A stretch of 64,000 nucleotides of DNA, from positions 124,001 to 188,000 of the forward strand of contig NZ_RQZG01000004.1 in NCBI RefSeq assembly GCF_003859805.1. The letters run 5' to 3'. Made by a program: the position numbers and the translations under genes. This stretch comes from Arachnia propionica. GTDB lineage: Bacteria > Actinomycetota > Actinomycetes > Propionibacteriales > Propionibacteriaceae. Shown here piece by piece: positions 1 to 64,000 of the stretch (positions are counted from its first letter, which is position 1; every line of letters begins with the position of its first letter). The notes beneath the pieces are model-generated. The model was not told where the DNA came from and searched no databases. It worked only from the letters and a program-made list of their open reading frames with translations.

Positions 1-36
1 CCACCTCGGCGGGGGAGTCGTCCTGTGGCCACATGG

Positions 37-1719
37 TCAGCTGCGTTTCTGGATGCTGGCCCACTCGTCCTTCAGCCCGACGGTGCGGTGGAAGGTCATG
101 GGGACCTCGTCGTCGACGGCGAAGTAGCCGAGACGCTCGAACTGAACCACCTGACCGGGCCGGGCGTGCTCGAGCGAGGGCTCCACCTTGGCGTTCGTCA
201 GCAGTTCACGCGAGTTCGGGTTGAGGTCATCGAGGGCCTCACCGGTGCGCTCCCCGGGGGCCTCGGCCGTGAACAACCGGTCGTAGAGGGCCACCGTCGC
301 ATCCAGGGCGTGCGGGGCGGAGACCCAGTGCATGGTCGACTTCACCTTGCGGCCATCGGTCGGTGTGCCACCGCGTGACTCCGGGTCGTAGCTGCACCGG
401 ACCTCGACGATGTCGCCCGCCGCGTCCTTGACCACCTCCTGGGCGGTCACCAGGTAGGCGCCACGCAGCCTCACCTCACGTCCGGGTGAGAGCCGGAAGT
501 ACTTCGGGGGAGGGACCTCGCGGAAGTCGTCCTGCTCGATCCACAGTTCGCCGGTGAAGGGGACCCTGCGGGTACCGTCGGCCTCGTCCTCCGGGTTGTT
601 GACCACGTCGAACCACTCGACCACCGGGGTGCCGTCGGCGTTCGTGGGCCAGCCGTCGAGGACCACCCTGAGGGGGCGCAGCACCGCCATCCGGCGCTGC
701 GCGGTGGCGTTGAGCTCCCGGCGGACGTAGCTCTCCAGTTCCTCGATGGCCTTGCGGGAGTTGGTGCGGGTGGTGCCGACCTCCCGGCAGAACGCCCGCA
801 GCGCGGCAGCCGGGTAGCCGCGACGGCGCAGCCCCCGGATGGTGGGCATCCGGGGATCGTCCCAGCCGTCGACCACGCCGTCGGCGACGAGCTTCTTCAG
901 CCGTCGTTTGGAGGTGACGGTGTGGGTCAGCTCCAGCCGGGCGAACTCGTACTGGCGGGGCGGGGCGGTCTCCAGGTCCAGCTGGGCGAGGAACCAGTCG
1001 TAGAGCGGACGGTGGGACTCGAACTCGAGGGTGCAGATGGAGTGGGTCACCCCCTCGAAGGCGTCGGACTGGCCGTGCGCCCAGTCGTAGGTGGGGTAGA
1101 TGCACCACCGGTCCCCCGTGCGATGGTGGTGGGCGTTGCGGATCCGGTACATCACCGGATCACGAAGCTGCATGTTCTCGTGGGCCATGTCGATCTTCGC
1201 CCGGAGCACCCTGGCCCCGTCGGGGAACTCCCCGGAGCGCATCCGCGCGAACAGGTCGAGGTTCTCGGCCACGCTGCGGTCCCGGAACGGCGAGTTGGTG
1301 CCGGGCACCCCGAAGGAACCACGGGTGGCGGAGATGGTCTCCCCGTCCTGGTCGTCGACGTAGGCCAGTCCCTTCTCGATGAGCAGCACCGCCCAGTCGT
1401 GCAGCTGGTCGAAGTAGTCGGAGGCGTGGCGTACATCCGCGGGCTCGTAGCCCAGCCAGCGGATGTCCTCGATGATGGAGTCGACGTACTCCTCCTCCTC
1501 GGTCTCCGGGTTGGTGTCGTCGAGCCGCAGCATGCAGGAGCCGCCGAAGTCCTGGGCGGTGCCGAAGTCCACGACGACGGCCTTGGCATGGCCGATGTGG
1601 AGGTAGCCGTTCGGTTCGGGGGGGAACCGGGTCTGCACCCTGCCGCCGTATGTGCCCGCCTCGTTGTCGCGACGGATCGCATCGGTGATGAAGTTGCTGG
1701 GGACGACCGGTTCGCTCAT
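37..1719 (-). CDS. glnS: Glutaminyl-tRNA synthetase
   Basis: Class I aminoacyl-tRNA synthetase that charges tRNA-Gln with glutamine in the cytoplasm (560 aa, normal length). The N-terminal nucleotide-binding motif is FPPEPNGYLHIGHAKA, the GlnRS form of HIGH. The KMSKS-like loop reads VTSKRRLKKL. The FPPEPNGYLHIGHAK wording and a C-terminal anticodon-binding beta-barrel region separate it from bacterial GluRS; a true GluRS (GltX) is also present at 20622. I chose the ATG at 1719 (MSEPVVPSN); an upstream frame runs to 1818 but has no family similarity. A TACCTT hexamer ends 7 nt before the ATG, so the mRNA may be leaderless. Many actinobacteria lack GlnRS and use GatCAB transamidation, so its presence is mildly informative about lineage. 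Confidence 0.96.
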   Translation of the reverse strand: MSEPVVPSNFITDAIRRDNEAGTYGGRVQTRFPPEPNGYLHIGHAKAVVVDFGTAQDFGGSCMLRLDDTNPETEEEEYVDSIIEDIRWLGYEPADVRHASDYFDQLHDWAVLLIEKGLAYVDDQDGETISATRGSFGVPGTNSPFRDRSVAENLDLFARMRSGEFPDGARVLRAKIDMAHENMQLRDPVMYRIRNAHHHRTGDRWCIYPTYDWAHGQSDAFEGVTHSICTLEFESHRPLYDWFLAQLDLETAPPRQYEFARLELTHTVTSKRRLKKLVADGVVDGWDDPRMPTIRGLRRRGYPAAALRAFCREVGTTRTNSRKAIEELESYVRRELNATAQRRMAVLRPLRVVLDGWPTNADGTPVVEWFDVVNNPEDEADGTRRVPFTGELWIEQDDFREVPPPKYFRLSPGREVRLRGAYLVTAQEVVKDAAGDIVEVRCSYDPESRGGTPTDGRKVKSTMHWVSAPHALDATVALYDRLFTAEAPGERTGEALDDLNPNSRELLTNAKVEPSLEHARPGQVVQFERLGYFAVDDEVPMTFHRTVGLKDEWASIQKRS

Positions 1720-1726
1720 GGATGCG

Positions 1727-1732
1727 AAGGTA
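1727..1732 (-). promoter_or_regulatory. Candidate -10 element of glnS
   Basis: On the minus strand TACCTT is followed by 7 nt and then the glnS ATG, the spacing of a leaderless actinobacterial transcript. No good -35 is visible 16-18 bp upstream (GTCAGT is the nearest). The rest of 1733-1992 shows no gene that I can support. Confidence 0.35.
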
Positions 1733-1992
1733 TCACTTTCTCGAGGACGACTGACCGCCCACCATCCGTTGCGACGCACCGGGGGAGGACCCGTCCTCCC
1801 GGCCCCGGTGCACTGCACCGTCGATGGCGCGCGTCACGGGAGTCGTCTCGGTGTCGCCCCGCACGGGATGCCGGCGGAGACGATCACGGCCACCTGTCCT
1901 CGCGGCGGCAAAGGGGTGCGGCCCGGCTCCGTTCCACGGGGGAAGCTCCCGGGCCGGGACCGGACACGCCCCGCGAACGGCGACGTGGATGA

Positions 1993-3393
1993 TCATCCCG
2001 TCCCCAGGGGAAGCACGACGTCCCCGCACTCCGCAGCGAGTTCCCGGTCGTGGGTGACGACGGCGACGATCCGGTTGTCGGCCGCGAGATCGTGCAGCAG
2101 CTCACCGATCGCGTGCATGCCATCGCGGTCGAGGCCGGAGGTGGGTTCGTCGAAGAACACGAGATCGGAGTCAGCCGTCACGGCGGCTGCGACGGCGACG
2201 CGCTGACGTTGCCCACCCGAGAGCGCCATCGGGTGATGGTCCTGGAGCCCGGCCAGGCCCAGATCCTGCAGCACGTCGGTGACGTCGGTGGCGGTGACCC
2301 CGTTGGTGAGCTCGCCGTGGACCGTGTCGAAGAACAACTGCCGGTTGACGTCCTGCATGACGACATGGCTGCGCTGCAGCAGGGCACGACGGTGGATGGG
2401 GCGGCCGTCGAGCAGGATGGTTCCCCGGGTGGGGCGACTCAGTCCCGAGAGCACCCGCACCAGGGTTGACTTCCCGGCGCCGTTGCGGCCGGTGATGACG
2501 GTGACCTTCCCGCGGGGCAGCTGGAGGCTCGGGAGGTCGAGGACGGGATCGAGGCCGCGGCCGTGTCTGAAGACCAGATCGGAGACCGACAGCCCCTGCG
2601 AGACGTCGTGGTGGGCCGAGGCCGGGGGCATCGACTGCCACCGGGGCTCGTGGAGTTGCCGAAGGCCGAGCCGACGTCGCCGGGACTCGTCCATGGCGTA
2701 GAACTCGGCGGCAGGCAGATCCAGCCGGACCCTGCCCTGCTCCAGCACGATGACCCGGTCCACGAGGTGCCGGAGAAAGGCCAGACGGTGCTCCGCGATG
2801 AGCACGGTCGCCCCTTCGGTCCGCAGCTGGCCGAGCAACTGCTGCACGGCCAGGACACCGGTGTCGTCGAGGTTGGAGGTGGGTTCGTCGAGGACGTGGA
2901 TCCGGGGTTCGTTGACAGCAGCGGCGGCGATCGCGATCTGCTGTTTCTGGCCTCCCGAGAGATGGGCCATCCGACGATCCAGCAACTGTGTCATGCCCAA
3001 CCGCGTGGTGACGGTGCGGATCCGCTCCCGGATGAGCTGTGGCGCCAGCCCTGCGTTCTCGCCGGCGAAGGCCAGCTCAGCGGTGGAATCTGCGCAGAAG
3101 AACTGGGTACGGGGGTTCTGGAAGACCGTCGAGACGATCCGCCCCATCGCATGGAGTTCGTGCTCGGCCGGGCGCAGCCCCGTGACCTCGACGATGCCGC
3201 GAACGGTCGCCTCGTGCAGGTGGGGGATCAGGCCATTGACCAGTCTGACCAGTGTGGACTTGCCACAGCCGCTACGTCCGGTGACGAGGACGACCTGGCC
3301 GGGCTCGAGGGTGAGGTCGACGTCCTGGAGCGCGTCGACCGTGGCCCCGGGGTATCGGACGAAGACCCCGTCGAGGCGTACCGCCGGGCTCAT
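1993..3393 (-). CDS. ECF transporter, fused double ATP-binding protein (EcfA-EcfA')
   Basis: Energising subunit of an energy-coupling-factor importer (466 aa) with two ABC cassettes in one chain. Cassette 1 has Walker A GRSGCGKST, signature LSGGQKQQIAIAAA and Walker B IHVLDEPTSNLD. Cassette 2 has GRNGAGKST, LSGGQRQRVAVAAA and LVFFDEPTSGLD. Both look catalytically intact. I start it at the ATG at 3393, which overlaps the stop of the T component (ATGA). A longer frame to 3618 is only overlap with that gene. It is the last gene of the NRPS-linked operon, downstream of the T and S components. This implies that the ECF module imports either the metal complex of the NRPS product or a precursor. The cargo cannot be read from the ATPase. 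Confidence 0.93.
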   Translation of the reverse strand: MSPAVRLDGVFVRYPGATVDALQDVDLTLEPGQVVLVTGRSGCGKSTLVRLVNGLIPHLHEATVRGIVEVTGLRPAEHELHAMGRIVSTVFQNPRTQFFCADSTAELAFAGENAGLAPQLIRERIRTVTTRLGMTQLLDRRMAHLSGGQKQQIAIAAAAVNEPRIHVLDEPTSNLDDTGVLAVQQLLGQLRTEGATVLIAEHRLAFLRHLVDRVIVLEQGRVRLDLPAAEFYAMDESRRRRLGLRQLHEPRWQSMPPASAHHDVSQGLSVSDLVFRHGRGLDPVLDLPSLQLPRGKVTVITGRNGAGKSTLVRVLSGLSRPTRGTILLDGRPIHRRALLQRSHVVMQDVNRQLFFDTVHGELTNGVTATDVTDVLQDLGLAGLQDHHPMALSGGQRQRVAVAAAVTADSDLVFFDEPTSGLDRDGMHAIGELLHDLAADNRIVAVVTHDRELAAECGDVVLPLGTG

Positions 3394-4070
3394 GGGAGGA
3401 TCCCGAACGCATGGGCGGCCACGACGGCGACCACCACGGCCAGCAACAGGTCGGCGAGGCCGAGCCGCAGGTCGACGATGGTGGTGCGGCCCGACGAGGA
3501 GCCGAATCCCCGGCTCAGGGCGGACGCGGTCAGTTCGTCCCCTGCCCTGACCGCGGCCGCGAGAAGAGGGATGACCAGGTGTTCGGAGGTTCTGATGGGG
3601 TGTCGGACCATGGACCAAGGCCCTGTGACCAGGCCACGCATGCGCATCGCGTCACCGATGGCCCGGGCCTCGGTCGCCACGGTCGGGATGAACCGGAGCA
3701 CCACCGCGATCGGGACGAGGAGGAACCGCGGAAGACGCAGCCGCGTCATCGCCGCCACGAACTCGGTGGGACGCACGACGGTGATCAGGAACCAACCGAA
3801 TGCCCCCGCCAGACAGTAGCGCCACACGAAGGTCACCGCGATGCCGAGAGCACCGGCAACCGGCCCCTGGAGCAGTCGCAGGACCTGGGCGGTGCCCAGC
3901 AGCAGGGCGGCGGTGACCAGCAACCAGGCGAACTGACGCCACAACCGGTGCAGGATGAGCAGACCGATCAGCACCAGGGCGGCGATGAGATCGACATGGC
4001 GGGGAAGGCTGGCGAGCACCAGGGCGTCCATGAGAACCACGGACACCACCAGGACACGGACGTCGAACAC
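3390..4070 (-). CDS. ECF transporter transmembrane (T) component, CbiQ family
   Basis: Membrane scaffold of the ECF importer that couples the double ATPase to the substrate-binding S protein (226 aa). The chain is strongly hydrophobic in its first ~110 residues and near its C-terminus. The conserved cytoplasmic coupling region is visible around residues 140-200, including RAIGDAMRMRG and a following LSRGFGSS segment, typical of the two Arg-containing coupling helices of CbiQ/EcfT. It begins with a GTG directly abutting the stop codon of the S component at 4071 and ends in an ATGA overlap with the ATPase, so the three ECF genes are translationally linked. Confidence 0.88.
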   Translation of the reverse strand: MFDVRVLVVSVVLMDALVLASLPRHVDLIAALVLIGLLILHRLWRQFAWLLVTAALLLGTAQVLRLLQGPVAGALGIAVTFVWRYCLAGAFGWFLITVVRPTEFVAAMTRLRLPRFLLVPIAVVLRFIPTVATEARAIGDAMRMRGLVTGPWSMVRHPIRTSEHLVIPLLAAAVRAGDELTASALSRGFGSSSGRTTIVDLRLGLADLLLAVVVAVVAAHAFGILP

Positions 4071-4649
4071 TCAGGCCAGACCAGCCCGCTCGAAGTGCTT
4101 CGACAGGGCGCGTCGACCGATGAAACCGCCGACCAGCCCGACGAGGAAGGTGAGCAGGATCATGAGGATGACCACCGGAGGGCTGAACAACGTGGCGAAG
4201 GCCTCCGCCCAGTCGGGCCCCATCTGGTCGCGGTAGCTGGCCAACAACTCGTCACGCATGAACAACAGGGGCAGATAGGCCCCGACCACCCACAGGCTGA
4301 ACACACCGTAGGACGAGATGGTCGCCAAGGGAGCACGGAAGTCGCCACGTGAGGCGAGGGCATCGGCTCCCAGACCGGCCAACAGCGCGGTGATCATGCT
4401 CACGGGATGGTGGCCAGTCAGGGTGACCAGGAGACCCAGCAGGACAGCGAACAACGTGATGAGACCGAAGTGTCGGACCCGGGTCAGGAACAGCATGAAG
4501 GTGATGCCGTTGACGATGATCCCCAGGTTTCCCCCGATCAGCTGGAGCGCCGGGGTGATGGCACCGAGCATGTTGAACACGTAGTGGATCACGGTGAACA
4601 CGGCGGTGAAGATGCCCAGGGAGATGAGCTCTTTGGACGTGAATTTCAT
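4071..4649 (-). CDS. ECF transporter substrate-binding (S) component, MptD/Trep_Strep-like
   Basis: Integral membrane protein of 192 aa with about six hydrophobic helices. It starts MKFTSKELISLGIF, the N-terminal pattern of the S components annotated as MptD or Trep_Strep family. The substrate of this family is poorly defined. The ATG at 4649 has a strong AAGGAG ribosome site; an open frame to 4856 lacks one and is not hydrophobic. Only 31 bp separate it from the thioesterase gene, so it belongs to the NRPS operon. Its cargo is therefore probably the metal-loaded product or something needed to make it. This is inference from context; no binding-site residues can be assigned. Confidence 0.82.
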   Translation of the reverse strand: MKFTSKELISLGIFTAVFTVIHYVFNMLGAITPALQLIGGNLGIIVNGITFMLFLTRVRHFGLITLFAVLLGLLVTLTGHHPVSMITALLAGLGADALASRGDFRAPLATISSYGVFSLWVVGAYLPLLFMRDELLASYRDQMGPDWAEAFATLFSPPVVILMILLTFLVGLVGGFIGRRALSKHFERAGLA

Positions 4650-4680
4650 GGATTCTCCTTCTCGGTGAGGACGTGAGGTC

Positions 4681-5415
4681 TCAGGGTGTGGCGACGCGTC
4701 GCCTCGCGATGTGGTCGCCGACCAGGCGGCAGCACTGCAGCCGTGGTGCCGCATGGTGGAAGTGCCCGCCGTCGACGAGCTGCACCCCGTCGAAACGAGC
4801 GGCATGACGACACCAGGCGGCGGCCCCCGTCGCGGTGACCTCTGGATCGTGGTCACCGTTGATCACGAGGATGCGCGGGATGCGTTGTCTGGTGACGGTG
4901 CGATGGGTCTCGACCATGCGGTAGTCCTCACGAATGGCGGGAAGGAACAGATCGGCGAGCTCTCGCAGCGCGAAGACCTCGGCGTTGTGATGATCGAGGC
5001 GCACCAGGTCGGCGATCAACTCATGGTCCGGACGGTTGTGCAGGATGGAACGGCGAGGAGCGCTGCAGGGGGCGTCATGCCCGGAGACGACCAGCTCCGG
5101 AGCACCCCCGGACCCAGTCAGCAGGCCAGCGACCTCGTGCGCGACGAGCGCGCCCATGGAGTGCCCGAACAGCACGGGGTCAGGCAGGTGGCGAAGGTGG
5201 TGGGCGACCTCCTCGGCCAACTCCGTCAGGGAGCCGGGATGCGGTTCGTCGATCCTGTGATCGCGCCCGGGATAGGTGACTCCCAGCAGATGGACGCCGG
5301 GGATCCTGCCGACCCAGTGGCGGAAGAACCGGGGGCTGCCCCCGGCATGGGGGAACAGGACCAGGGCACGTCCCGCTGGGCAGGCGCCGGGAAGAGTGGC
5401 GACGACCCTGCTCAT
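4681..5415 (-). CDS. Type II thioesterase of the NRPS cluster
   Basis: Stand-alone alpha/beta hydrolase (244 aa) that proofreads NRPS carrier proteins by hydrolysing stalled or misprimed acyl groups. The N-terminal strand LVLFPHAGGSPRFFRHW with the HAGG oxyanion motif, the nucleophile elbow GHSMGA (Ser about residue 87), and a C-terminal catalytic His in GGHFHH are all as in GrsT/YbtT-type enzymes. Start at ATG 5415 overlaps the reductase stop (ATGA). Its place directly after the reductase mirrors yersiniabactin- and pyochelin-type clusters, which also carry a type II thioesterase. Confidence 0.93.
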   Translation of the reverse strand: MSRVVATLPGACPAGRALVLFPHAGGSPRFFRHWVGRIPGVHLLGVTYPGRDHRIDEPHPGSLTELAEEVAHHLRHLPDPVLFGHSMGALVAHEVAGLLTGSGGAPELVVSGHDAPCSAPRRSILHNRPDHELIADLVRLDHHNAEVFALRELADLFLPAIREDYRMVETHRTVTRQRIPRILVINGDHDPEVTATGAAAWCRHAARFDGVQLVDGGHFHHAAPRLQCCRLVGDHIARRRVATP

Positions 5416-6416
5416 CGGATCGCCGCCAGCAGGTCGATCCTGTCGGTCGGGGGTTCGGCGGTCACCGGCACGGGGGGTGGCAACTCAGCTGAGATCGTCT
5501 CCCACAGCCGCAGCACGCCGAGCGTGCGTTGGGTGGGCAGGGCGCGCGGTGCGGTGAGCAGTTTCGAGATCGCCCGGTGGATGGCGCTGGGCCACAACCG
5601 GCCCAGCGCGTCCTGGATGCTGGGCTCCTGTTCGGGAGGCAGGACCACGGCTGCAGGAACCGTCAGGGCCGGGGGGAGGTTTCCCGTCATGTGGATCCGG
5701 GGCTGCCACCTGGTGGGGCCGTGAGGGTGGTCGATGTGCAACTCGCCGTCGCCACAGCTCACCGTGACGGACATCAGGGGTTGTGCCAGGTTGTCCGGAT
5801 CGGCGGGGTCGAGCCGGGCCCCGATCACGAGGTCGACCTCCGTGCCCGCCCAGTCCAGTCGTGCCAGGTGACCCTCGACACCGGGAAACACCTCGGCCTG
5901 ACGTGGGGGCGGACCCTGGAGCAGTTCCGCCAGGACGAACAGGGTGGAATGCATGGTCTGCCCGCAGCTGCGGGCCACCACTCGATGGGCGGGGGAGTGA
6001 CGCTGCAGTTCCTGTCCTCGGGCGATGAAACGGCGCATCGGGTCCAGGTGGAGATAGAACGGGTTGACGTCGAATCCGGCGTTGCCGCGGCGAGCCGCGC
6101 GCAACGACTCGGCCAGATCGCGGGTGTGCACGGGAAGCTCCTGCAGCACGGGAATCCCACGGCTCAGCAACGTGGCCGCGATCTCGTCCCCGGCACCCCC
6201 GATCACCGAGGCACGCACGGCCACGACCGCGGCATCGACGTCGGTGACCTCCGCGAGGGGGCGCAACGGTACCCCACACTCATCGGCCAGGTCACGGGAA
6301 TGACGCCCCCCGGCACCCACGATGCAGGCCAGCTCCGCGGGGGCCGCGGGGTGGCGCAGTGCTCTGGCGTAGTGGGCCCCGAAGGTCGCCCCCACCACCG
6401 CCACGCGCGCGCTCAC
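5412..6416 (-). CDS. Thiazolinyl imide reductase (Irp3/PchG-like)
   Basis: Predicted NADPH-dependent reductase (334 aa) that converts a carrier-bound thiazoline to thiazolidine during assembly. The N-terminus is a Rossmann fold, VAVVGATFGAHYARAL, the GxxFGxxY version typical of Irp3/YbtU/PchG. It is followed by a Gfo/Idh-type region (VLQELPVHTRDLAESL) and a long C-terminal domain. The start is the GTG at 6416, overlapping the upstream stop as GTGA; frames upstream to 7271 are low-complexity and lie opposite other genes. Its presence is the best evidence that the NRPS product contains a reduced thiazoline ring. What is established is the family role; substrate and position of reduction are inferred. 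Confidence 0.87.
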   Translation of the reverse strand: MSARVAVVGATFGAHYARALRHPAAPAELACIVGAGGRHSRDLADECGVPLRPLAEVTDVDAAVVAVRASVIGGAGDEIAATLLSRGIPVLQELPVHTRDLAESLRAARRGNAGFDVNPFYLHLDPMRRFIARGQELQRHSPAHRVVARSCGQTMHSTLFVLAELLQGPPPRQAEVFPGVEGHLARLDWAGTEVDLVIGARLDPADPDNLAQPLMSVTVSCGDGELHIDHPHGPTRWQPRIHMTGNLPPALTVPAAVVLPPEQEPSIQDALGRLWPSAIHRAISKLLTAPRALPTQRTLGVLRLWETISAELPPPVPVTAEPPTDRIDLLAAIR

Positions 6417-7498
6417 AGCTCCCCCTCCTCGATCGTGGCGGTCTCGCCGAAACCGGGACCGACTCCGAGACTGAGGCGAACCCGTGGGGCGAGCATGTCC
6501 GCCAGTCGGTTCCACGATGCGGCAGGGTCGGTGTGGGAGCAGGCGTTGTGGGCGCCGGGAGGTGCGTCGGTGACCAATGCGGTCGCGGCGCAGACGGCTC
6601 CGGTCGCGGCGTAGGAGTCGGTGCACGAGACCCTGGCCCAACTGCGTTCCCGACCGTCGGTGGCCTCGACCAGGATGTGGAAGTACGGTTGCCGACCGAA
6701 CAGGTCGGTACGGGCAGCGGCGATCGCCTCCTGAACGCTGGCATCCCCGCCCAGACAACGTCCCAGGACCGTCGCGGTCACGGCCCCGTCGGTGACATTG
6801 GCCCAGTGCAGGTGCTCCGAACCGGATGCCCTGGCCCTGTCCTCCGCCTCCTCGTCGAGGTGGCTGTGTGCGACAGCGCTCGGTGGGAACGGTGCGGGGG
6901 GCGGCGGGGTCTGTTCGGGACGCACGGCCACGTGCCGCCCCCTGGCCAGCATCGTGCCCACCCGGTTGCCCTGCTGGGCGGCATGCAGGTACTCCTGGAT
7001 CCCGGCCAGTGTGAGGGGCTGGAGGCCACCGCACCAGCCATGGACCTGCCGGGGTGGCTGCCCGAGGCGAGCCGTGGCCACGGTGACCGCGAGTCCGACC
7101 AGCCCGGGCTGCACCCCGGCACCGAGCAACGCACTCGTCCCCGATGCCGCCGCCAGTGGTGAGAGCACCGGGACGAGCCCCTCCGCTCCGGGATCCACGA
7201 AACGCACCCCTGCCTCCAGCACCAGCCGGGCCACGGCCTCGGAGTAGCGGTGTGACGGCCCCGCGCAGCACACCACCACATCGGCATCGACCAACAGGTC
7301 GGCGATGGCCCCGGACGACTGGTTCCCAAAGAGCAGGTCCTCCAGGTCCAGACCGGGGTGGATCCTCGCCCCGGGGCAGGCCGCGGCGACCTGTGTGGCG
7401 TCACGCCCCACCGCGAGGACCTCGACCCCGGCGGTGAGCAGCTGCGCCACGCAGGAGCGTCCCACGGCTCCTCGTGCCCCCAGGACCACGGCCCTCAT
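6413..7498 (-). CDS. Saccharopine-dehydrogenase-like NAD(P)-binding protein of the NRPS cluster
   Basis: 361 aa protein with an N-terminal Rossmann motif, MRAVVLGARGAVGRSC, and a layout like saccharopine dehydrogenase / trans-acting enoyl reductase-like proteins (LVLEAGVRFVDPGAEG, then LLGAGVQPGLVGLAV). The start at ATG 7498 has GGAGG 8 nt upstream and overlaps the NRPS stop (ATGA). It sits between the second NRPS and the thiazolinyl reductase, so it is likely a tailoring enzyme. It could oxidise or reduce a C-N bond in the peptide or supply an unusual building block. I cannot choose between these. Canonical yersiniabactin and pyochelin clusters do not have this gene. Confidence 0.7.
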   Translation of the reverse strand: MRAVVLGARGAVGRSCVAQLLTAGVEVLAVGRDATQVAAACPGARIHPGLDLEDLLFGNQSSGAIADLLVDADVVVCCAGPSHRYSEAVARLVLEAGVRFVDPGAEGLVPVLSPLAAASGTSALLGAGVQPGLVGLAVTVATARLGQPPRQVHGWCGGLQPLTLAGIQEYLHAAQQGNRVGTMLARGRHVAVRPEQTPPPPAPFPPSAVAHSHLDEEAEDRARASGSEHLHWANVTDGAVTATVLGRCLGGDASVQEAIAAARTDLFGRQPYFHILVEATDGRERSWARVSCTDSYAATGAVCAATALVTDAPPGAHNACSHTDPAASWNRLADMLAPRVRLSLGVGPGFGETATIEEGEL

Positions 7499-10400
7499 CG
7501 TTCCCACCTCCGGTTCAGGATCGTGACGACACCGTCGGCGTTGTCGGGGCCGAGACAGTCGAAATGGGTTCCCTCGATGTCCTGCACGTCGAGTTCACCG
7601 AGGCAGAACGTCGACCAGAAATCCGTCATGTCCTCGCGAAGGGTGGGCAGGAAGTGCAGGTCGCCACGCTGACGCAGGAAGCAGATGTCGCCCAGGTAGG
7701 CGGGGGCGTCCCACTGCGCGACCGCTGCCATCGACTGTCGGAAGACCTCCTTGACCAGTGCCAGGGTCTCGGGGGTCCAGGTGCTCCGGGGATCACTCAC
7801 GGCCAGACGCCGCAGCCTCTCCCCGGAGTCGGCCGGGGCGCGATCCAGTGCCGCTGCCAGTTCCGGCTCGGCCACCTCCCGGATGGCACCCGGGGCGATC
7901 CGCGTGGGGGAGTGCCGACGCACCTCGGTCAGGGCCCGACCCAGGGCGTGTTCGTCGACATCGATGCCGGCATCGGCGGGGTCGAGGTGGAGCAGTTTCG
8001 CGAACGAATGATCCAGCATCAGTTCGTCCTCGACGGCGAACGGGATTCGGTAGGAACTCACCACCGTGCAGCCCGTGACCTCGATGTCGGCCTCGGCGAG
8101 CCGAGTGGCCACGCCGGCCGCGATCAGGCCACCCATGCAGTAGCCGAACAGCTGCACCCGTGAGACCCCGAGCGAGATCAACTCGGTGGCGTAACGGTCG
8201 GAGAGCTGATCCAGGAGCTCGGCGGGAGGGGTCTCCAGGTAACCGTCGTCCGTGGTTCGTCGAAGGCCGAGGACACGGGGCCGAGGTGTGGTGCGCCGCA
8301 GGACCTCGATCACGTCCTGATAGGGCGCCAGTCCCCCCGAGCCGTCATGGACCAGCACGAGGACCTCGTCCCCGACACCGTCGGCCGGCAGCAGCTCGGT
8401 CACCGCGGACTGTGCGGCCCCACCGGGACCGGTGTCCTCCTCGGAGGTGAACGTTCGGGCACACCCGGCGATGGTCGGGTCCGCGACGATGCGGCGCAAC
8501 GCGTCGTCCCACGCCACGGCCTCGCCGCCGGGCAACTCCCTGCGGAGCCGCCCGATGCTCCGGGCGAGCAGCAACGAGTCACCCCCGAGGTCGAAGAAGT
8601 TCGAGCCCGGGTGAAGCGGGGTTCCGGGCAGCCCCAGCACCTCCTGCCAGATGGCGGCCACGCGCTGCTGGCAGGGATCCAGTTCGGTGGCGGTGCTGCT
8701 CGTGGAGAGGGAGAGCCCCGGCTGGTCGGTCAGGGCCGCCACCCTCGCCCGGTCGATCTTGCCGTTGGCCGTCAGCGGCAGTGAATCGAGGATCGCGACG
8801 GTGCGGGGCACCATGTAGTGCGGTAGCGTCGAGGCGAGATGGGCGATGATCCGATCGGGATCGAGCGGAGCCTGCCCACCGCCGGTGGTCGCCCAGAGGG
8901 CGTGCTGGTTCCCGATCCGCATCGGATGGTCCGGTCCTTCCGGGAAACACCCCGCCAGGGTGAACGGGGACTCGGCCAGGACCTGGACCCACTCCGTGAG
9001 ATCGAGGAAGGGCTTTCCGGTCTCGTTGCGCAGATCCGTGAAATCGGACAGACCTTCCTTGAACTCCATCGTGGTCATGAGGGTCGGGTTCACCACGGTG
9101 GAGTCGATCGCGGCCAGCACGCCCCCGGGGACCAGCAGTCCTGCCAGTCCCTCCAGGACCTGGGGGATGTGACGGGCGTTGTGCAGGACGTTCGCCGAGA
9201 GGATGACATCCACCGAGCCGGGGACCACACCGTCGGGTGAATTGATGTCGAACAGGCCGGTGCGCAGGCTCGGCCATCGTGTGGTGACCTCCTCGAAGAA
9301 GAACCGCGACACATCGGTGAACAGGTAGTCCACGCCGGTGAGGTCGTTGCCCAGCACGGTGCCGAGGGCTTCGAGCACCGCATCCGTCGTGCCTCCGACA
9401 CCCCCACCGATCTCCAGCACCCGGAGGGTTCTCCCGGCCTCCTCGGCCCGACGGGCCAGCTCCGCGATCCCGGTGGCGACCACGGTGTTGATCCACCTGG
9501 CGAACAGGTTCTCGCCGTAGGCGGCCCGCGCGACATGGGTGTTCCCCTCCGGGAACAGCAGGGCCAGGGGATCGACGTCCCCGCGCAGCAGGCCCGGTAG
9601 TTCGTCGAGACAGCGACGGACATAGGCGAGGTGTTCGCTGCCGTACCCGATGTGCCGATCCAGCTGCTGGATCCGGTCCCAGCGTGCCTTCTCCTCGGCC
9701 ACGTCCGGGGTGCGCAGCAGCTGGACGGTCTGGTCGGCCATGGAGACCCAGCCCCTCTCACAGAGCATGGCGACCCAGCGCTGCACGAGATCGGCATGCC
9801 GACCGGCGCCCAGGGTGTCGATCAGCCCGGTCATCCCGTGCCCCTCACCCCGTGCCACCTGGACCGCCATCCGGTGCAGCGCCGACTCCTCGACGAGCGC
9901 GGCCAGCTCGAGCATCGATTCGACGTCCAACCCGGCGGTGAAGTCCCGGTCCGCGGCGCTCATCACGCCGGTGACGGCCGCCGCGCGTTCGGCATGGAAC
10001 AGGGCGTGATGGTCACCGGTCTCCGGCAGGACCGCCGCGACCAGGGTGCCGCTGCCCGAACCCGAACGGTTGACGGCGGCGACGGCCCGGGCGACCCCGG
10101 GGATGGCCCCCAGCACGGATTCGATCTCCCCGAGTTCGATCCGGTGGCCACGGATCTTGACCTGCCCGTCGATCCGTCCGAGGAACTCGATCCGGCCATC
10201 GGGAAGCATCCGCCCTCGGTCACCGGTGCGGTAGCACCGTTCCCCGGTGGCGGGGTGGGTGAAGAAGGCAGCAGCCGTCAGCCCCGGATCCCCCAGGTAG
10301 CCGGCGGCGACACCGTCGCCCCCGATCACGATGTCTCCGATCTGGCCGATCGTCGCCGGTTCGTCCTCGGCGTTGAGGACCCAGATGCCCTGGTCGTCCA

Positions 10401-12945
10401 TCGCTGTCCCGTAGGGCACCGAGCGTGCGGTCTCGGGCAGTGGGGCAGTGACCTCGTTCAGGACCGACCAGATGGCTGCCTCGGTGGCACCACCGAGTGC
10501 CCAGAACCGTGTGTTCGGGGCGTGGCGCCATGTCTGGGCGGGCTGCCCGACCGGAACCCAGTCCCCCGAGACCAGAACCACCCGCAGGGCGAGTTCCGCG
10601 GTCGGTTGTCGCCCCTCGAGGTGGTCGAGCAGCAGCTGCAACTGGGCGGGGACGGAGTTCCACACGCTCACCCGGTGTTCCACCAGGGAGGCGGCCCAGG
10701 CACTCGGATCCGCAGTCGTGCCGCTCGTCGGGATCACCATGCGTCCACCGACGCCGAGGATCCCGAACATGTTGAACACCGACAGGTCGAAGCTGTGCCG
10801 GGACACCGCCAGGACGGCATCGGTGGACCCGAGCCCGAGGCGTGCCTCAAGATCAGCGAGAGTCGTGCGGGCCTGCCGGTGCGTGACCACGACTCCCTTG
10901 GGGTGCCCCGTCGATCCCGAGGTGAAGATGACGTAGGCCTCGGCGTCGGGAGGGACCGTGCCGGACGGCAACTCCACGGGCCGGTCCGCCCGGCCCCGCA
11001 GGACCTCGTGCAGCTCATCCATCAGTTCGGTGCCGGAGTCGATCAGCATCGTCTCGCCCTCGCGTCGCAGGACCTCGAGCACCGCCTGACGTCTCGCCTC
11101 GGGCCAGTCGGGCTCCAGGGGGACGTAGCATCCCCCTGCCAGCAGCACACCGAGCTCGACCGCGACCTGCGCCGCACCGGGCGGCAGCACCACCGCCACC
11201 CTCGGAGCTCCCCCTGCCGTGAGGACGTGCCGACTCACCGTCGTCGCCGCTGCCATGAGCTGCCCCCGGGACACCACGTGATCGCCGTCGATGACGGCAG
11301 GGGCGGTCGGGTCCTCACGCCACCGGGCGATGAGGGGCTCGTGCAGGGTGGCTGGCAGGACGTCCAGACGCCCGGTGCGCTCGATGGCCGCAGGGGCGCG
11401 TCGTCGCAGCGGGTCGGTGGCAGGGATCCCGTGGCGGCTGATCGTGTCGACGAGGTCGGAGAAGTCGGCGAAGGCGGCATCCAGCACGGTGGCCGAGATC
11501 CCACCGTCCCTGCTGTCCCAGTCGATGCTCACCCCACCCTGTCCGGGGACGGGGGAGAACTGGATGTCCAGGAGCACCTGAGGGGTCTGGCTCAGACCGT
11601 GTCCCGGACGTGGGCGCAGCACCGGGTCGGGGAGCACCGCGGCCCCGGCACCGATGGTCGAGGTGATCACCACCGGCACCTGGAAGCGTTCTCCACCCTG
11701 CCCGGCCGCGATGAGCCGGGACAGTTCGACACCGGAGAGGGCATTGTGCTGCAGGGCCTCGAAGGTCGCTTCCTGGGCGGTGGCCGCCAGCTCGGTCAAC
11801 GAGACATCGGCGCGGCCGTCCACCTCGACCAGGAGGGTGCTGGTGAAGTCCCCCACGATCCGGTTCACGTCAGGGACCACGGGCTTGCGATCCGCCAGGG
11901 TCATCGCGACGAGACCGCGGTCGGGGCCACCGTGACGGTGCAGCACCCGCGCCACTCCTGCCACCAGCAGCGAGGTCGTCGTGACACCACCGTCCCGGGC
12001 TGCGGTCTCGACTCCCTGCCACTGTTCGTCGGACAGGTGGTGACTGCGTCGGGTGAAGCGGATCGTGGCGTCATGGTGTCCTGTCGGGGCCGTCGGGTCC
12101 CCGGACTCCGGGGAGAGGGTGATCGGCTCCGCGAGGGTGGTGGCCCGCTCGCTCCAGAATTTCTCTGCCCGGTCGTGCTCGGCCCTTCCCCGGGGTGAGG
12201 CGGCCTGTTCCCGGACCGTCGCGAGGTAGTCACGGAATGTCAACGACGGCGGCTGGACCGGGCGTCCCGACAGCACCGAGGCCAGGTCGCCCAGGATGAC
12301 ACCCAGGCCGATGAAATCGGTCAGGAGCAGATCCACGGAGACGTGCAGGACGATGTCCTCCACACCGACGGTGACGACCACGTCGATCAGCGGTTCCAGG
12401 GTGCTGACATCGGTGATCGACCCAGTGACGACGGGGTGGGTCCGGGTCTGCAGCTGCTCCCTGACGGTCTCCCTGTCGGATGCGCTCCTGACCCGGAGCG
12501 GGACCTCGAGGTCAGGGACCACCTGTTGCCACCCCTCGCTGTGGACGATCGCCCTCAGCATCGGGTGACAGTCGACGACCTGGCGCCAGGCGTCGCGGAG
12601 ACGGCCGACGGGATCCTCGCCCAGGACCGTGGGGTCGACGTCGAACTCGGCGTAGCCGTGGCAGCCGACACCACCGTCGCTGAAGGCGCTGGTGCGTCCC
12701 ACCAGGTAGGACCCCTGCACATCGGTGAGGGGGAACGGGTCATGGGCGCCGTCCGGATCACGCCGTACCTGGTCCTGACCCCGGTGCCGCAGCAGATCCA
12801 TGATCTGGGCCCGGGAGTCCTTGATGCGATTCCTGAGGTCGACGGTGAGCGCCCCTTCGGGAGCACGGAACCGCAGCGTCTCGCCGTCCACCCACAGGGT
12901 CACCCCGATGGCGTCGAGATGTTCGATCAGTGCCGTGGGTGTCAC
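7495..12945 (-). CDS. NRPS B: docking-Cy-A(MT)-PCP-TE, terminal module
   Basis: Terminating NRPS (1816 aa). Domains in order: a TubC-type N-terminal docking domain (residues 1-55); a heterocyclisation domain (about 65-500) with intact DLLLTD at 205-210; an adenylation domain (about 515-1410: YVIFTSGSTGHPKGV, YRTGDRG, LPLTANGKIDR) interrupted by a SAM methyltransferase (VLEIGGGVGGTTDAVLE, about 1175); a carrier protein (NFFDLGGDSLL, about 1452); and a type I thioesterase (about 1525-1800, nucleophile LFGYCMGG). The visible pocket letters (FDLSVFNMF, WNSVP, SGDW, ATEAAIWS) fit the DLFN...IW cysteine code. The layout equals PchF of pyochelin (Cy-A-MT-PCP-TE). GTG start at 12945 has GGAGGG upstream and overlaps NRPS A as GTGA. 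Predicted: adds, cyclises and methylates the last cysteine, then releases the chain. Confidence 0.92.
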   Translation of the reverse strand: MTPTALIEHLDAIGVTLWVDGETLRFRAPEGALTVDLRNRIKDSRAQIMDLLRHRGQDQVRRDPDGAHDPFPLTDVQGSYLVGRTSAFSDGGVGCHGYAEFDVDPTVLGEDPVGRLRDAWRQVVDCHPMLRAIVHSEGWQQVVPDLEVPLRVRSASDRETVREQLQTRTHPVVTGSITDVSTLEPLIDVVVTVGVEDIVLHVSVDLLLTDFIGLGVILGDLASVLSGRPVQPPSLTFRDYLATVREQAASPRGRAEHDRAEKFWSERATTLAEPITLSPESGDPTAPTGHHDATIRFTRRSHHLSDEQWQGVETAARDGGVTTTSLLVAGVARVLHRHGGPDRGLVAMTLADRKPVVPDVNRIVGDFTSTLLVEVDGRADVSLTELAATAQEATFEALQHNALSGVELSRLIAAGQGGERFQVPVVITSTIGAGAAVLPDPVLRPRPGHGLSQTPQVLLDIQFSPVPGQGGVSIDWDSRDGGISATVLDAAFADFSDLVDTISRHGIPATDPLRRRAPAAIERTGRLDVLPATLHEPLIARWREDPTAPAVIDGDHVVSRGQLMAAATTVSRHVLTAGGAPRVAVVLPPGAAQVAVELGVLLAGGCYVPLEPDWPEARRQAVLEVLRREGETMLIDSGTELMDELHEVLRGRADRPVELPSGTVPPDAEAYVIFTSGSTGHPKGVVVTHRQARTTLADLEARLGLGSTDAVLAVSRHSFDLSVFNMFGILGVGGRMVIPTSGTTADPSAWAASLVEHRVSVWNSVPAQLQLLLDHLEGRQPTAELALRVVLVSGDWVPVGQPAQTWRHAPNTRFWALGGATEAAIWSVLNEVTAPLPETARSVPYGTAMDDQGIWVLNAEDEPATIGQIGDIVIGGDGVAAGYLGDPGLTAAAFFTHPATGERCYRTGDRGRMLPDGRIEFLGRIDGQVKIRGHRIELGEIESVLGAIPGVARAVAAVNRSGSGSGTLVAAVLPETGDHHALFHAERAAAVTGVMSAADRDFTAGLDVESMLELAALVEESALHRMAVQVARGEGHGMTGLIDTLGAGRHADLVQRWVAMLCERGWVSMADQTVQLLRTPDVAEEKARWDRIQQLDRHIGYGSEHLAYVRRCLDELPGLLRGDVDPLALLFPEGNTHVARAAYGENLFARWINTVVATGIAELARRAEEAGRTLRVLEIGGGVGGTTDAVLEALGTVLGNDLTGVDYLFTDVSRFFFEEVTTRWPSLRTGLFDINSPDGVVPGSVDVILSANVLHNARHIPQVLEGLAGLLVPGGVLAAIDSTVVNPTLMTTMEFKEGLSDFTDLRNETGKPFLDLTEWVQVLAESPFTLAGCFPEGPDHPMRIGNQHALWATTGGGQAPLDPDRIIAHLASTLPHYMVPRTVAILDSLPLTANGKIDRARVAALTDQPGLSLSTSSTATELDPCQQRVAAIWQEVLGLPGTPLHPGSNFFDLGGDSLLLARSIGRLRRELPGGEAVAWDDALRRIVADPTIAGCARTFTSEEDTGPGGAAQSAVTELLPADGVGDEVLVLVHDGSGGLAPYQDVIEVLRRTTPRPRVLGLRRTTDDGYLETPPAELLDQLSDRYATELISLGVSRVQLFGYCMGGLIAAGVATRLAEADIEVTGCTVVSSYRIPFAVEDELMLDHSFAKLLHLDPADAGIDVDEHALGRALTEVRRHSPTRIAPGAIREVAEPELAAALDRAPADSGERLRRLAVSDPRSTWTPETLALVKEVFRQSMAAVAQWDAPAYLGDICFLRQRGDLHFLPTLREDMTDFWSTFCLGELDVQDIEGTHFDCLGPDNADGVVTILNRRWER

Positions 12946-15900
12946 AGTGTTCCCTCCTCGATACCGGTGGTGGAGTCGTCAATGGTGGATGGATGGGGGG
13001 ACAGGCCGCTCACAGCGGTGACGAACCTGTCCAGATCGGGATTGACCAGGAGCATTCGCAGGTCGATCCCCGGATGGATCCGTTCGCGGAGCAACCGGAC
13101 GCACCGGGTCGCCCGCAGCGAGTCACCACCCGCGGTGAAGAAGTTCAGTCCCTGCCCCCCCGGTGGGAGATCCAGGATCTCCCGCCAGATGTCGTGGATC
13201 TGATCGTGCAGCGTTGCCCCGGCCTGGGAGGGGGGCGTGGCGACCGGGGCGACCGAGGCCGCCAGCCGGGTCACGATCCCGGACACGTGGTGCTGCACCT
13301 CGGTGCTGCCCAGCAGCTCGGTGACGTGGTCAGCGGTCAGGTGCAGCCCGTGTGCATCGGCCGAGACCTGGAGGTCGAGCATGGTCTGAGGGGTCTGTGA
13401 AGCGGCATGGACCAGCCGACCGAAGCCGAAGTCGTCGAGGCGGGTGCCCTCGGGCGCGAGACCCAACCCGCAGGTGAAGACCACGGGGAGGAGCGCGGCC
13501 ACGGGGTCCCCGGTGCGCTGCAGCACCCGACGTTGCACCCACAGGGTTCCTGCGGTGTCGTGGTCCCCTGCTTCGGCGAGCTGGGTCTGGATGCGGGCAG
13601 CCAGGTCCCACAGTTCCTCGTCGGGTCGGACGTGGCAACCGACCGGAACCAGGGAGGTGAAGTCCCCGACGACCCGGTCGATGCCCGGTTGGGTCGGGTC
13701 ACGATCGAATCGGGTCACGTTGACGGTGAGTTCCTGCTGGCCTGACCAGGCCGCGAGTTCGCCCGCGTAGGCGGCCAGCACCACCGCGGCAGGAGTCACC
13801 CCGTTCCTCGCCGCAACCGTGCGGACCTGCTGCCACGTCGAGGGGTCCAGATCAGCTGCGACACGTGCGAAGGTGGGCCCGTCCACCCGGGTGAGTCGTT
13901 CCCGGGGCACCAGGTCGGGGGCCGCAGGCAGGCGTTGCGCGACCTGGTCCCAGTACTTCCGGTCCTCCTCGACCCGGTGTCGTGAAGCGGCATCGGTGGG
14001 TGACTCACCGGTGACCCAGGGGTGGGCGGCAACGTGATCCGCGAAGGAGGGGCCGGGGGGAAGCGGGCTCGTGTCACCGCCGTAGCGCCGCCCGATGTCT
14101 GCGAGCACGAGCAGCATCGATGCGCCGTCGAGCACGGCGTTGTCCATGCCGATCCCGATCGTGGCGGCCTCTCCCGGCTCACGCCGGAAGCGGATCACCA
14201 GCGCCGAGTTCCGGCTGAGATCGACCACCTCGGTCCTGGTGGCGCCGCGGGGATCCGGGTGTTCGGTGACCACCGACGGCACGGTGTCGACGATCCGGGC
14301 CTCCTGGTCGACGAGGGTGCGCAGCCCCGGATGGTCCCGGACGACGGTCTCGACCGCGGCCGTGAAACGGGCGGCGTCGAAGTCGTCGCACCGGAACTCG
14401 TAGTAGCAGTGCGCTGAGACCCCACCCAGCAGCTGTTGGGGAGCTCGCCCGGCCAGATAGGCCTGCTGCACCTCGGTGAGGCGGTGTCCTGGGCGGGGGG
14501 TCTCGGGCGAGGGGACCGGTCCCGGTCCAGCAGGGGTGGGTGGACTGCTCGTGTCGCGGGTCGACAGCAGGGCGGCGAGATCTGCCAGGCGCGGGTGGTT
14601 GAACAACTCCACCAGCCGTGGCCGATGTCCTGCCGCACGAAGGTCGGCCAGGACACGGGTCGCCGTCAGTGAGTCCCCACCGAGGGCGAAGAAGTCCGAG
14701 TCGTCATCCACCCCGGAGACGCCGAGATGACGCTGCCAGAGGTCGCGCAGCAGGTTCCGGACCCCGACGGCCGGTGGACTCGACGGTGCGGGTTCCGGCG
14801 CTGCTGCGATGGTCGGGGCCGGTGCTCGTGAGACGGTCGGGGAAGGGGCCTTGGCCCGGGCATGCAGGATCAGGAAGGCGGGGTCGTGTGCAGTCACCGA
14901 CACCGGACGCCATCCGGCCTCCTCCACCATCCGCCACCAGTGGGGCAGCCCTTTCAACGGACCGTCGGCCTTGACGACGTCCGGGTTCACCAGGGCTGCG
15001 GACAGCAGTGAGGTGATCTGGAGGTCGGGGATCTCGAGGACCCAGCAGCGCCCACCGGAGATCCGGGTCAGTTCGGTGCGTAGCCGAGGGTCCCGGTGCA
15101 GCGACGCGCAGGCCACCACCAGGTCGACGGGCTCCACCGGAGCACTCTGGAGGGCACGCACACCGCGGTCGAGAGCCAGGTCACGCAGCAGGGCGTCGGG
15201 CTCGACGCTGATCCATCGGAGTCGGTCGGCACGTCCCGGGTCCGTGGTCCGCAGCGCGGCGAGAACCACATCGCGGAAGAGACCGATGCCACAGCCGAGC
15301 TCGACCACGGTGGCAGGATCGGGCAGCCCCCGGATCACGGAGACCAGGTCCTGCAGCACCGCGTCGATGCCGGGACTGGCCAGCAGGAGGGCCTGAGGCG
15401 ACAGATCGGGGTGCTCCAGCAGCGTCGTCGCCCGGGAACGCCCGGTGATGCAGTCCGCCAGCAGCCCGGCGAGGTCCGGAGGTACAGGGACGGGGGCGGT
15501 GGTGGGCTGGTATGCGTGCCAGGCCGCCGCAACCGCCTCGAGCCCCGGCCGGACTGGATGATCCGCGGCTGCTTCACGGGCACTCACCAGGAGGGATTCC
15601 TGCCAGGCCAGGTCACCGGGTCCCGGGGAGGAGGCCTCGGGTGCGGAGGGAGCGACACCGAGGGCTTCGGCCATGCCGTGCAGGAGCAGGTCGATCACGT
15701 CGCCGTCGACGATTCCCTCGGGGTGGTCGAGGCGGATCTCGAGGCCGTCGTCGCGGGACTCCACCTGACAGTCGACGAGGACACCGGGGGTGCTGGTCAG
15801 GGACCACACCGGCCGGAGGTGACCGACGGTGGCGTCCCGGGCCGTCGCCACCCCGATGGTGCTGGTGAAGACCACCGGGTACGCTGCCCGGCCCGCGTGG

Positions 15901-18900
15901 ACGATGCGGTTCCCATCCGGCGCGATCCCGCCGGCGGCCCGTCCGAGTGCACTGTGCACCTCGGCGAGGTCCACCCCGGGGCCCGCAGCACACAGGGACA
16001 GCGTGGTGAAGTTCCCGAGCACCTCGTGGTCGAGATCTGCGGGGCGGTAGGACACGGGCACGATGATCCCCATGCGTTCCTGACCGGTGACCCTGCCCAG
16101 CTGCTCGGCGAATGCGTGCAGCAGCAGGGCCGATTCGGTGACCCCGAGTTCGCGGGCACGTCGGGTCAACTGGGCCACCTGGGCGGTCGGGACGTGGAGG
16201 CGACGGCTGGCCGCCCACACCGGTTCGCCGGAGGGGTGGCGGTGGGCCAGGGTGGGTGCCGGGGGCAGTGCCGGGGCGTCCTCGGGAACCGGGTCCTCCT
16301 CGATGGCCGCCTGCTGGGCGCAGTGTCGCCGGAATGCCGTGAGGTCTGGTGCCACGCTCAGGCGACGGGCAACGCCGGCGGCGTCATCGAGCAGACAGGA
16401 GAGGACGCAGGCGAGTGAGCGGGCGTCCAGCGGAAGATAGCTCAGGCGCAGGCCGACGCGTCCTGGGGTCCCGTCGGTCAGCAGCTCCAGCACCGGTGAG
16501 TGTTCCAGGTCCAGGACCGGGTCACGGAGCGCCGTGGTGAGGTCCGCCACGTGACGAGGGACCACAGGGCTGCTGGCAGCCACGTCCTGGCAGGTGTCCT
16601 CGACCCTGCGACAACGCAGGACGTCGAGTTCGGCGACGAGGTCGGTCGCCGTGGCGGCCAGCCTCGCCAGATCGATCGCGGAGCCGTCGCGGGTCTCCAG
16701 GATCGTGGCGAACAGCGGTGAGGTGCGCACCACGCCGACCATGCCGTCGGCTCCCAGGGCGTAGGCCCGCTGCAGGGGGGTCAGCGGGAACGCTCCTGTC
16801 GGGGTCACCGTGGTCGTGGTGGTGGGGGAGGGGACACGAGTCCTGCGACAGAGCTGCTCCAGGTCTGTGAACCGAGGTGCTGAGAAAAGATCTGCGACGG
16901 TCACGTCCAGGCCATGACGTCGTAGCCTGGAACACAGGTCGGTCGCCATGAGGGAGTCTCCGCCCACTGAGAAGAAGTTCTGTTCCACGTCGACGTGGTC
17001 GACACCGAGCACCGCCATCCATTCCTCGGCGACCGGGGAGTCGACGGGGTCGGCGTGGCCGCCAGGACGTCCTGCCTCCAGGAGCTCTCTGGCCCAGCGG
17101 CGGTCCGTCTTGCCATTGCTCGTCAGGCGCAGTTCCTCGGCCCGGGCGAACACGGCGGGGATCATGTACCCGGGAAGACGTTCACGAAGTGCCGCGATGA
17201 TGGTCTCGTCGTCAGGTCCTTCCCCGACGAGGACCGCACCCAGGGCCGACCGGTTCCGGATCGGGGTCACCACGGTCTCCTGCACCCCGGGGAGCTGATG
17301 CAGGGCATGCTCGACCTCGCCGCACTCGATACGGTGTCCTCGCACCTTCACCTGGGTGTCGGCACGACCGAGGAAGATCAGCAGTGGGCCAGGGAGCCAC
17401 ATCCCGAGGTCCCCGGTCCGGTACCAACGCTCGCCGTCGACCTCGACGAACCGGTCCGCGGTCAGCTCCTCGGCGGCGTGATATCCGGCCGCCACCCCGA
17501 CCCCGCCGATCCACAGCTCACCGGTGACCCGGTCGGGACAGTCACGACCCGAGGGATCGGCGACCCGGTAACGCTGGCCGGACAGCGGGATCCCGTAGGG
17601 GATCGAGGCCCAGGCCGGGTCAAGGTCCTCCGGAGCGGTGACGACGAACTCGTTCGACCAGATGGCGGCCTCCGTCGCCCCTCCCATGGCCACCAGGCAT
17701 GCCCCGGGAGCGACATCGGCCAACCGAGCGGGCAGCCCCGGGTCGATCCAGTCCCCCGAGCACAGCACCCGACGCAGTCCAAGCGGCTGGTCCGCGGCCA
17801 CGCACAGCATCTCCGCCAGGTTCGGCACCGAGTTCCACACGGTGACGGCGTGTCTCCTCACCAGATCCGCCCAGTGGAAGGCGTCGCGGCGAGAAGCCTC
17901 GGAGATCAGCACGACCGCGCCACCGACGGAGAGGGGACCGAAGATGTCGTAGACGCTCAGGTCGAAGTCGAGGGCGGAGACCGCGAGGGTTCGGTCCGCG
18001 GGGCCCACGTCATTGCGGGAGTTGACGTCGGCCACGGTGTTCGCGGCACTGTGGTGCCGGATCGCCACCCCTTTCGGTTCACCCGTGGAACCTGAGGTGT
18101 AGATGATGTACGCCACCTGGTCCTCGTCCACGTCGACCGGGGAGCCCAGCTCGTGGCCGTCCTCGCTCGCGATGACATCCGAGTCGACGAGCAGGGCCAT
18201 GCCCGATGCGTCACGGATGCGGGCCACCCGCTCCTCGGGTTGGTCGACCCCCAGCGGCAGGTAGCAGCATCCGGCGTACAGCACGGCGAGGACGGCAACC
18301 ACCTGATCGGGTCCCTTGGGCAGACGGATCCCGACGACGGAGCCCGGGGCGACCGTGGCCGCGATCCGGCCGGCCAGCCCTCTCACCCGGGCCATCAGGT
18401 GCCGGTAGGTCATGACGCCCGTGGGGTGGGCCGGGTGCTGTGCGGGGTCCCACAGCAGTGCGGGGGCATCCGGGGTCCGCGTCGCCGCAGCGATGACGGG
18501 GGCATGGAGCAGACCTCCAGCGACTCGTGGGACGGAGTTCACCCTCGCTCGGGCATCGAGGGTGTCCTGGGGGAGGGTGATCAAGCTCTCCAGGGTGGGG
18601 TCGAGACCGTCGCGCCCGGCGGCTGCCAGCCTCAGCAGGGCGTTGATGAAGGTCGTGAACAGCTGCTCGGCGACATGAGGGTCGAGGGCTCCCCGCCGCA
18701 CGTCGAAGGAGACGGTGACCCCGGCGTCGGTGATGCGGATGATCTGGCAGTCGATGATGACCTGTGGTGTGGAGGAGCGTGGGGTCTGGGCCTCACCGAG
18801 GGTCTCGATCACCTCGGCGGGGAACAGCGGTGTGTCCGGTGCGTAGGTGAAGACGTAGGGCGACATCCCGCTGTGACCTTCCTCAGCGAGCGCACGTCGG

Positions 18901-19859
18901 AGTTCCTCCGTGGCCTCGACGCCTCGTGAGAGACGGCACCGGAGCTCCTGTCCTGCTTCGGCCGCCAGGGTGGCCAGGTCAGACGCCGGGAGGGAGCGGT
19001 GCAGGAAGGTGCGTGTCCGGTCGGCGACGTGGTCCTCGGTGCCTCGGGTGTCCACCCCGGTGACGGTGACGATGAACTCCGGGACCGTCGACCAGCGACG
19101 CAGGCACTCCTCGAAGACCCCGAGCACCAGGGCGGTCGGGGAGACCCTCAGCCGACGGGCGTGTCCGGCGATGTGGCGCCAGGTCCCATCAGGGATCAGG
19201 TGGAGCAGCCGATCAGTGGTGGCCGTGGGGGTGGGTGTGCCTTCGGGGAGCTCGGGGGCGGGGAGGACCGGTTCGCGTCGTGGGTCAGGGTCACGTCTTG
19301 CCGACGGTGCAGGACGTCGTCCCAGCGCTGTGCTCAACTCCGGGAAGGTGTACCGGGTCAGTGGGGACGAGGGGTGGGCGAGACCCGCCGCGAGGTCAGC
19401 TGCCATCCGTCCGATCCCGGCGAGATCGGTGACGATGAGTGAGGCCAGGATGTGGACGATCGTCGTGCCATCCGGCAGCAGGGTGGCCTCGACGCTCCAG
19501 GTCCGTCCGGTGGTGAGGTCCACGGGGAAGTGGTTGAGCCGATGACGGATGGCCGTGAGTTCTTCCTCAGGCGTGGGACAGGAGCGCAGATCGTTGACCG
19601 TCAGGGTGGCGGGAGCAGGCCGACGATCCTTCAGGTGACCCGGGTCGGGCATCGTCGCCCGCAGCGAGGGATGTCGGTGGAGGCCACGTACTGCTGAACC
19701 CAGACGGTCGATGTCGATGGTTCGGCCTGCGAATTCCACATATCCCAGACAGTGTTGGCCACCGAGGGGTTGGTGTGGGTCGGCGCCGATGGCGTACGCA
19801 GCCTGGATCGGTGAGGTGGGAAGCGTGTCGGTCATGTCAGAGCTGGTCAACGAGGTCAT
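12942..19859 (-). CDS. NRPS A: Cy-A-PCP-Cy-MT-PCP-Cy-PCP
   Basis: First NRPS (2305 aa). I read Cy1 (about 15-420), A (about 430-950: YIIYTSGSTGEPKGV, YRTGDLG, TSNGKTDRR), PCP1 (about 965-1035, GGDSLMAT), Cy2 (about 1045-1440), a SAM methyltransferase-like block (about 1518-1660, VVELGCGIGLF), PCP2 (about 1695-1765), Cy3 (about 1780-2200) and PCP3 (about 2215-2290). Only module 1 has an A domain. Its visible pocket (FDLSVYDIF, WNSVP, SGDW, ATEAAIWS) fits a DLYN...IW cysteine code, so it may load all three carriers, as in HMWP2. Cy3 has intact DNAVLD (1906-1911), but Cy1 and Cy2 read SLIVTD (140-145) and SYLPLD (1140-1145), so the first Asp of DxxxxD is Ser. No aryl carrier protein precedes Cy1. 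Starts: ATG 19859 or ATG 19835; neither has a good ribosome site. Confidence 0.9.
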   Translation of the reverse strand: MTSLTSSDMTDTLPTSPIQAAYAIGADPHQPLGGQHCLGYVEFAGRTIDIDRLGSAVRGLHRHPSLRATMPDPGHLKDRRPAPATLTVNDLRSCPTPEEELTAIRHRLNHFPVDLTTGRTWSVEATLLPDGTTIVHILASLIVTDLAGIGRMAADLAAGLAHPSSPLTRYTFPELSTALGRRPAPSARRDPDPRREPVLPAPELPEGTPTPTATTDRLLHLIPDGTWRHIAGHARRLRVSPTALVLGVFEECLRRWSTVPEFIVTVTGVDTRGTEDHVADRTRTFLHRSLPASDLATLAAEAGQELRCRLSRGVEATEELRRALAEEGHSGMSPYVFTYAPDTPLFPAEVIETLGEAQTPRSSTPQVIIDCQIIRITDAGVTVSFDVRRGALDPHVAEQLFTTFINALLRLAAAGRDGLDPTLESLITLPQDTLDARARVNSVPRVAGGLLHAPVIAAATRTPDAPALLWDPAQHPAHPTGVMTYRHLMARVRGLAGRIAATVAPGSVVGIRLPKGPDQVVAVLAVLYAGCCYLPLGVDQPEERVARIRDASGMALLVDSDVIASEDGHELGSPVDVDEDQVAYIIYTSGSTGEPKGVAIRHHSAANTVADVNSRNDVGPADRTLAVSALDFDLSVYDIFGPLSVGGAVVLISEASRRDAFHWADLVRRHAVTVWNSVPNLAEMLCVAADQPLGLRRVLCSGDWIDPGLPARLADVAPGACLVAMGGATEAAIWSNEFVVTAPEDLDPAWASIPYGIPLSGQRYRVADPSGRDCPDRVTGELWIGGVGVAAGYHAAEELTADRFVEVDGERWYRTGDLGMWLPGPLLIFLGRADTQVKVRGHRIECGEVEHALHQLPGVQETVVTPIRNRSALGAVLVGEGPDDETIIAALRERLPGYMIPAVFARAEELRLTSNGKTDRRWARELLEAGRPGGHADPVDSPVAEEWMAVLGVDHVDVEQNFFSVGGDSLMATDLCSRLRRHGLDVTVADLFSAPRFTDLEQLCRRTRVPSPTTTTTVTPTGAFPLTPLQRAYALGADGMVGVVRTSPLFATILETRDGSAIDLARLAATATDLVAELDVLRCRRVEDTCQDVAASSPVVPRHVADLTTALRDPVLDLEHSPVLELLTDGTPGRVGLRLSYLPLDARSLACVLSCLLDDAAGVARRLSVAPDLTAFRRHCAQQAAIEEDPVPEDAPALPPAPTLAHRHPSGEPVWAASRRLHVPTAQVAQLTRRARELGVTESALLLHAFAEQLGRVTGQERMGIIVPVSYRPADLDHEVLGNFTTLSLCAAGPGVDLAEVHSALGRAAGGIAPDGNRIVHAGRAAYPVVFTSTIGVATARDATVGHLRPVWSLTSTPGVLVDCQVESRDDGLEIRLDHPEGIVDGDVIDLLLHGMAEALGVAPSAPEASSPGPGDLAWQESLLVSAREAAADHPVRPGLEAVAAAWHAYQPTTAPVPVPPDLAGLLADCITGRSRATTLLEHPDLSPQALLLASPGIDAVLQDLVSVIRGLPDPATVVELGCGIGLFRDVVLAALRTTDPGRADRLRWISVEPDALLRDLALDRGVRALQSAPVEPVDLVVACASLHRDPRLRTELTRISGGRCWVLEIPDLQITSLLSAALVNPDVVKADGPLKGLPHWWRMVEEAGWRPVSVTAHDPAFLILHARAKAPSPTVSRAPAPTIAAAPEPAPSSPPAVGVRNLLRDLWQRHLGVSGVDDDSDFFALGGDSLTATRVLADLRAAGHRPRLVELFNHPRLADLAALLSTRDTSSPPTPAGPGPVPSPETPRPGHRLTEVQQAYLAGRAPQQLLGGVSAHCYYEFRCDDFDAARFTAAVETVVRDHPGLRTLVDQEARIVDTVPSVVTEHPDPRGATRTEVVDLSRNSALVIRFRREPGEAATIGIGMDNAVLDGASMLLVLADIGRRYGGDTSPLPPGPSFADHVAAHPWVTGESPTDAASRHRVEEDRKYWDQVAQRLPAAPDLVPRERLTRVDGPTFARVAADLDPSTWQQVRTVAARNGVTPAAVVLAAYAGELAAWSGQQELTVNVTRFDRDPTQPGIDRVVGDFTSLVPVGCHVRPDEELWDLAARIQTQLAEAGDHDTAGTLWVQRRVLQRTGDPVAALLPVVFTCGLGLAPEGTRLDDFGFGRLVHAASQTPQTMLDLQVSADAHGLHLTADHVTELLGSTEVQHHVSGIVTRLAASVAPVATPPSQAGATLHDQIHDIWREILDLPPGGQGLNFFTAGGDSLRATRCVRLLRERIHPGIDLRMLLVNPDLDRFVTAVSGLSPHPSTIDDSTTGIEEGTL

Positions 19860-19872
19860 CCGGTGGAGTCGA

Positions 19873-19900
19873 GGTGTATCAGGTTTGCTTAGGCTTTCAA
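19873..19900 (-). promoter_or_regulatory. Candidate iron-regulated promoter of the NRPS operon with DtxR/IdeR-like box
   Basis: On the minus strand TTGAAA (19895-19900) and TACACC (19873-19878) are spaced 16 bp. The spacer is almost filled by AAAGCCTAAGCAAACCTGA (19879-19897). That matches 12 of 19 positions of the DtxR/IdeR consensus TTAGGTTAGGCTAACCTAA, with one good half-site. A repressor here would block RNA polymerase directly. The predicted start of transcription lies only a few bases before ATG 19859, or about 30 nt before ATG 19835. Confidence 0.45.
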
Positions 19901-19960
19901 TGGTGTTGATGGGAATCGTAATCGATTGGTGGTCGTGCCTCGCACCGGGGGGTGCATTGG

Positions 19961-20000
19961 GAGAGGCCCGGCCGACCCAACAGGGTCGACCGGGCCTCTC
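19961..20000 (-). terminator. Strong hairpin terminator downstream of the DUF4112 gene
   Basis: Two 18-nt arms (19961-19978 and 19983-20000) around a 4-nt loop are complementary except at one position. On the minus-strand RNA that position is a G.U wobble, whereas on the plus strand it is a C.A mismatch. This indicates that the minus strand is the functional one, ending the DUF4112 transcript and isolating the NRPS promoter. There is no clear U-tract. Confidence 0.65.
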
Positions 20001-20073
20001 GGCGTGGTCGGTGTGGAGGTGAACCGCTGCTTCGTCGGTGCGCCTCAGGGGTGTTGTGGCCGGTGGTGGGGGA

Positions 20074-20565
20074 TCATCGGTTGCCCAGCAGCCAACCGAG
20101 GAACCAGACCACGAGCGTGATCGAGAGCACCAGGAGGCCGATGAGGCTGCCCACCACCAGGACCAGGGCGGTGATCCAGTACTTCACCGTCGCCCTGCGG
20201 ACCTGTTCGCGGTCGGCGAGGGTTCGTTCCAGCAGTTTGACGTTCTTCGTGTTCGACCGCCAGGTGAAGTCGAAGATGTTCCCGATCAGGGGGATGGAAC
20301 CGATGATCCAGTCGATCCCGTAGTTGAGGACCATGCGTGCCAGGACCGGCAGCGGGGCGCGCAGCCGGATGGCGTCGAACAGGATGGTGGAGCCCAGCAC
20401 GGCCGGGACGGCACTGCCGGCGAGGGGGATCAACGACAGCAGCGGGTCCAGGCCGAACCGGAAGTTCGTGCCCGGGACCTGGAAGGCCTCGTCGAGCCAC
20501 CGGCTGAGGCCCTTGCTGAGGGAGGAGGGGGCATCCGGCCGGGATGCGGGGTGCGGTGTCGTCAC
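20074..20565 (-). CDS. DUF4112 family membrane protein
   Basis: 163 aa protein of unknown function. The DUF4112 core is recognisable: FGLDPLLSLIPLAGSAVPA, then IDWIIGSIPLIGNIFDF with the repeated D-x-x-x-G-x-I-P-x-x-G pattern, followed by a C-terminal pair of hydrophobic helices (about residues 128-158). It starts with ATG at 20565, 57 bp from and divergent to gltX, and ends before the strong hairpin at 19961-20000. It is monocistronic, with no functional hint from neighbours. Confidence 0.85.
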   Translation of the reverse strand: MTTPHPASRPDAPSSLSKGLSRWLDEAFQVPGTNFRFGLDPLLSLIPLAGSAVPAVLGSTILFDAIRLRAPLPVLARMVLNYGIDWIIGSIPLIGNIFDFTWRSNTKNVKLLERTLADREQVRRATVKYWITALVLVVGSLIGLLVLSITLVVWFLGWLLGNR

Positions 20566-20606
20566 CCGGCCAGCTTGCCATGAGGTGCAGAAGCGAGGCG
20601 AACGAC

Positions 20607-20612
20607 TAGGCT
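20607..20612 (+). promoter_or_regulatory. Candidate -10 element of gltX
   Basis: TAGGCT ends 9 nt before the gltX ATG, suggesting a near-leaderless transcript. I see no convincing -35 hexamer. The same TAGGCT hexamer precedes the histidine kinase gene at 49321. Confidence 0.35.
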
Positions 20613-20621
20613 TGGAGCACT

Positions 20622-22076
20622 ATGACCGAGCTTCAGCCTGCCCGTACCCGCGTCGCCCCCTCGCCGACCGGTGATCCGCACGTCGGCACCGCCTTCATGG
20701 CGCTGTTCGACAAGGCCTGGGCCGCCAGGACGGGCGGCGCCTTCGTGCTCAGGATCGAGGACACCGATCAGAACCGGTTGGTCGAGGGCAGCGAGCAGCA
20801 GATCCACGACTCCTTGACCTGGCTGGGACTGGCCCCTGACGAGGGGCCGGGGATCGGTGGTGAGCATGGTCCCTACCGACAGTCGGAGCGGCTGGAGACC
20901 TACCGTCCCTTCGTCGAGCAGCTGATCGCCGACGGCCACGCCTACCACTGCTGGTGCTCCTCGGAGCGGTTGGCGGAGCTGCGCAAGGAGCAGGAGGCCG
21001 CCAAGTCTGCGAAGACGGGCTACGACCGGCTGTGCCTGGGGAAGACCCGTGAGGAGCGGGCTGAGCTGCCCGGGTTCTCCGAGACCCCGGTGGTACGGAT
21101 GCTCATCCCCGACGACGCCCCGCTCACCTTCACCGACATCATCCGCGGTGAGGTCAGGGCCCCGTTCCCGGACGACCAGGTGATCCTCAAGGCCGACGGC
21201 TTCCCGACCTACCACCTGGCGGTCGTCGTCGACGACCACCTCATGGGGATCACGACGGTGGTGCGAGGGGAGGAGTGGATCAGCTCCACCCCGAAGCACC
21301 TGCTGCTGTACCGGTGGCTGGGCTTCCCCGAGCCGCAGTACGCGCACATGCCGTTGCTGCGCAACACCGACAGGTCGAAGATCTCGAAGCGACGCAACCC
21401 GGCTGCCCGTCTCATGTGGTTCCGGGAGCAGGGCTACCTGCCGGAGGCGGTGCGCAACTTCCTGCAGCTGTTGGGCTATCCACCCGCTGACGACGGCGCC
21501 GAGGTCGCCAGCTTCGAGGAGTTCGTCGCCGATTTCGCCTGGGACAAGGTCGCCACCACCGGCCCGGTCTTCGACGTGAAGAAGCTGGACTGGCTGAACG
21601 GGCACCACATCCGCAGTCTCGGCACCGAGGAACTTGCCGACCGGATCATCGCCTTCCACGCCGAGCGGGGGGACTGGGACGGCAGCATCGACCGTGACGT
21701 GCTGCGTCAGGCGGTGCCGCTGGTGAGTGAGCGGATGGTGCTGCTGGGCGATGCCCTGCCGAAGCTCCAGTTCCTCTTCACCGACGAGGTGGAGGTCGCC
21801 GACGATGCGCGCGCCTCGCTGCCCGACAACGCCGCGGAGGTCCTCGACGCCGGGATCGCGGTGCTGGAGACGGTCCCGTTCGACGCGGAGTCGATCCAGG
21901 CGGGGCTTCGTGCCAAGCTCGTCAACGACATGGGCATCAAACCGAAGTTCGCCTTCGGACCACTCCGGGTGGGGCTCACCGGGTCGAAGGTCTCGCCCCC
22001 GCTGTTCGAGTCGATGGAGATCCTCGGCCGCGAGGTGACCCTCGCCCGGCTGAAGGCCCTGCGTGGAACGTTGTGA
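20622..22076 (+). CDS. gltX: Glutamyl-tRNA synthetase
   Basis: Class I synthetase that charges tRNA-Glu (484 aa, typical length). The HIGH-type motif is PSPTGDPHVGTAF near residue 15, followed by FVLRIEDTDQNR. The KMSKS loop is SKISKRRNP at about residue 250. The C-terminal half is the helical anticodon-binding cage of bacterial GluRS. Because a GlnRS is also encoded (37-1719), this enzyme need not mischarge tRNA-Gln, but that cannot be decided here. The next gene begins on the base after its stop codon. Confidence 0.97.
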   Translation: MTELQPARTRVAPSPTGDPHVGTAFMALFDKAWAARTGGAFVLRIEDTDQNRLVEGSEQQIHDSLTWLGLAPDEGPGIGGEHGPYRQSERLETYRPFVEQLIADGHAYHCWCSSERLAELRKEQEAAKSAKTGYDRLCLGKTREERAELPGFSETPVVRMLIPDDAPLTFTDIIRGEVRAPFPDDQVILKADGFPTYHLAVVVDDHLMGITTVVRGEEWISSTPKHLLLYRWLGFPEPQYAHMPLLRNTDRSKISKRRNPAARLMWFREQGYLPEAVRNFLQLLGYPPADDGAEVASFEEFVADFAWDKVATTGPVFDVKKLDWLNGHHIRSLGTEELADRIIAFHAERGDWDGSIDRDVLRQAVPLVSERMVLLGDALPKLQFLFTDEVEVADDARASLPDNAAEVLDAGIAVLETVPFDAESIQAGLRAKLVNDMGIKPKFAFGPLRVGLTGSKVSPPLFESMEILGREVTLARLKALRGTL

Positions 22077-22520
22077 GTGTCCACCGCGATGCACTTTCCC
22101 GATGACATCAGACGCATCCTCTCGGGTGCGGGATGGTCACCGAACCGCCGCGTCGATGCCTCCGCGTGGGAGGCCGTCGCCGCGGCCGAGGAGTGGGAGG
22201 TGGTCAAGCCGGCCAGGAGTTTCCTGTCCCGGTTCGCAGGACTGACCATCACCTGGCCGGCGCCTGATGGCAGCGACCGTGAGGTGCTCCTCGGCATCGG
22301 CCGGGAACTCGAGGATCCGTCGAGGTACGAGGAGGTGGTGGGGGCGAGGTTGACCCCGGTGGGGCTCGGCTTCAACCGTCACCACACCTTCTTCATCGGC
22401 GCCGACGGTGCGATGTACGGGGCCTTCGACGGGGATCTCGTTCGTTGGGGAACGGACACCGTGGCAGGACTCACCGTCGTCCTGCGCAACGGCAGACCCG
22501 TCCCGCTCGCGGGGTTCTGA
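22077..22520 (+). CDS. SUKH-3 family protein (possible immunity protein)
   Basis: 147 aa. The pattern fits SUKH-3: an N-terminal LSGAGWSPNRRVD, a Phe/Gly core SFLSRFAGLTI, then TPVGLGFNRHHTFFIGADG and a C-terminal strand. SUKH proteins usually neutralise contact-dependent or polymorphic toxins. No toxin gene is visible nearby, so this would be an orphan immunity protein or a housekeeping offshoot. The GTG at 22077 immediately follows the gltX stop (zero spacing); an ATG at 22089 is an alternative. It is probably cotranscribed with gltX. Confidence 0.7.
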   Translation: MSTAMHFPDDIRRILSGAGWSPNRRVDASAWEAVAAAEEWEVVKPARSFLSRFAGLTITWPAPDGSDREVLLGIGRELEDPSRYEEVVGARLTPVGLGFNRHHTFFIGADGAMYGAFDGDLVRWGTDTVAGLTVVLRNGRPVPLAGF

Positions 22521-22740
22521 GGGTGTTGTTTCTCGATCCCCTCCCCGCTGGCCGAGCCGATGCTGCCTGCCACCTGAGCTCTCGAGACCTCTGGCGCGTG
22601 GTGCGAGGACCCACGTGGGGTGGTCATGGTGACCGGGTCCCGATCCCGAGCGGCTCGCGAGTTCGCGCCCCGGTGTGTGCATCGGACAAGCGGACGACCT
22701 TCCCGTCAGATCCCAGAGGGAGATGCCTGTGCGTGCCCTC

Positions 22741-23082
22741 TCAGGGGACCTTGGGGCGAAGTGCGTCTCCCACCGGGGCGTCCAGGGTCTTCAACCGGCC
22801 GTGGAGTTCCGGGTGGCCGAAATCGATGTAACGCACCTGAACCTGTGAGCGGCTCGCCTCGACGATCTCAACCGTGACCTCCTGCCCCGCATGGTCCAGG
22901 ACCCAGCGCTCGGCCAGGAGGGGCAGTCCCATGGTCATGAGGACCTCCGTCGCGTCCTCCCTCGGCAGCGCAGGTCCGATCGGTGCGCCGAACACCGTGT
23001 GCGGCTGCCAGCTGTTCTCGTCGTCCGAGGTGATGTACCCGACCGTCTCACCGTCCTCCCGGAACACCTCGAACCCGCTCAT
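22741..23082 (-). CDS. Hypothetical protein
   Basis: 113 aa (from MSGFEVFRED), with no family I recognise. It is acidic to neutral and soluble, with no signal peptide or membrane segment. The ATG at 23082 is preferred over that at 23088 because AAGGATGGAG then lies at normal ribosome-site distance. The start overlaps the stop of the shortened amidohydrolase frame (ATGA), so the two are translationally coupled and probably share the MerR-type promoter at 23340-23370. The 220 bp between its stop and the SUKH-3 gene hold nothing I can name. Confidence 0.5.
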   Translation of the reverse strand: MSGFEVFREDGETVGYITSDDENSWQPHTVFGAPIGPALPREDATEVLMTMGLPLLAERWVLDHAGQEVTVEIVEASRSQVQVRYIDFGHPELHGRLKTLDAPVGDALRPKVP

Positions 23083-23333
23083 CTCCATCCTTTCGAGCTC
23101 CCGGGCGCCATGGCGGGCATCCTGTCCGGCACCCGTGCTGTTGGTCCCGGCAGGTAGTGAGGTCCGGTGTTCCCGGCTTCTGGTCCGACGTGCTCGTCGC
23201 CGACGAGGTCATCCTGCCGGATGGTGCTCTCGTCGCTGACCGCCACCACGAAGAAGTCCTCGAAGCGGACGGTGGAAGCCGCCGTCAGGTGCTCACCGTC
23301 AAAGATGCGGGCATGCGTGATTGTCGTGGTCAT
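23079..23333 (-). pseudogene. Amidohydrolase N-terminal remnant
   Basis: 84 aa frame whose first ~38 residues (MTTTITHARIFDGEHLTA, VRFEDFFVVAVSDEST) look like the opening beta-sandwich of metal-dependent amidohydrolases, which normally continue for more than 350 residues with an HxH metal motif. Here similarity stops and no HxH follows in any frame I checked. I therefore call it a truncated gene. The counter-argument is that it keeps an excellent promoter and overlaps the next gene by ATGA, so a short product may still be made. It lies divergent to a MerR-type regulator. Confidence 0.5.
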
Positions 23334-23339
23334 GCTCGA

Positions 23340-23370
23340 ACCGTAAGAATTGACATCATGTCAAGGTCAA
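23340..23370 (-). promoter_or_regulatory. MerR-type promoter with 19-bp spacer and dyad operator
   Basis: Reading leftward, -35 TTGACC (23365-23370) and -10 TACGGT (23340-23345) are separated by 19 bp, the overlong spacing typical of MerR-activated promoters. The spacer contains a perfect 15-bp palindrome, TTGACATCATGTCAA (23350-23364). The -10 is 6 nt from the ATG of the leftward gene, so that mRNA would be leaderless. The regulator gene starts 14 bp to the right. Confidence 0.8.
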
Positions 23371-23383
23371 GCCGAGGAGGAGA

Positions 23384-24139
23384 ATGACAGAGTTGTCGAT
23401 CAGTGAGGTTGCGGAGCGGGCGGGGGTGTCGGCGCGGATGCTGCGCCACTACGACAAGCTCGGTCTCTTCCGGCCCACGAGGGTGAGCGGCAACGGGTAC
23501 CGCTGGTATGACAGGCGCTCCTTGCCGCGCCTCCATCGCATCGTCGCCCTCCGTCGTGCCGGACTCGGGCTGGAGGCGATCGCCGAGATCGTCACGGATG
23601 AGGAGTCCGAACTGGAGGCGCTGCGTCGACACCTCGTGGGGCTCCGCGCGGAACGTGACCGCATCGACTCCCTCATCGAGTCGATCGCCGGTCTGATCGA
23701 CGAACTGGATCGGGTGGGGTCCGAGGTCCCGGGACGGGCCCGGTTCGAGCGGGAGAAGGAGGCCTTCGCGCAGCGGCTGGAGCAGAGGTTCGGACCGGAG
23801 GCCGGTGCCGCCCTGCGGGACGACCCCCTGGACCCCCTCACGGATGCCGACGTCGCGCACACCACCGCGGTCATGCGCCAGCTGCTGACCCGTTTCGCGG
23901 ACCTCATGAACGGGGGTCACGCGCCCGATTCCGCGTCGGTTCGGGCGCTCGTGAGGCAGCATCACGACCTGACCACCCGGTACTGGTCCGCGGATCTCGC
24001 CTCCTATCGACGTCTGGGGGCGCTGCTCGAGTCGGATCCCTTGCAGTGCGGCATCACGGGGGCGGTGGACCCCGGGCTTCCCGCCTGGATCGCCCGCGCC
24101 ATCGAGGCCTATGTCGATCGGCGGGAACCGCTGAACTGA
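23384..24139 (+). CDS. MerR family regulator with TipAS-like ligand domain
   Basis: Transcriptional regulator of 251 aa. The N-terminal winged helix (SISEVAERAGVSARMLRHYD, then LGLFRPTRVSGNGYRWYD) is standard MerR. A long dimerisation helix follows at about residues 75-125. The C-terminal ~125 residues (FADLMNGGHAP, VRQHHDLTTRYW) fit the helical TipAS antibiotic-recognition domain of TipA/Mta-type activators. Family knowledge: ligand binding untwists a long-spacer promoter, exactly the type found 14 bp upstream. Predicted target: the leftward promoter at 23340-23370 and its own gene. Ligand unknown; a drug-like peptide is plausible. Confidence 0.88.
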   Translation: MTELSISEVAERAGVSARMLRHYDKLGLFRPTRVSGNGYRWYDRRSLPRLHRIVALRRAGLGLEAIAEIVTDEESELEALRRHLVGLRAERDRIDSLIESIAGLIDELDRVGSEVPGRARFEREKEAFAQRLEQRFGPEAGAALRDDPLDPLTDADVAHTTAVMRQLLTRFADLMNGGHAPDSASVRALVRQHHDLTTRYWSADLASYRRLGALLESDPLQCGITGAVDPGLPAWIARAIEAYVDRREPLN

Positions 24140-24291
24140 GCAGGGTGAGGGATGTCCCGGACAGTCCGCTGAAGAGCTGACTGCGATGTCGTCGGTGAGG
24201 TGCGTAATGTTGCCGTGTTGCAGCAGATCGCGACGTGGTGTCTGCACCTGTGATGCTGTGACACACTTCACGAGGTGGTGAGGAGGTTCAC

Positions 24292-24483
24292 ATGAAGCGG
24301 CCCTTGGTGCGGGTGGGCCTGTCGCGTCTGGTGCTGGAGTTCACACTCGCCGGAGCTGCGCTGGTGCTGTGTGTCCCCTTGGTCCTGACCCAGCCCAGTG
24401 TCGAGTCCCTCACGTTGTTGGCGGTGCTGCTGGTGTTGGCGATCCTGCTGGTCGGCACCCTCTCAGGAGGGGCCAGGCCCTGA
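24292..24483 (+). CDS. Small hydrophobic membrane protein
   Basis: 63 aa, with two predicted membrane helices (about residues 13-32 and 37-57) and a basic N-terminus, MKRPLVRVGLSR. No family recognised. Support for a real gene is the very good ribosome site GAGGAGG placed 5 nt before the ATG. It stands alone between the MerR gene and a convergent ABC operon; the 150 bp upstream show no clear promoter. Confidence 0.55.
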   Translation: MKRPLVRVGLSRLVLEFTLAGAALVLCVPLVLTQPSVESLTLLAVLLVLAILLVGTLSGGARP

Positions 24484-24562
24484 CCCATCCTGGCGACTGC
24501 CCCGTCGAGTGCCCGTCCCGGGGGACAGACACCTCACGTCGAGGCGGGTGAGCCGGGTGGTC

Positions 24563-25321
24563 TCAGGGTCGGTGGGGGCGCTCGGGAAACTCGAACGTGC
24601 TCAGGAAGTCCCGGGCCCGTTGTGTCGCCGGGGCGGTGAAGAACTGCTCCGGCGGGGCCTGTTCGACGATCCGGCCGTGGTCCATCAGCACCACGCGATC
24701 GGCGATGGCCCGTGCGAAGTTCATCTCGTGGGTGACGATGAGCATGGTCATGCCGTCGGCGGCGAGTTCCAGCACCACGTCGAGCACCTCCCGCACGATC
24801 TCCGGGTCCAGGGAGGCCGTGATCTCATCCAGGAGCAGCACCTCCGGGTGCATCATCAGTGCACGCACGATGGCGACCCGTTGTTTCTGCCCGCCGGAGA
24901 GCTGGCGTGGCAACGAGCCGTCGCGGCCGGCCAACCCCACCCGTTCCAGCAGGGCCAGGGCCTCAGCCCGTGGTTCCTCGCCCACCCGTTTCTGCACCAG
25001 CCTCGGTCCGAGCAGCAGGTTCTCCAGCACGGTGAGGTGCGGGAACAACTCGTAGCTCTGGAACACCATCCCCACCCGGGCGCGGATCTCCCGCCAGTTC
25101 GTTCCCGTGCGGGAGACCGGGACGCCGTCGAGCTCCAGGCTTCCCGAGGTCAGTTCCTCCAGCCCGTTGAGGCACCGGAGCAGCGTCGACTTCCCGCAGC
25201 CGGAGGGGCCGATGAGGGCGATCACCTCGCCCTCGGCGACGTCGAGACTCACGCCGTCGACGGCACGCACCCCGTTCGGGTACTCCTTGACGATGTCGGT
25301 CAACCTGAGAACGGGGGTCAC
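24563..25321 (-). CDS. Amino-acid (probably cysteine) ABC transporter ATP-binding protein
   Basis: ATPase of a polar amino acid uptake system (252 aa). Walker A is GPSGCGKST, signature LSGGQKQRVAI, Walker B VLLLDEITASLD, with the GlnQ/HisP-type sequence FQSYELFPHLTVLEN in the Q-loop region. I place the start at GTG 25321: it overlaps the permease stop as GTGA and has AAGGAG 6 nt upstream. An ATG two codons earlier would touch the ribosome site. Last gene of a four-gene operon whose leader peptide points to cysteine as cargo. Confidence 0.93.
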   Translation of the reverse strand: MTPVLRLTDIVKEYPNGVRAVDGVSLDVAEGEVIALIGPSGCGKSTLLRCLNGLEELTSGSLELDGVPVSRTGTNWREIRARVGMVFQSYELFPHLTVLENLLLGPRLVQKRVGEEPRAEALALLERVGLAGRDGSLPRQLSGGQKQRVAIVRALMMHPEVLLLDEITASLDPEIVREVLDVVLELAADGMTMLIVTHEMNFARAIADRVVLMDHGRIVEQAPPEQFFTAPATQRARDFLSTFEFPERPHRP

Positions 25322-25992
25322 GACCATCTCCTTTCCAGAAGCCGTGCCACCCGGGAGATCGGGAAGCACAGCGCGAAGTAGAGCAGCAGGATGGCGCCGT
25401 AGATCCACAGGGCACCATCGGGATGGGTGAAGCGGTTCGGGTCGATGATCTGCTGGCCGGTCTTCAACACCTCCACCACCCCGATCAGGGCCACCAGGGG
25501 AGTGGTCATGATCATGCGGTTGGTGAGGTTGATGGTGGTGGGCAGCAGTCGCCGCACCGCCTGGGGCAGGATCACGCTCCGCTGCACCTGCCATGGGCTG
25601 AGCCCCAGGGCGCGGGCACTGTGGTACTGGTGGCCCGGGATCGAGGTGATGGCGGCACGCACCAGATCCCCCATCTCGGCCGTCCCCCAGAGGGTGAAGA
25701 CGATGACCGCAGCCGTCCAGCCGTCGAGATTGATGCCGAAGTAACGGGTGAGGTCGAAGAAGACCACGAACAGCAGCACGATCTGCGGCATGATCCGCAT
25801 GGTCTCCAGATAGGTGCGGGTGATCAGGCGTACCACCGGGCGCCTGGAGGTCATCACGACCCCCAGGAGCGTCCCCAGCAGGATCGACACCCCCATAGCG
25901 ACCAGCGCGATGGAGGCGCTCACCCACAGCCCCTCCAACAGGCGCAGGAGGTTGCGGCCCTGGAACAGCAGGTCAATCCCCGAACGTCGCAC
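25318..25992 (-). CDS. Amino-acid ABC transporter permease (HisM/HisQ type), second
   Basis: 224 aa inner-membrane permease of the polar amino acid family with about five helices. The EAA-type coupling loop is visible as ITSIPGHQYHSARALGLSPW (about residues 115-134), followed by QAVRRLLPT. It overlaps the preceding permease gene by 20 bp and the ATPase by 4 bp. Together with the 219-aa permease it forms a heterodimeric channel. Confidence 0.92.
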   Translation of the reverse strand: MRRSGIDLLFQGRNLLRLLEGLWVSASIALVAMGVSILLGTLLGVVMTSRRPVVRLITRTYLETMRIMPQIVLLFVVFFDLTRYFGINLDGWTAAVIVFTLWGTAEMGDLVRAAITSIPGHQYHSARALGLSPWQVQRSVILPQAVRRLLPTTINLTNRMIMTTPLVALIGVVEVLKTGQQIIDPNRFTHPDGALWIYGAILLLYFALCFPISRVARLLERRWS

Positions 25993-26632
25993 GACGCATC
26001 CTCCTCTCCAGCCATCCGGCGCCCAGGGAGATCGGCAGCAGGATCAGCAGGTAGAACACCACCAGCAACAGCAGGGCCTCCGCCGTGGTGTAGTCCGAAC
26101 CGATCTGCTCCTTGGCGACGTGGACCAGGTCCGGCAGGGCGATGATGCTCACCACCGAGGTCTCCTTGACGAGGAAGATCACGTTCGCGGTCAGCGCAGG
26201 CATCGAGATCGCCGTCGCCTGGGGCAGCACCACGTGGCGCAGGGTCTGGGTGCTGCTCAGCCCCAGGCTCTGCGCGGACTGCCACTGGATGGGCTCAATG
26301 GCGTCCAGACCACTGCGCAGCGCCTCCGCCATGAAACTTCCGCCCAGGAAGGTCAGGCCGATGACGGCACACTGCTCGGCCTCCAGCTTCACCCCCAGCT
26401 TCGGCAGACCGTAGTAGAGGAAGAACAGCTGCACCAGCAGGGGCGTGTTGCGGGACACGGCGACGTAGCCTGCCACCAGGGTGCGGAGCACCGGAATGCG
26501 CAGCTGGGTGATGGCGGCACAGCACGACCCGACGAGCAACGCCCCGACGATGCCGAGGGCCGCCACCCGCAGTGTCAACAGGGCTGCCTCGGCGAAGACC
26601 GGCACCGAGGCGTGGACCACGTCCCAGTTCAT
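25973..26632 (-). CDS. Amino-acid ABC transporter permease (HisM/HisQ type), first
   Basis: 219 aa polar amino acid permease with about five helices and the coupling loop LDAIEPIQWQSAQSLGLSST followed by VVLPQATAISMPAL. It starts 4 bp after the binding-protein stop codon. It partners the downstream 224-aa permease; both retain the conserved loop, so the channel looks functional. Confidence 0.92.
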   Translation of the reverse strand: MNWDVVHASVPVFAEAALLTLRVAALGIVGALLVGSCCAAITQLRIPVLRTLVAGYVAVSRNTPLLVQLFFLYYGLPKLGVKLEAEQCAVIGLTFLGGSFMAEALRSGLDAIEPIQWQSAQSLGLSSTQTLRHVVLPQATAISMPALTANVIFLVKETSVVSIIALPDLVHVAKEQIGSDYTTAEALLLLVVFYLLILLPISLGAGWLERRMRRATFGD

Positions 26633-26636
26633 CCGA

Positions 26637-27500
26637 TCAGACCTGGCCGCCCTCGACGACGAGCTCGTCCGCCGGGACGGCGTCGCCGTAGACGGGGCGC
26701 AGGGTCTGTTCGAAGTCGGCGTGGAAGAACTGCTCCTTGCCGAGCTCGACCAGGTGCTGGTTCAGCCACTCCAGCAGCGTCGTGTTGCCCTTGGGGACCG
26801 CGCCGGCGATGGTGTCGGGATCACCCAGGCTGGTGATCCCGGCGCTGAATCCCTCGGCGCCGAGCGCCCAGGCCAGGGCCTCGGTGTTGTCCGTGACCCA
26901 GGCGTCCCCGCGGCCGTCGGTGAGGGCGCTGGTGGCCTCGGTGTACTGCTCGTACTTGGTGAGCTCCACCTCTGGGTGGTTCTTCTCCAGGAAGGTCTCG
27001 GCGGTGGTGCCCTTGACGACGATGACCTTCCTGCCGGCCAGCTCGTCGGCGGTGGTGATCGGGGCGGCATCGGGGGAGACCACTCCGAGGGAGACCTTCA
27101 TGTACGGGTTCGCGAAGTCCACCTTGGCCTTGCGTTCCTCCGTCACGGTGAAGTTGGCCAGGATGAGGTCGACCTTCGCGGTCTCGAGGAATTCGACGCG
27201 GGAGGCGGCCTCCACGGGCACGTACTCCACCTCGAGGGCCAGGTCCTCGGCGATCCGTTCTGCGTAGACGACGTCGTATCCGGCGTAGCCGCCGTCTGCG
27301 TCGACGTAGCCGAAGGGGGCCTTGTCACTGAACACGCCGATGCGGATCCTGCCGGAGGACCTGATCTGCTCGAGGGTGCGGAACGACCCGGAGCCTGTCG
27401 GGGTGGAGGTCTTGGGCGACGAGGCGCCGGAGCAGGCGGCGAGGCCGAGGGGTGCGGCGGTCAGGGCGGCACCGAGCAGGGTACGACGGGAGATGGGCAT
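26637..27500 (-). CDS. Cysteine-type solute-binding lipoprotein
   Basis: Periplasmic-type binding protein anchored as a lipoprotein (287 aa). Signal sequence MPISRRTLLGAALTA with twin Arg, ending in lipobox LAAC. The family 3 core is close in wording to the cysteine-binding protein CjaA of Campylobacter as I recall it: APFGYVDADGGYAGYDV, VEAASRVEFLETAKVDLILA, NFTVTEERKAKVDFANPYMK, VSLGVVSPDA and KGTTAETFLEKNHPEVEL. Start ATG 27500 has AGGAG 5 nt upstream; a longer frame to 27560 would hide the signal. With the cysteine-rich leader peptide upstream, cysteine or cystine is the most likely ligand. Confidence 0.9.
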   Translation of the reverse strand: MPISRRTLLGAALTAAPLGLAACSGASSPKTSTPTGSGSFRTLEQIRSSGRIRIGVFSDKAPFGYVDADGGYAGYDVVYAERIAEDLALEVEYVPVEAASRVEFLETAKVDLILANFTVTEERKAKVDFANPYMKVSLGVVSPDAAPITTADELAGRKVIVVKGTTAETFLEKNHPEVELTKYEQYTEATSALTDGRGDAWVTDNTEALAWALGAEGFSAGITSLGDPDTIAGAVPKGNTTLLEWLNQHLVELGKEQFFHADFEQTLRPVYGDAVPADELVVEGGQV

Positions 27501-27594
27501 GGTGACTCCTGGGTGTGTGGAGTGGTGAAGGGTGCGGCGGAGGACCGCCGGGGCGGTCATGTGGTTCGCGTGGGGCGCGGGGGCGCGGGGCTCG

Positions 27595-27675
27595 TCAGAA
27601 CTGACGGCTGCGGCAACACCGGCAGGACGACGCGGTGAAGTGCGCGCCGAGCTGCATCATCCGGGGGTGTTCCAT
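27595..27675 (-). CDS. Leaderless cysteine-rich leader peptide of the cysteine importer operon
   Basis: 26-codon frame MEHPRMMQLGAHFTA followed by SSCRCCRSRQF and TGA. It has three Cys codons in four positions near its end (residues 18, 20, 21). Its ATG lies 7 nt after a consensus -10, so it is translated without a leader. Actinobacteria are known to use such poly-Cys upstream peptides to sense cysteinyl-tRNA supply by attenuation. Ribosome stalling at the Cys codons would change folding of the 95 nt before the binding-protein gene, where GACCGCC/GGCGGTC (27543-27558) can pair. The ligand inference is mine; the frame, promoter and codons are seen directly. Confidence 0.72.
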   Translation of the reverse strand: MEHPRMMQLGAHFTASSCRCCRSRQF

Positions 27676-27682
27676 GTCCTTG

Positions 27683-27711
27683 AACCTATGCGGCCCCGAC
27701 GGGGGAGTCAA
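27683..27711 (-). promoter_or_regulatory. Promoter of the cysteine importer operon
   Basis: Minus strand TTGACT (27706-27711), 17 bp spacer, TAGGTT (27683-27688), then 7 nt to the leader-peptide ATG. It is the best sigma-70-like promoter in the window and places the leader peptide at or next to the 5' end of the mRNA. Confidence 0.75.
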
Positions 27712-27790
27712 CCACCCGCGCCCAAGGTCCACATGCTGAAAAGGTCTGGCCATTGGTCAGGTGTGTCGGCCATGAAGATCATGTAAAGTT

Positions 27791-27811
27791 CTCAGACGTC
27801 TGATGTCTGAG
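27791..27811. promoter_or_regulatory. Candidate operator upstream of the sialidase gene
   Basis: A perfect 12-bp palindrome, TCAGACGTCTGA (27792-27803), is followed by a third half-site GTCTGA (27805-27810), giving overlapping dyads 24 bp before the sialidase start. It is probably a repressor site, perhaps for a GntR- or NanR-like sialic acid regulator. No such regulator is in the window. Confidence 0.5.
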
Positions 27812-27834
27812 CAATGAAGCTTGAAGGAGAGCTG

Positions 27835-30033
27835 ATGTCTCAACCACTGAAACTGATACGTCTGCTGGTGACCTGCATCGCCGTCACCGCGGCGACCCTC
27901 CTGGGGGCCGTCACCGTCCGGGCCGACGAACCGGGACGCACCGGGCTGCAGTCCTTCGACCTGGATCGGGACCTCGACCTGGGGTGGACCAGTCAGAAAC
28001 TCGCCGACGGTGGGACCGCAGGATTCACCTGCTCCCGCATCCCGGCCCTGACCACGGCCAACAACGGGTGGGTCATCGCCGCGTGGGACGGCCGTCCCGG
28101 TACCTGTGCCGACGCGCCCCAGCCGAACTCCATCGTCTACACCGTCTCCAAGGACGACGGGGCCACGTGGAGTGAGGTCAAGGTCATGGCCCAGGGCAAC
28201 CCCGATCCCGAGCAACGCGGTTTCTCCGACCCCAGTTTCGTCGTGGACCGGGAGACCGGACGGATCTTCGCATTCTTCGTCATGAGCTACGACTGGGGGT
28301 GGCCGCAACGTGACCGCACCATCACCGACCCCAGGCACGTCATGCACGCCGTCCACTTCCACTCCGACGACAACGGCGAGACCTGGGAGGGGCCCACGGA
28401 GGTGACCGACGCCCTCAACCCGGCCCCGAGGAACGAGGTCTGGACCGGGCGTTTCGCGGCCTCCGGTGAGGGCATCCAGCTGAGGTACGGCACCCATGCC
28501 GGACGACTGATCCAGCAGTACACCGTCTACAACACGGTCACCGACGACTACTGGGCGGTCTCGCTGTACTCCGACGACCACGGCGCCACCTGGCAGGCCG
28601 GAGCCCCCGTCGGCCCCGGCATGGATGAGAACAAGGTGGTGGAGCTCTCCGACGGCACGGTGATGCTCAACTCCCGCAAGTCCGACGGGACCGGCGGCCG
28701 CTACGTCGCCCGGTCCACCGACGGGGGTGAGACCTGGTCCGAGCGCACCACCGACCACACCCTCATCGACCCCCAGAACAACGCCTCCATCATCCGCGCC
28801 TTCCCGAACGCCCCCGAGGGATCGGCCGACGCGAAGGTATTGCTGTTCTCGAACTCGGCGGCGTCCTCGCGCACCAACGGCACCATCAGGGTGTCCTTCG
28901 ACGACGGCCGTACCTGGAGCGATTCCACGGTCTTCGAGCCCGGGGCGATGTCCTACTCCACGATGACCACGCTCGCCGACGGGTCGCTCGGGATCCTCTA
29001 CGAACGGTCCCATCCCACCATCTGGTTCGGGAAGCTGTCCTGGAAGTCGCTGGGGGCCACCGGCATCACGATGACCTCGCCGACGGTGCTCCACCGTGGT
29101 GAGAACCAGGTCGAGATCACCATCGCCAACCCCGTCGGTGAGGCCCTGCCCGCCGGGCAGCTGCACCTGAGCACCCGTGGCGGCCTGACGGGTGATGCCA
29201 TCCAGGTGCCGACCGTCCCGGCTGGTGGAACGGTCACCGTCATGGTCCCGCTCACCCTGCCCGCCGACGCCAACCCGGGACCCCTCACCCTCCAGGGCAA
29301 CTACGTGGTGGAGGGCCGCACCGTGGTCAAGGAGATCCCGGTCACGGTCGAGCTGCGCGACGGCGAGGAGATCACCGACAAGCTGCTGGAGGTGCTGATC
29401 AATCGCAAGTCGGAGCCGCAGGAGTCCTACCAGGCGGGCGACAAGGTGTCGTTCTGGGTGCGGGTCAGCAACCGGGCCGACCACGCCATCACCGCCTACC
29501 CCGTCGGCGACGGCTGGGAGAACCTCTTCCCGACCTGCCGGTGGGCCAACCTGCCCACCCAGCCACGCGGCAACTACAACTGCGGGCTGACCGGCAACTC
29601 CGGGAACAACCCGCCCACCTACACCATCACCGCCCAGGACATCGAACGTGGCTGGTTCATCCCCACGATGACCTGGAAGGTGGCGGCGGCGAACGACCGG
29701 GAGGCCAGGAACCCGATCCAGACCCTCACCTTCACCGGTGAGAAGGTGCTGTTGCCCACGTCTCCGCAGGAGACCCCGGAGCCGAAGCTGGAGCTCTCCA
29801 CCGCGGTGGTGCCGTACCGCACGATCCTGATCGCCAGGCTGAGCGGTTTCCAGCCCGAGGAGCAGGTGGCCCTCCAGGTCGGCACCCGTCGGGCCCGCAC
29901 CGTGACGGCGGACGCCGAGGGCAGGGCCACCCTGCACCAGGCCATCGACCGCCGCAGCTGCCCTGAGACCTGCACGGTCACGGCGACCGGGGAGGCCTCC
30001 GGCCAGGTCAGCGCCGAGTTCCGTCGAGGCTGA
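27835..30033 (+). CDS. Secreted sialidase (GH33) with C-terminal accessory domains
   Basis: Exo-alpha-sialidase, 732 aa, acting outside the cell to release sialic acid from host glycans. Signal peptide MSQPLKLIRLLVTCIAVTAA with cleavage near VRA-DE. The catalytic propeller shows the Arg motif SRIP and five Asp boxes: SKDDGATW (about 105), SDDNGETW (177), SDDHGATW (246), STDGGETW (295) and SFDDGRTW (356). Tyr in YSTMTTLADGSLGILYERS fits the nucleophile region. After about residue 405 come a NEW3-like beta-sandwich, another beta domain, and an ~80-residue C-terminal domain (from about 653) with a Cys pair. That last domain is shared with the small protein at 50936. No LPxTG anchor. The ATG at 27835 has AAGGAGAG upstream. 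Confidence 0.95.
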   Translation: MSQPLKLIRLLVTCIAVTAATLLGAVTVRADEPGRTGLQSFDLDRDLDLGWTSQKLADGGTAGFTCSRIPALTTANNGWVIAAWDGRPGTCADAPQPNSIVYTVSKDDGATWSEVKVMAQGNPDPEQRGFSDPSFVVDRETGRIFAFFVMSYDWGWPQRDRTITDPRHVMHAVHFHSDDNGETWEGPTEVTDALNPAPRNEVWTGRFAASGEGIQLRYGTHAGRLIQQYTVYNTVTDDYWAVSLYSDDHGATWQAGAPVGPGMDENKVVELSDGTVMLNSRKSDGTGGRYVARSTDGGETWSERTTDHTLIDPQNNASIIRAFPNAPEGSADAKVLLFSNSAASSRTNGTIRVSFDDGRTWSDSTVFEPGAMSYSTMTTLADGSLGILYERSHPTIWFGKLSWKSLGATGITMTSPTVLHRGENQVEITIANPVGEALPAGQLHLSTRGGLTGDAIQVPTVPAGGTVTVMVPLTLPADANPGPLTLQGNYVVEGRTVVKEIPVTVELRDGEEITDKLLEVLINRKSEPQESYQAGDKVSFWVRVSNRADHAITAYPVGDGWENLFPTCRWANLPTQPRGNYNCGLTGNSGNNPPTYTITAQDIERGWFIPTMTWKVAAANDREARNPIQTLTFTGEKVLLPTSPQETPEPKLELSTAVVPYRTILIARLSGFQPEEQVALQVGTRRARTVTADAEGRATLHQAIDRRSCPETCTVTATGEASGQVSAEFRRG

Positions 30034-30034
30034 G

Positions 30035-30090
30035 CAGCACGCAGTGGTCGTGAACCGTCATTTCTGCGACGGTTCACGACCACTGTGCTG
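30035..30090. terminator. Bidirectional hairpin terminator between sialidase and ABC permease genes
   Basis: Perfect 18-bp arms (30042-30059 and 30068-30085) around an 8-nt loop. They extend by CAGCA/TGCTG with a 2-nt bulge. It sits just after the sialidase stop and before the stop of the convergent permease gene, so it can end both transcripts. Confidence 0.8.
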
Positions 30091-30102
30091 TCCGGTTGGG
30101 GA

Positions 30103-31524
30103 TCAGTCGTTGCGACGGCGCTGCGTCCCCAACACCTGACGCTGCAGGGGCTGGACGGCCACCAGGCTGAGCATGGCCAACAGGAAGCCGCCGGCCAGCA
30201 CCCCGATCATCACCCAGTTGCTGCTCAGATCCGACTCGAGCCCCAAGCTGTTGGCCAGATGCATCACCGGGTAGGCCATGCCGAAGCCCAGCAGGTAACC
30301 GACGCCGAGGACCACCACCAGCGGGCCGAGGTTCTGGACCCACATCACGCGGGTGTGGAGGGAGGCCGGGGCGCCGATGCGATGCAGGGCACGACTCAGC
30401 TCGGCCCGCTCGAACACCTCGGAGGCCTGGGAGATGAGCACCGACGTCGCCGTGAGGATCAGTCCCGCGGTGAGCATCACGATCACCCCCTTGGTGAAGT
30501 CCCACCGGGTGGCATCGGCGAAGTTCAGCTCGGCTCCCGTGGTGTCGACGTTCACCTCGATGGGCATGGTGGCGATGTACCCGCCGATCAGGGCCAGGAA
30601 GCCGAGCCCGCCGACCTGCCGCCACGTGGCGCGGGCATCGGCCTGGATGCGCCGGGAGGCCAACAGCACCGAGGTGCCGGGCAGCATCGCATAGCCCCTG
30701 GCCAAGGTCTGCAGCACCCATGGACCGGCCAGGTTGAACACCGTCACCACCATCAGGCAGGCCCCGGCCACCAGCAGGAAACCCCAGAGGTCGCGGCCGA
30801 GCTTGACGTGCTGCAGCCCGAACCGCAGACCGACGATGACGATGACGAAGACGACGGCACGCAACCAGGTGACCTTCGGCTTCGCGGCCTGTCGGGCCAC
30901 ACCGAGCGGGGAGATGCGCACCTGACGCAGACCCCACCAGGTGGCGAGCAGCGCGATGGCCACGTTCGCCAGACACACCGCGGCCGCCATCCACCACGGC
31001 AGGAAGAGATCGGTGTCGGTCAGGGCCACGCCCTGGAGCTCCGCACCCGCCCACAGGGGTACCGTCGCCAGGTACAGGACCAGCCCGCACGCGGTACCGA
31101 TCACCGACTGGATCAGGGAGTCGAGCAGCGACATCCGGGTGATGTCGCCGGAGCTCAGCCCCAGCAACCGCAGCGCCGACAGTCGCTGTTCGCGGCCCCG
31201 GGCCCCCAGCACGGCGGCCGAGGCCGACAGCGAGACCATCGCGGGCAGCAGCAGGGCCATGGCCACCACCCCCAGGACGAAGTAGACCATGAGGATGGTC
31301 TCGAGGTCAGGGGCGATGGCCCGGGCCTCGGCCAGCAACGGGGGCGGTGCGACCCAGCGGCCGTGCAGCATCACGGTGCCGCCGAGGACGGTGAGCGCCA
31401 GCACGGAGGAGACCGCACAGGCCAGGATCGAGGCGAAGTAGAGCAGGGTCTCACCCTGTCGGGAGGCGAACCGTCCCCGGGTGAGCTGCATGGTCAGGGA
31501 ACCGAGACCGGTGACGGCACTCAT
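30103..31524 (-). CDS. FtsX-like ABC transporter permease
   Basis: 473 aa multi-spanning protein with the MacB/LolC-type FtsX layout duplicated: an N-terminal helix (FASILACAVSSVLALTVLGG), three helices around residues 85-200, and a second similar set in the C-terminal half (VIVMLTAGLILTATSVLISQ). Between the halves lies another pair of helices. ATG 31524 overlaps the ATPase stop (ATGA). Such pairs act in lipoprotein release, peptide export or bacitracin-type resistance; the cargo cannot be told. Confidence 0.85.
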   Translation of the reverse strand: MSAVTGLGSLTMQLTRGRFASRQGETLLYFASILACAVSSVLALTVLGGTVMLHGRWVAPPPLLAEARAIAPDLETILMVYFVLGVVAMALLLPAMVSLSASAAVLGARGREQRLSALRLLGLSSGDITRMSLLDSLIQSVIGTACGLVLYLATVPLWAGAELQGVALTDTDLFLPWWMAAAVCLANVAIALLATWWGLRQVRISPLGVARQAAKPKVTWLRAVVFVIVIVGLRFGLQHVKLGRDLWGFLLVAGACLMVVTVFNLAGPWVLQTLARGYAMLPGTSVLLASRRIQADARATWRQVGGLGFLALIGGYIATMPIEVNVDTTGAELNFADATRWDFTKGVIVMLTAGLILTATSVLISQASEVFERAELSRALHRIGAPASLHTRVMWVQNLGPLVVVLGVGYLLGFGMAYPVMHLANSLGLESDLSSNWVMIGVLAGGFLLAMLSLVAVQPLQRQVLGTQRRRND

Positions 31525-32216
31525 CGCGCCACCTCCACATCGAGCATCCGGTCGGCGTGGATCAGGCCGTCGCGGATCTCCACCAACCGGGAGCACCAGC
31601 GGGCGACGGTGGAGTCGTGGGTGACCATCACCAGCGAGGCCCCGGACTGGGCGGTGACGGTGGTCAGCAGCTGCATCATCCCATGGCCGGTGGCCTGGTC
31701 GAGGGCGCCACTCGGCTCGTCGGCGAAGATGACCTTCGGGTTTCCTGCGAGCGCCCGGGCGATGGCGACACGCTGCGCCTGACCTCCGGACATCTCCGGT
31801 GGGCGTCGGCGCGCCAGATTCGGCAGACCCAGACGCTCCAGCAACTCGTCGGCCCGACGCAGCGCGGCCGGGCGGCGGGTCCCGGTCAGCAGCAGCGGCA
31901 GGGCGATGTTCTCCCTGGCCGGGAGTTCAGGGATGAGCTGGCCGTCCTGGAACACGAAGCCGAACTCGGTGAGACGCAGGTGCGAGCGTTCCGTGTCGGA
32001 GAGCCGGGTCAGGTCGCGCCCGTCGAAGGTGACCGTCCCGGCCTCCGGGGTGAGCACCCCGGACAGGCAGTGCAGCAGTGTCGACTTGCCGGACCCGGAG
32101 GGGCCCATGATGGCCACGCTCTGTCCGGCGGGGATGGTGAGCGAGACCCCGGCCAGAGCCTGGACCGAGCCGTAGCTCTTGGTGATGTCGTGCGTGGTCA
32201 GTATGGCTGAATTCAT
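31521..32216 (-). CDS. LolD/MacB-type ABC transporter ATP-binding protein
   Basis: 231 aa ATPase: Walker A GPSGSGKST, LolD-like FVFQDGQLIPELPARENIAL, signature MSGGQAQRVAIARAL, Walker B VIFADEPSGALD. Start taken at the second of two adjacent ATGs (32216), which has GGAG 5 nt upstream. First gene of a two-gene unit with the FtsX-like permease. A perfect operator-like palindrome lies 60 bp upstream, so expression is probably controlled by a dedicated regulator. Confidence 0.92.
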   Translation of the reverse strand: MNSAILTTHDITKSYGSVQALAGVSLTIPAGQSVAIMGPSGSGKSTLLHCLSGVLTPEAGTVTFDGRDLTRLSDTERSHLRLTEFGFVFQDGQLIPELPARENIALPLLLTGTRRPAALRRADELLERLGLPNLARRRPPEMSGGQAQRVAIARALAGNPKVIFADEPSGALDQATGHGMMQLLTTVTAQSGASLVMVTHDSTVARWCSRLVEIRDGLIHADRMLDVEVAR

Positions 32217-32274
32217 CATGTCTCCATTCCACCCCGGAGCCATTCGACACAACACAGCGCAGGCACCCGAACCG

Positions 32275-32294
32275 GGGTAGTGCCAGCACTACCC
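32275..32294. promoter_or_regulatory. Operator-like palindrome upstream of the ABC pair
   Basis: Perfect inverted repeat GGGTAGTGC-CA-GCACTACCC with only 2 nt between arms, so it is a protein-binding dyad rather than a terminator. It lies between the end of uxuB and the ABC ATPase gene. A NarL-type regulator such as that at 50031 would be a reasonable candidate. Confidence 0.5.
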
Positions 32295-32306
32295 TCCATC
32301 GCATGG

Positions 32307-33704
32307 TCAGGGCTGGTCAGCGACCAGGGCCTCGGCGGTGTGGGCGATCGTCTCGACGAGCTCCCGGTCGTTCCGCAGATCGGGGGCCAACCAGCCGAGC
32401 ACCCGGGCGGCGTCCTCGACGAAGGAACCACCCACCAAGGCCCGCACCTCTGGCTCCGCGCTGTCCTTCAGCGGGGCACCGTGGCCTCGCAGATGCAGCA
32501 GCCACGCGGCGAGTGCCGTCACAGCGGCCCGGGGAAGCTGTCCCCGCTCCCGCCAGGCACGCACCGTCGGCATGATCCGCACCGGGAGCTTCTGAGATCC
32601 GTCGGCAGCGATCTGGGCCAGCAGATGCCGGATGTTGGGGTTCTCGTACCGGGAGACCAGAGCCCTGGTGTACTCCTCGTGGGGAACCCGAAGTCCCGGT
32701 GCGGCCTCTTCCCACCAGCTGTGGACCAGATCCCGCAGCCGGGGGTGAGCGATCGCCTCCGCGACGGTGGTCACCCCGAGCAGCGGACCCGTGTAGGCGA
32801 GCAGGGTGTGGGAACCATTGAGCAGCCACAGTTTGCGTTGCTCATAGGGCTCGACGTCGTCGACGATCATCGCCCCAGCCGACTCCCAGTCCGGGCGACC
32901 GGCAGGGAAATCACCGGAGATCACCCATTCACTGAACGGCTCGGTCGGCACCGGTGCACGGTCCAGGTATCCCTGCGTGGTCTGCACGGCAGTGATCTCC
33001 GCATCCGTGGTGGCAGGGGTGATCCGATCCACCATGCAGGTCGCCCAGCTGACGTTCTCCGCCAGCCAGGGCAGTACATCCGGTGCCGCAACGGCCGCGG
33101 CATCGGTGACCACACGGGCGAACGACGGCCCGTTGTCCGGCAGGTTGTCGCAGGGCAGGATCGTGATGGCACCGGCATCCGCGGTGGCACGTGCCACGAG
33201 TCCGGCCAGGAGCCGAACCGGTGCGGTCCCGAGCGTCAGGGAACCCAGCCGGGCCGGATCAACACCTCCCGTGAGAGCCGTGGCCAGCACCTCCAGGTCC
33301 GTGGCCACCGGGACGGCGGAGACATCGAGTCCTCCATCCGGGCGACGCCAGTACCCGGCCTCCGTCACCGTCGAGGTCACCACCGTCACGTCGGGGTCGG
33401 CCAGGTACCGCACCAGGGCCTCCAGGTCGTCCGCCGGATGGACCCGTGAGATCGAGGAGATCACCTCGAAGCCGTCCCCGTCGGCCCGTTTCGTGATGAG
33501 TGTGTAGAGCCCGTCCTGCGGGGTCAGCCACTCCGCGACGGTGGGGCGACGGCCTGTGAAGGCGGCGATGCCCCACCGGTCACGATCCGAGGCGTGCTCG
33601 GTGTACCAGGCCTGATGGGCACGGGTGAAGTTCCCGAGACCGAGGTGGACCATGCGGATGGGTCCGGCCGGTCGGCCATGGGTGTCACGGGTGAGTTCAG
33701 TCAT
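32307..33704 (-). CDS. uxuB: Fructuronate reductase / mannitol dehydrogenase family (UxuB)
   Basis: NAD-dependent polyol dehydrogenase family enzyme (465 aa) predicted to reduce D-fructuronate to D-mannonate. The N-terminal nucleotide-binding start MVHLGLGNFTRAHQAWY, the EWVISGDFPAGRPDWE segment and the KLWLLNGSHTLLAYTG catalytic stretch (Lys plus Asn/His) are family hallmarks. It overlaps uxaC (ATGA), which supplies its substrate. That pairing favours fructuronate over mannitol or tagaturonate. It ends the seven-gene minus-strand operon. The usual next enzyme, mannonate dehydratase (UxuA), is not in this window. Confidence 0.88.
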   Translation of the reverse strand: MTELTRDTHGRPAGPIRMVHLGLGNFTRAHQAWYTEHASDRDRWGIAAFTGRRPTVAEWLTPQDGLYTLITKRADGDGFEVISSISRVHPADDLEALVRYLADPDVTVVTSTVTEAGYWRRPDGGLDVSAVPVATDLEVLATALTGGVDPARLGSLTLGTAPVRLLAGLVARATADAGAITILPCDNLPDNGPSFARVVTDAAAVAAPDVLPWLAENVSWATCMVDRITPATTDAEITAVQTTQGYLDRAPVPTEPFSEWVISGDFPAGRPDWESAGAMIVDDVEPYEQRKLWLLNGSHTLLAYTGPLLGVTTVAEAIAHPRLRDLVHSWWEEAAPGLRVPHEEYTRALVSRYENPNIRHLLAQIAADGSQKLPVRIMPTVRAWRERGQLPRAAVTALAAWLLHLRGHGAPLKDSAEPEVRALVGGSFVEDAARVLGWLAPDLRNDRELVETIAHTAEALVADQP

Positions 33705-35143
33705 GGGAGTTCTCCTTGCTGGTCCAGTTTGAAGACGTGTCGGGGTTGGGTGGTCACGAGGTCGATGGCGGTCTCCAGGGCCTCTGCCTCCTCCAGACGG
33801 TGCTCGGTCACCAGGCCCGCCAGGAAGGCGCAGTCGACACGACGTGCCGCGTCGTGCCTGGCGGGGATGGAACAGAACGCGCGGGTGTCGTCGATGAATC
33901 CGGATCCCTTGCGGAGGCTGCCGTATCCCGTGACGGCACGGCGATGGCGCATCATCGCGTCGTTCTCATCGATGAACCACCAGGGTGCTCCGATGAACAA
34001 CCCCCGGTACCAGCCCGCCAGGGGGGCGAGTTCACGGGAGAACACGGTCTCGTCCATGGTGAACACCACGAGGTGGAAACCGTCAGCATTGCCGTAGGTG
34101 TCCAGGATGGGGTGCAGCGCATTCGCGAACTCGACGGCGATGGGGACATCCCCGCCGACATCGGCTCCGTAGCGCTCGAGTGTCGCCGTGTCGTGATTGC
34201 GGAACACCGCAGGATGGAGGGTCATCACGAGCCCGTCCTCGACGGCCAGGCGAGCCTGGTCATTGACCATGTGGCGTCGCAGCGCATCGGCCTCATCGGT
34301 GGTGATGACACCGCCGAGGGCACGGCGGAACAAGATCTCGGCGGTTCCCTCGTCGAGTCTCTCGCAACGGGCGTCGCGGTGTGAATGATCCGAGGAGACG
34401 GCGCCGTGCTCCCGGAAGTACTGCCGACGTCGACGCATCGCCTCCAGGTGCTCGGCGTAGCCGGTGATCTCGATCCCGGCGCTCTCACCCAGCCGTTGGG
34501 TGAGCTGCACCCAGTCGGCGCGGGCCGGCTCCAGGTAGCGGTCAGGACGGAAGGTCGGCATCACCCGCGAGGTCCACGACGGGTCATCAGCCAACCGGTC
34601 GTGTCCATGAAGGTCATCACACGGATCGTCGGTGGTGGCCAGGGCCTCGATGTTGAACCTTTCGTAGAGGGCGCGAGGACGGTACTCCGGGCGCTCCAGA
34701 CAGGCGGCGATGTGGTCGTAGATCAGGTCTGCGGTCTCGGCGCTCGGGACAGCCGTGATGCCGAAGACCTCGACGAACTGCGACGCGAACCAGTAGGCGA
34801 CCTGGGTGCCGCGGAAGATCGGCCAGTGGGTGCAGAACTGCCGGAACGCCTCGCGGGCCCGGGTGGGCGACAGTGGTGTCCCGACCGGGACCCCGAGCTG
34901 CGACAGCTCGATGCCGGCGATGCCGTGGAGCAGCCTGTTGGTGTAGTGGTCCGGGGTGAGCAGCAACGATGTCGGATCCTGGAACGGTCGGTCCTCGGAC
35001 AGCCATTCCACGGGGACGTGGCCGTGCGGGGAGATGATCGGCAGGTCCTTGACCGCTGCGTAGAGCTCGCGTGCCACGGCACGGGTGGTCGGGTCGGCGG
35101 GGAGGAGCCGATCGGGATGGATGGACAGGGTGGCAGGGGTCAT
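33701..35143 (-). CDS. uxaC: Glucuronate isomerase (UxaC)
   Basis: Metal-dependent isomerase of the amidohydrolase superfamily (480 aa, normal length) converting D-glucuronate to D-fructuronate. The N-terminal metal motif HGHVP lies at about residue 40. Further hallmarks are EDRPFQDPTSLL, YERFNIEALATTDDP and the C-terminal GWYRGLFIGAPWWFID. It starts in an ATGA overlap with lacI and ends in one with uxuB. It receives glucuronate released by UidA in the same operon. Confidence 0.95.
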   Translation of the reverse strand: MTPATLSIHPDRLLPADPTTRAVARELYAAVKDLPIISPHGHVPVEWLSEDRPFQDPTSLLLTPDHYTNRLLHGIAGIELSQLGVPVGTPLSPTRAREAFRQFCTHWPIFRGTQVAYWFASQFVEVFGITAVPSAETADLIYDHIAACLERPEYRPRALYERFNIEALATTDDPCDDLHGHDRLADDPSWTSRVMPTFRPDRYLEPARADWVQLTQRLGESAGIEITGYAEHLEAMRRRRQYFREHGAVSSDHSHRDARCERLDEGTAEILFRRALGGVITTDEADALRRHMVNDQARLAVEDGLVMTLHPAVFRNHDTATLERYGADVGGDVPIAVEFANALHPILDTYGNADGFHLVVFTMDETVFSRELAPLAGWYRGLFIGAPWWFIDENDAMMRHRRAVTGYGSLRKGSGFIDDTRAFCSIPARHDAARRVDCAFLAGLVTEHRLEEAEALETAIDLVTTQPRHVFKLDQQGELP

Positions 35144-36183
35144 CTTTGGGCCTTCCGTCTCGTGGTTCTCGTTCCAGCAGGGGCGATGCTGTCCCTGAAA
35201 TGGGCATGCATGGGGACGACGATCCGTTCCGCCCGTGAGGAGGAACGGTGACGGAGTTGATTGACCAGGGCCCGGGCCGCGCGGGAGCCCAGATCGTGCA
35301 GCAGGGGAGCCACACTGCTCAGCTTCGGTGTGGTGATGACCGAGGAGATGGAGTTGTCGATGCCGACCACGGAGACGTCAGCGGGGATGTTCCACCCCGA
35401 TCGTTGGGCAGCGTGCATGAAGCCGATCGCCATGAGGTCGTTGTAGGCGATGACCGCCGTGGTCGGACTGGACTCCCAGTCGTTGTGGGCCGCCACCCCA
35501 CCTTCCAGGGTGGGAGGGTACGCCTTGACCCTCCGGATGCTCAGCTGCAGCTCATGGCAGGCCTCCGAGATGGCCCGCCAACGCATCCCGTCAGCCCAGG
35601 AGGCAGGTGGGCCGGAGAGGTAGGCGAAGCTGACGTGTCCCAGCGAGGCCAGGTGTTCCACGACACGTCGCATGCCACGACCGGTGTCGGCGACCACGCT
35701 CGTCAACCCTGAGACGATCCGGTTGATCGAGACCACGGGACGCACCTTGGCCAGTTGCAGGATCGCCTGGTCACTGAGTCGTGACGCGGCGAGGGACAGG
35801 CCATCGACGAAGGGTGAGATCCGGGTGATGTGCTCCCTCTCGATCTCAGCGCTCTCCCGGGTGTCGATCGCGATGACGGCGAAGCCGTACAGCTCCGCCT
35901 CAGCCTCGAAGCCGCGGAGCACGTGTGCGAAGACCGGGTTCGCCGCATCGGCGATGGACATCCCCAGCACCTGTGTCGCCGTGCCCGGTTCCCCGGTCCT
36001 GACCGCCTTGGCGCGGTAGCCGAGTTCGTCGGCCACCCGCCGAACGTGCTCCGCCGTGTCCTGGTTGACCCGACCGGGACGGGCGAAGGTCCGGGACACG
36101 GTTGACGGGGCGACTCCCGCAGCCCTGGCGATGTCGTAGATGGTGACCCGCTTGCGGCGTGACCCCTCGGGGTCGTCAGTCAT
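35140..36183 (-). CDS. LacI family transcriptional regulator of the hexuronate operon
   Basis: 347 aa. N-terminal LacI helix-turn-helix VTIYDIARAAGVAPSTVSR with hinge helix, then a periplasmic-binding-protein-like effector domain (VLGMSIADAANPVFAHVLRG, FAYLSGPPASWADGMRW, VSVVGIDNS). Unusually it lies inside the operon, between larC (8-bp overlap) and uxaC (ATGA). It is therefore made only when the operon is transcribed, giving autoregulation. Probable effector: a hexuronate or hexonate. Its operator is not obvious; the shared direct repeats upstream of uidA and gnd are candidates, though their geometry is not classical for LacI. Confidence 0.9.
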   Translation of the reverse strand: MTDDPEGSRRKRVTIYDIARAAGVAPSTVSRTFARPGRVNQDTAEHVRRVADELGYRAKAVRTGEPGTATQVLGMSIADAANPVFAHVLRGFEAEAELYGFAVIAIDTRESAEIEREHITRISPFVDGLSLAASRLSDQAILQLAKVRPVVSINRIVSGLTSVVADTGRGMRRVVEHLASLGHVSFAYLSGPPASWADGMRWRAISEACHELQLSIRRVKAYPPTLEGGVAAHNDWESSPTTAVIAYNDLMAIGFMHAAQRSGWNIPADVSVVGIDNSISSVITTPKLSSVAPLLHDLGSRAARALVNQLRHRSSSRAERIVVPMHAHFRDSIAPAGTRTTRRKAQR

Positions 36184-37501
36184 GGTCGACCTCCTCGGGC
36201 CAGTGCTCCCCCGGCCGGAGCCCTGCCCGCTGTGCCTGTCGTTGCGCGGTGGCCAGGGCGATGCGCTGCGACCAACCGGTCAGCTCGGCCAGCCGTTCGA
36301 CATCCTTGAACTCGATGGTGGCGTGTCGGATCAGGTGCCCGTCCCCGGCGATCTTCACCTGCACGTCGAGTCCCTCGACCTGGATCCGGCGGAAATCACG
36401 ACGCAGCAGCCGACGCTGCTGCGGGGGGCTGATGCGCACTCCCAGGGTGCTGGTGTGCTCGAGCATCGCCCGGGTGAGATCGTCGACGTCGCGGGGATGG
36501 GCGAGGACGCACAGTGTGTGGGCGGGGCGGCCCTTCTTCATCACGATGGGCACCAGCCAGGCGTCGAGTGCGCCTGCACCGAGAAGTGTCTCGAGCACCC
36601 CCGGCCACAGCCTGGGGTCGAGGTCATCCACGTTGGCGGCGATCTCCTGCACCTCGTCCATCAGGTGCACGTCCCGCAGGGGTGTTCCGAGGACAGCTCT
36701 CAGCACTCCTGCCCGATCGGTCCGTTCCCTGCTGCCCGCGCCGACCCCGGTGGCATCGACGCGCATCGGGGGCAGGTCCGTGACCCCGGAACACAGTGCC
36801 CGGATCAGGGCCATCCCGGTGGGGGTGCACAGCTCACCGACCTCGGCAGGGCCACCGGCGTCGACCAGCCATCCGGTCGCGAGTTCCAGCACGGCCGGCG
36901 GAGGCACGCTCATCACCCCGTGCTGGGTGCGGACCGTTCCGGCCCCCAGGGCCGTGACCGAGGACGTGGCACGAATGACCCCGAGGGTGCGCACCGCCTC
37001 GCACACGGCGACGATGTCACCGATCGAGTCGAGGGCGCCGACCTCGTGGAAGTGGACCTCCTCGACGGTGACCCCGTGCACCTTCGCCTCGGCCTCCGCC
37101 AGCAGGGTGAAGGCCAGCGTGGCCGTCTCGCGGGTCGTCCCAGGGATCGCGGAATCCTCGAGAAGCTCCAGGACGTCACCCAGGTGTCGTACCGGAGGAT
37201 GGGGCTCGTCCGCCAGCACGTCGACCTTGCAGGCGGTGAAGGGGCCCCGTCGGAGTTGCCGTCGTTGGAGACGGAGCCGTCCCGGGGCGACGAGCTCGAG
37301 AACCGCAGCGACGCTGCCGGCGTCGGCCCCGGCGCCCAGCAGGGCAGCGAGCAGCATGTCCCCGGAGGCTCCCTGGGAGGTGTCCAGCCACAGCAGTCGC
37401 TGAGGTGTCGGCGATGGTCGGATGACGCCCGGAAGGATCGCCTCTCCTCGGGGCACCTGCTGTCCGTCCGCCGTGGGCAGGGTGGTCAGGTGGTCGTGCA
37501 T
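36176..37501 (-). CDS. larC: Nickel-pincer cofactor nickel insertase LarC
   Basis: CTP-dependent enzyme that inserts nickel into the pyridinium-3,5-bisthiocarboxylic acid mononucleotide made by LarB and LarE (441 aa). The N-terminus LLWLDTSQGASGDMLLAALL, the VEEVHFHEVGALDSIGDIV segment (His and Asp/Glu rich) and the C-terminal VDDLDPRLWPGVLETLLGAG are typical. In Lactiplantibacillus larC is split and joined by frameshift; here it is one continuous frame. Start at ATG 37501, overlapping the larB stop. An upstream open frame to 38395 is a shadow of larB and larE. Confidence 0.93.
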   Translation of the reverse strand: MHDHLTTLPTADGQQVPRGEAILPGVIRPSPTPQRLLWLDTSQGASGDMLLAALLGAGADAGSVAAVLELVAPGRLRLQRRQLRRGPFTACKVDVLADEPHPPVRHLGDVLELLEDSAIPGTTRETATLAFTLLAEAEAKVHGVTVEEVHFHEVGALDSIGDIVAVCEAVRTLGVIRATSSVTALGAGTVRTQHGVMSVPPPAVLELATGWLVDAGGPAEVGELCTPTGMALIRALCSGVTDLPPMRVDATGVGAGSRERTDRAGVLRAVLGTPLRDVHLMDEVQEIAANVDDLDPRLWPGVLETLLGAGALDAWLVPIVMKKGRPAHTLCVLAHPRDVDDLTRAMLEHTSTLGVRISPPQQRRLLRRDFRRIQVEGLDVQVKIAGDGHLIRHATIEFKDVERLAELTGWSQRIALATAQRQAQRAGLRPGEHWPEEVDHD

Positions 37502-38172
37502 CAGGACTTCCTGTCCGCGGCGATCTGAGCCGCCAGGTGACCGGCACCGTAGCCGTTGTCGATGTTGACCACCCCCACCCCGGGGGCGCAGGAGCTGAGC
37601 ATCGCCAGGAGGGCAGCGACCCCGGAGAACGTGGCACCGTAGCCGACGGAGGTGGGAACCGCGACGACGGGGCACCGGCTCAGTCCTGCCACCACGGGGA
37701 CCAGTGCCCCGTCCATGCCCGCGACGACGATGATGACCGTGGCCTCCTCCAGCGCCCCACGGTGGGCCAGGATGCGGTGCAGACCAGCCACTCCGACATC
37801 GGAGATCTCCTGCACCGGTCTTCCCAGGTGGGAGGCGGTCAGGGCCGCCTCCCGGGCGACCGGCAGGTCGGAGGTGCCGGCACACACCACGAGGACCTGC
37901 CCACCGGTGGGCGGGGGTGGGGCGGGTGGCCACACGACCATGCGGGCATCGAGATGATGAGCCGCCTCGGGAAGGATGTCCGCGATCCCGGCGGCCTGTT
38001 CCTCCTCGACCCGGGTGAACAGCAGCGGACCGAGCTCTTCGGTTGCCGCACGCTCCCGCCAGAGGGTGGCGATCTGCCGGAGTTGTGCCACGGACTTGCC
38101 ACTGCACAGCACTGCCTCGGGAAAGCCTCGACGCTCGAACCGGTCGAAGTCCAGATTGGGCATGTGGGTCAC
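37501..38172 (-). CDS. larB: Nickel-pincer cofactor carboxylase/hydrolase LarB
   Basis: Carboxylates the pyridine ring of nicotinic acid adenine dinucleotide and hydrolyses it, the first step of Ni-pincer nucleotide synthesis (223 aa). The N-terminal half includes AVLCSGKSVAQL. The C-terminal half is the PurE-like domain: VVCAGTSDLPVAREAALTA, IIVVAGMDGALVPVVAGL, PVVAVPTSVGYG and VGVVNIDNGYGAG. Start taken as GTG 38172, a GTGA overlap with larE and GGGG upstream; ATG 38163 is the alternative. The gene lies in order larE-larB-larC, all overlapping. Confidence 0.94.
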   Translation of the reverse strand: MTHMPNLDFDRFERRGFPEAVLCSGKSVAQLRQIATLWRERAATEELGPLLFTRVEEEQAAGIADILPEAAHHLDARMVVWPPAPPPPTGGQVLVVCAGTSDLPVAREAALTASHLGRPVQEISDVGVAGLHRILAHRGALEEATVIIVVAGMDGALVPVVAGLSRCPVVAVPTSVGYGATFSGVAALLAMLSSCAPGVGVVNIDNGYGAGHLAAQIAADRKS

Positions 38173-39011
38173 GGTGTTCCCCCTGACTGCAGCTGGAGCG
38201 TGAACACCCCGGAGCGGATCCCGGCCAGATCCACGGTGACATGGGTGAACCCGACCTCCCGCACGGAGCGGAGCACGGAGCTTCGCACCTGTGGGTCGGC
38301 GAGACGGTGGAGTTCTCCCTCGGGGACCTCGATGCGTGCGGTCTCCCCGTGGTGTCGAACCCGACAATCGGTGAAACCGGCGGTGAGCACCGCATCCTCG
38401 GCGTGGTCGATCTGGGCGAGCTTCTCGGGGGTCACTGGGTCGCCGTGGGGGATCCGGCTCGCCAGGCAGGGTGATGCGGGTTTGTCGGCGCTCGGTACCC
38501 CGAGAGCGCGTCCCAGTTCCCGGATCTGGGCCTTGGTCAGGCCGGCATCCGCCAAGGGGTGGCAGACGGCGTGTTCGATCGCGGCCCGACGGCCGGGGCG
38601 GTCCGGGCGGGCCAGGTCGTCGGCGTTCTCCCCGTAGGCCACGGCCTGGATCCCGAACTCCGCCAGGCGGTTCCCGATGTCCACGAACAGGGTGTTCTTG
38701 CAGTGGTAGCAACGGTCCAGGTCGTTTCGGGCGTAGCGGGGATCCGTGACCTCCTGCGTCGCCAGCTCCACCAGCTCGAGCCCGAGATGGCGGGCCTGCC
38801 GCACGGCGAGGGTGTGTTCACGTCGTGCCAGGGACGGGGAGACCGCCAGCAGCAGGAGCACGGCATCGGCACCCCGAAGCCGTGCGATGACGGTGGCCAG
38901 GACACTCGAGTCCACGCCGCCGGAGTAGGCCACGCCGATCCTGCCGTGGGGCAGGGCCTGCTCGACGTCGTGCACCCATCGGCGTTGCTCAGAGGTCAAG
39001 GGAGTGCTCAT
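38169..39011 (-). CDS. larE: Nickel-pincer cofactor sulfur transferase LarE
   Basis: ATP-dependent sulfur insertase that converts the carboxylates of the LarB product to thiocarboxylates (280 aa). The PP-loop is VAYSGGVDSSVLA (about residue 27). Cys residues lie in DLDRCYHCKNTLF and in ASPCLASRIPHG. The latter corresponds, I believe, to the sacrificial Cys of Lactiplantibacillus LarE; the extra CxxC suggests the version that uses a [4Fe-4S] cluster and is catalytic. Start ATG 39011 overlaps the uidA stop (ATGA). A frame extending to 39149 lies inside uidA. Confidence 0.93.
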   Translation of the reverse strand: MSTPLTSEQRRWVHDVEQALPHGRIGVAYSGGVDSSVLATVIARLRGADAVLLLLAVSPSLARREHTLAVRQARHLGLELVELATQEVTDPRYARNDLDRCYHCKNTLFVDIGNRLAEFGIQAVAYGENADDLARPDRPGRRAAIEHAVCHPLADAGLTKAQIRELGRALGVPSADKPASPCLASRIPHGDPVTPEKLAQIDHAEDAVLTAGFTDCRVRHHGETARIEVPEGELHRLADPQVRSSVLRSVREVGFTHVTVDLAGIRSGVFTLQLQSGGTP

Positions 39012-40768
39012 CCGTTTTGCCCACCGAGCCAGCGTTCGCGCACCTTGTACGCGGCGGCCTTCGGGGTCCTGTCCCGGGTGAACATGCCCTTGCGATTGCC
39101 TCCCACACGCATGATGCCAGGGATGGTCTGGAAGTCCGCGAAGTTCCACGTCTGCTCTCCGACCACCTCCGGGAACTCGTCGAAGACCCGGTGATACATG
39201 TCGAAGAACTTCTCCTGGTAGTCCTCCGACCAGGGACGCGCCTGGAGGTCACGCATCCCGGCGAGGGTGTCCGGACCGTACTCGGTGAAGATGACCGGTT
39301 TGCCGGGACACAGGCTGATCCACCCCTGGATCTCCTGTCGCAGGAGGGACTCGGCCAGGACGAGGTCGTTGTTCTGCCAGTACCAGCCGTAGTAGCGGTT
39401 GAGCATCACGACGTCGAACAGGTCGATGATGCGCTCCTTGTCCGGGGTGGAGATCATGACGTTGACATAGCCGACGGGTCGGCTCGGGTCCGCCTCCCGG
39501 GCAGCGGCCGCGAGGGGCTCGAAGTAGCTGCGTGAGGCATCCGTGTGGGACTCCGGCTCATTGGCGATGGACCACAGCACCACGCTGGGGTGGTTCTTGT
39601 CTCGCGCAATCAGTTCCCGGATGTGGGCCTCGTGGACCCGCTGGGTCTCGGCGTTGATCGTGTCCTGGCTGAAGGTCACGGTCGGTTGGTTCGGGCTGCC
39701 GAAGATGCCTCCGCTGATGCCGATGTTGAGGCCGACGGCGGCGGTCTCGTCGATGACGACGATGCCCTGCTGGTCCGCGAAGTCCATGACCTCATCGGCG
39801 TACGGGTAGTGGGAGGTGCGGAACGAGTTGGCCCCCTGCCAGCGCATCAGCTCGAAGTCGTGGACCATCATCACGTCGTCGTGGCCCTTGCCCCGCACGA
39901 GGTTGTCCTCGTGCCTGCCGTAGCCCTTGAAGTGGAACGGGCGGCCGTTGATGAGGAACTGGGAGTCCCTCACCTCGACGGTACGGACCCCGAAGGGTTG
40001 GGGGTAGAGGTCGTCATCGGCGATGACCTCGAGGGTGTACAGGTAGCCCCGGCCGGGCTCCCACAAGGTGACCTCCGGGATCTTCACACGCCCCTCGGCC
40101 CCCTCGGCCCGGGCCACGACCTGCTGCTGTGCGTCGAGGATCCTGACCCCGATCTGCCGGGCACCGTCGGCGACCACCCGATAGTTGACGGTGCCATCCA
40201 GCTCAGTGGTGATCGTGACGTCACTGACGGCGACGGCCGGGCGGGTGATGAGTTTCACGCCGCGGTGCAGGCCCGCGTAGTTGTAGAAGTCGTGGAAGTA
40301 GCGTTGGTGGATTCCGGACTCCTCAACCTCGAGGTAGCCGGGAGGAATGCTCTGCCAGGACAGCCGGTTGTCCACGGCGACCGTGAGCAGGAAGGATTCT
40401 CCCGGGACCACGTGGTCGGTGATGTCGGCCTCGAAGGGCAGGTATCCGCCGACGTGCCGTGCGACCTCCTGGCCGTTGACCCACACCGTCGCGGCATGGG
40501 TGGCGGCCCCGAACCAGAGGTGCAGTCGGTCCCCGTCATGGAGCCGGGGAGCCTGGACGCGACGCTGGTACCAGACCTCCCCGACGTGGTCGTGGACGTG
40601 AGGCGAGACCGTCACGTCGTTGTACGAGGAGGGGACGGGCATCGGTCGCGGCTCGGGCAGGGGATTCCCGGCCCAACCGGCCTCGCGACCATCCGCGTCG
40701 AGTTGGAACTCCCACACGCCGTCCAGTGGGGTCACGGTTCGAGACGGAGAGGTACGGGGGAACAGCAT
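39008..40768 (-). CDS. uidA: Beta-glucuronidase (GH2)
   Basis: Intracellular GH2 beta-glucuronidase (586 aa) freeing glucuronic acid from imported glucuronides. The jelly-roll N-terminal domain (GVWEFQLDADGREAGW, VWYQRR) and Ig-like domain are followed by the TIM barrel with acid/base Glu in WSIANEPESH and nucleophile Glu in PVIFTEYGPDT. The glucuronide-specific NxK motif is present in VGGNRKGMFTRDRTPK, which marks true glucuronidases over galactosidases. No signal peptide. ATG 40768 has GAAGGAG upstream. First gene of the operon uidA-larE-larB-larC-lacI-uxaC-uxuB, divergent from the transporter gene. Confidence 0.96.
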   Translation of the reverse strand: MLFPRTSPSRTVTPLDGVWEFQLDADGREAGWAGNPLPEPRPMPVPSSYNDVTVSPHVHDHVGEVWYQRRVQAPRLHDGDRLHLWFGAATHAATVWVNGQEVARHVGGYLPFEADITDHVVPGESFLLTVAVDNRLSWQSIPPGYLEVEESGIHQRYFHDFYNYAGLHRGVKLITRPAVAVSDVTITTELDGTVNYRVVADGARQIGVRILDAQQQVVARAEGAEGRVKIPEVTLWEPGRGYLYTLEVIADDDLYPQPFGVRTVEVRDSQFLINGRPFHFKGYGRHEDNLVRGKGHDDVMMVHDFELMRWQGANSFRTSHYPYADEVMDFADQQGIVVIDETAAVGLNIGISGGIFGSPNQPTVTFSQDTINAETQRVHEAHIRELIARDKNHPSVVLWSIANEPESHTDASRSYFEPLAAAAREADPSRPVGYVNVMISTPDKERIIDLFDVVMLNRYYGWYWQNNDLVLAESLLRQEIQGWISLCPGKPVIFTEYGPDTLAGMRDLQARPWSEDYQEKFFDMYHRVFDEFPEVVGEQTWNFADFQTIPGIMRVGGNRKGMFTRDRTPKAAAYKVRERWLGGQNG

Positions 40769-40832
40769 GGCACTCCTTCGGGTCCGGTGGGCTGTTTTCA
40801 TTGGATCAAGTCCGGCGATCCACCCCGCCAGA

Positions 40833-40881
40833 TTGCCATTTGTTGCCGGCCTGGTCCGGGGAGCGCGGCAACATTCGGCAA
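40833..40881. promoter_or_regulatory. Paired direct-repeat operator between uidA and the GPH transporter
   Basis: TTGCC (40833) and TTGCC (40843) are 10 bp apart. After 19 bp come the mirrored GGCAA (40867) and GGCAA (40877), again 10 bp apart. The right element read on the minus strand is TTGCCGAATGTTGCC, one base different from TTGCCGAATCTTGCC at 46407. Ten-bp spacing puts each pair on one face of the helix. Probably the control site for both divergent promoters. Confidence 0.65.
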
Positions 40882-40959
40882 GTCAGGGGATCCGAGTCGC
40901 CGGGGTGGGAGGGTGGGCACCACGCCGCGACGCTGCGGCAGCCGCGAGAGGAACCACAG

Positions 40960-42387
40960 ATGACACCCACCACGTCGGGGACCACCAGACGCCCCTTCGG
41001 AATGCGCGACAAGATCGGGTACATGTTCGGTGATTTCGGCAACGATTTCACCTTCATCCTGCAGTCGGCGTTCTTCATGCTCTTCTACACCAACGTCGTC
41101 GGGATCAATCCCGGCCACGTCGGGCTCCTGCTGCTGACGGCACGGGTGCTCGACGGCTTCACTGATGTCGGCATGGGAATCCTCGTCGATCGCCTACCGG
41201 TCAAGGCCGGCGGGGCGAAGTTCAAGCGGTGGATCAAGTTCATCGCCATCCCGGTGGCGGTTGCCTCTGCGCTGATGTACATGGCCTTCGTCGCCGACTT
41301 CGACTCCTACACCGCGAAGTTGGTGTGGATGTGCGCCACCTACATGTTGTGGGGGTCGGTGTGCTACACCGCGGTCAACATCCCCTACGGTTCGATGGCC
41401 TCGGTGGTCTCCGACAATCCCGACCACCGCGCAGAGTTGTCGGTGTTCCGTTCCACCGGTGCCACCCTTGCGCAGCTCATCATCATGGGGGCGCTTCCCC
41501 TGCTGGTCTACACCACGAACGAGGCTGGGGTCTCCGTCCTGTCCGGGCCTCGGATGAGCATCGCGGCCGCCGTGTGCGCGGTCCTCGCGGTCGGATGCTA
41601 CGCCCTGTGCTATCGGCTGGTCGAGGAGCGCGTCCCCTCCGGCTCGGGCAAGGACGGGACCAGCCCCGGGATCGCGACGATGCTGCGCGCGGTCTTCACC
41701 AACCGTGCGTTGCTGGGGCTCATCGTCGCAGCCATGCTCCTGCTGCTGTCGATGCTCTTCCTGGGCCAGATGGTCAGCTACCTGTTCCTCAACTACTTCG
41801 GGGACGGCAAACTGTCCTCTCCCGCCTCGATCGCGGGCATCGCCCCGGCGTTGCTGCTGATCGTGCTCGCACCGATGCTGTCCAGGCGGTTCGGCAAGGC
41901 CGAGACCGGGATGGTCGCGATGTTCGGTGCCGGGGCCCTGTTCGTGCTGGCCTTCTTCATCAAGATCCAGAACCCGGTGTGGTGGATCGTCGTCTATGCC
42001 GTCGGGATGTTCGCCATCTCGGTGTTCAACTACCTGGTGTGGGCCTTCATCACCGATGTGATCGACTTCCAGGAGGTCCGCAGCGGCTCCCGTGACGACG
42101 GGACCGTCTATGCGATCTACTCCTGGGCACGCAAGCTCGGTCAGGCACTGGCCGGCGGTCTCACCGGATGGTCGCTCGGACTCATCGGCTTCGACGCGCA
42201 GGCCGCGAAGCAGGGGATGGCCCAGACGCCGGAGGTCAACGAGGGGATCTACATGCTGGCCAACCTCGTCCCCGGTGTCGGGTGCCTGCTGGTCGGGGCA
42301 GCCCTGTTGTTGCTCTACCCGCTGAAGAAGTCCGTGGTCGAGGAGAACACCAGGACCCTGCGGGAGCGTCGTGCCGCCAAGGCCTGA
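40960..42387 (+). CDS. GPH-family sugar (glucuronide):cation symporter
   Basis: 475 aa, twelve hydrophobic segments, of the glycoside-pentoside-hexuronide symporter family. The start is typical: MRDKIGYMFGDFGNDFTFI, then DVGMGILVDRLPVKAGGAKF with the Asp/Arg loop, VNIPYGSMASVVSDNPDHR, and ITDVIDFQEVRSGSRDDG in the second half. Being divergent from the glucuronidase operon and sharing its operator, it is most likely a glucuronide importer like UidB/GusB. I chose ATG 40960 (MTPTTSG), with AGAGGA upstream, over a frame extending through the intergenic operator. Confidence 0.9.
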   Translation: MTPTTSGTTRRPFGMRDKIGYMFGDFGNDFTFILQSAFFMLFYTNVVGINPGHVGLLLLTARVLDGFTDVGMGILVDRLPVKAGGAKFKRWIKFIAIPVAVASALMYMAFVADFDSYTAKLVWMCATYMLWGSVCYTAVNIPYGSMASVVSDNPDHRAELSVFRSTGATLAQLIIMGALPLLVYTTNEAGVSVLSGPRMSIAAAVCAVLAVGCYALCYRLVEERVPSGSGKDGTSPGIATMLRAVFTNRALLGLIVAAMLLLLSMLFLGQMVSYLFLNYFGDGKLSSPASIAGIAPALLLIVLAPMLSRRFGKAETGMVAMFGAGALFVLAFFIKIQNPVWWIVVYAVGMFAISVFNYLVWAFITDVIDFQEVRSGSRDDGTVYAIYSWARKLGQALAGGLTGWSLGLIGFDAQAAKQGMAQTPEVNEGIYMLANLVPGVGCLLVGAALLLLYPLKKSVVEENTRTLRERRAAKA

Positions 42388-42398
42388 TCCGGACCGCT

Positions 42399-42432
42399 GT
42401 GTGGCCCGCCCCGGCTCCGGGGCGGGCTACAC
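42399..42432. terminator. Bidirectional terminator between GPH transporter and larA homologue
   Basis: GC-rich hairpin with arms 42399-42414 and 42417-42432, complementary apart from one G.T pair. It is very stable (GCCCGCCCCGG/CCGGGGCGGGC core) and lies between two convergent genes. No U-tract. Confidence 0.7.
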
Positions 42433-42503
42433 CATGTGTGCCGGGAGCACACGTCGTTGTCGGGCGGGTTCTCGCAACCACGTGCTGAGCCTCGCGGCCC
42501 GGC

Positions 42504-43802
42504 TCAACCCTGGGCCCCGGACCGGACCCGGTGCAGCAGTTCCCCGGCGTTCGGCACGACGAGGGTGTCGGGATCGGCCTCGAGAGCGAGGAGGTCGACC
42601 TCCTCGGGGTCCAGGTGTCTCAGGCCCAAGGACTCGACGACCTCACGCGGGATCCCCGTGGCCAGGGTCACCGTCACCCGGTTGGTCTCCACCCCCGTGA
42701 CCGGGTCGTAGTCCCCGAGCCCACGGAGATGGGTCGAATGGGCCAGTTCACCCCACGGATGGTTCTTGAACCGGTCCCACTGCTCGACGTAGTACTGCCG
42801 GTTGTGGTAGCCGATCTCCAGGATTCCCGGATGCATCACCGACACCTCGGTGATGTGGGGTGCGTAGATGATGAGCTCGCCGCCGTCGGCCACCACGGGC
42901 TCCAGCTTGTAGAACCCCTTGGCCCCGGTCCACATGTCCTCGTACATCGTCGGGATGAGCGAGACCACCCGCGGGTAGGTGCGGTCGACATGGCGCACGT
43001 GGACCTGGCTGGAGACCTCCGCGCATGCCTCCCATGCGGTCCGGGAATCACCGAAGGCCAGGAAGTTCAGGGAATCGCTGCCCGGGGCCACGATCATGCC
43101 GAGGAGCAGTTTCGTCGCGGGGATCAGTTCGGTGGCGGCGTCGATCATCTGCCTCACCGGCGTGATCCCGGTGGCACCGATCATCTCGTGGGAGGTGATG
43201 AGCGCACCCACCCAGTGCGACATGTCGATCACGTCATGACCCGACAGCCCGGGGTAGAAGTACTTGTTGCCACCCGAGATGCCCACCACCTCGTGTGGGA
43301 GGACCGGGCCGAGGATCAGGCAGATGTCGGTCTCGACCGCCATCCTGTTCACCAGTACCCGCATCGGACGATCCCGCAGCCTGCCGGAGGTCAGCTCCTC
43401 GATCCGTGCGGCAGGGATGGTGCCGAGGTCGGCAAAGGTGTCCTCGTCACGCCACCGGTGGTTGTGGATGCTCCAGCCGGGGTAGGTCTGCTCGAACCTC
43501 CCGGGCTCGCACCCCATGAGACGGGCGATGGCCTCGTCACCCATGTAGTCGTGGGTACCGAGGGCGATGACCACCCGCACCGAAGCCGGACGTGACCCGA
43601 GGGCGTCACGGATGTGTTTCGACAGCTGGGCGACGGGAGCATGGCGGGTGCCGTCCGGGACGATGAGGGTGATGTGTCTGCCGTCAAGATCGTGGGTGCT
43701 GAGACAGCGGTGGACGAAGTCCCGGATCTCCTCATCGGTCAGGGTCCGCTCGGGGCCACCGACGGACTCGGCCTCGGCGACCCCCGGGTAGAGTCTGGTC
43801 AT
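42504..43802 (-). CDS. LarA-family nickel-pincer racemase/epimerase (candidate mannonate/gluconate 2-epimerase)
   Basis: 432 aa member of the lactate racemase superfamily, which uses a nickel-pincer nucleotide to move a hydride at C2 of alpha-hydroxy acids. Visible hallmarks: LIVPDGTRHAPVAQLSKHI, VIALGTHDYMGDEA, HNHRWRDEDTF, the presumed cofactor-binding Lys in ISGGNKYFYPGLSG and the presumed Ni-ligand His in IDMSHW. The complete cofactor pathway LarBCE lies in the facing operon. Neighbours are a sugar-acid kinase, Gnd and the uronate enzymes, which make D-mannonate. Its C2 epimer is D-gluconate, so I infer that reaction. A lactate racemase is less likely here. ATG 43802 has GAGGAGG upstream. 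Confidence 0.85.
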   Translation of the reverse strand: MTRLYPGVAEAESVGGPERTLTDEEIRDFVHRCLSTHDLDGRHITLIVPDGTRHAPVAQLSKHIRDALGSRPASVRVVIALGTHDYMGDEAIARLMGCEPGRFEQTYPGWSIHNHRWRDEDTFADLGTIPAARIEELTSGRLRDRPMRVLVNRMAVETDICLILGPVLPHEVVGISGGNKYFYPGLSGHDVIDMSHWVGALITSHEMIGATGITPVRQMIDAATELIPATKLLLGMIVAPGSDSLNFLAFGDSRTAWEACAEVSSQVHVRHVDRTYPRVVSLIPTMYEDMWTGAKGFYKLEPVVADGGELIIYAPHITEVSVMHPGILEIGYHNRQYYVEQWDRFKNHPWGELAHSTHLRGLGDYDPVTGVETNRVTVTLATGIPREVVESLGLRHLDPEEVDLLALEADPDTLVVPNAGELLHRVRSGAQG

Positions 43803-43812
43803 CGTCGCCTCC

Positions 43813-44889
43813 TCACCTGACGACCCTCGCGTTGCCCTCCCACACCGACCAGACCTGGGCCTCGTCCGCGGGAAGGGCATGGTCGCGCAGGGTGGTCGCA
43901 GCCATGGCCCCGGTGGCCCAGCCGAACTGCATGCAGCGTTCGGGGGACCAGCCGTTGAGGATCCCGTGGAGCACGCCGCCGACGGAGGCGTCGCCACCAC
44001 CGATCCGATCGAGCACCTCGATCTCACGCAACGCGGCGACGGCGAACTCTCCCTGTGACCACAGGATCATTCCCCACCGGTGTCGATTGGCCGAGATCAC
44101 CTCTCGCAGGGAGGTGCCGATGCACAGGGCATCAGGGTACTGCTGCCGGATCGTGAGGATCATCTCCCGGTACTGCTCGATCTGCTCGTCGATGTCAGTG
44201 CCTCCCGCCCGGGGACCCGAGATGCCGAGGGTCAGCTGGAAGTCCTCCTCGTTGCCGTAGAGGATGTCGCAGTGGGAGGCGATGGCCGTGAAGGCCGAGG
44301 ACAGCTCCTCCTCGCGTCCCTTCCAGAACGAGGCGCGGTGGTTGAGGTCGAATGAGACCCGGGTGCCGTGTTCCTTCGCCCGTGCCGCCAGCTCGACACA
44401 GAACTCGCTGGTTCTGGGTGACAGCGCGGCGACCAGGCCGGACATGTGCAGGATCTTCACCCCTTCGTCCCGGAACAGCCGATCGAGGTCGAAGTCGGCG
44501 ATGGCCAGGTCGCGTCCCACCTCGCCGGCCCGGTCGTTCCAGACCCGTGGGGCGCGACCTCCGAAGCCTGAGTCCGCGATGTTGAACTGGTGACGGTAGC
44601 CCCAGGCGTCGCCCTGAGCCTTGTCAGGTCCTTCGTAGGCCATGCCGCGGGCCCGCAGGTCGGCCTTGATCAGTGAGGAGATGGGCGAACCTGCCACGAA
44701 GTTGGTCAGCACCTTGGTCGGGAGCCCCAGCGCAGCCACGACGGAGGCCACGTTGGTCTCGGCCGAGGTGGCCTGCATCAGGAAACGACTCGAGACGTGC
44801 ACCGCCTCCCGGTTCTCCGGCGTGAGGCGTACTCCCATCGAGGTGGGGACCACCAGTGCCCAGCGGGCGTCATCGCGCAATTCCATCAT
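43813..44889 (-). CDS. PfkB-family sugar-acid kinase (KdgK-like; gluconate or 2-keto-3-deoxygluconate)
   Basis: Ribokinase-like kinase of 358 aa. Substrate-side features are ATSAETNVASVVAALGLPTK and HMSGLVAALSPRTSEF. The catalytic loop is VLDRIGGGDASVGG, the GGGD variant seen in 2-keto-3-deoxygluconate kinases rather than the usual GAGD; the base Asp is kept. Start ATG 44889 overlaps the gnd stop (ATGA) with GGAGG 7 nt upstream. Placed between gnd and the LarA homologue it would phosphorylate gluconate to 6-phosphogluconate, feeding Gnd. If a mannonate dehydratase exists elsewhere it could instead act on KDG. The sequence alone does not decide. Confidence 0.82.
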   Translation of the reverse strand: MMELRDDARWALVVPTSMGVRLTPENREAVHVSSRFLMQATSAETNVASVVAALGLPTKVLTNFVAGSPISSLIKADLRARGMAYEGPDKAQGDAWGYRHQFNIADSGFGGRAPRVWNDRAGEVGRDLAIADFDLDRLFRDEGVKILHMSGLVAALSPRTSEFCVELAARAKEHGTRVSFDLNHRASFWKGREEELSSAFTAIASHCDILYGNEEDFQLTLGISGPRAGGTDIDEQIEQYREMILTIRQQYPDALCIGTSLREVISANRHRWGMILWSQGEFAVAALREIEVLDRIGGGDASVGGVLHGILNGWSPERCMQFGWATGAMAATTLRDHALPADEAQVWSVWEGNARVVR

Positions 44890-46340
44890 GCTTTCACCTC
44901 CGGTCGTCCGGGTTCGGCCCACCGGGTGTGGAACGTACCCTCGTCATCGATGCGTCGATACGTGTGCGCACCGAAGAAGTCCCGTTGCCCCTGGATCAGG
45001 CAGGCCGGCAGGCGGCTGGTGCGGATGCCGTCGTAGTAGGCCAGCGACGATGAGAACACCGGGGTGGGGACACCGTGCAGGGCTGCGTCCGAGACGACAC
45101 GGCGCCACGACGGCAGTGCTGCCGCCACGCGTGTGGCGAAGAAGTCGTCGGCCAGCAGCAGGGGCAGATCCGGGTCGGTATCGCAGGCACGGGCGATCTC
45201 ACCCAGGAATCGTGCCCGGATGATGCAGCCGCCCCGCCAGATCCGTGCCAGTGCCGCCAGATCGATCTCCCAGCCGTACTCGAGCGCTGCCGCGCGGATC
45301 TCGCCCAGTCCCTGGGAGTAGGCGATGAGCTTCGAGGCGTAGAGGGCCTGCCGGACGTCCTCGATGAAGGTGTCGGCATCGGTGACCCGCCACGACCGGG
45401 AGCCGGCCGCGAAGGTCTGTGCGGCGACCCGCTGGGGCAGGGAGCTGGACAGTGCCCGGGCGAAGGTGGCCTCGGCGATCCCGGTCACGGGGACCCCGAG
45501 GTCGAGGGCGACCTGGGTGGTCCAGACCCCGGTTCCCTTCTGACCGGCCGCGTCGAGGATCACGTCGACCAGTGGTCTGCCGGTGCGCGGGTCCACCTGA
45601 CGCAGCACCTCGACGGTGATCTCCAGGAGGTAGGAGTCGAGCTCACCGGAGTTCCACTGCGCGAAGACGTCCGCGATCGCGGCGGGTTCGAGTCCGAGCG
45701 CCGAACGCAACAGGTGGTACGCCTCCCCGATGACCTGCATGTCGGCGTATTCGATGCCGTTGTGGACCATCTTGACGAAATGACCCGCACCGTCAGCCCC
45801 GATGCGGGTGCAGCAGGGCTCGCCATCGACCTTCGCGGCGATCTTCTCGAACATGGGACCCAGCCGGTCATATGACTCCTGGGAGCCACCGGGCATGATC
45901 GAGGGGCCCCACAGGGCTCCCTCCTCACCACCCGAGACGCCACACCCGACGAAGTGCAGCCCTTGCTCACGCAGACGTGCCTCGCGGCGTCGCGTGTCGG
46001 TGAACAGGGAGTTCCCGCAGTCGACGATGATGTCACCGGGTTCCATCCGGGAGGCCAGGTCGTCGATGACGTCGTCGGTGGCCTGCCCTGCCTGGACCAT
46101 GACGAGGGCGACGCGCGGTCTCTCCAGACAGGCCACGAACTCCTCCATCGATGTGGTCGGAAGGAACCGGGCCTGCGCACCGTGGGCGGCCATGACCTGT
46201 TCGGTTCGTTCGACGGAGCGGTTGTGGATGGCGACACGGTGGCCGTTGCGGGCCAGGTTGCGGGCGAGGTTCGAACCCATCACACCCATACCGGTGACAC
46301 CGATGTCAGCGGAGGCGTTTCCTGGGGCGGGCAGAGACAT
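44886..46340 (-). CDS. gnd: 6-phosphogluconate dehydrogenase (decarboxylating)
   Basis: Full-length dimeric 6PGDH (484 aa): 6-phosphogluconate + NADP to ribulose 5-phosphate, CO2 and NADPH. N-terminal Rossmann motif IGVTGMGVMGSNLARNLA, NADP-type loop HNRSVERTEQV, substrate signature GCGVSGGEEGALWGPSIMPG, catalytic Lys in HFVKMVHNGIEYADM, and C-terminal GQRDFFGAHTYRR. ATG 46340 has AAGGAC upstream. It leads the operon gnd-pfkB-larA homologue, an unusual place for a pentose phosphate enzyme. This suggests it serves gluconate made from hexuronates. Confidence 0.96.
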   Translation of the reverse strand: MSLPAPGNASADIGVTGMGVMGSNLARNLARNGHRVAIHNRSVERTEQVMAAHGAQARFLPTTSMEEFVACLERPRVALVMVQAGQATDDVIDDLASRMEPGDIIVDCGNSLFTDTRRREARLREQGLHFVGCGVSGGEEGALWGPSIMPGGSQESYDRLGPMFEKIAAKVDGEPCCTRIGADGAGHFVKMVHNGIEYADMQVIGEAYHLLRSALGLEPAAIADVFAQWNSGELDSYLLEITVEVLRQVDPRTGRPLVDVILDAAGQKGTGVWTTQVALDLGVPVTGIAEATFARALSSSLPQRVAAQTFAAGSRSWRVTDADTFIEDVRQALYASKLIAYSQGLGEIRAAALEYGWEIDLAALARIWRGGCIIRARFLGEIARACDTDPDLPLLLADDFFATRVAAALPSWRRVVSDAALHGVPTPVFSSSLAYYDGIRTSRLPACLIQGQRDFFGAHTYRRIDDEGTFHTRWAEPGRPEVKA

Positions 46341-46406
46341 GGGGGTCCTTCGTGGTCGTGACTTGGTTCCCCCAGCATGCTCAGCCCGGACGTGTGGGAT
46401 CGCTGG

Positions 46407-46447
46407 TTGCCGAATCTTGCCACGGGTTTCGTGACAATTCACGGCAA
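46407..46447. promoter_or_regulatory. Paired direct-repeat operator between gnd and GH3 genes
   Basis: TTGCC (46407) and TTGCC (46417) are 10 bp apart, followed after 11 bp by the mirrored GACAA (46433, one mismatch) and GGCAA (46443). The outer arms form a perfect 9-bp inverted repeat TGGTTGCCG/CGGCAACCA (46404-46412, 46442-46450). Same architecture as 40833-40881, with a central gap 8 bp shorter. Confidence 0.65.
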
Positions 46448-46522
46448 CCACACCGCCACGGGGAGAGCCGGTGGTTGTCTCGAGGGAAACCACTGGAAGA
46501 CAGCCGCGAAGGAGTGGACGAG

Positions 46523-48286
46523 ATGGTGGATCTGAGAGCGACACCGTTCAATCTCGATGAGGGCGGCGTCGCCTGGGTCGAGGCGACGATCGCTGGGATG
46601 ACCGATGAGGAGAAGATCGGTCAGCTCTTCGTCAACATGGGGTCGGAGCGGTCCGAGGAGTACCTCACAGCGGTGTTGGACGAGTTCCACATCGGGGCGG
46701 TGCGCTACAACCCGGGCACCGCGGAGGAGGTGTGGGAGCAGAACCGCATCCTCCAGGAGAGGTCGAAGCTGCCGATGTTGATCGCGGCGAACACCGAGGC
46801 CGGCGGCAACGGTGCCTGCACTGATGGCACCTATGTCGGTCACGGGGCCAAGATCGGCTGCACCCATGAGGTGCGCTACGCCTACGAACTGGGTCGCATC
46901 TCGGGGATCGAGGCCGCTGCGGTCGGGTGCAACTGGTCCTTCGCCCCGATCGTCGACATCTACCGCAACTGGCGCAACCCCGTCGTGTCGAGACGATCCT
47001 TCGGCGGGGACGTCGATCTGGTCATCGAGATGTCCTTGGCCTACATGCGCGGCATCCGGGAATCCGGGATCGCTCCGGCCGCCAAGCACTGGCCCGGTGA
47101 TGGCATCGACGAACGGGACCACCACCTGTCCCACGCCCCCAACTGGTTGACCACGGATGAATGGGACGAGACCTTCGGAAGGTTGTACCAGACCCTGATC
47201 GATGCCGGGTTGCCGTCGATCATGGCCGGCCACATCGCTCTGCCGAGCTATCAGCGGCACTTCAATCCAGCCATGGCAGACGATGACATCCTGCCGGCCT
47301 CGTTGTGCAAGGAGATCACCACGGATCTGCTGCGTGGCAAGCTGGGTTTCAACGGTGTGGTGGTCACCGATGCCTCACACATGGTCGCGATGACCGGTGC
47401 CATGAAGCGCAGCGAGTTGCTGCCGGCCGCCATCGAGGCCGGGTGTGACATGTTCCTGTTCTTCAACGATCCCGAGGAGGATTTCCGATGGATGATGGAG
47501 GGGTGGCGTTCCGGCAGACTGAGTGACAATCGCCTCGACGATGCCCTGCATCGCATCCTCGGGCTCAAGGCGATGCTCGGGCTCCACGAACGTCCCCGTG
47601 AGGAACTGCTGCCGCCGAAGCAGGAGGCCCTGGCCCGGATCGGACTCCCGGAGTCGAAGGCCGTGGCTGTGGAGATCGCCGATCGTGCGATCACCCTGGT
47701 CAAGAACAAGGATCCGCAGGTCCTGCCGTTGTCGGTGGAGCGCTACCCCCGGGTGCTCGTCGTGCCCATCTCCTCACCCCCCAGCCCCTTCGCGATGATG
47801 GTCGACAGCGGCGCGGGACATCCGGCGGACAAGGTGGTCGCGAAGCTGAACGAACGTGGCTACCGGGCTGAGCGGTACGTCAGCCAACTGGAGCAGGTGC
47901 AGGGCAGGTCTCCCGAGGAGGTCAGGCAGATCCTGCGTGACGCCTATGCCGGCAAGTCACCGATCTCAGGGCTCACCGACAACCATGACCTGGTGGTGTC
48001 CGTGGCCGAGGTCAACGGCCTGGGGCAGCCCGTGGAACGGCCCTACTGGCCGGGTACGAAAGGAACCCTGGACATGCCGTGGTACGTCCATGAGGTTCCC
48101 ACCATCGTGATCTCCACGGCCTCGCCGAACCTGTTGGCCGACATGCCCCAGGTCAAGACCTTCATCACAGCATTCGACGACCAGGACTTCACCCTCGATG
48201 CGGTGCTGGACAAGCTGGAGGGTCGAAGTGAGTTCCGCGGCCGTCCCGCCACCGAGATGTTCCCGTTCGCCGACACCCGGATCTAG
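46523..48286 (+). CDS. Glycoside hydrolase family 3 (beta-N-acetylhexosaminidase-like), intracellular
   Basis: 587 aa GH3 enzyme. The barrel shows LPMLIAANTEAGGNG, the KHWPGDG segment with following DERDHHLSH (His/Asp pair of the NagZ-like branch) and nucleophile Asp in GVVVTDASHMVAM. A C-terminal alpha/beta sandwich is present (about residues 400-570). No signal peptide, so it works on imported oligosaccharides. Together with UidA it could dismantle disaccharides of glucuronate and N-acetylhexosamine, such as those from hyaluronan or chondroitin. This is inference from context. ATG 46523 has AAGGAG upstream; frames further left cross the operator. Confidence 0.88.
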   Translation: MVDLRATPFNLDEGGVAWVEATIAGMTDEEKIGQLFVNMGSERSEEYLTAVLDEFHIGAVRYNPGTAEEVWEQNRILQERSKLPMLIAANTEAGGNGACTDGTYVGHGAKIGCTHEVRYAYELGRISGIEAAAVGCNWSFAPIVDIYRNWRNPVVSRRSFGGDVDLVIEMSLAYMRGIRESGIAPAAKHWPGDGIDERDHHLSHAPNWLTTDEWDETFGRLYQTLIDAGLPSIMAGHIALPSYQRHFNPAMADDDILPASLCKEITTDLLRGKLGFNGVVVTDASHMVAMTGAMKRSELLPAAIEAGCDMFLFFNDPEEDFRWMMEGWRSGRLSDNRLDDALHRILGLKAMLGLHERPREELLPPKQEALARIGLPESKAVAVEIADRAITLVKNKDPQVLPLSVERYPRVLVVPISSPPSPFAMMVDSGAGHPADKVVAKLNERGYRAERYVSQLEQVQGRSPEEVRQILRDAYAGKSPISGLTDNHDLVVSVAEVNGLGQPVERPYWPGTKGTLDMPWYVHEVPTIVISTASPNLLADMPQVKTFITAFDDQDFTLDAVLDKLEGRSEFRGRPATEMFPFADTRI

Positions 48287-48294
48287 GGGAGAAC

Positions 48295-49206
48295 ATGACC
48301 AGCCAGCTGATTCCCGAGCACGCCCGGGCGTTGCGTGACTTCCAGCCGGGGCACGACTTCTTCGTCGGGATCGACTCCGACGGGTGTGCCATGGATGCGA
48401 TGGACATCAAGCACCAGGAGTGCTTCACCCCTGCCTACATCAAGTACTTCAACCTGCAGGCCGCATCCGGGCTGGTACGGGAGACCGCGTTGTTCGTCAA
48501 CCTGTACTCCAGCACCCGCGGCCAGAACCGGTGGGTCGCGTTGGACAGGCTCTTCGAGCTGCTGAGACAACGCCCTGAGGTGCTGAGCAGGGGAGTGCAG
48601 ATCCCCGAGGGTGGTGAGTTGCGGCGTTTTCTCGACTCCGGATTCCCCAGGTCGGATGCCGGGATCGCAGCCTTCGCGGCCGAGCACCCGTCCGCGGAGA
48701 TCGAGACCTGCATCGAATGGGGTCGGGGGGTCAACGAGTTGATCGCCTGGATGGTCCACGGCTGCGCTCCCTTCGACGGGGTTCGGGAGGCGATCCGGGC
48801 GATGCAGGACCTCGTCGACTGCATGGTGGTCTCGGCAACCCCCGTCGAGGCCCTGCAACGGGAGTGGGCCGAGCATGACCTCGCCCGCCACATGAGGGTG
48901 ATCGCCGGTCAGGAGATGGGGTCCAAGGCGGAACACCTGCGATGGGCGGCGAAGGGCAGGTATCGCCTCGATCGCATCATGCTGATCGGTGATGCCCCGG
49001 GGGATCGCGACACCGCAGCCGAGGAGGGGGTGCTGTTCTACCCGATCCTGCCCGGGGACGAGGTGAGCAGCTGGAGGCGGTTCAAGGACGAGGCCCTGTC
49101 GAGGTTCCTCGACGGAACGTTCGCCGGGAGCTATCAGGAACAGTTGTTGGCGCAGTACGACCAGCTGCTTCCCGAGGTACCCCCGTGGAGTCGGCCCGTG
49201 GGCTGA
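48295..49206 (+). CDS. HAD-superfamily hydrolase
   Basis: 303 aa phosphatase-like protein. HAD motif I is FVGIDSDGCAMD (Asp-x-Asp), motif II VVSATP, motif III Lys in GSKAEH, motif IV MLIGDAPGD. The cap between motifs I and II is large (about 150 residues). It begins 8 bp after the GH3 stop, so it is cotranscribed. Substrate unknown; a sugar phosphate released in the glycan route is plausible. Confidence 0.85.
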   Translation: MTSQLIPEHARALRDFQPGHDFFVGIDSDGCAMDAMDIKHQECFTPAYIKYFNLQAASGLVRETALFVNLYSSTRGQNRWVALDRLFELLRQRPEVLSRGVQIPEGGELRRFLDSGFPRSDAGIAAFAAEHPSAEIETCIEWGRGVNELIAWMVHGCAPFDGVREAIRAMQDLVDCMVVSATPVEALQREWAEHDLARHMRVIAGQEMGSKAEHLRWAAKGRYRLDRIMLIGDAPGDRDTAAEEGVLFYPILPGDEVSSWRRFKDEALSRFLDGTFAGSYQEQLLAQYDQLLPEVPPWSRPVG

Positions 49207-49307
49207 GTCGTTGCCCTCCCCGCTGCACCGACACGGCCTGTTCCCGTCGGGCTCACCCGTCCCGGGTCGGAGCAGGGTGGGTGAAACGGATGTGGTGGTC
49301 AACGGGC

Positions 49308-49313
49308 TAGGCT
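49308..49313 (+). promoter_or_regulatory. Candidate -10 element of the kinase/regulator operon
   Basis: TAGGCT is followed by 7 nt and then the GTG start, the pattern of a leaderless mRNA. No clear -35 is visible. Confidence 0.4.
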
Positions 49314-49320
49314 CGGACAC

Positions 49321-50034
49321 GTGTGGTGGCGCAGGAGGAGTTCCGGGAACAACGAGGCGGAGGCGGCCCGGCGGATCGCGGAGCTGACCGATTCCCGGCG
49401 CGCCATCGCCCTGGCCTACGAGGTGGAGCGGCGGCGCATCGAACGTGACCTGCACGACGGTGCCCAGCAGTATCTCGTGGCGGCGGCGATGAAGCTGGGG
49501 GAGGCACAGCTCTCCCCGGCGTTGGCGGGGGATCCCGGGGCCGTGCAGCTGCTCAAGGACGCGGCAGCCGCGATCCAGGAGGGGCTGCAGGCGTTGCGCC
49601 GCACCATCCAGGGCATCCATCCGCAGCTGTTGGCGCAGCAGGGCCTGGTCTCCGCACTGGAGGAGGTGGCGGCGACGGCGGCGAACCGGGTGCGGATCGT
49701 CGCTCCCCACCCGCTGCCGGAGCTGTCCGAGGAGGTGCTCGCGGTGGGGTACTTCTTCGCCTGTGAGGCCATCGGCAATGCGGCGAAGCACGCCCCTGAC
49801 GCAGGTGTGAGCGTGCTGGTGGCCAGTGATCGCAACCTGTTGGTCTCGGTGGTGGACTCCGGGCCGGGTGGGGCCGAGTTCGTCCCCGGGCGCGGGTTGG
49901 TCGGGATGCGTGAGCGACTGGCGGCGGTCGGTGGGAGACTGGAGCTGTCGTCCCCGTCGGGTGGGCCGACGAGATTGTCCGCGACGATCCCGCTGCTGCT
50001 CGCGCGGGGAGAATCAGGGGTGGTGCTGGCATGA
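49321..50034 (+). CDS. Soluble NarL-type sensor histidine kinase
   Basis: 237 aa cytoplasmic histidine kinase lacking any membrane or sensor domain. It has a short N-terminal helix, the HisKA_3 phospho-acceptor in RRIERDLHDGAQQYLV (His about residue 43), and an HATPase domain with CEAIGNAAKHA (N box), DSGPGG and GRGLVGMRERL (G boxes). It must sense an internal cue or a partner protein. GTG start at 49321; it overlaps the regulator gene by 4 bp. Confidence 0.9.
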   Translation: MWWRRRSSGNNEAEAARRIAELTDSRRAIALAYEVERRRIERDLHDGAQQYLVAAAMKLGEAQLSPALAGDPGAVQLLKDAAAAIQEGLQALRRTIQGIHPQLLAQQGLVSALEEVAATAANRVRIVAPHPLPELSEEVLAVGYFFACEAIGNAAKHAPDAGVSVLVASDRNLLVSVVDSGPGGAEFVPGRGLVGMRERLAAVGGRLELSSPSGGPTRLSATIPLLLARGESGVVLA

Positions 50035-50699
50035 GCCACAGGGTGCTGATCGCCGACGACTCTGCCCTGTTGCGGGAGGGGCTCGCCGGGCTGTTGGAAC
50101 GTCAGGGGCATGAGGTGGTGGGGCAGGAGGCCAGAGCTGATGCCCTGGAGGCCGCCGCCCGGGAGCTGGCCGCGAAGGGCGAGCTCCCGGATGTCCTCAT
50201 CACGGATGTCCGGATGCCCCCGACGATGACCAACGACGGGCTCGCCGCAGCCATCCGCATCAAGACCGCCCACCCGGGGATCGCGGTGCTGGTGGTCAGC
50301 CAGTACGTCTCCGCGCGGCACGCCCAGGACCTGTTCGCCCTGCCCACTCCGCCCGGAGCCGGGGGGTCCGGTTACCTGTTGAAGGACCGGATCGCGCAGG
50401 TCGCGGACTTCCTGGCGGCCCTGTCCGTGGTGATCTCCGGGGGAGTGGTGATCGATCCCGAGGTGACCCGCGCCATGATGCAGACCTCGCGATCCGGTCT
50501 GGGTGAACTCAGCCCGCGCGAACTGGAGGTGCTGGAACTGATGGCGCAGGGCCTGTCCAACGGGCAGATCGGTGAGCGCTTGTTCCTCTCCGGTGCCGCC
50601 GTCGCCAAGCACGTCTCGTCGATCTTCGTCAAGCTGGGCTTCGAACCGGGCGACGAGAACCGCAGGGTCCGAGCCATCCTCACCTTCCTCAACTCATGA
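50031..50699 (+). CDS. NarL/LuxR-type response regulator
   Basis: 222 aa. Receiver domain with phospho-acceptor Asp in DVLITDVRMPP (about residue 58) and acidic pair in IADDS. A PTPPGAGGSGYLLKD insertion precedes the conserved Lys. The C-terminal GerE/LuxR helix-turn-helix is LSPRELEVLELMAQGLSNGQ. Translationally coupled to the kinase (ATGA). Targets unknown; the palindrome at 32275-32294 is the sort of dyad such regulators bind. Confidence 0.93.
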   Translation: MSHRVLIADDSALLREGLAGLLERQGHEVVGQEARADALEAAARELAAKGELPDVLITDVRMPPTMTNDGLAAAIRIKTAHPGIAVLVVSQYVSARHAQDLFALPTPPGAGGSGYLLKDRIAQVADFLAALSVVISGGVVIDPEVTRAMMQTSRSGLGELSPRELEVLELMAQGLSNGQIGERLFLSGAAVAKHVSSIFVKLGFEPGDENRRVRAILTFLNS

Positions 50700-50712
50700 A
50701 AGGTGCGGCCAA

Positions 50713-50793
50713 GGGGTGTACCCGAACTGGCGGGCTGCTTGCGTGAACCCGGGATGTCAGCGCTGCCATCGAAGCAGAACGGCGATTCGTGCT
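50713..50793 (+). repeat. Short dispersed repeat, copy 1
   Basis: About 80 bp beginning 14 nt after the response regulator stop. It resembles 52419-52505 in the same orientation. Shared core: CAGAACG-x-x-GATTC-x-TGC near its right end, TGCGTG and GAACC in the middle, GGGGTGT at its left end. Neither copy encodes a supported protein. Confidence 0.5.
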
Positions 50794-50935
50794 TGCGAAT
50801 CGTCGCGTCACCTGTTTGTCAATCCATAAAAAGCCGAAAAGCTGACGGAACTCTGGCCCTTCGTCGGCTGGTCGGCTCAACTTTCGTCCCGCTACGGTCC
50901 CGGGCGTTTGAGAACCGACCCCGTAGGAGGGACTG

Positions 50936-51328
50936 ATGAATCCTGTGAAACTGACCCTGGCCCGCACGGCGGCAGCGATGCTGACCGCCGCAGCGCTCGT
51001 GGTTCCTGCGACCGCACATGCCGCTGCCCCTCGGATGGCGCACCCGATGGTGCCGATGCCCGCGCAGCCGACGGTGGAGCTCTCCACCAGCGCGGTGCCG
51101 CACCGCACCCTGCTCGTGGTCAAGGTGAGCGGCTTCCAGCCCGGTGAGCGCATCCAGGTCCGGGTGGGTGGGCGTTCCGCACGCACCGTCGTCGCCGATC
51201 AGGGCGGCCGGGCCAGCACTCATCGCGTGATCGACCGTCGGACCTGCGGCGCCGGCTGTGCCGTCACCGCTACCGGGGCGACGTCCGGGCAGGTCAGCGC
51301 CGAGTTCCAGGGCCTGCGCCGACGCTGA
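50936..51328 (+). CDS. Small secreted protein with the sialidase C-terminal domain
   Basis: 130 aa with a signal peptide (MNPVKLTLARTAAAMLTAAA, cleavage near AHA-AA), a short Pro/Met linker and one ~80-residue domain. The domain is nearly the same as the end of the sialidase: VELSTSAVPHRTLLVV, SGFQPGERIQVRVGGRSART, VIDRRTCGAGCAVTATGA, SGQVSAEF. Two Cys are positioned for a disulfide. Function unknown; the shared domain suggests cell-surface attachment or binding to the same partner as the sialidase. ATG 50936 has AGGAGGG upstream. Confidence 0.8.
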   Translation: MNPVKLTLARTAAAMLTAAALVVPATAHAAAPRMAHPMVPMPAQPTVELSTSAVPHRTLLVVKVSGFQPGERIQVRVGGRSARTVVADQGGRASTHRVIDRRTCGAGCAVTATGATSGQVSAEFQGLRRR

Positions 51329-51373
51329 GCGTGAGGATACGCTTGGGGCAGTCCATGACGAAGGAGCCGATCC

Positions 51374-52384
51374 GTGACGATGTCCGAGCGCCAGCAGGAT
51401 CTTCTCGGTGCCCCGCGATGGCAGCAGGCCGGGCGGGTGATCGACTGGCACATGGAGACCCTGGGGGCGGCCGACGGCTGTTCCCCCGAGGAGATCGACC
51501 GGATCGAGGAACGTCTTGGGCAGCCCCTGCCGACTGCCCTCAGGGAGTGGTTCGAGCTGCTGGGACACCGCCTGCAGGCGGTGCGGGACATCCCGGCGAC
51601 CCCGCAGGACATCCAGCTGCGCGACGGCCTGGTCGAGGTGTGGCGTGCTGCCGCGGGGGAGTGGTCCCTGGCCGCGCCCTCCGGTGAGGACCCGACGCTG
51701 CACCTGGGCGGGAACGAGGCCCCGCTCAGCACCTGGCTGGTCGCCATGCTGATGTCGGAGACCCTGGTGGGGGCGTGTCGGGGCGAGCTGCAGGGTCCTC
51801 TCGGGCTGCTGTACTTCAGCATCATGGGTGGTGAGGTCGACCATGCCGCGCCCGACGTCCTGGCGACCGTCCGGGAGGACTACACGCCCTTCGCCCTTCC
51901 CCTGCCGACCCCGGAGGAGTCCTGGTACTTCGACGGGGGAAGCGTGATTCGTCTTGGTGCCTCCGGGCGGCTCGAGTGGGCCATCGCCACGCACCAGGCC
52001 TACCATCGCATCGATGCACTCCTCGGTCTGGCTGCGGGCGTGACCCAGGTGCTCGCCCGGGTCACCACCCCCACCCCCGAGGAGATCCAGCTCATCCTCG
52101 AGACCGAGGAGGAGGGCCGGGTCCACTTCTTCGGCGGTCAGGAGGTCCTGGACGCCGTGTGGGAGCTGGGCGACATCGAGCACATGATGCAGCGAACCGT
52201 CGAACCGACCTCGATCGAGGTCCTGCTGGTCGCCGACGCCGGCCACGAGGCCCTGTGTGATCTGCTCGTCGAGAAGTTGGCCCCGATCTGGGGAGAACGC
52301 CTGGTCATCGCATGGCGCAGTGGCACCGAGGGAGAGTTCACCGTGGTCCACCCCGACGGCGTGACCGACGTCGTCGAGCACTGA
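51374..52384 (+). CDS. SUKH (SMI1/KNR4)-like protein
   Basis: 336 aa soluble protein. Residues about 33-60 (GCSPEEIDRIEERLGQPLPT followed by ALREWFELLGHR) match the opening of SMI1/KNR4 domains, and a long region with a G-L-L-Y-F strand follows. The C-terminal ~100 residues are not recognised. SUKH proteins often act as immunity proteins but many are housekeeping. No toxin is nearby. GTG 51374 has AAGGAG 7 nt upstream; ATG 51380 is the alternative. Confidence 0.6.
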   Translation: MTMSERQQDLLGAPRWQQAGRVIDWHMETLGAADGCSPEEIDRIEERLGQPLPTALREWFELLGHRLQAVRDIPATPQDIQLRDGLVEVWRAAAGEWSLAAPSGEDPTLHLGGNEAPLSTWLVAMLMSETLVGACRGELQGPLGLLYFSIMGGEVDHAAPDVLATVREDYTPFALPLPTPEESWYFDGGSVIRLGASGRLEWAIATHQAYHRIDALLGLAAGVTQVLARVTTPTPEEIQLILETEEEGRVHFFGGQEVLDAVWELGDIEHMMQRTVEPTSIEVLLVADAGHEALCDLLVEKLAPIWGERLVIAWRSGTEGEFTVVHPDGVTDVVEH

Positions 52385-52418
52385 CCCCTCGTCCGGTCCC
52401 CGGGAGGGCCTGCGAACA

Positions 52419-52505
52419 GGGGTGTGTGAACCCGGACCTCCGGGTTGCGTGCGCGAACCATGGAGGTCAACGGTGCCGGACGAGCAGAACGAGGATTCCT
52501 GCAGG
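52419..52505 (+). repeat. Short dispersed repeat, copy 2
   Basis: Second copy of the element at 50713-50793, starting 35 nt after the SUKH-like gene. It contains AACCCGGA-CC-TCCGGGTT, an 8-bp hairpin not kept in copy 1. Confidence 0.5.
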
Positions 52506-52559
52506 GTGGGCGACGGCTCGCCGCGGGTGACCCGTCGGTGCACCCGATGAGCCGTCGAT

Positions 52560-52588
52560 TTGGTCCCTCCCGGCGCTCGTGCAAGAAT
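52560..52588 (+). promoter_or_regulatory. Candidate promoter of the S10 operon
   Basis: TTGGTC (52560-52565), 17 bp, AAGAAT (52583-52588) would give a leader of about 225 nt before rpsJ. Within the 435-bp gap 52385-52819 I see only this, the repeat copy before it and the hairpin after it. Confidence 0.35.
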
Positions 52589-52683
52589 GAGCAAGTTGCT
52601 CCGCGGGGAGTGGTGTGTCCGGACCGGGTCCGGCGGTGCCCTCCTCGTCGAGGTCGAGCAGGTGGCCCAAGCGCGAGATGTGA

Positions 52684-52710
52684 CCTCCAGCCCCCTGGAG
52701 GTGGTCTTTC
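52684..52710 (+). promoter_or_regulatory. Leader hairpin before rpsJ (possible attenuator)
   Basis: CCTCCAG-CCCC-CTGGAGG followed by the T-rich TGGTCTTTCCTT. It could be a weak terminator or a target for ribosomal protein feedback in the S10 leader. Inference only. Confidence 0.35.
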
Positions 52711-52819
52711 CTTGCGGCTTCGGGCGCGACACTCCCGACCTCGGGGGTCGGAGCAGCAGGGGCCCAGGCCCCAACCTGTTCATGAGAACTCCATCAGGGA
52801 CGAGTAGAAGGAACGAACT

Positions 52820-53131
52820 GTGGCGGGACAAAAGATCCGCATCCGGTTGCGGGCGTATGACCATGAGGTCATCGACAGCTCGGCGCGCAAGATCGTCGAC
52901 ACCGTGACTCGCACCGGTGCCAAGGTGGCAGGCCCCGTGCCGCTGCCGACCGAGAAGAACGTGTTCTGTGTGATCCGTTCGCCCCACAAGTACAAGGACA
53001 GCCGCGAGCACTTCGAGATGCGCACCCACAAGCGGCTGATTGACATCCTCGACCCCACGCCGAAGACCGTCGACTCGCTCATGCGTCTCGACCTCCCGGC
53101 CGGTGTCGACATCGAGATCAAGCTTCCGTGA
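52820..53131 (+). CDS. rpsJ: 30S ribosomal protein S10
   Basis: 103 aa, normal length. It opens [20 protein letters not shown] and contains [20 protein letters not shown], both diagnostic. GTG start. Head of the S10 operon; also the NusB partner in antitermination. Confidence 0.97.
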
Positions 53132-53139
53132 GGTTCGAG

Positions 53140-53802
53140 ATGAGCAACAGCGAACGAATCGTCAAGGGCATCCTGGGCACCAAGCTCGGCATGACCCAGC
53201 TCTGGGACGAGAACAACAAGGTCGTCCCCGTCACCGTCATCCAGGCCGGTCCCTGCGTCGTGACGCAGGTCCGCACCCCGGAGACCGACGGCTACAACGC
53301 CGTCCAGCTCGGCTTCGGTGCCATCGCCTCCCGCAAGGTCACCAAGCCGGCCCAGGGCCACTTCGACAAGGCCGACGTCACCCCCCGCAAGCACCTGCTG
53401 GAGCTGCGCACCGCCAACGCCTCCGAGTTCACCCTCGGCCAGGAGCTGACGGCCGAGCTGTTCGAGGGCGGCGAGTTCGTCGACGTCACCGGTACCACCA
53501 AGGGCAAGGGCACCGCCGGTGTCATGAAGCGTCACGGCTTCGGTGGTCTGAAGGCCTCGCACGGTGTGCACCGCAAGCACCGTGCCCCCGGCTCCATCGG
53601 TGGCTGCGCCACCCCCGGCCGCGTGTTCAAGGGCCTCCGCATGGCGGGTCGCATGGGTAACGCCAAGGTGACCGTCCAGAACCTCAAGATCCACGCCGTC
53701 GACACCGAGCGCGGTCTGCTGCTCGTGCGCGGCGCCGTTCCCGGCAACAACGGCTCGCTCGTCGTCGTGCGCAGCGCTGCCAAGAAGGGTGGTCAGGCAT
53801 GA
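53140..53802 (+). CDS. rplC: 50S ribosomal protein L3
   Basis: 220 aa. [20 protein letters not shown] at the N-terminus and the [20 protein letters not shown] loop that reaches the peptidyl transferase centre. I prefer ATG 53140 ([10 protein letters not shown]) to the GTG at 53128, which overlaps the rpsJ stop. Confidence 0.96.
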
Positions 53803-54761
53803 GCTCCATCACCGTTGACGTCCACGCCCCCAGCGGCAAGAAGGCCGGCAAGGCCGAGCTGCCCGGTGAGTACTTCGACGTCCAGACCAACGTCCCGCTG
53901 ATCCACCAGGTCGTCGTCGCGCAGCTTGCGGCGGCCCGCCAGGGCACCCACTCCACCAAGACCCGCGGCCAGGTCCGCGGCGGTGGCATCAAGCCATGGC
54001 GCCAGAAGGGCACCGGACGCGCCCGTCACGGCTCGCGTCGTTCCCCGATCTGGACCGGCGGCGGCACCGTCCACGGCCCGAAGCCGCGTGACTACTCGCA
54101 GCGCACCCCGAAGAAGATGATCGCCGCGGCCCTGCGCGGTGCCCTCTCGGACCGCGCCCGCGACGGCCAGATCTTCGTCGTCTCGGAGGTCGTCTCCGGC
54201 CAGACCCCCTCCACGAAGCAGGCGCTGGCCACCCTGGCCCAGCTCGGTGAGCTGAAGAAGGTCCTCGTGGTGCTGGACCGGTTCGAGGAGGTCGCCTGGC
54301 TGAGCCTGCGCAACGTCCCGACCGTCCACGTGCTGGCCGTCGACCAGCTCAACACCTACGACGTGCTGGTGGCCGACACCGTCGTGTTCACCTCCGCCGC
54401 GCTGGCCGCGTTCACCAACCGTGGCACCGAGGCGATCGCCACCGAGACCGAGGCCGAGGTCGAGGTCGAGCCCACGGTGAAGGCCAAGGCCGAGGGACCC
54501 AGGGCGAAGGCACCCGCCAAGAAGACCGAGGAGAAGGCCGAGGCCCCCGAGGCCGAGGTGAAGGACTACGGCAAGAACTCCTACCGCGGTGACAAGCCGC
54601 CGGCCGGGTTCGACATCAAGGGCAACGAGGACTCCATGAAGTTCCACACCCCCGAGTCGCCGTGGTACTCCCGCACCATCGCCGAGGTCTGGTTCAACTC
54701 CGCCGAGGCCGCTGAGGCCGCCGGTTTCGTGAACGTGATGGAAGGCAAGGAGAAGAAGTGA
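53799..54761 (+). CDS. rplD: 50S ribosomal protein L4 with C-terminal 'sunset'-like extension
   Basis: 320 aa against about 205-220 usual. Residues 1-215 are a normal L4 ([37 protein letters not shown] loop; [20 protein letters not shown] end). Then comes a Glu/Ala/Lys-rich linker (about 220-258) and a ~55-residue module with [42 protein letters not shown]. This is the pattern of the 'sunset' domain found appended to some actinobacterial ribosomal proteins. ATGA overlap with rplC. L4 can also repress its own operon in enterobacteria; not shown here. Confidence 0.95.
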
Positions 54762-55066
54762 GCGAGCTGAAGATCCGCGATCACCGCGACATCATCCTGC
54801 GTCCCGTCGTCTCGGAGAAGTCCTACAACCTCCTCGACGAGAACAAGTACACCTTCATCGTGGCTCCGCACGCCAACAAGACCGAGATCAAGATCGCGAT
54901 CGAGAAGATCTTCGATGTCTCCGTCACCGCCGTCAACACCCAGAACCGCAAGGGGAAGCGTCGTCGCACCCGCTTCGGCATCGGCAAGAGGGCCGACGTC
55001 AAGCGCGCCATCGTGACCGTTGCCGAGGGTGATCGCATCGACATCTTCGCCGGCCAGGGCGAGTGA
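54758..55066 (+). CDS. rplW: 50S ribosomal protein L23
   Basis: 102 aa. [20 protein letters not shown] and [20 protein letters not shown] are typical; forms part of the exit-tunnel docking site. GTG start in a GTGA overlap with rplD. Confidence 0.96.
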
Positions 55067-55083
55067 AGAAGGACTGATTCGTC

Positions 55084-55920
55084 ATGGGTATCCGTAAGTA
55101 CAAGCCGACGACGCCGGGCCGTCGTGGCGCCAGCGTCTCCGACTTCGTCGAGCTGACCCGCTCCACCCCGGAGAAGTCGCTGCTCGCCCCGAAGCCGAAG
55201 ACCGGTGGTCGCAACAACACCGGCCGCATCACCACCCGCCACATCGGTGGTGGTCACAAGCAGGCGTACCGCATCATCGACTTCAAGCGCTACGACAAGG
55301 ACGGTGTTCCCGCGAAGGTCGCTCACATCGAGTACGACCCGAACCGCACCGCCCGCATCGCGCTGCTGCACTACTTCGACGGTGAGAAGCGCTACATCAT
55401 CGCCCCCAACGGCCTGACCCAGGGCACCGTCGTCGTCTCCGGCGAGGGCTCCGACATCAAGCCGGGCAACAACCTGGAACTGCGTCAGATCCCGGTCGGC
55501 ACCACGGTCCACGCCGTGGAGCTTCGCCCCGGCGGTGGCGCCAAGCTGGGCCGCTCCGCCGGTGCGGCCATCCAGCTGGTGGCCCGTGAGGGTCGTTACG
55601 CCACGCTGCGCATGCCCTCGGGTGAGATGCGCATGGTGGATGTCCGCTGCCGCGCCACCATCGGCACCGTCGGCAACGCCGAGCAGTCCAACATCAACTG
55701 GGGCAAGGCGGGCCGCAACCGCTGGAAGGGCATCCGTCCGACCGTGCGCGGTGTCGTGATGAACCCCGTCGACCACCCGCACGGTGGTGGCGAGGGTCGC
55801 ACCTCGGGTGGTCGCCACCCGGTGTCCCCGTGGGGCAAGCCCGAGGGCCGCACCCGCGACAAGAACAAGGCGAGCAGCCGTCTCATCGTGCGCCGCCGCA
55901 AGACCGGCAAGAAGCGCTGA
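55084..55920 (+). CDS. rplB: 50S ribosomal protein L2
   Basis: 278 aa. [38 protein letters not shown], and the conserved [20 protein letters not shown] near the C-terminus containing the peptidyl-transferase-associated His. Confidence 0.98.
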
Positions 55921-55938
55921 TAGGGAAGGCCTGAGGAA

Positions 55939-56220
55939 ATGCCACGCAGCCTGAAGAAGGGTCCCTTCGTCGACGACCACCTGATCAAGAAGGTGGACGC
56001 CCAGAACGAGAAGGGCACCAAGAACGTCATCAAGACCTGGTCCCGCCGTTCGATGATCGTGCCGGACATGCTGGGTCACACCATCGCCGTCCACGACGGC
56101 CGCAAGCATGTCCCGGTGTTCATCACCGAGGCGATGATCGGTCACAAGCTGGGCGAGTTCGCCCCCACGCGCACCTTCAAGGGGCACGTGAAGGAAGACA
56201 AGAAGGCCCGTCGCCGTTGA
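55939..56220 (+). CDS. rpsS: 30S ribosomal protein S19
   Basis: 93 aa. [20 protein letters not shown] and the C-terminal [14 protein letters not shown]. 18 bp after rplB. Confidence 0.98.
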
Positions 56221-56245
56221 GGCGCGAGATGAGGAATTCGAAACG

Positions 56246-56647
56246 ATGAGCAACGAAAATGGCAACAGCGCCCGTCGCGAGGCCCTGCTCGGTGATCGTC
56301 CCGGGTCCTACGCCATCGCGCGTCACGTCCGGATGAGCCCGACCAAGGTGCGTCGCGTCGTGGACCTGGTCCGCGGTATGGACGTCACCGAGGCCCTGAC
56401 CGCCCTGAAGTTCGCCCCCCAGGCGGCTTCCGAGCCCGTCTACAAGGTGGTGGCCTCGGCCATCGCCAACGCGGAGAACACCGAGGACCTGGACCGCGAG
56501 GACCTGTACATCTCCAAGGCGTTCGTCGACGAGGGGGTCACCCTGCGTCGGATCCGTCCCCGTGCGAAGGGTTCCGCTTCCCGGATCCTGAAGCGTGGCG
56601 CCCACATCACCGTGGTCGTCGAACCCCGTGAGTCGAAGGAGGCCTGA
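56246..56647 (+). CDS. rplV: 50S ribosomal protein L22
   Basis: 133 aa. [20 protein letters not shown] at the N-terminus and the long hairpin [20 protein letters not shown] lining the exit tunnel, where macrolide-resistance changes occur; sequence looks wild type. Confidence 0.97.
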
Positions 56648-56649
56648 GC

Positions 56650-57462
56650 ATGGGGCAGAAGATCAACCCGAACGGCTTCCGTCTCGGCATCACCACCGAC
56701 CACGTGACCCGCTGGTACGCGGAGAAGAACTACGCGGACTACGTGGCTGAGGACGTGAAGATCCGCAACTACCTGACCAAGTCGCTGGAGCGCGCCGGGA
56801 TCTCGTCCATCGAGATCGAGCGCCGCTCCGAGCGGGTCACCATCTTCCTGCACGCGGCCCGTCCGGGCATCGTCATCGGTCGCAACGGGGCCGAGGCGGA
56901 GCGGGTGCGCGCCGAGCTGGAGAAGCTGACCGGCAAGCAGGTGCAGCTGAACATCCTCGAGGTGAAGAATCCCGAGATCGATGCCCAGCTCGTCGCCCAG
57001 GGCGTCGCCGAGCAGCTGGGGGCGCGAGTCGCCTTCCGCCGTGCGATGCGCAAGGCTCAGCAGACGGCGATGCGTGCCGGTGCCAAGGGCATCCGCATCA
57101 AGTGCTCCGGCCGTCTCGGCGGTGCCGAGATGTCCCGCTCCGAGGGCTACCGCGACGGCCAGGTGCCGCTGCACACCCTTCGCGCCGACATCGACTACGG
57201 CTTCTACGAGGCCCGCACCACCTTCGGTCGGATCGGTGTGAAGGTGTGGATCTACAAGGGTGACGTCACCGGCACCCGCGCCGAGCGTGCCGCCCAGAAG
57301 GCCGCCCGCAACGCCGCGCCGTCCGGTCGTCAGCGTCCGGGCCGTCGTCCCGGCCGCGGCGAGGGCCGCGGTGATCGTCCCGAGCGCGGTGGTCGTCGTC
57401 GCGCCGACGCAGCCCAGGCTGAGGCCCCGGTTGCGGCTGAAACCTCGAACGCAGGAGAGTGA
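56650..57462 (+). CDS. rpsC: 30S ribosomal protein S3
   Basis: 270 aa. [22 protein letters not shown] domain [20 protein letters not shown], and an Arg/Gly-rich tail ([20 protein letters not shown]) from about residue 225, longer than in E. coli and common in actinobacteria. Confidence 0.97.
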
Positions 57463-57465
57463 CCC

Positions 57466-57885
57466 ATGCTGATCCCTCGTCGCGTGAAGTTCCGCAAGCA
57501 GCACCACCCGAAGCGTGACGGTGCTGCCAAGGGTGCCACCAAGCTCGCCTTCGGTGAGTACGGCATCCAGGCGCTGGAGCCGTCCTACCTGACGAACCGT
57601 CAGATCGAGGCCGCTCGTATCGCCATGACCCGCCACATCAAGCGTGGCGGCAAGGTCTGGATCAACGTGTACCCGGACCGTCCCCTGACCAAGAAGCCGG
57701 CCGAGACCCGGATGGGTTCCGGCAAGGGTTCCCCCGAGTGGTGGGTGGCCAACGTCAAGCCGGGCCGCGTGCTGTTCGAGCTGTCGGGTGTGAACGAGGA
57801 GCTGGCCCGTGAGGCCATGCGTCTGGCCATCCACAAGCTGCCCTTCAAGGCTCGTTTCATCAAGCGCGAAGCAGGTGAGAACTGA
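57466..57885 (+). CDS. rplP: 50S ribosomal protein L16
   Basis: 139 aa. [20 protein letters not shown] and [20 protein letters not shown]. It overlaps rpmC by one base (TGATG). Confidence 0.98.
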
Positions 57886-58118
57886 TGAGCAAGTCCCTGA
57901 CTGCCAATGACCTGCGCGGCCTTTCCCGCGAGCAGCTGAACGCCAAGGTGGTGGAGCTGAAGGAGGAGCTGTTCGGGCTCCGGTTCCAGGCCGCCACCGG
58001 ACAGCTGGAGTCCCACGGCCGTCTCCGCGAGGTCCGCAAGGACATCGCCCGCGTCTACACCGTGCTGCAGGAGCGCAACCTCGGCATCGTCGATGAGCCC
58101 ACGATCGAGGAGAAGTGA
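57885..58118 (+). CDS. rpmC: 50S ribosomal protein L29
   Basis: 77 aa. [20 protein letters not shown] and [17 protein letters not shown] are diagnostic of the two-helix L29 fold. Confidence 0.96.
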
Positions 58119-58120
58119 GC

Positions 58121-58396
58121 ATGAGCGAGAACACCAACACTGAGGAGCGCGGCCGCCGCAAGGTGCTCCAGGGCGTCGTCGTCAGCGACAAGATGGACAA
58201 GACCATCGTCGTCCTGGTCGAGGACCGCGTGAAGCACCCGCTCTACGGCAAGGTCATGACCAAGTCGTCGCGGGTCAAGGCCCACGACGAGGAGAACACC
58301 GCCGGTATCGGCGACCGTGTCCGCGTCATGGAGACCCGCCCGCTGTCGGCGCAGAAGCGCTGGCGTCTCGTCGAGATCGTCGAGCGCGCCAAGTGA
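58121..58396 (+). CDS. rpsQ: 30S ribosomal protein S17
   Basis: 91 aa. [20 protein letters not shown] and [23 protein letters not shown] 58121 has GGAG 8 nt upstream; the GTG at 58115 is too close to that site. Last gene before the transcription unit ends. Confidence 0.96.
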
Positions 58397-58411
58397 TCTG
58401 ACCCAGGTCAT

Positions 58412-58449
58412 GACGAATGGCCCGGCCCCTCGGGGTCGGGCCATTCGTC
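58412..58449 (+). terminator. Terminator after rpsQ
   Basis: Arms 58412-58427 and 58434-58449 pair over 16 bp around a 6-nt loop. The single imperfect position is a G.U wobble on the plus strand, so the hairpin is made for plus-strand RNA. It ends the first ribosomal transcription unit. It could also serve the convergent cinA gene. Confidence 0.75.
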
Positions 58450-58488
58450 TGTGTCCGGGACGTTCGGCGGCGGCTGTGTCCCAGCTCC

Positions 58489-58992
58489 TCACGGTGTCCA
58501 CGACATCCGCGCCCACATGTGTGCGATCTCGACGGTGGCCCAGGTGAGGATCTCGTCGACGACCTTGGCCCGGATCTCGTTGCGTGATCCCGTGAGGGTG
58601 AAGGGACGCGCCAAGGTCTCGTCCGAGGGCAGGGCAAGGGCGATGAAGCCGGTGCCCGGTGGGTGCCCCTCGGCGGGGCCGGGTCCGGCGACCCCCGTCG
58701 TGGCCAGGGCCAGGTCCGCGCCGAGACGCCGCTGCGCTCCTCGGGCCATCTGGCGGGCCACCTCGGCATGCACGGTGCCATGGGTCTCCAGCACCTCGCG
58801 GCTCACCCCGAGCAGCTCCCTCTTGAGTGCGGGACTGTAGGCGACGACTCCGCCCAGCAGGACCGTCGAGGCACCACTGATGTCGGCCAGGGTGGCGCTG
58901 ACCAGGCCCGCGGTCAGGCTCTCCGCGGTGGCGACGCTGAAGCAGTGGCGGCGCAGCACCTCGATCAGGGCAGTGGCAGGGGAGTCGTTCAT
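58489..58992 (-). CDS. pncC: CinA C-terminal family nicotinamide-nucleotide amidase
   Basis: 167 aa stand-alone amidase domain that deamidates NMN to nicotinic acid mononucleotide in NAD salvage. SVATAESLTAGLVSATLADI, GGVVAYSPALKRELLGV and LALATTGVAGPGPAEGHPPG are the conserved segments, with the Ser/Lys/Thr set in place. It lacks the N-terminal MoCF-like domain of full CinA. Encoded against the ribosomal genes, in the gap between rpsQ and rplN. Confidence 0.92.
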   Translation of the reverse strand: MNDSPATALIEVLRRHCFSVATAESLTAGLVSATLADISGASTVLLGGVVAYSPALKRELLGVSREVLETHGTVHAEVARQMARGAQRRLGADLALATTGVAGPGPAEGHPPGTGFIALALPSDETLARPFTLTGSRNEIRAKVVDEILTWATVEIAHMWARMSWTP

Positions 58993-59170
58993 GGTCAGAG
59001 GACAGGCGGAAGGGTCGCATGACCGACCAGGCCAGGGTTGCTGGCCCAGCGGGTCAGTTCGCGACCGCGGGGGCGTGGTGGTGGCGACACCTCGGAAACC
59101 GACGGTTGAGGACCGCTGGGGTGCGGTGATCGCGAGGTGTCGTGGCGGTCCCTGTTCGCGTCCTCGACAC

Positions 59171-59217
59171 GAGACGCCGGTTCGTGCCCATCGGGAGGGG
59201 AAACGAACCGGCGTCTC
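59171..59217 (-). terminator. Terminator after the ferritin gene
   Basis: Perfect 15-bp arms (59171-59185 and 59203-59217, GAGACGCCGGTTCGT/ACGAACCGGCGTCTC) with a 17-nt loop, 17 bp beyond the ferritin stop. Confidence 0.7.
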
Positions 59218-59233
59218 ATGGAATCAGCTCAGG

Positions 59234-59740
59234 TCACTCGGTCTCGCCGCTGCGGCGGGCCCCCAGTTCCTCGTCGAGGCGGAGCAGCCCGTTGCCGTCG
59301 TTGCCGATCAGTTTGATCCGCGAGATGATCGCACCGACGCTCGCCTCCTCCTCGACCTGCTCCTCGACGAACCAGTTGAGCAGCGGCATCGCGTCGATGT
59401 CGCCGGTGGACTGGGCCAGGCGGTAGAGGGTGCGGATCTGCTCCGAGACCTTCTGCTCGTGGGCGAGAGCCGCCTCGAAGGCGGCCAGCACGTTGTCGAC
59501 GTGGCCTGCCTGGGCGTTGATCTGGCCGACCAACGGCACGGCACCACGGTCCAGCATGTGGGCGCTGAACTTGTCGGCGTGGACCAGTTCCTCCTCGGCC
59601 TGCGCCTTGAACCAGCCGGCGATACCCGGAAGATCGAGGGCCTCCATGTCGAGCGACAGCTGGCGGTACACGACCGCGGCGCCGATCTCGTGGGTGACCT
59701 GGGCGTTGATGGCGTCCTTCAGTTCTCCAGTGAGTTCCAT
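59234..59740 (-). CDS. Bacterial non-heme ferritin
   Basis: 168 aa iron-storage protein forming a 24-mer. Ferroxidase ligands are in the usual places: Glu in VTHEIGAAVVYRQLSLDMEA, the EEELVHADKF motif (Glu, Glu, His), and Glu/Gln in helix C. LNWFVEEQVEEEASVGAIIS ends the fold. Start ATG 59740, 6 nt after a good -10, so probably leaderless. An open frame to 59794 contains the promoter. No iron box is evident in its promoter. Confidence 0.94.
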   Translation of the reverse strand: MELTGELKDAINAQVTHEIGAAVVYRQLSLDMEALDLPGIAGWFKAQAEEELVHADKFSAHMLDRGAVPLVGQINAQAGHVDNVLAAFEAALAHEQKVSEQIRTLYRLAQSTGDIDAMPLLNWFVEEQVEEEASVGAIISRIKLIGNDGNGLLRLDEELGARRSGETE

Positions 59741-59746
59741 GCCGAA

Positions 59747-59775
59747 AGCATAGGCGTGACATTGTGATCCACCAA
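59747..59775 (-). promoter_or_regulatory. Promoter of the ferritin gene
   Basis: Minus strand TTGGTG (59770-59775), 17 bp, TATGCT (59747-59752), then 6 nt to the ATG. Confidence 0.65.
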
Positions 59776-59807
59776 GGTGCGTTGCGCGATGCATCGGACA
59801 GTTTCAC

Positions 59808-59832
59808 TTGACAGGGGCACCTGGGGTACTCT
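59808..59832 (+). promoter_or_regulatory. Candidate promoter region of the second ribosomal unit (rplN onward)
   Basis: TTGACA (59808-59813) and TACTCT (59827-59832) are present but only 13 bp apart, so one of them is probably not used. A promoter is nevertheless required here because rpsQ ends in a terminator and two opposite-strand genes intervene. The leader to rplN would be about 170 nt and shows GC-rich pairing potential. Confidence 0.4.
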
Positions 59833-60005
59833 TGGGCAGTTGCCTTGGGTCTGTGCCCTCCGCACGACGGGTTGGGGACCTCTCCCGGGCAGCGCCACCC
59901 CATGCCCTCAGGGTCTGGGGCGCCTCCTGGCAAAATCCAGGGGGTTCATCAGTTGAGTTCCGGACAGGCCCGACACCTGGGAACCAGCCGGACGAAGGAG
60001 AACCA

Positions 60006-60374
60006 ATGATCCAGCAGGAGTCGCGACTCAAGGTCGCCGACAACACTGGTGCCAAGGAGATCTTGTGCATCCGTGTTCTCGGTGGCTCGAAGCGTCGTTA
60101 CGCCTACCTCGGTGACACCATCGTCGCCACGGTCAAGGACGCGATCCCCGGCGGCAACGTCAAGAAGGGCGATGTCGTCAAGGCAGTCGTAGTGCGTACA
60201 GTCAAGGAACGTCGCCGCGCCGACGGTTCCTACATCAAGTTCGACGAGAACGCCGCCGTCATCCTGAAGAACGACGGGGAGCCCCGTGGCACCCGCATCT
60301 TCGGCCCGGTGGCCCGTGAGCTGCGTGAGAAGAAGTTCATGCGCATCGTCTCGCTCGCGGCGGAGGTGATCTGA
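60006..60374 (+). CDS. rplN: 50S ribosomal protein L14
   Basis: 122 aa. [46 protein letters not shown] 5 nt before the ATG. First gene of the separated spc-type unit. Confidence 0.98.
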
Positions 60375-60375
60375 G

Positions 60376-60747
60376 ATGAAATCGCTCCACGTCAAGAAGG
60401 GTGACCGCGTCAAGGTCATCGCGGGGAAGGACAAGGGCACGATCGCCGAGATCATCTCCGTCGACCCGCGCAACCAGAAGGTCACCGTCGCGGGCGTCAA
60501 CGTCGTCAAGCGTCACAAGCGTGAGTCGCAGGGTGCGAATGGTCGTCGCATCGAGGGTGGCGTCATCAGCGTGGAGGCACCCATCCACGTGTCCAACGTC
60601 CAGCTGGTCACCAAGGTGGACGGCAAGGAGGTCGTGACCCGCGTCGGCTACGAGCGCGTCACGGTCACCAAGCGCCGTTCCGACGGCTCCGAGTACCAGG
60701 CCGAGCGCAGCAGGCGCATCGCACGCAAGACCGGGAAGGAGATCTGA
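60376..60747 (+). CDS. rplX: 50S ribosomal protein L24
   Basis: 123 aa. [20 protein letters not shown] (KOW motif) and [20 protein letters not shown]. One base after rplN. Confidence 0.97.
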
Positions 60748-61364
60748 TGAGCGAGGTCGAGATCCCGCGTCTGAAGAAGAAGTACCGCGAGCAGATCGTC
60801 CCGGCCCTCCAGGAGGAGTTCAAGTACGCCAACGTCATGCAGATCCCCGGTCTCACCAAGATCGTGGTGAACATGGGTGTCGGTGAGGCTGCCCGCGACT
60901 CGAAGATCATCGACGGTGCGGTCCGTGACCTGACCGCCATCACCGGTCAGAAGCCCGCGGTGACCAAGGCCCGCAAGTCCATCGCCCAGTTCAAACTGCG
61001 CGAGGGCATGCCGATCGGCTGCCACGTCACCCTGCGTGGGGACCGGATGTGGGAGTTCGCCGATCGTCTGCTGACCCTGGCCCTGCCCCGTATCCGCGAC
61101 TTCCGTGGCCTCAACGGCCGCCAGTTCGACGGCAAGGGCAACTACACCTTCGGTCTGAACGAGCAGGTCATGTTCCTCGAGATCGACCAGGACAAGATCG
61201 ACCGGGTCCGGGGCATGGACATCACCTTCGTGACCTCCGCGACCAACGACACGGAGGGGCGGGCGCTGCTGAAGCACCTCGGCTTCCCGTTCAAGGCTGT
61301 CGACGACCCGAAGAAGGTCAAGTCCAAGCGCGGACCCGCCTTCTACGCCAAGAAGAAGAAGTGA
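60747..61364 (+). CDS. rplE: 50S ribosomal protein L5
   Basis: 205 aa. [60 protein letters not shown]. One-base overlap with rplX; binds 5S rRNA. Confidence 0.98.
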
Positions 61365-61373
61365 GCGTGAACC

Positions 61374-61559
61374 ATGGCTAAGACAGCACTCAAGGTCAAG
61401 CAGTCCCGCAAGCCGAAGTTCGGTGTGCGCGCCTACACCCGTTGCAACCGCTGCGGACGTCCCAAGTCGGTCTACCGCAAGTTCGGTCTGTGCCGTGTCT
61501 GCCTGCGCGAACTGGCCCATGCCGGTCAGCTCCCCGGCGTGACCAAGTCCTCCTGGTGA
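61374..61559 (+). CDS. rpsZ: 30S ribosomal protein S14, zinc-binding type
   Basis: 61 aa short form with two CxxC pairs: TRCNRCGRP and [10 protein letters not shown]. This is the zinc-containing paralogue; a zinc-free long S14, if present, is not in the window. Confidence 0.97.
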
Positions 61560-61644
61560 ACCCGGGTCACGAATAGAACTTCCAGATTCAATTTGCCCCA
61601 GGTCCTGATCCCGGAAACCGGGGCGAGAAAGAAGCCAAACAGCC

Positions 61645-62049
61645 ATGACAATGACTGATCCCATCGCAGACATGCTCACGCGTCTGCGTAACGCCAACCA
61701 GGCGTACCAGGAGTCGACGACCATGCCGTCGTCGAAGATCAAGGTCGGCATCGCGGAGATTCTGAAGGCCGAGGGTTACATCTCGAACTTCGAGCTGACC
61801 GAGGTCGAAGGACAGGTCGGCAAGGTGCTCAAGGTGACGCTCAAGTACGGGGACTCCCGTGAGCGCTCCATCGCCGGGCTCCGCCGTATCAGCAAGCCCG
61901 GTCTTCGTGTCTACGCGAAGGCCAACGCCCTCCCGAAGGTGCTCGGCGGTCTCGGCATCGCCATCATCTCCACCTCGCAGGGCCTGCTGACCGACAAGCA
62001 AGCAAATGCCAAGTCCGTCGGCGGGGAAGTCCTCGCCTACGTCTGGTGA
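61645..62049 (+). CDS. rpsH: 30S ribosomal protein S8
   Basis: 134 aa. [20 protein letters not shown] and the C-terminal [20 protein letters not shown]. The 85 bp before it carry only a ribosome site. Confidence 0.98.
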
Positions 62050-62077
62050 TTCGACGAGACTGACAAGGAGATAAGAG

Positions 62078-62620
62078 ATGTCACGAATTGGCAGGCTCCC
62101 CATCGCGGTCCCGTCGAACGTCGAGGTGAAGATCGACGGGCAGGACGTGGCGGTCAAGGGCCCCAAGGGTGAGCTGAGGTTCACCGTCCGTGAACCCATC
62201 ACCGTCGCGAAGAACGACCAGGGGCAGCTCGAGGTCACCCGCCCCGACGACGAGCGCCTGTCGCGTTCGCTCCACGGGCTGACCCGCACCCTGGTCAACA
62301 ACATGGTCGTCGGTGTGACCGAGGGCTACGAGAAGAAGCTCGAGATCGTCGGTGTCGGTTACCGTGTGGTCGCCAAGGGTCCGACGCAGCTGGAGTTCGC
62401 ACTCGGTTTCTCGCACCCCGTCGTGGTGAACGCCCCCGAGGGCATCACCTTCACGGTCGACACCCCGACCAAGTTCTCGGTCTCCGGCATCGACAAGCAG
62501 CTTGTCGGTGAGGTGGCCGCGAACATCCGCAAGATCCGCAAGCCCGAGCCCTACAAGGGCAAGGGTGTCCGCTACGCGGGCGAGCACGTCCGCCGCAAGG
62601 CCGGAAAGGCTGGTAAGTAA
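62078..62620 (+). CDS. rplF: 50S ribosomal protein L6
   Basis: 180 aa. [38 protein letters not shown], and [20 protein letters not shown]. Confidence 0.98.
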
Positions 62621-63003
62621 TGGCTATCTCGCTTGGCATGCGCAAGGGCCTCGCGGCGAAGGCCGCTTCCCGGGCTCGCCGCCAGCTGCGCGGTCGCAAG
62701 AAGATCAACGGCACCACGGCGCGTCCGCGCATGGTGGTCACCCGTTCCGCACGTCACCTGTTCGTCCAGGTGATCGACGACACCGTGGGGCACACCCTGG
62801 CCTCCGCCTCCACCATGGAGGCGGACCTGCGTGTGCTCGAGGGCACCAAGTCCGACAAGGCGCGCAAGGTCGGTGAGCTGATCGCCGAGCGCGCGAAGAA
62901 GGCCGGTGTCGAGAACGTGGTCTTCGACCGCGCCGGGAACAAGTACCACGGCCGGATCGCGGCGCTCGCTGACGCGGCGCGCGAGGCCGGTCTCGGATTC
63001 TGA
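62620..63003 (+). CDS. rplR: 50S ribosomal protein L18
   Basis: 127 aa. [20 protein letters not shown] and [20 protein letters not shown]; one-base overlap (TAATG) with rplF. Binds 5S rRNA with L5. Confidence 0.97.
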
Positions 63004-63027
63004 CACGACGAGAGGATAGGGAACACG

Positions 63028-63633
63028 ATGAGTGAGACCCAGCAGCGCGGCGATCGCCGCGGTGGGGAGCGTCGTGGCCGTGACGATCGTCGTGGCCAGG
63101 CGTCCAAGGAAGAGAAGAACCAGTACCTCGAGCGCGTGGTTGCCATCAACCGCGTTGCGAAGGTCGTCCAGGGTGGTCGGCGTTTCAGCTTCACCGCGCT
63201 GGTCGTCGTCGGTGACGGTGAGGGCATGGTCGGTGTCGGCTACGGCAAGGCGAAGGAGGTGCCGGCTGCCATCGCCAAGGGCGTGGAGGAGGCCAAGAAG
63301 CACTTCTTCCGGGTGCCGCTGATCCAGCGCACCATCCCGCACCCGGTGCAGGGCGAGAAGGCGGCAGGCATCGTGCTGCTGCGTCCGGCCTCCCCGGGTA
63401 CCGGTGTCATCGCTGGCGGCTCGGCCCGTGCGGTGCTCGAGTGCGCGGGTGTGCAGGACGTGCTCGCGAAGTCGCTCGGCTCCTCCAACGCCATCAATGT
63501 CGTGCACGCGACGGTGGCGGCCCTTCAGGGCCTCGAGGAGCCGGAGGCCGTCGCGAAGCGTCGTGGCCTGCCCGTCGAGGACGTTGCCCCGGCAGCCCTG
63601 CTGCGGGCACGCAAGGAAGAGGTGGCTCGCTGA
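63028..63633 (+). CDS. rpsE: 30S ribosomal protein S5
   Basis: 201 aa. Arg/Gly/Asp-rich N-terminal tail, then [20 protein letters not shown] (double-stranded RNA-binding domain), [20 protein letters not shown] and [19 protein letters not shown]. No change is obvious at the spectinomycin loop. Confidence 0.98.
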
Positions 63634-63815
63634 TGGCTGACCTGAAGATCACCCAGATCAAGTCCGGGATCGGCGGCAAGGACTACCAGAAGGCGACGCT
63701 TCGCACTCTGGGCCTGAAGCGCATCGGTGACTCCGTCGTGCGTGAGGATCGTCCCGAGGTGCTCGGCATGATCCGTACCGTCGCCCACCTCGTGGAAGTG
63801 GAAGAGGTCAAGTAA
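63633..63815 (+). CDS. rpmD: 50S ribosomal protein L30
   Basis: 60 aa. [20 protein letters not shown] and [20 protein letters not shown]. One-base overlaps on both sides (TGATG, TAATG). Confidence 0.97.
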
Positions 63816-64000
63816 TGGCTCTCAAGATTCATCACCTGCGCCCCGCCCCGGGGGCCAACACCCCCAAGACCCGTGTCGGTCGCGGTGAGGCCTCCAAGGG
63901 CAAGACCGCTGGTCGCGGCACGAAGGGGACCGGCGCCCGCAAGAACGTCCCGGCGAACTTCGAGGGCGGCCAGATGCCGATGCACATGCGGATCCCGAAG
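63815..64000 (+). CDS. rplO: 50S ribosomal protein L15 (5' part, cut by the window end)
   Basis: First 62 codons. [20 protein letters not shown] and [15 protein letters not shown] are the L15 N-terminal hallmarks. The rest lies outside the window; secY is expected next. Confidence 0.95.

Follow-up and report, generated by a model that had tools for sequence, protein, structure and literature searches.

The analysed stretch of DNA (64 kb, hereafter the window) carries a short, predicted leaderless leader frame that, judging from its sequence and that of its relatives, is probably a cis-acting, cysteine-responsive attenuator of a putative cysteine ABC importer operon. The stretch belongs to a 3.4-Mb genome whose nearest named relatives are Propionibacteriaceae, [Pseudopropionibacterium] massiliense among them, and the feature sits on the minus strand. 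An orthologous binding-protein gene occurs in seven genomes of the genus and the leader is present in all seven, and a cysteine-sensing switch is therefore judged probable. Unrelated poly-Cys frames precede the same gene elsewhere and, together with the conservation within the genus, therefore make attenuation of the importer well supported. Counting against an attenuator are the small number of Cys codons, two or three in most genomes and just one in the orthologue L034, and the absence of an intrinsic terminator and of a conserved RNA switch in the analyses below.

A predicted leaderless frame lies upstream of the importer operon

The initial annotation had read TTGACT-N17-TAGGTT-N7-ATG (27711–27675) followed by 26 codons that include Cys-Arg-Cys-Cys, and each of these elements is confirmed. 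On the minus strand the spacer between TTGACT and TAGGTT is 17 nt, the ATG is at 27675, the stop codon is at 27597–27595 and the Cys residues are at codons 18, 20 and 21. From the leader stop to the start of the binding-protein gene at 27500 there are 94 nt, and AGGAG at 27510–27506 precedes that start (Table 1). The description of the promoter as near-ideal goes too far, since TAGGTT matches TATAAT at three of six positions; a σ70 scan with the E. coli consensus reported no site at the leader promoter, although TAGGTT does fit TAnnnT. We used a fixed definition of a leader (TAnnnT 5–8 nt before A/GTG, 12–45 codons, and at least three Cys among the last 12 codons), and the frame is the sole match to it on both strands of the window. 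A search of Rfam over 26600–28000 gave no match at the gathering score. The leader likewise has no NCBIfam or Pfam match, and the other leaders tested have no NCBIfam match either. A secreted BNR-repeat (sialidase-like) gene (window 27838–30033, plus strand) is divergent and adjoins the importer promoter.

Table 1 Features of the leader region and the putative importer operon (window coordinates)
Feature	Coordinates	Strand	Evidence or remark
−35 element TTGACT	27706..27711	−	TTGAC in 7/7 genus orthologues, 17–18 nt from −10
−10 element TAGGTT (TAnnnT)	27683..27688	−	7 nt before ATG; TAnnnT 6–8 nt before ATG in relatives
Leader ORF MEHPRMMQLGAHFTASSCRCCRSRQF with stop, predicted leaderless	27595..27675	−	Orthologous in 7 genomes, codons 2–13 synonymous changes only
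Codons 18–21 Cys-Arg-Cys-Cys (TGC CGG TGT TGC), candidate sensing codons	27613..27624	−	Cys18 7/7, Cys20 6/7, Cys21 only here
C-rich, G-poor spacer, candidate Rho-loading region	27511..27594	−	C minus G = 0.39, extreme among same-size windows in 20 kb
Short local hairpin over Shine-Dalgarno site (ACTCC/GGAGT)	27505..27523	−	Predicted fold; unchanged by modelled stalling
Binding-protein lipoprotein, cysteine-binding clade (SBP_bac_3)	26637..27500	−	Domain and solved-structure matches
ABC permease 1 (cystine/ectoine/glutamine type)	25973..26632	−	Domain match
ABC permease 2	25318..25992	−	Domain match
ABC ATPase	24563..25320	−	Open frame runs to 25927; gene start inferred from ABC_tran match

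The operon likely encodes a cysteine importer

The solved structures closest to the binding protein are 1xt8, which we take to be C. jejuni Cj0982 (249 bits, E 6e-73), and 2yjp (236 bits, E 5e-69), and the next best solved relative reaches at most 121 bits (E 4e-34). The resemblance to cysteine binders noted at the outset is thus upheld by a wide margin. CjaA/Cj0982 binds cysteine (PMC4178425), and PMC7170509 describes NGO2014 (2YJP) as a binding protein for L-cysteine. The binding protein here belongs to the same clade as those of the 1xt8 (C. jejuni Cj0982/CjaA) and 2yjp (N. gonorrhoeae NGO2014) importers, and from these relatives we conclude that the operon likely encodes an importer of cysteine. 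With a cysteine-clade binding protein and this operon layout, the leader is placed before a cysteine-metabolism operon, as poly-Cys leaderless attenuators are.

The window also contains NRPS genes (7495–19859, minus strand) whose closest solved relatives are of the pyochelin and yersiniabactin types (7emy, dihydroaeruginoic acid synthetase). The closest solved relative of a second condensation-like domain is Irp2, and a neighbouring gene (5412–7271, minus strand) has a weak Irp3-like reductase match. The NRPS looks cysteine-cyclising, and a cysteine-using pathway is plausible; the two NRPS genes and the Irp3-like gene (window 5412–19859, minus strand) probably make up a pathway of the thiazoline siderophore kind, which is found in few relatives. 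The initial annotation had tied the leader to this NRPS. However, of the six relatives in which leader and importer are both retained, five have no match to the Irp3-like reductase partner (the sixth has a weak 36% match), and a link between leader and NRPS is therefore not supported. Near window position 20430 a candidate leader (L165) lies before the NRPS; it was rejected, as it appears to fall inside another coding frame.

The leader is conserved as a peptide within the genus

We surveyed the genus by tblastn of the leader and by an orthologue search of the binding-protein family. The seven genomes with leader and importer are those of the window, L032 (the same match as L191, G460), L034 (L192, G464), L033 (L113, G055), L114 (G144), L193 (G455) and L206 (G461, on a truncated contig). 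No close leader match was found in twelve sampled congeners without the importer (among 15 genus genomes), and when 397 genomes of the phylum were searched with an HMM of the leader, the matches were borderline only and none of them was a leader. The DNA around the leader diverges among the seven genomes while promoter and leader persist: TTGAC, a spacing of 17–18 nt, TAnnnT and 6–8 nt to the ATG are kept in every one (spacers counted by eye).

Residues 1–13 of the leader are invariant in the seven genomes, their codons showing synonymous changes only. Across codons 2–13, variation is found at 6/12 third positions and at 0/24 first and second positions (Fisher p = 5e-4), and across codons 2–20 with L034 omitted the corresponding counts are 8/19 and 1/38 (p = 3e-4); the genomes are related, so that these p-values are indicative only. 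Over codons 2–18, pS is about 0.2–0.8 and pN is 0–0.1. Codons 2–13 vary at third positions only, and the leader peptide itself is therefore under selection, which suggests a nascent-chain component beyond the counting of Cys codons. The same pattern refutes the idea that the frame arose by chance in GC-rich intergenic DNA and merely happens to contain Cys codons, to which we give next to no credence: the small size of the frame is all that speaks for it, and besides the coding-type substitutions in seven genomes, the frame is unique in the window and frames of its kind are strongly enriched before the importer gene.

Past residue 20 the leader tail varies freely. The orthologues end in SSCRCSRQF, FYTSSCYPLA, SACRCSRSARRF, SACRCSRPVRQF, SACRCLPAAWQL and SACRCSRLTCQF; the whole leader of the window reads MEHPRMMQLGAHFTASSCRCCRSRQF. 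Retention of the Cys codons had been set beforehand as a test of the proposal, which passes it for Cys18 (invariant, 7/7) and Cys20 (kept in 6/7), but Cys21, and with it the Cys-Cys pair, is unique to the window genome. True Cys runs appear in more distant orthologous loci, and what the genus conserves is Cys18 and Cys20. The poly-Cys run is thus not supported as the conserved feature, and the N-terminal peptide is kept better than the run, whereas a leader that did no more than count Cys codons would not be expected to show this. The L034 orthologue (L034:1364–1432, plus strand) keeps MEHPRMMQLGAHF, contains a single Cys and ends in SSCYPLA before its stop codon.

These findings raise the possibility, which we hold tentatively, that a sequence-specific arrest peptide, MEHPRMMQLGAHFTAS[S/A]C, rather than the number of Cys codons, pauses the ribosome around codons 18–20, with the Cys codons in the arrest site and with an effector that is perhaps cysteine, cystine or Cys-tRNA. 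A conserved nascent-chain amino-acid sequence is one mark of arrest peptides, and codons 2–13, with synonymous changes only, have it here. Such an arrest would account for invariant residues 1–13 followed by a free tail after residue 20 and for the N-terminal peptide that L034 keeps with one Cys only, and residues 2–13 would be needless for a plain codon-counting attenuator. However, the unrelated poly-Cys peptides before orthologous importers indicate that counting of codons came first in evolution, and the leader showed no resemblance to known arrest peptides.

Conservation at the peptide level, in a peptide that contains two His as well as its two or three Cys, would also fit a small functional peptide (one that binds metal or haem via Cys/His, for example) that is co-expressed with the importer and has no role in cis regulation. 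We consider this improbable, because the frame always lies directly before the importer, its C-terminal end varies, one orthologue has lost Cys20, and in other families the place of the frame is taken by unrelated poly-Cys frames.

Unrelated poly-Cys leaders precede orthologous importers

In other Actinobacteria, unrelated leaderless Cys-run frames lie before the orthologous genes, namely MFDKFSFRGTATCACCCLCC (L037), MEKKNTQYCFACALTAMVMSCMCCSVCCR (L048) and MFARQLIVPASMDAGRCLCCCR (L050), and further such frames are MAHDFLTSACNAQCCAMCCCR (L052), MANRTTQMHTAMRGACVRTCMCPMCCMCCCR (L105) and MTSDIVFRMCPAFAGASCCRR (L110); one distant actinobacterial leader ends in CCMCCCR directly before its stop codon. 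Independent poly-Cys leaderless frames before importer orthologues were found in other Propionibacteriaceae and in Actinomycetaceae. The fixed definition was matched in 10/44 regions upstream of the importer gene, as compared with three matches in 625 kb of other sequence, an enrichment with a nominal Poisson probability below 1e-16 for regions that are not all independent. There is redundancy among the matches (the L050 leader is also that of L201, L105 and L109 are near-identical, and the window and L206 share one), and nine leader types are left. Two of the three background matches are leaders of the same gene that lie just past the 450-nt limit (L036 and L203), and the third (L040) precedes a rhodanese/family 2A encapsulin locus. 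L041 and L198 have poly-Cys frames too, but no TAnnnT in register.

At the L040 locus, the leaderless poly-Cys frame MSDTRVIELAAGRQQTCACCCMCR (L040:426–500, plus strand) stands before two genes, one for a rhodanese-domain protein and one for a family 2A encapsulin shell protein (L040:579–1163 and L040:1135–1998), and lies ~3.4 kb upstream of the importer gene; control by poly-Cys leaders may extend to such sulfur-related encapsulin loci. At L207, before a second copy of the binding-protein gene in G076, we found the frame MSTDRAHFSTTEFTVAMSCCRMR with TATCTT 6 nt before its ATG. This frame and the genus leader share AHF and a late Cys pair, possibly by chance.

The Corynebacterium orthologues have no leader under the fixed definition. 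Five of their upstream regions (L035, L038, L039, L043 and L086) have in its place a common TAGACAGRGTGGTGTA shortly before the binding-protein gene, which presumably resembles the McbR operator. No such leader was found at cysK in the same genomes, and in this limited search no wider cysteine regulon was seen. A CC[R/C/W]-stop pattern found no leaderless leader in the stretches of the window genome that were examined; this pattern misses leaders that do not end in CC-X-stop, such as the one described here.

The RNA between leader and gene is C-rich and lacks an intrinsic terminator

The initial annotation had placed a pairing segment between the leader and the binding-protein gene, and our folding analyses do not bear this out. 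The leader-to-gene RNA is no more stable than shuffled sequences (MFE z −0.79), and an alignment fold of the seven sequences gave z −2.9 overall, a value carried by palindromic CAUG at the two start codons, with no convincing covariation. When a ribosome was modelled at the Cys codons, the Shine-Dalgarno site was not opened in the window (6.3 to 7.6–7.9 kcal/mol), nor was it opened consistently in the orthologues, although such folding models are weak tests of a ribosome-binding-site switch. A hairpin or ribosome-binding-site switch was set aside on these three grounds, and a transcription attenuator of the trp/ilv type is ruled against by the absence of an intrinsic terminator between the leader and the first gene; the sole terminator-like site in 26500–29500 lies inside the binding-protein gene, on the other strand.

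The same analyses bear on translational attenuation in the style of M. smegmatis, in which leader RNA would pair with the ribosome-binding site of the importer until ribosome pausing at the Cys codons freed that site. This reading follows a published mycobacterial model, as cited in PMC13236596 and PMC9031893, and most orthologues have a predicted fold in which the Shine-Dalgarno site is paired; in L034 it is the Ser-Ser-Cys codons themselves that are predicted to pair fully with it. We nevertheless consider it doubtful, because in the window the site is predicted to pair with a neighbouring ACTCC outside the leader, modelled stalling does not open it, the pairing partners differ among orthologues, and stability and covariation are unremarkable.

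The composition of the spacer points elsewhere. Between leader and gene the fraction of C is 0.55 and that of G is 0.20, and the excess of C over G is greater in spacers behind leaders than in the upstream regions of orthologues that lack a leader (15 versus 19 loci, p = 3e-4; p = 0.003 when the genus is collapsed to one). This skew favours Rho, and the C-rich spacer thus lends weak support to Rho-dependent rather than hairpin control. A ribosome at Cys18–21 would cover little past the stop codon, which counts against a Rho step.

Discussion

Cysteine-responsive attenuation of an importer by a leaderless frame, as the initial annotation had proposed, stands in its main lines: the leader is predicted to be leaderless and contains Cys codons, the importer is of the cysteine type, the leader is conserved, and independent poly-Cys leaders precede the same gene, but the pairing segment, the Cys run as the conserved feature and the NRPS link are not supported. 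In the model that we favour, and as the promoter spacing suggests, transcription would most likely start at the ATG of the leader or within two bases of it, and 70S ribosomes would begin translating the leader right at the 5′ end. A shortage of charged Cys-tRNA would make the ribosome pause at Cys18/Cys20, shortly before the stop codon, and importer expression would rise; when cysteine is plentiful, the ribosome would reach the stop and be released, and downstream expression would be damped. These pause and release steps are suggested by mycobacterial precedent, by the Cys codons and by the kind of gene that follows. As to the coupling, the C-rich RNA beyond the stop of the leader would most likely be a site of Rho-dependent termination, for which support is weak, and not part of a conserved hairpin switch, and the nascent peptide MEHPRMMQLGAHFTAS[S/A]C, which is constrained in the genus, probably adds to the pause, as the substitution pattern suggests. 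With still more reserve than we attach to an arrest peptide as such, we raise the possibility that a poly-Cys counter has turned into a sequence-specific arrest peptide in the genus, such that MEHPRMMQLGAHFTAS[S/A]C holds the ribosome at C-R-C and the paused ribosome controls Rho termination before the importer.

With the attenuator proposed here, leader control that responds to cysteine would reach beyond the biosynthetic operons of Actinobacteria and include a cysteine importer. One transporter would then have several regulatory solutions, namely unrelated poly-Cys leaders, a leader with a conserved peptide, and, in Corynebacterium, an operator that by eye is McbR-like. The conserved peptide offers a testable case of a codon-counting attenuator evolving into a nascent-chain sensor.

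TnaC of the E. coli tna operon is an arrest peptide with Rho-dependent attenuation that senses free tryptophan for induction. The leader described here is similar to TnaC in that a short conserved leader peptide is followed by a C-rich candidate Rho region; the sequences are unrelated, however, and arrest here is hypothetical.

Nearer relatives are found among the Actinobacteria. As PMC9031893 describes for Canestrari 2020, poly-Cys leaderless ORFs attenuate in M. smegmatis in a cysteine-responsive manner, and PMC13236596 and PMC9094748 describe the same attenuators. In these accounts the Mycobacterium frames resemble ours in being short and leaderless (predicted so here), in having late Cys codons, and in lying before a cysteine-metabolism operon. 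Compared with that type, as far as the descriptions in the citing papers convey it, the leader here has few Cys codons, of which only C-R-C is conserved, and modelling found no conserved pairing that would hide the ribosome-binding site and no release that depends on stalling; the N-terminal peptide is strongly conserved, and the target is a cysteine ABC importer. Seliverstov et al. (2005, PMC1262725) also predicted candidate poly-Cys leaders, which precede cys operons in mycobacteria and in P. acnes, and cbs in B. longum; the cys leaders had no terminators, and the authors proposed Rho. Those leaders and the one described here share Cys codons near the stop, the absence of a terminator hairpin and the proposal of Rho, but they carry Cys runs and serve cys operons and cbs, whereas here C-R-C stands before an importer.

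Follow-up and report, generated by a model that had tools for sequence, protein, structure and literature searches.

The locus raises the question of what an approximately 80-residue stretch, found both at the C terminus of a sialidase and in a tiny exported protein, is and does. The initial annotation of the window (the whole 64,000-nucleotide stretch of Arachnia propionica DNA analyzed here) regarded it as an unnamed secreted domain with a conserved disulfide, and possibly as a new sorting domain of this lineage. Below we discuss the two proteins, the fold and relatives of the domain, its duplication and, finally, its likely role.

A domain shared by a sialidase and a small exported protein

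The sialidase gene occupies 27835..30033 on the forward strand, as do all the features described here. The reading frame opens at 27814, but the likely true start is at 27835 (MSQPLK...); the alignment with the orthologue in genus genome G024 begins at residue 8. The product has an N-terminal signal peptide, and its assignment to GH33 follows from a BNR propeller with Asp boxes and similarity to characterized sialidases. The Pfam scan gives a BNR_2 match at 1.9e-27, and the best PDB match is the Micromonospora viridifaciens sialidase 1eut (E 4.5e-109, residues 58-521). Behind the catalytic β-propeller (27985..29013, residues ~58-400, matching 1eut) follow a first β-sandwich (29068..29349, residues ~419-512), which is weakly NPCBM_assoc/NEW3-like, and a second β-rich module (29386..29736, residues ~525-641) with a weak DUF7507 match and a resemblance to a module in other genus sialidases. 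The protein ends with the domain of interest (29785..30030, residues 658-739; Cys codons 29959-29961 and 29971-29973), which terminates EFRRG-stop and carries neither LPXTG nor a membrane segment. AlphaFold2 predicts three β-rich modules behind the propeller, with a low overall pTM of 0.45 from only three input sequences, and the model is compatible with modules arranged as beads on a string. The Ig-like module at 29068-29349 is fast-evolving (54-56% identity to G024), while the adjoining module is conserved (78-79%).

The second protein, 130 residues long, is encoded at 50936..51328 behind an AGGAGG-type ribosome site and has orthologues in G010 and G024. The initial annotation described it as little more than a signal peptide and the domain. 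This description is accurate apart from a short Pro-rich linker: the signal peptide (50936..51022, with cleavage after AHA judged by eye) and the linker are followed by the stand-alone copy of the domain (51071..51325, residues 46-130; Cys codons 51245-51247 and 51257-51259), which has a net charge of +8 and terminates EFQGLRRR-stop.

Both reading frames are as originally described and the shared stretch is genuine. When all six frames of the entire 3.4-Mb genome were searched, the sialidase tail and the small protein were 60% identical over 78 aligned residues (E 1.3e-26); judged from the sequences, this likeness is not due to chance. The motifs named earlier are present in both copies, and across the three species a core is invariant in all six copies: E-L-S-T, V-P-x-R, S-x-F, G-R-A, D-R-R-x-C-x3-C, T-x-T-G and S-G-x-V-x-A-E. 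A discrete exported domain is thus common to the enzyme and the stand-alone protein, and the conserved C-x3-C suggests that it is probably disulfide-bonded.

The close subfamily is narrowly distributed. Only two close copies are present in the genome, and the other matches to the narrow profile lie at noise level; on inspection, these weak matches (G000:C2, C35 and others) turned out to lie in wrong frames or in genes unrelated to the domain. Three of the 39 genus genomes carry the subfamily, each with both forms. Carriers in a public genome scan include Arachnia propionica OH2822_COT-296 and the Propionibacteriaceae MAG S30M_Sa_58. No model in Pfam, NCBIfam or PHROGs matched the domain. Neither the small protein nor the six-row profile, when compared with PDB sequences, gave more than chance matches, and a plasmid collection yielded no match. 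In the open-access literature, we found nothing directly relevant to the domain, the Arachnia sialidase or a terminal LPXTG.

Predicted Ig-like fold and wider family

With the six natural sequences as input, AlphaFold2 models the domain as a seven-stranded sandwich (pLDDT 89, pTM 0.78), that is, a predicted Ig-like β-sandwich. The best structural matches are Ig-type sandwiches, among them chains of the neocarzinostatin family (Z 7.7-9.1, 15-28% identity). Unrelated Ig domains tie with these chains in Z, and the structural match therefore gives the fold and not the family. This has consequences for the reading in which the domain is a neocarzinostatin-type carrier of a small ligand. Structures of that family rank among the best matches (Z up to 9.1), a late Cys pair (C-x4-C) is likewise present in its members from the order, and weak PF00960 matches (0.018-0.1) are seen for Ig domains related to the one studied here. 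However, generic Ig domains score equally well, the domain itself has no PF00960 match at E up to 5, and HHalign against PF00960 members of the order aligned only 16 columns, with 14.6%. Membership in PF00960, suggested by motif and structure, failed both this direct profile comparison and the curated cut-off, and a search of the genome with PF00960 at 1e-5 recovered no protein. We consider a carrier function highly improbable.

Relatives do exist within the Propionibacteriaceae. A profile search of 197 genomes of this family returned matches beyond the three species at 6e-7 to 7e-4. Several are Ig-like domains at the ends of large surface proteins, with an LPXTG-like or hydrophobic tail immediately behind them; some matches of lower rank were in wrong frames. 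HHalign aligned the domain with these pre-anchor Ig domains at 98.6% probability over 79 columns, whereas 20 comparisons with shuffled columns gave no more than 2.4%. In the reverse direction, a profile of the Ig set built without the window copies (A2) was run against the whole genome and recovered both of them (6e-17 and 2e-12), together with three more exported proteins (1.9e-12, 1.8e-6 and 5.0e-6); the strength of A2 is somewhat circular, since it was gathered by similarity to the domain. With the combined profile, the wider Ig-like family is present in 24 of the 39 genus genomes, and those of its proteins with a readable N terminus mostly begin with a hydrophobic, signal-like stretch. This places the domain mostly on exported proteins.

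These results place the domain as a local variant of an ordinary Ig-like building block that is common on exported proteins of the genus. The label "unnamed" stands insofar as no Pfam or NCBIfam model matches the domain and none reaches threshold on the wider-family members scanned; it does not stand insofar as the domain belongs to the Ig-like module. An apparently unnamed domain thereby finds its place in an Ig-like family that is distributed throughout the genus on exported proteins but is not captured at threshold by curated models.

Duplication, gene order and selection

In a tree of the Ig relatives the six copies form one clade (100/98), with the small-protein and sialidase copies on opposite sides of a branch (89/89). 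This topology fits a single duplication that predates the separation of the three species. Between the 5′ ends of the sialidase and small genes there was no homology of the kind expected from a whole-gene duplication; the domain alone is homologous. The small protein would thus represent the module, duplicated once and equipped with a signal peptide of its own prior to the three-species split.

The gene order differs between the genomes. In G024 the small gene lies directly 3′ of the sialidase gene, and in G010 the order is sialidase, ABC transporter, kinase, regulator, small gene, an arrangement pieced together from two contigs with an end overlap of 55 window bases. In both genomes the distance between the two genes is no more than about 5 kb. 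In the window they are separated by a 17-kb stretch (about 32296-49320), which is absent there in G010 and G024 and represents either an insertion in the window or a loss in the other two. The stretch sits between an FtsX-type ABC transporter and a histidine kinase gene. On its 3′ side, the small gene is adjoined in all three species by a gene for a 336-residue, weakly SUKH-1 (SMI1/KNR4)-like protein (51374..52384 in the window, 45 bases 3′ of the small gene), a possible operon partner.

Between species, the stand-alone domain has a dN/dS of 0.21-0.27 and the sialidase domain one of 0.37-0.52, against 0.05-0.11 in the catalytic part of the enzyme. The catalytic part is 90-95% identical to its G024 counterpart, the sialidase domain 54-57%. 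As judged from these substitution patterns, both copies of the domain are under purifying selection. The value for the stand-alone copy argues that the small gene is real and constrained. It also bears on the view that this gene is a decaying, functionless duplicate, in favor of which stand its shortness and its origin from a duplicated domain that the sialidase has as well. That view is very unlikely to be correct: the gene is intact in three species, has a good ribosome site and a conserved signal peptide and, with a domain dN/dS of 0.21-0.27, is more constrained than the sialidase copy. The fast change of the sialidase domain is what one would expect of a spacer or of a surface module that varies, and less so of a specific binding module.

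Sorting signal or accessory module

Does the domain itself direct proteins to the surface and hold them there, as the idea of a new lineage-specific sorting domain implied? The C-terminal position in both proteins, the exported context, the conserved motif and the basic character of the stand-alone copies (net charge +8 to +9, as against +2 to +3 for the sialidase copies and -3 to -17 for the Ig relatives) are in keeping with it. However, only two close copies are present in the genome and only three species have them, LPxTG lies at the end of many other exported proteins of the genome that lack the domain, and the wider relatives often bear a separate anchor or another module behind it. In the 24 loci where the C-terminal context was read, LPXTG lies at most three residues from the stop in 10, a hydrophobic segment with a basic tail follows in four, and another C-terminal module in five; the rest were unclear or read in a wrong frame. 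An anchor behind the domain is thus frequent in the wider family, but it does not define it. Another recurrent Cys- and Trp-rich C-terminal module (NGRxW.T.CE.YS.T.RC.TDIWA ... W.FNN..MF) is found on genus sialidases and surface proteins (L083, L084, L104, L109, L112, L115 and L122).

Behind the two window copies, neither an LPXTG nor a hydrophobic tail was found in any frame, including by frameshift, and the sequence of LPXTG, hydrophobic segment and basic tail that makes up an LPXTG-type signal is lacking in both. The proposal of a new sorting domain is consequently not borne out: the anchors of the wider family are a separate element after the domain, other relatives have different modules at their C termini, and the window proteins are anchorless. 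We regard a sorting or surface-attachment signal as unlikely. Since the module frequently neighbors a separate anchor in its relatives and has none here, it is best regarded as an exported accessory or spacer module and not as a sorting signal. In this way the analysis separates the Ig-like module from the anchor.

The domain is the last of three β-rich modules behind the catalytic propeller of the sialidase, where it is most likely a non-catalytic accessory or spacer. Taken as a whole, the best explanation, which we consider quite probable, is a divergent, Arg-rich Ig-like module with a C-x3-C disulfide, of the kind that Arachnia and other Propionibacteriaceae would use near the C termini of exported proteins; it would serve the sialidase as a non-catalytic accessory or spacer, and one duplication would account for its presence in both proteins. 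This explanation is grounded in the homology, the predicted fold, the exported context, the neighboring genes, the duplication and the purifying selection. The C-x3-C disulfide would be expected to form and, because no anchor follows the domain, both proteins would be released or only loosely held. The basic stand-alone domain might then stick to anionic envelope polymers or host glycans. This is the weakest step of the scheme, and binding of the domain to the envelope or to anionic glycans is a guess. It is distinctly doubtful that the free domain binds either the domain of the sialidase or a ligand common to both; if it did, the small protein would determine whether the enzyme, which has no anchor, is retained at the cell or released.

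A more specific role would be that of a carbohydrate-binding module that keeps the sialidase on sialylated or mucin glycans, with the small protein as a free lectin. An accessory C-terminal β-sandwich on a glycosidase is what such a role would call for, and sialidases elsewhere bear modules of this type; the Micromonospora viridifaciens enzyme carries an Ig-like and a galactose-binding domain. The domain, however, matches no carbohydrate-binding family in Pfam or NCBIfam, the residues that are invariant specifically in its subfamily are Arg, Asp and Cys, with no aromatic platform among them, and the sialidase copy changes fast. This role is therefore conceivable but rather improbable, and the accessory or spacer module remains our preferred reading.

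A by-product of the analysis may carry greater weight than the domain itself. The sortase signal normally includes a membrane segment that holds the substrate. A DNA pattern encoding GLPxTGx-stop (TGA) has 15 matches in the genome and none for the reversed control, and matches occur in 33 of the 39 genus genomes, with control matches of two or fewer per genome. Most of those in the genome lie in a frame whose exported or Pro/Thr/Ser-rich protein ends exactly there, and in the four examples with translated downstream sequence no membrane segment lies behind the motif. Examples outside the window, which have neither a hydrophobic nor a charged tail, are L132 (G000:C24:116574-116597), L137, L138, L124, L133 and L134. 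Sortase-family proteins are encoded in all 39 genus genomes. We found no description of terminal LPxTG proteins without a membrane segment in the open-access papers searched, and we do not claim novelty; the pattern raises the question of how, if at all, these proteins attach to the cell wall.

Comparison with known systems shows how the domain is related to what has been named. The sialidase 1eut shares the catalytic propeller and the Ig-like region behind it, and the match ends at residue 521, ahead of the second module and the C-terminal domain of the window sialidase. The neocarzinostatin family (PF00960; neocarzinostatin, macromomycin and C-1027) has in common an Ig-like sandwich, a late Cys pair and occurrence as actinobacterial exported proteins, whereas the domain has no second Cys pair, is about 25 residues shorter and fails the sequence test. 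The named models nearest to the wider Ig family are Big_3_5 (PF16640), GxPGS_dom (NF058592) and TIG (PF01833), all sub-threshold. The Ig-like domains of Propionibacteriaceae exported proteins (G-x-G-F-x-x-G-E-x-V ... T-A-D-x-x-G ... T-A-T-G-x-x-S-G) share with the window copies a full-length profile alignment, the same motif order, export and C-terminal placement, from which the window copies differ in having no anchor behind them, a C-x3-C pair, an Arg-rich composition, the DRR motif and a stand-alone form.

Follow-up and report, generated by a model that had tools for sequence, protein, structure and literature searches.

How does a bacterium without the dehydratase UxuA make use of the D-mannonate that it derives from glucuronides? 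This question is raised by a locus of Arachnia propionica in which genes for the release and conversion of glucuronate lie next to genes for synthesis of the nickel-pincer nucleotide (NPN) cofactor, a LarA homologue, a PfkB-family kinase and a 6-phosphogluconate dehydrogenase (Gnd). An earlier note on the window (i.e., the whole 64,000-nucleotide stretch of DNA that was analysed) had proposed that mannonate is flipped to gluconate, phosphorylated and oxidised by Gnd. This proposal gained support from several sides, namely a GntE2-like active site and fold of the LarA homologue, the lack of both UxuA and phosphogluconate dehydratase (Edd), a second gnd, a continuous gene run in a relative and the gluconokinase families found in related loci. 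We consider it likely that the cluster constitutes a dehydratase-free glucuronide catabolic route, leading from mannonate via gluconate into the pentose phosphate pathway, and we infer that flux passes through it.

The genes are arranged in two minus-strand runs (Table 1). One (40801 to 32307) holds uidA, larE, larB, larC, lacI, uxaC and uxuB with tight spacing or overlaps, the start of larE overlapping the stop of uidA, and the other (46340 to 42504) holds gnd, pfkB and larA. The runs are separated by a GPH symporter gene, which is divergent from uidA and convergent with larA. That UidA, UxaC and UxuB share a run with LarE, LarB and LarC was thus read correctly in the earlier note, with LacI also lying inside it. 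The gene list given there for a "facing operon" of gnd, PfkB and LarA was likewise right, but its orientation was not: gnd-pfkB-larA and the uidA operon share one strand and so do not face each other. The tool results establish the identities of UidA, UxaC, LarB, LarC, LarE and Gnd (best PDB match of the latter, 8I4N), and the NPN synthesis set is present in full, LarB, LarC and LarE all scoring above curated cut-offs. Against the glucuronide transporter model, the symporter scored 200 bits, below the cut-off. A lacI gene was present in 42 of the 80 related actinobacterial LarA loci; no LacI operator palindrome common to the uidA and gnd upstream regions was found.

Table 1. Features of the cluster, with positions in the window and the matches on which the assignments are based.
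Feature	Coordinates	Strand	Evidence
uxuB-like mannitol-dehydrogenase-family reductase (predicted fructuronate -> D-mannonate)	32307..33704	-	Pfam Mannitol_dh; best PDB sequence match 4IM7 YdfI
uxaC, glucuronate isomerase (glucuronate -> fructuronate)	33701..35143	-	NF002794 515 bits > cut-off 387
LacI-family regulator, probable local repressor	35140..36183	-	Pfam LacI + Peripla_BP_3
larC, nickel insertion for NPN cofactor; start approximate	36176..37503	-	TIGR00299, NF052512 > cut-offs (178, 118 bits)
larB, NPN cofactor synthesis; start approximate	37501..38199	-	NF033503 264 bits > cut-off 175
larE, sacrificial sulfur transferase, NPN synthesis	38169..39017	-	TIGR00268 262 bits > cut-off 150
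uidA, GH2 beta-glucuronidase releasing glucuronate	39008..40801	-	NF007538 818 bits > cut-off 544
GPH-family cation symporter, probable glucuronide importer	40960..42387	+	TIGR00792 274 bits > cut-off 231
LarA homologue, predicted NPN-dependent D-mannonate/D-gluconate 2-epimerase	42504..43802	-	NF052594 163 bits, below cut-off; 4NAR best PDB match
PfkB-family kinase of the sugar-acid type, predicted to phosphorylate gluconate (or mannonate) at C6	43813..44886	-	Pfam PfkB; DLNHRASFW + GGGD motifs
gnd, decarboxylating 6-phosphogluconate dehydrogenase	44886..46340	-	TIGR00873 651 bits, NF006765 712 bits, both > cut-offs
GH3-family glycosidase or phosphorylase; divergent from gnd	46514..48286	+	Pfam Glyco_hydro_3

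In the proposed pathway, glucuronides would be imported by the GPH symporter and cleaved by UidA to free glucuronate, which UxaC would convert to fructuronate and UxuB would reduce to D-mannonate. LarB, LarC and LarE would make the nickel-pincer nucleotide that charges the LarA homologue, and the latter would invert C2 of D-mannonate to give D-gluconate. A kinase (PfkB here; FGGY or GntK in relatives) would form 6-phosphogluconate, from which the dedicated Gnd would produce ribulose 5-phosphate, CO2 and NADPH. The first two steps, to D-mannonate, are shared with the Ashwell pathway (UxaC-UxuB-UxuA-KdgK-KdgA), whereas beyond this point, with UxuA missing, the epimerase, a gluconate-type kinase and Gnd would replace the dehydratase, the KDG kinase and the aldolase.

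For UxuB, the profile scores (219 bits for fructuronate reductase, cut-off 603; 252 bits for D-arabinitol dehydrogenase) were both below cut-off. A 40% identical relative in another genome of the genus (G007) adjoins lacI, uxaC and uxuA, an arrangement that supports mannonate as the UxuB product. This homologue, the protein family and the neighbouring uxaC point to fructuronate as the likely substrate of the window enzyme. Because UxuB consumes one NAD(P)H, which is what Gnd produces, the route would be approximately redox-neutral overall to ribulose 5-phosphate. The yield of NADPH stated in the earlier note would therefore follow only if UxuB uses NADH.

The step that sets the proposed pathway apart is assigned to the LarA homologue. 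Its best LarA-family model was NF052594 (NPN_18, 'putative hexonate epimerase') with 162.6 bits, which falls short of the curated cut-off of 500 bits, so that the protein is not filed under this model. In a PDB sequence search, T. maritima GntE2 (4NAR) scored 175 bits and the next entry, a lactate racemase, 30. The predicted structure (pLDDT 89) also had 4NAR as its top fold match (TM 0.87, E 1.6e-38), followed at lower rank by the malate racemase Mar2 (1.5e-21) and the lactate racemase LarA (1.7e-19). In the structure alignment, identity to GntE2 was 29%, and all of the NPN-binding and catalytic residues of GntE2 (Arg, Lys, His; Asp, two His, Lys) were matched: D38/R41/H73/H154/K164/H180/K287 of GntE2 correspond to D42/R45/H76/H162/K172/H188/K287 here (numbering counted from window position 43778; the start ATG is at 43802). 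These cofactor and catalytic residues were invariant across 20 relatives. The three hexonate groups of the family are marked by an E-V or E-S loop after the catalytic His and a Trp in helix 11 (PMC7583248), and the window protein carries this signature (E163 and V164 after the catalytic His; W283 in helix 11). In vitro, both GntE2 and GntE1 of C. glutamicum form D-gluconate from D-mannonate (PMC7583248). From sequence and model, we predict D-mannonate/D-gluconate as the substrate pair of the LarA homologue.

In a LarA tree, the window protein fell within an 11-row clade (100/100) that is sister to a clade of Dermabacteraceae and Corynebacterium, in which C. glutamicum GntE1 is probably to be placed. 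Identity to the Corynebacterium orthologues was 51-54%. Two Corynebacterium genomes (L177, L178) encode an additional LarA homologue that is only distantly related (28-29% identity).

We examined the whole host genome (G000; 3.40 Mb, 77 contigs, 100% complete) for enzymes of competing routes. No UxuA-family protein is encoded in it, extending to the genome what the earlier note had reported for the window, and no Edd either, the sole Edd/IlvD-family protein being IlvD by score. A KDPG aldolase, for which the earlier note had suggested a genome-wide search, does exist, together with its own KDG kinase, at a separate sugar-acid locus (C76; L053 2970-10493), which also encodes an enolase-superfamily dehydratase-like protein, an SMP-30-like protein and a 1278-residue protein without NCBIfam match. 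As uxuA is absent, there is no uxuA plus kdgA set elsewhere in the genome, the finding named in that note as evidence against the route. Another gnd, 57% identical to that of the cluster, lies at C2, making the cluster gnd an extra copy.

Within the genus, gnd, pfkB and larA are repeatedly found together as a unit, and this recurrence in related genomes argues that the arrangement did not come about by chance. In one genome (G013), nine genes, gnd-pfkB-larA-larE-larB-larC-lacI-uxaC-uxuB, form a single run on one strand. Another relative (G001) has two gnd-pfkB-larA units, with larEBC near each (L033 C1:2575000-2594900; L034 C1:869000-888900). Across 80 LarA loci from actinobacteria, many of which were truncated, uxuB was found nearby in 42, uxaC in 39, gnd in 19 and uidA in 19, and larE, larB and larC in 36, 33 and 32, respectively. 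LarA of Kribbella had no uxaC nearby, and the Corynebacterium loci, which mostly hold larEBC with LarA, had no uxaC or gnd within 20 kb. No relatives were found in the viral contigs scanned.

A window-type LarA was present in only 2 of 248 other genomes of a phylum-wide sample, so the mutual exclusion of LarA and UxuA was assessed in genomes known to carry LarA. UxuA was missing from 47 of 50 such actinobacterial genomes (those reached through their LarA loci, the host excluded), the others giving two strong matches and one marginal one. Among the 13 genomes of the genus that encode UxaC, LarA occurred in seven, UxuA in four and both in none (Fisher p = 0.02). The control genomes showed UxaC without UxuA in C. 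glutamicum, and UxuA in T. maritima. One family of the order (f4) is a counter-example, most of its members having LarA and UxuA together. A search for UxuA and KdgA yielded no dehydratase or aldolase in the uronate cluster or in related loci, with a single exception. In this Geodermatophilaceae locus (L073, 4709-17081), LarA is found among an IlvD/Edd-family dehydratase, galactonate dehydratase, KDG kinase and KDPG aldolase; substrates may therefore vary across the wider LarA clade.

The kinase of the window is a PfkB of the sugar-acid type without an equivalog match. Its substrate is uncertain, as both its predicted fold and its profile models are nearest to KDG kinases; we tentatively assign it gluconate (or mannonate). 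Having neither the FGGY nor the P-loop gluconokinase fold, it would be a functional equivalent of these enzymes at most. Its orthologues (at least 73%) were present in 8 of 9 LarA-positive genomes of the genus, the ninth being a fragmented assembly, versus 0 of 28 LarA-negative ones (Fisher p = 2e-7). An FGGY kinase (at least 50% identity to the L103 query) adjoins the uronate genes in about 15 loci, in most cases immediately downstream of uxuB. The best model of the FGGY kinases tested was the gluconokinase TIGR01314, with scores of 330-390 bits, which lie below its strict cut-off and about 46-86 bits above xylulokinase. In one locus (L127), whose LarA branches elsewhere in the tree, the FGGY position is occupied by a PfkB 68% identical to that of the window, and in a MAG (L079) a GntK-type gluconokinase gene (TIGR01313, 185 bits, above the cut-off of 114) shares a few bases with larA. 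In a further locus (L062), gnd adjoins larA without pfkB. Since three unrelated kinase families appear in one role and two of them are gluconate kinases, we regard this interchange as the best evidence that the product of LarA is gluconate.

These kinases also bear on the order of steps. Conceivably, D-mannonate is first phosphorylated by PfkB, and the LarA homologue then epimerises 6-phosphomannonate at C2 to 6-phosphogluconate. Phosphorylation comes first in cell extracts of Lactobacillus suebicus, for which the genes are unidentified (PMC6978723), pfkB precedes larA in the run, and the KM of GntE1 for unphosphorylated D-mannonate is very high (120 mM; PMC7583248), a value that suggested another native substrate for the GntE1 group. 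We nevertheless hold this order to be unlikely: the kinases that substitute for PfkB in relatives are gluconokinase-like (FGGY, and a GntK above cut-off whose gene overlaps larA), and the substrate-loop Glu is shared with GntE2, an enzyme that takes free mannonate as its substrate. If true, it would supply the first genes for an L. suebicus-type route, and the LarA homologue would be an NPN enzyme with a phosphorylated sugar acid as its substrate.

The likeness of PfkB to KDG kinases would fit a scheme in which another enzyme, e.g., the enolase-superfamily protein of C76, dehydrates mannonate or gluconate, PfkB phosphorylates the KDG formed, the C76 aldolase cleaves it, and LarA and Gnd serve otherwise. 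C76 does encode a dehydratase-like protein along with KDG kinase and KDPG aldolase, but that KDG kinase is its own and only 22% identical to the window PfkB, and the dehydratase-like protein most resembles galactonate dehydratase (154 bits), scoring far below the cut-off for ManD (86 bits against 550). As dehydratase and aldolase genes are also absent from the uronate cluster and, L073 excepted, from the related loci searched, while gnd and pfkB remain with larA in relatives, this scheme appears very improbable. Equally improbable is the idea that the LarA homologue acts on some other hexonate or aldarate (e.g., D-glucarate to mannarate), its neighbours marking only general sugar-acid use. Uronic or aldaric acids were considered for the GntE1 group on account of its high KM (PMC7583248), and LarA of L073 lies in a galactonate locus. 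Beside the window LarA, however, no aldarate gene was recognised; LarA keeps company with uxaC, uxuB, gluconokinases and gnd, in most cases taking the place of UxuA, and among the UxaC/UxuB products mannonate alone becomes a Gnd substrate through C2 inversion and phosphorylation. Epimerisation of free mannonate followed by phosphorylation of gluconate is thus the reading that we retain.

The concept of such a pathway is already known. For Thermotoga, Rodionova et al. 2012 (cited in PMC7583248 and PMC6978723) proposed that mannonate is shunted via gluconate into the pentose phosphate pathway, and the epimerase reaction was demonstrated in 2020 (PMC7583248). The T. maritima route, with GntE2 (LarAH20), resembles ours in NPN-dependent C2 epimerisation, in catalytic and cofactor residues, in fold, and in the link to uronate genes and a gluconate kinase. 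It rests on gene order and the assayed epimerase in an organism that also has UxuA, whereas here, in actinobacteria, the epimerase appears to stand in for UxuA across dozens of genomes, with a PfkB kinase, a dedicated gnd and larBCE adjoining in the window. GntE1 (LarAH19) of C. glutamicum likewise belongs to an actinobacterial LarA group linked to uronate genes and epimerises D-mannonate, in a genome with UxaC and without UxuA, but the Corynebacterium loci differ in having no linked uxaC and gnd. The galacturonate pathway of L. suebicus similarly starts with an isomerase route and proceeds through C2 inversion to 6-phosphogluconate dehydrogenase, UxuA, KdgK and KdgA being missing from the proteome; apart from its inverse order of phosphorylation and epimerisation, it differs in leading to the phosphoketolase pathway (PMC6978723).

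In the literature searched, which included few subscription papers, we found no description of the actinobacterial system, and this version with its unusual kinase seems undescribed. What is new is its distribution among actinobacteria, the near-exclusion of UxuA, the exchange of one kinase family for another and, probably, a native role for the actinobacterial LarA homologues, whose true substrate biochemists had left open. PfkB would be a probable third, non-homologous gluconate kinase, and growth on glucuronides is predicted to be nickel-dependent.

The GH3 gene next to gnd is kept in several relatives (75-79%). In view of its best PDB match (384 bits), the GH3 beta-glucoside phosphorylase BglX, its product may serve to release a disaccharide that contains a glucuronide, or to phosphorolyse it, a possible upstream glycan step that the proposed route could dispense with. 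Near the cluster (27814-30033), a BNR-repeat protein related to neuraminidases is also encoded, which suggests the use of host or mucin-type glycans.

Follow-up and report, generated by a model that had tools for sequence, protein, structure and literature searches.

Tandem GGCAA boxes before glucuronide genes of Arachnia propionica and a likely LacI-family reader

In two intergenic regions of the Arachnia propionica DNA analyzed here (64,000 nucleotides, positions 124,001-188,000 of contig NZ_RQZG01000004.1, hereafter the window), divergent gene blocks are preceded by the same short repeated element. Are the blocks controlled together, which protein reads the element, and what does it do there? 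We favor, with a probability of about 0.68, the following explanation as a whole: each promoter would carry one site, in which two GGCAA(C) boxes (in some cases three) follow one another head-to-tail at 10-bp intervals and which is nearly always directed toward the gene; the reader would be the LacI-family protein encoded at 35140-36183, in whose linker the canonical hinge motif is missing; its binding would activate transcription; and GH2-lar-lacI-uxaC-uxuB, the transporter gene, gnd-pfkB-larA and GH3-HAD would form one glucuronide regulon.

Facing arms and the genes that they precede

Facing TTGCC-N5-TTGCC arms are found at 46407-46447 and at 40833-40881, two to a region; read in the direction of its gene, each arm is a head-to-tail GGCAA-N5-GGCAA (Table 1). 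In the gnd/GH3 region the first arm, TTGCCGAATCTTGCC (46407-46421, forward strand), differs by one base from the element at 40867-40881 on the other strand, as had been pointed out in an earlier note on this DNA and as direct comparison bears out. The second arm, TTGCCGTGAATTGTC (46433-46447, reverse strand), has one mismatch in its boxes. Both arms of the GH2/transporter region (40833-40847, forward, and 40867-40881, reverse) are exact, and the gaps between the arms are 19 bp and 11 bp in the two regions.

With up to one mismatch allowed, these four arms are the sole matches in the 64-kb window. Since 2.5 such matches are expected anywhere in the window, it is not their count but their placement that is remarkable: four arms fall in intergenic regions of 190 and 182 bp, for which 20,000 first-order simulations gave 0.033 on average and never more than 2. 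The mirrored pair that had been described in both regions is indeed there, and a scan of the 3,397,337-base genome for the paired pattern TTGCCN5TTGCC-N5..30-GNCAAN5GGCAA finds both regions and no other place, the reversed pattern, used as a control, having no match. Exact single arms occur at three further places in the genome, within or near open reading frames. The proposal that the element ties the two divergent blocks into one regulon is well supported, in that the same genome-unique element precedes both and is conserved at orthologous promoters.

Table 1. Positions of arms, candidate promoter boxes and genes in the 64,000-nucleotide window
Feature	Position	Strand	Basis or remark
Candidate UxuB-like fructuronate reductase, mannitol dehydrogenase family	32307..33704	-	best NCBIfam matches below cut-off
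UxaC glucuronate isomerase	33701..35143	-	NCBIfam over cut-off
Proposed site reader, a LacI-family regulator of 347 aa lacking the canonical hinge motif	35140..36183	-	profile and hinge comparison
LarC, nickel-pincer cofactor synthesis	36179..37498	-	over cut-off
LarB ORF, true start probably internal	37504..38712	-	over cut-off
LarE ORF, true start probably internal	38169..39149	-	over cut-off
GH2 glycosidase, beta-glucuronidase candidate	39008..40769	-	Pfam
Arm for GH2-larE-larB-larC-lacI-uxaC-uxuB, GGCAACAAATGGCAA	40833..40847	-	about 63 bp before GH2 start
Arm for MFS_2 (GPH-type) transporter, GGCAACATTCGGCAA	40867..40881	+	78 bp before ATG at 40960
Candidate -10 GAGGGT, transporter promoter, offset 42	40909..40914	+	aligned string; weak alone
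MFS_2 sugar transporter	40960..42387	+	Pfam
LarA-like nickel enzyme	42507..43802	-	best NCBIfam match NPN_18 hexonate epimerase
PfkB-family sugar kinase, proposed gluconate kinase	43816..44889	-	Pfam/NCBIfam
Gnd, 6-phosphogluconate dehydrogenase	44889..46341	-	over cut-off
Candidate -10 CATGCT, gnd promoter, family-wide offset 42 from site start	46374..46379	-	aligned string; weak alone
Arm for gnd-pfkB-larA, GGCAAGATTCGGCAA toward gnd	46407..46421	-	ends 65 bp before gnd start 46341
Arm for GH3-HAD, GACAATTCACGGCAA toward GH3	46433..46447	+	76 bp before GH3 start 46524
GH3 glycosidase	46524..48286	+	Pfam
HAD-like protein, conserved beside GH3	48295..49206	+	label from the earlier note

Position of the site within promoters

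A search of 198 genomes of the family for LarA-like proteins gave matches in 85, weak ones counted, and 40 stretches of relatives were fetched. A relative of the LarA-like gene stands in named records of Tessaracoccus, Propionimicrobium, uncultured Arachnia and further Propionibacteriaceae or actinobacteria; Tessaracoccus oleiagri, a cultured relative, has a related locus. LacI orthologs (E 1e-65 or better) were found in at least 82 of the 198 genomes; scoring took in no more than the ten top candidates of each genome, which makes absences of LacI less than firm. Sixty more stretches were fetched around LacI genes, 83 stretches with LacI being analyzed, and 20 uxaC stretches were added from genomes without a detected LacI ortholog or with a second uxaC, 85 uxaC genes being scored. 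The gene starts used for relatives are extrapolations based on alignments.

The computed orientation of the sites is nearly uniform. Upstream of the single starts of catabolic and lar genes, 45 sites point toward the gene and 5 away from it, a count that omits lacI and larA and to which one genome can contribute overlapping stretches; the scoring does not extend to 85 sites that lie between divergent starts, 7 within genes and 84 at other positions. Of the sites upstream of lacI itself, 25 of 27 point away from the gene.

Phasing was computed after near-copies had been removed from the promoter set, which shrank from 118 rows to 92 and then to 91. When these 91 non-redundant promoters are aligned on the site, the recurring features are a T at +19, a box resembling a -10 and, at +54/+55, a C-A pair; otherwise the alignment shows no strong motif. 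TANNNT as a -10 gave nothing across all promoters. The looser NANNNT, a pattern chosen after the promoter sequences had been read, peaks, counted from the site start, at offset 42 with 28 of the 91, at 43 with 20 and at 44 with 13 (background 2.8, sd 2.0), and the peak persists in the 44 promoters of genes other than uxaC (10, 8 and 5; background 1.3), whose start codons lie at other distances. The -10-like box thus sits 27-29 bp beyond the tandem site, and this fixed offset would place the site at about -55 to -41, immediately ahead of a poor -35. Both promoter boxes, the -10 as well as the -35, are weak. Two of the four promoters in the window, those of gnd and the transporter gene, have NANNNT at the expected offset; the strings at that position before GH2 (TCCAAT) and GH3 (TTGTCT) are without its A. 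In 16 of 92 promoters a third box, inverted, gives GGCAA-N4-TTGCC. It was considered as a part of the operator and then discounted, since it occupies the place of the -35, is mostly not CG-centered and is best taken, at least in part, for the -35 itself.

Upstream of the LacI genes the arrangement is another one. TANNNT follows the site by 5-9 bp in 18 of 40 cases, other windows giving 0 to 4 of 40, and in 17 of 27 when the site is within 50 bp of the start; at that distance the site would cover the -35 and the spacer. Examples are L126:1769-1783 and L133:8933-8947, where a lacI promoter, probably a leaderless one, has its -35 and spacer overlain by a tandem site that points away from the gene. 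The geometry of the catabolic promoters is that of an activator and the geometry of the lacI promoters that of a repressor, and it is from this geometry that we infer activation at the former.

LacI-family proteins are mostly repressors. This habit, together with the site over the -35 and spacer of the lacI promoters, speaks for a second reading, in which the protein reads the sites but represses or, like the E. coli anti-activator CytR, which works with CRP (PMC3454398), blocks another activator, so that its loss would turn the genes on. We consider this unlikely, if still a serious contender: at catabolic promoters the site is wholly upstream of the -35, its orientation and phase are fixed, and a second strong motif is wanting in the alignment. 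On the activation reading, LacI bound at about -55 to -41 would most likely help RNA polymerase, and at the lacI promoter of relatives it would most likely shut itself down.

The LacI-family protein and its linker

The protein encoded at 35140-36183 has a LacI-type helix-turn-helix (PF00356; 47.7 bits, cut-off 27) and a periplasmic-binding-protein-like sensor domain matched by PF13377 and PF00532. By both domains it is still a member of the LacI family; the typical hinge alone fails, in that the linker reads YRAKAVRTGEPG in place of a leucine hinge-helix motif (..ARSL or similar).

LacI is the sole regulator that recurs at these loci (22 of 41 stretches), and the computed distribution of sites follows it. 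Over the 83 stretches with LacI, spacing-5 sites number 1.35 per kb within 250 bp of the gene and 0.125 per kb elsewhere, which is eleven times denser; for spacings of 3, 4, 6, 7 and 8 the density near LacI is 0.07 to 0.17 per kb. A site lies within 250 bp in 43 of the 83 stretches, the other 40 being without one. Such near sites occur in 18 of 44 stretches with LarA and also in 25 of 39 without it, so the site follows LacI rather than LarA. A site is present within 200 bp before uxaC in 49 of 62 cases with LacI in the stretch (13 being without one at this stringency) as against 3 of 20 with no such LacI there (Fisher p 4e-7), and two of these three genomes carry such a LacI elsewhere; where the LacI in the stretch has a normal hinge the count is 0 of 3. 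One stretch (L200, genome G034) has a close uxaC (69%) beside GH3, with neither LacI nor site, and is a candidate for regulon loss or rearrangement.

A second line of evidence comes from the hinge. By pattern match, 12 of the 13 LacI proteins with less than 39% identity have the motif, as against one of the 83 at or above that value. In a tree whose root serves for drawing only and some of whose branches are long, 81 degenerate-hinge proteins form one clade (support 100/98); its sister is one normal-hinge protein, the other normal-hinge proteins lie outside, and one further protein scored as hinge-less groups with them. Upstream of the 13 normal-hinge LacI genes, GGCAA-N4-TTGCC is found in eight, all CG-centered. 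Among the 82 hinge-less genes nine have the palindrome, CG-centered in one of the nine, and 40 have the direct repeat. The CG-centered palindromic operator, which is typical but not obligatory for the LacI family, is replaced by tandem boxes at our locus. One half-site appears in two arrangements, each going with its own type of hinge, and nothing else argues as strongly for its recognition by the LacI head; the protein at 35140-36183 is the likely reader of the sites.

Other regulators were considered. Among the gene clusters at the loci to which a name could be given, none of IclR or AraC type recurs. The histidine kinase and LuxR-type response regulator encoded directly downstream of GH3-HAD (49321-50699, forward strand) are not conserved at the loci of relatives, only one (L050) of 40 stretches giving weak matches. 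Head-to-tail sites just upstream of the -35 are typical of AraC-type or response-regulator activators, and an unlinked activator of such a type might read the tandem boxes, LacI being a bystander with another operator. This is improbable given that no regulator other than LacI is conserved there, that the site tracks it even where LarA is missing and that the same GGCAA half-site makes up the CG-centered palindrome beside normal-hinge LacI genes; nor does any other operator-like motif stand out in the aligned promoters.

If LacI is the reader, the absence of the hinge motif may leave its two DNA-binding heads free to bind head-to-tail rather than on a CG-centered palindrome. Few branches of the tree show the loss of the hinge together with the change of operator, so that their association rests on about two evolutionary events. 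At six of the 13 normal-hinge LacI genes an extra tandem box lies beside the palindrome; tandem boxes are thus not exclusive to the hinge-less clade and, the normal-hinge cases falling on few branches, the change may have consisted in dropping the palindrome rather than inventing the tandem. Two loci upstream of normal-hinge LacI genes (L191:5148-5181 and L195:4521-4554) combine a CG palindrome and tandem boxes in a four-box GGCAA-N5-GGCAA-N4-TTGTC-N5-TTGCC. Tentatively, we would picture the ancestor of the clade as a LacI-type repressor that lost its hinge motif and so no longer depended on a CG-centered palindrome, whereupon the conserved GGCAA half-site was re-used head-to-tail at about -48 and the protein became an activator contacting RNA polymerase, in charge of a nickel-dependent glucuronate pathway while still repressing its own gene.

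The nearest precedent in operator tolerance is CytR of E. coli, an atypical member of the LacI family, for which GTTGCATT-like octamers may be arranged as direct or as inverted repeats (PMC3454398). Its half-site GTTGCATT resembles the GTTGCC found here. CytR sites, as described in the part of that work drawn upon, are weak and mostly inverted repeats, the direct repeats with a 1-bp spacer having a 9-bp period (PMC3454398), whereas the arrangement here is a uniform tandem of 10-bp period and comes with no second strong motif. The two are not orthologs; the window protein scores 117 bits with the NCBIfam CytR model, for which the cut-off is 436. A survey of 1303 LacI regulators, as far as its text was available, gives palindromic motifs, 1173 of them with a central CG, palindromes being what was searched for (PMC4052901). 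Typical LacI operators share the half-site, which the normal-hinge relatives use as GGCAA-N-CG-N-TTGCC, but the regulon clade has tandem repeats without CG. UxuR, ExuR, UxaR and KdgR, to which our protein would be comparable in the control of uronate catabolism, are listed as separate orthologous groups (PMC4052901). In the literature covered, where subscription journals are thinly represented, we found no paper on head-to-tail LacI operators in Actinobacteria. As LacI operators are treated as palindromes, and were searched for as such in the portion of the large survey consulted (PMC4052901), regulons of this kind would be easily missed. The same half-site, as a CG palindrome with a normal hinge and as tandem boxes without the hinge motif, provides a clean evolutionary series in which the role of the hinge in operator geometry is directly testable.

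One arm per promoter and the predicted pathway

The earlier note had made conservation in orthologous regions the test of its repeats, and the repeats were found to recur. Within the genus, arms are present at the gnd, GH3, transporter and GH2 promoters; family-wide, the 10-bp tandem precedes uxaC, gnd, GH2, transporter and larE genes. When 12,159 bp of intergenic DNA from more distant loci (64 stretches) were searched with at most one mismatch, spacing 5 gave 45 matches and other box spacings 0 to 7; the mean in 200 simulations was 0.92 and the maximum 4.

It is the mirror that does not hold up as operator architecture. The two facing arms could be one operator, bound by a dimer or looped, as the earlier note implied and as their presence in both regions of the window would suggest. 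The gap between them is 11, 15, 18, 19 or 20 bp in same-genus relatives where the arms are close and, by reading of the sequences, several tens of base pairs in other relatives, and solitary arms precede gnd or GH2 where the divergent partner is absent; a single operator is very improbable. A palindrome made of both arms was rejected for the same unconserved spacing, and a search for a shared palindrome in distant loci turned up nothing beyond CAAC and short words rich in GC. The unit is a single head-to-tail arm belonging to one promoter, and the mirror merely reflects the divergence of the genes. Chance or a compositional repeat, which the expected number of matches in the window might recall, is refuted statistically by placement, family-wide enrichment, spacing, orientation and phase, and has next to no standing.

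Some promoters of relatives have three in-phase boxes with a 10-bp period (L058 before GH2; L068, L072, L078 and L112 before uxaC; L074 before gnd), a hint that a site may take up more than one dimer.

The genes suggest a single route, from glucuronide by way of glucuronate and fructuronate to mannonate, which a nickel epimerase would convert to gluconate for passage through 6-phosphogluconate to ribulose 5-phosphate. UxuA has no match in this genome. Among 28 genomes of our choosing it exceeds the cut-off in 2 of 15 with LarA as against 9 of 13 without (Fisher p 0.006), four genomes with weak LarA-like matches only (G109, G174, G180 and G189) being counted as without. This tendency toward mutual exclusion, together with the missing UxuA, favors the single-pathway reading put forward earlier, with enzyme functions predicted from family matches. 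The LarA-like protein reaches 162 bits with the NPN_18_hexonate model, below the cut-off of 500, and the nickel-pincer maturation genes larB, larC and larE are present. LarA groups 19 and 20 convert mannonate to gluconate, and group 19 occurs in uronic-acid gene contexts (PMC7583248). The proposed step is like that put forward, in the part of that work drawn upon, for GntE of Thermotoga maritima and LarA groups 18-20, where mannonate-to-gluconate epimerization feeds the pentose phosphate pathway (PMC7583248). It differs in its setting, Propionibacteriaceae, and in having gnd, a PfkB kinase, larB, larC and larE in one regulon; the activity here is a predicted one. A nickel-dependent bypass of mannonate dehydratase, tied to the pentose phosphate pathway, would thus stand under one switch in an actinobacterial family. 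The HAD-like protein has no Pfam or NCBIfam family at 1e-5.

Two other parts of the window deserve mention. Two large non-ribosomal peptide synthetase genes (7495-19859, reverse strand; 1816 and 2305 aa) encode condensation, AMP-binding, carrier, methyltransferase, thioesterase and TubC-type docking domains, and their product is possibly a siderophore. A 739-aa sialidase-like BNR-repeat protein is encoded at 27814-30033 (forward strand) and may signify use of host-type glycans alongside the glucuronide locus.
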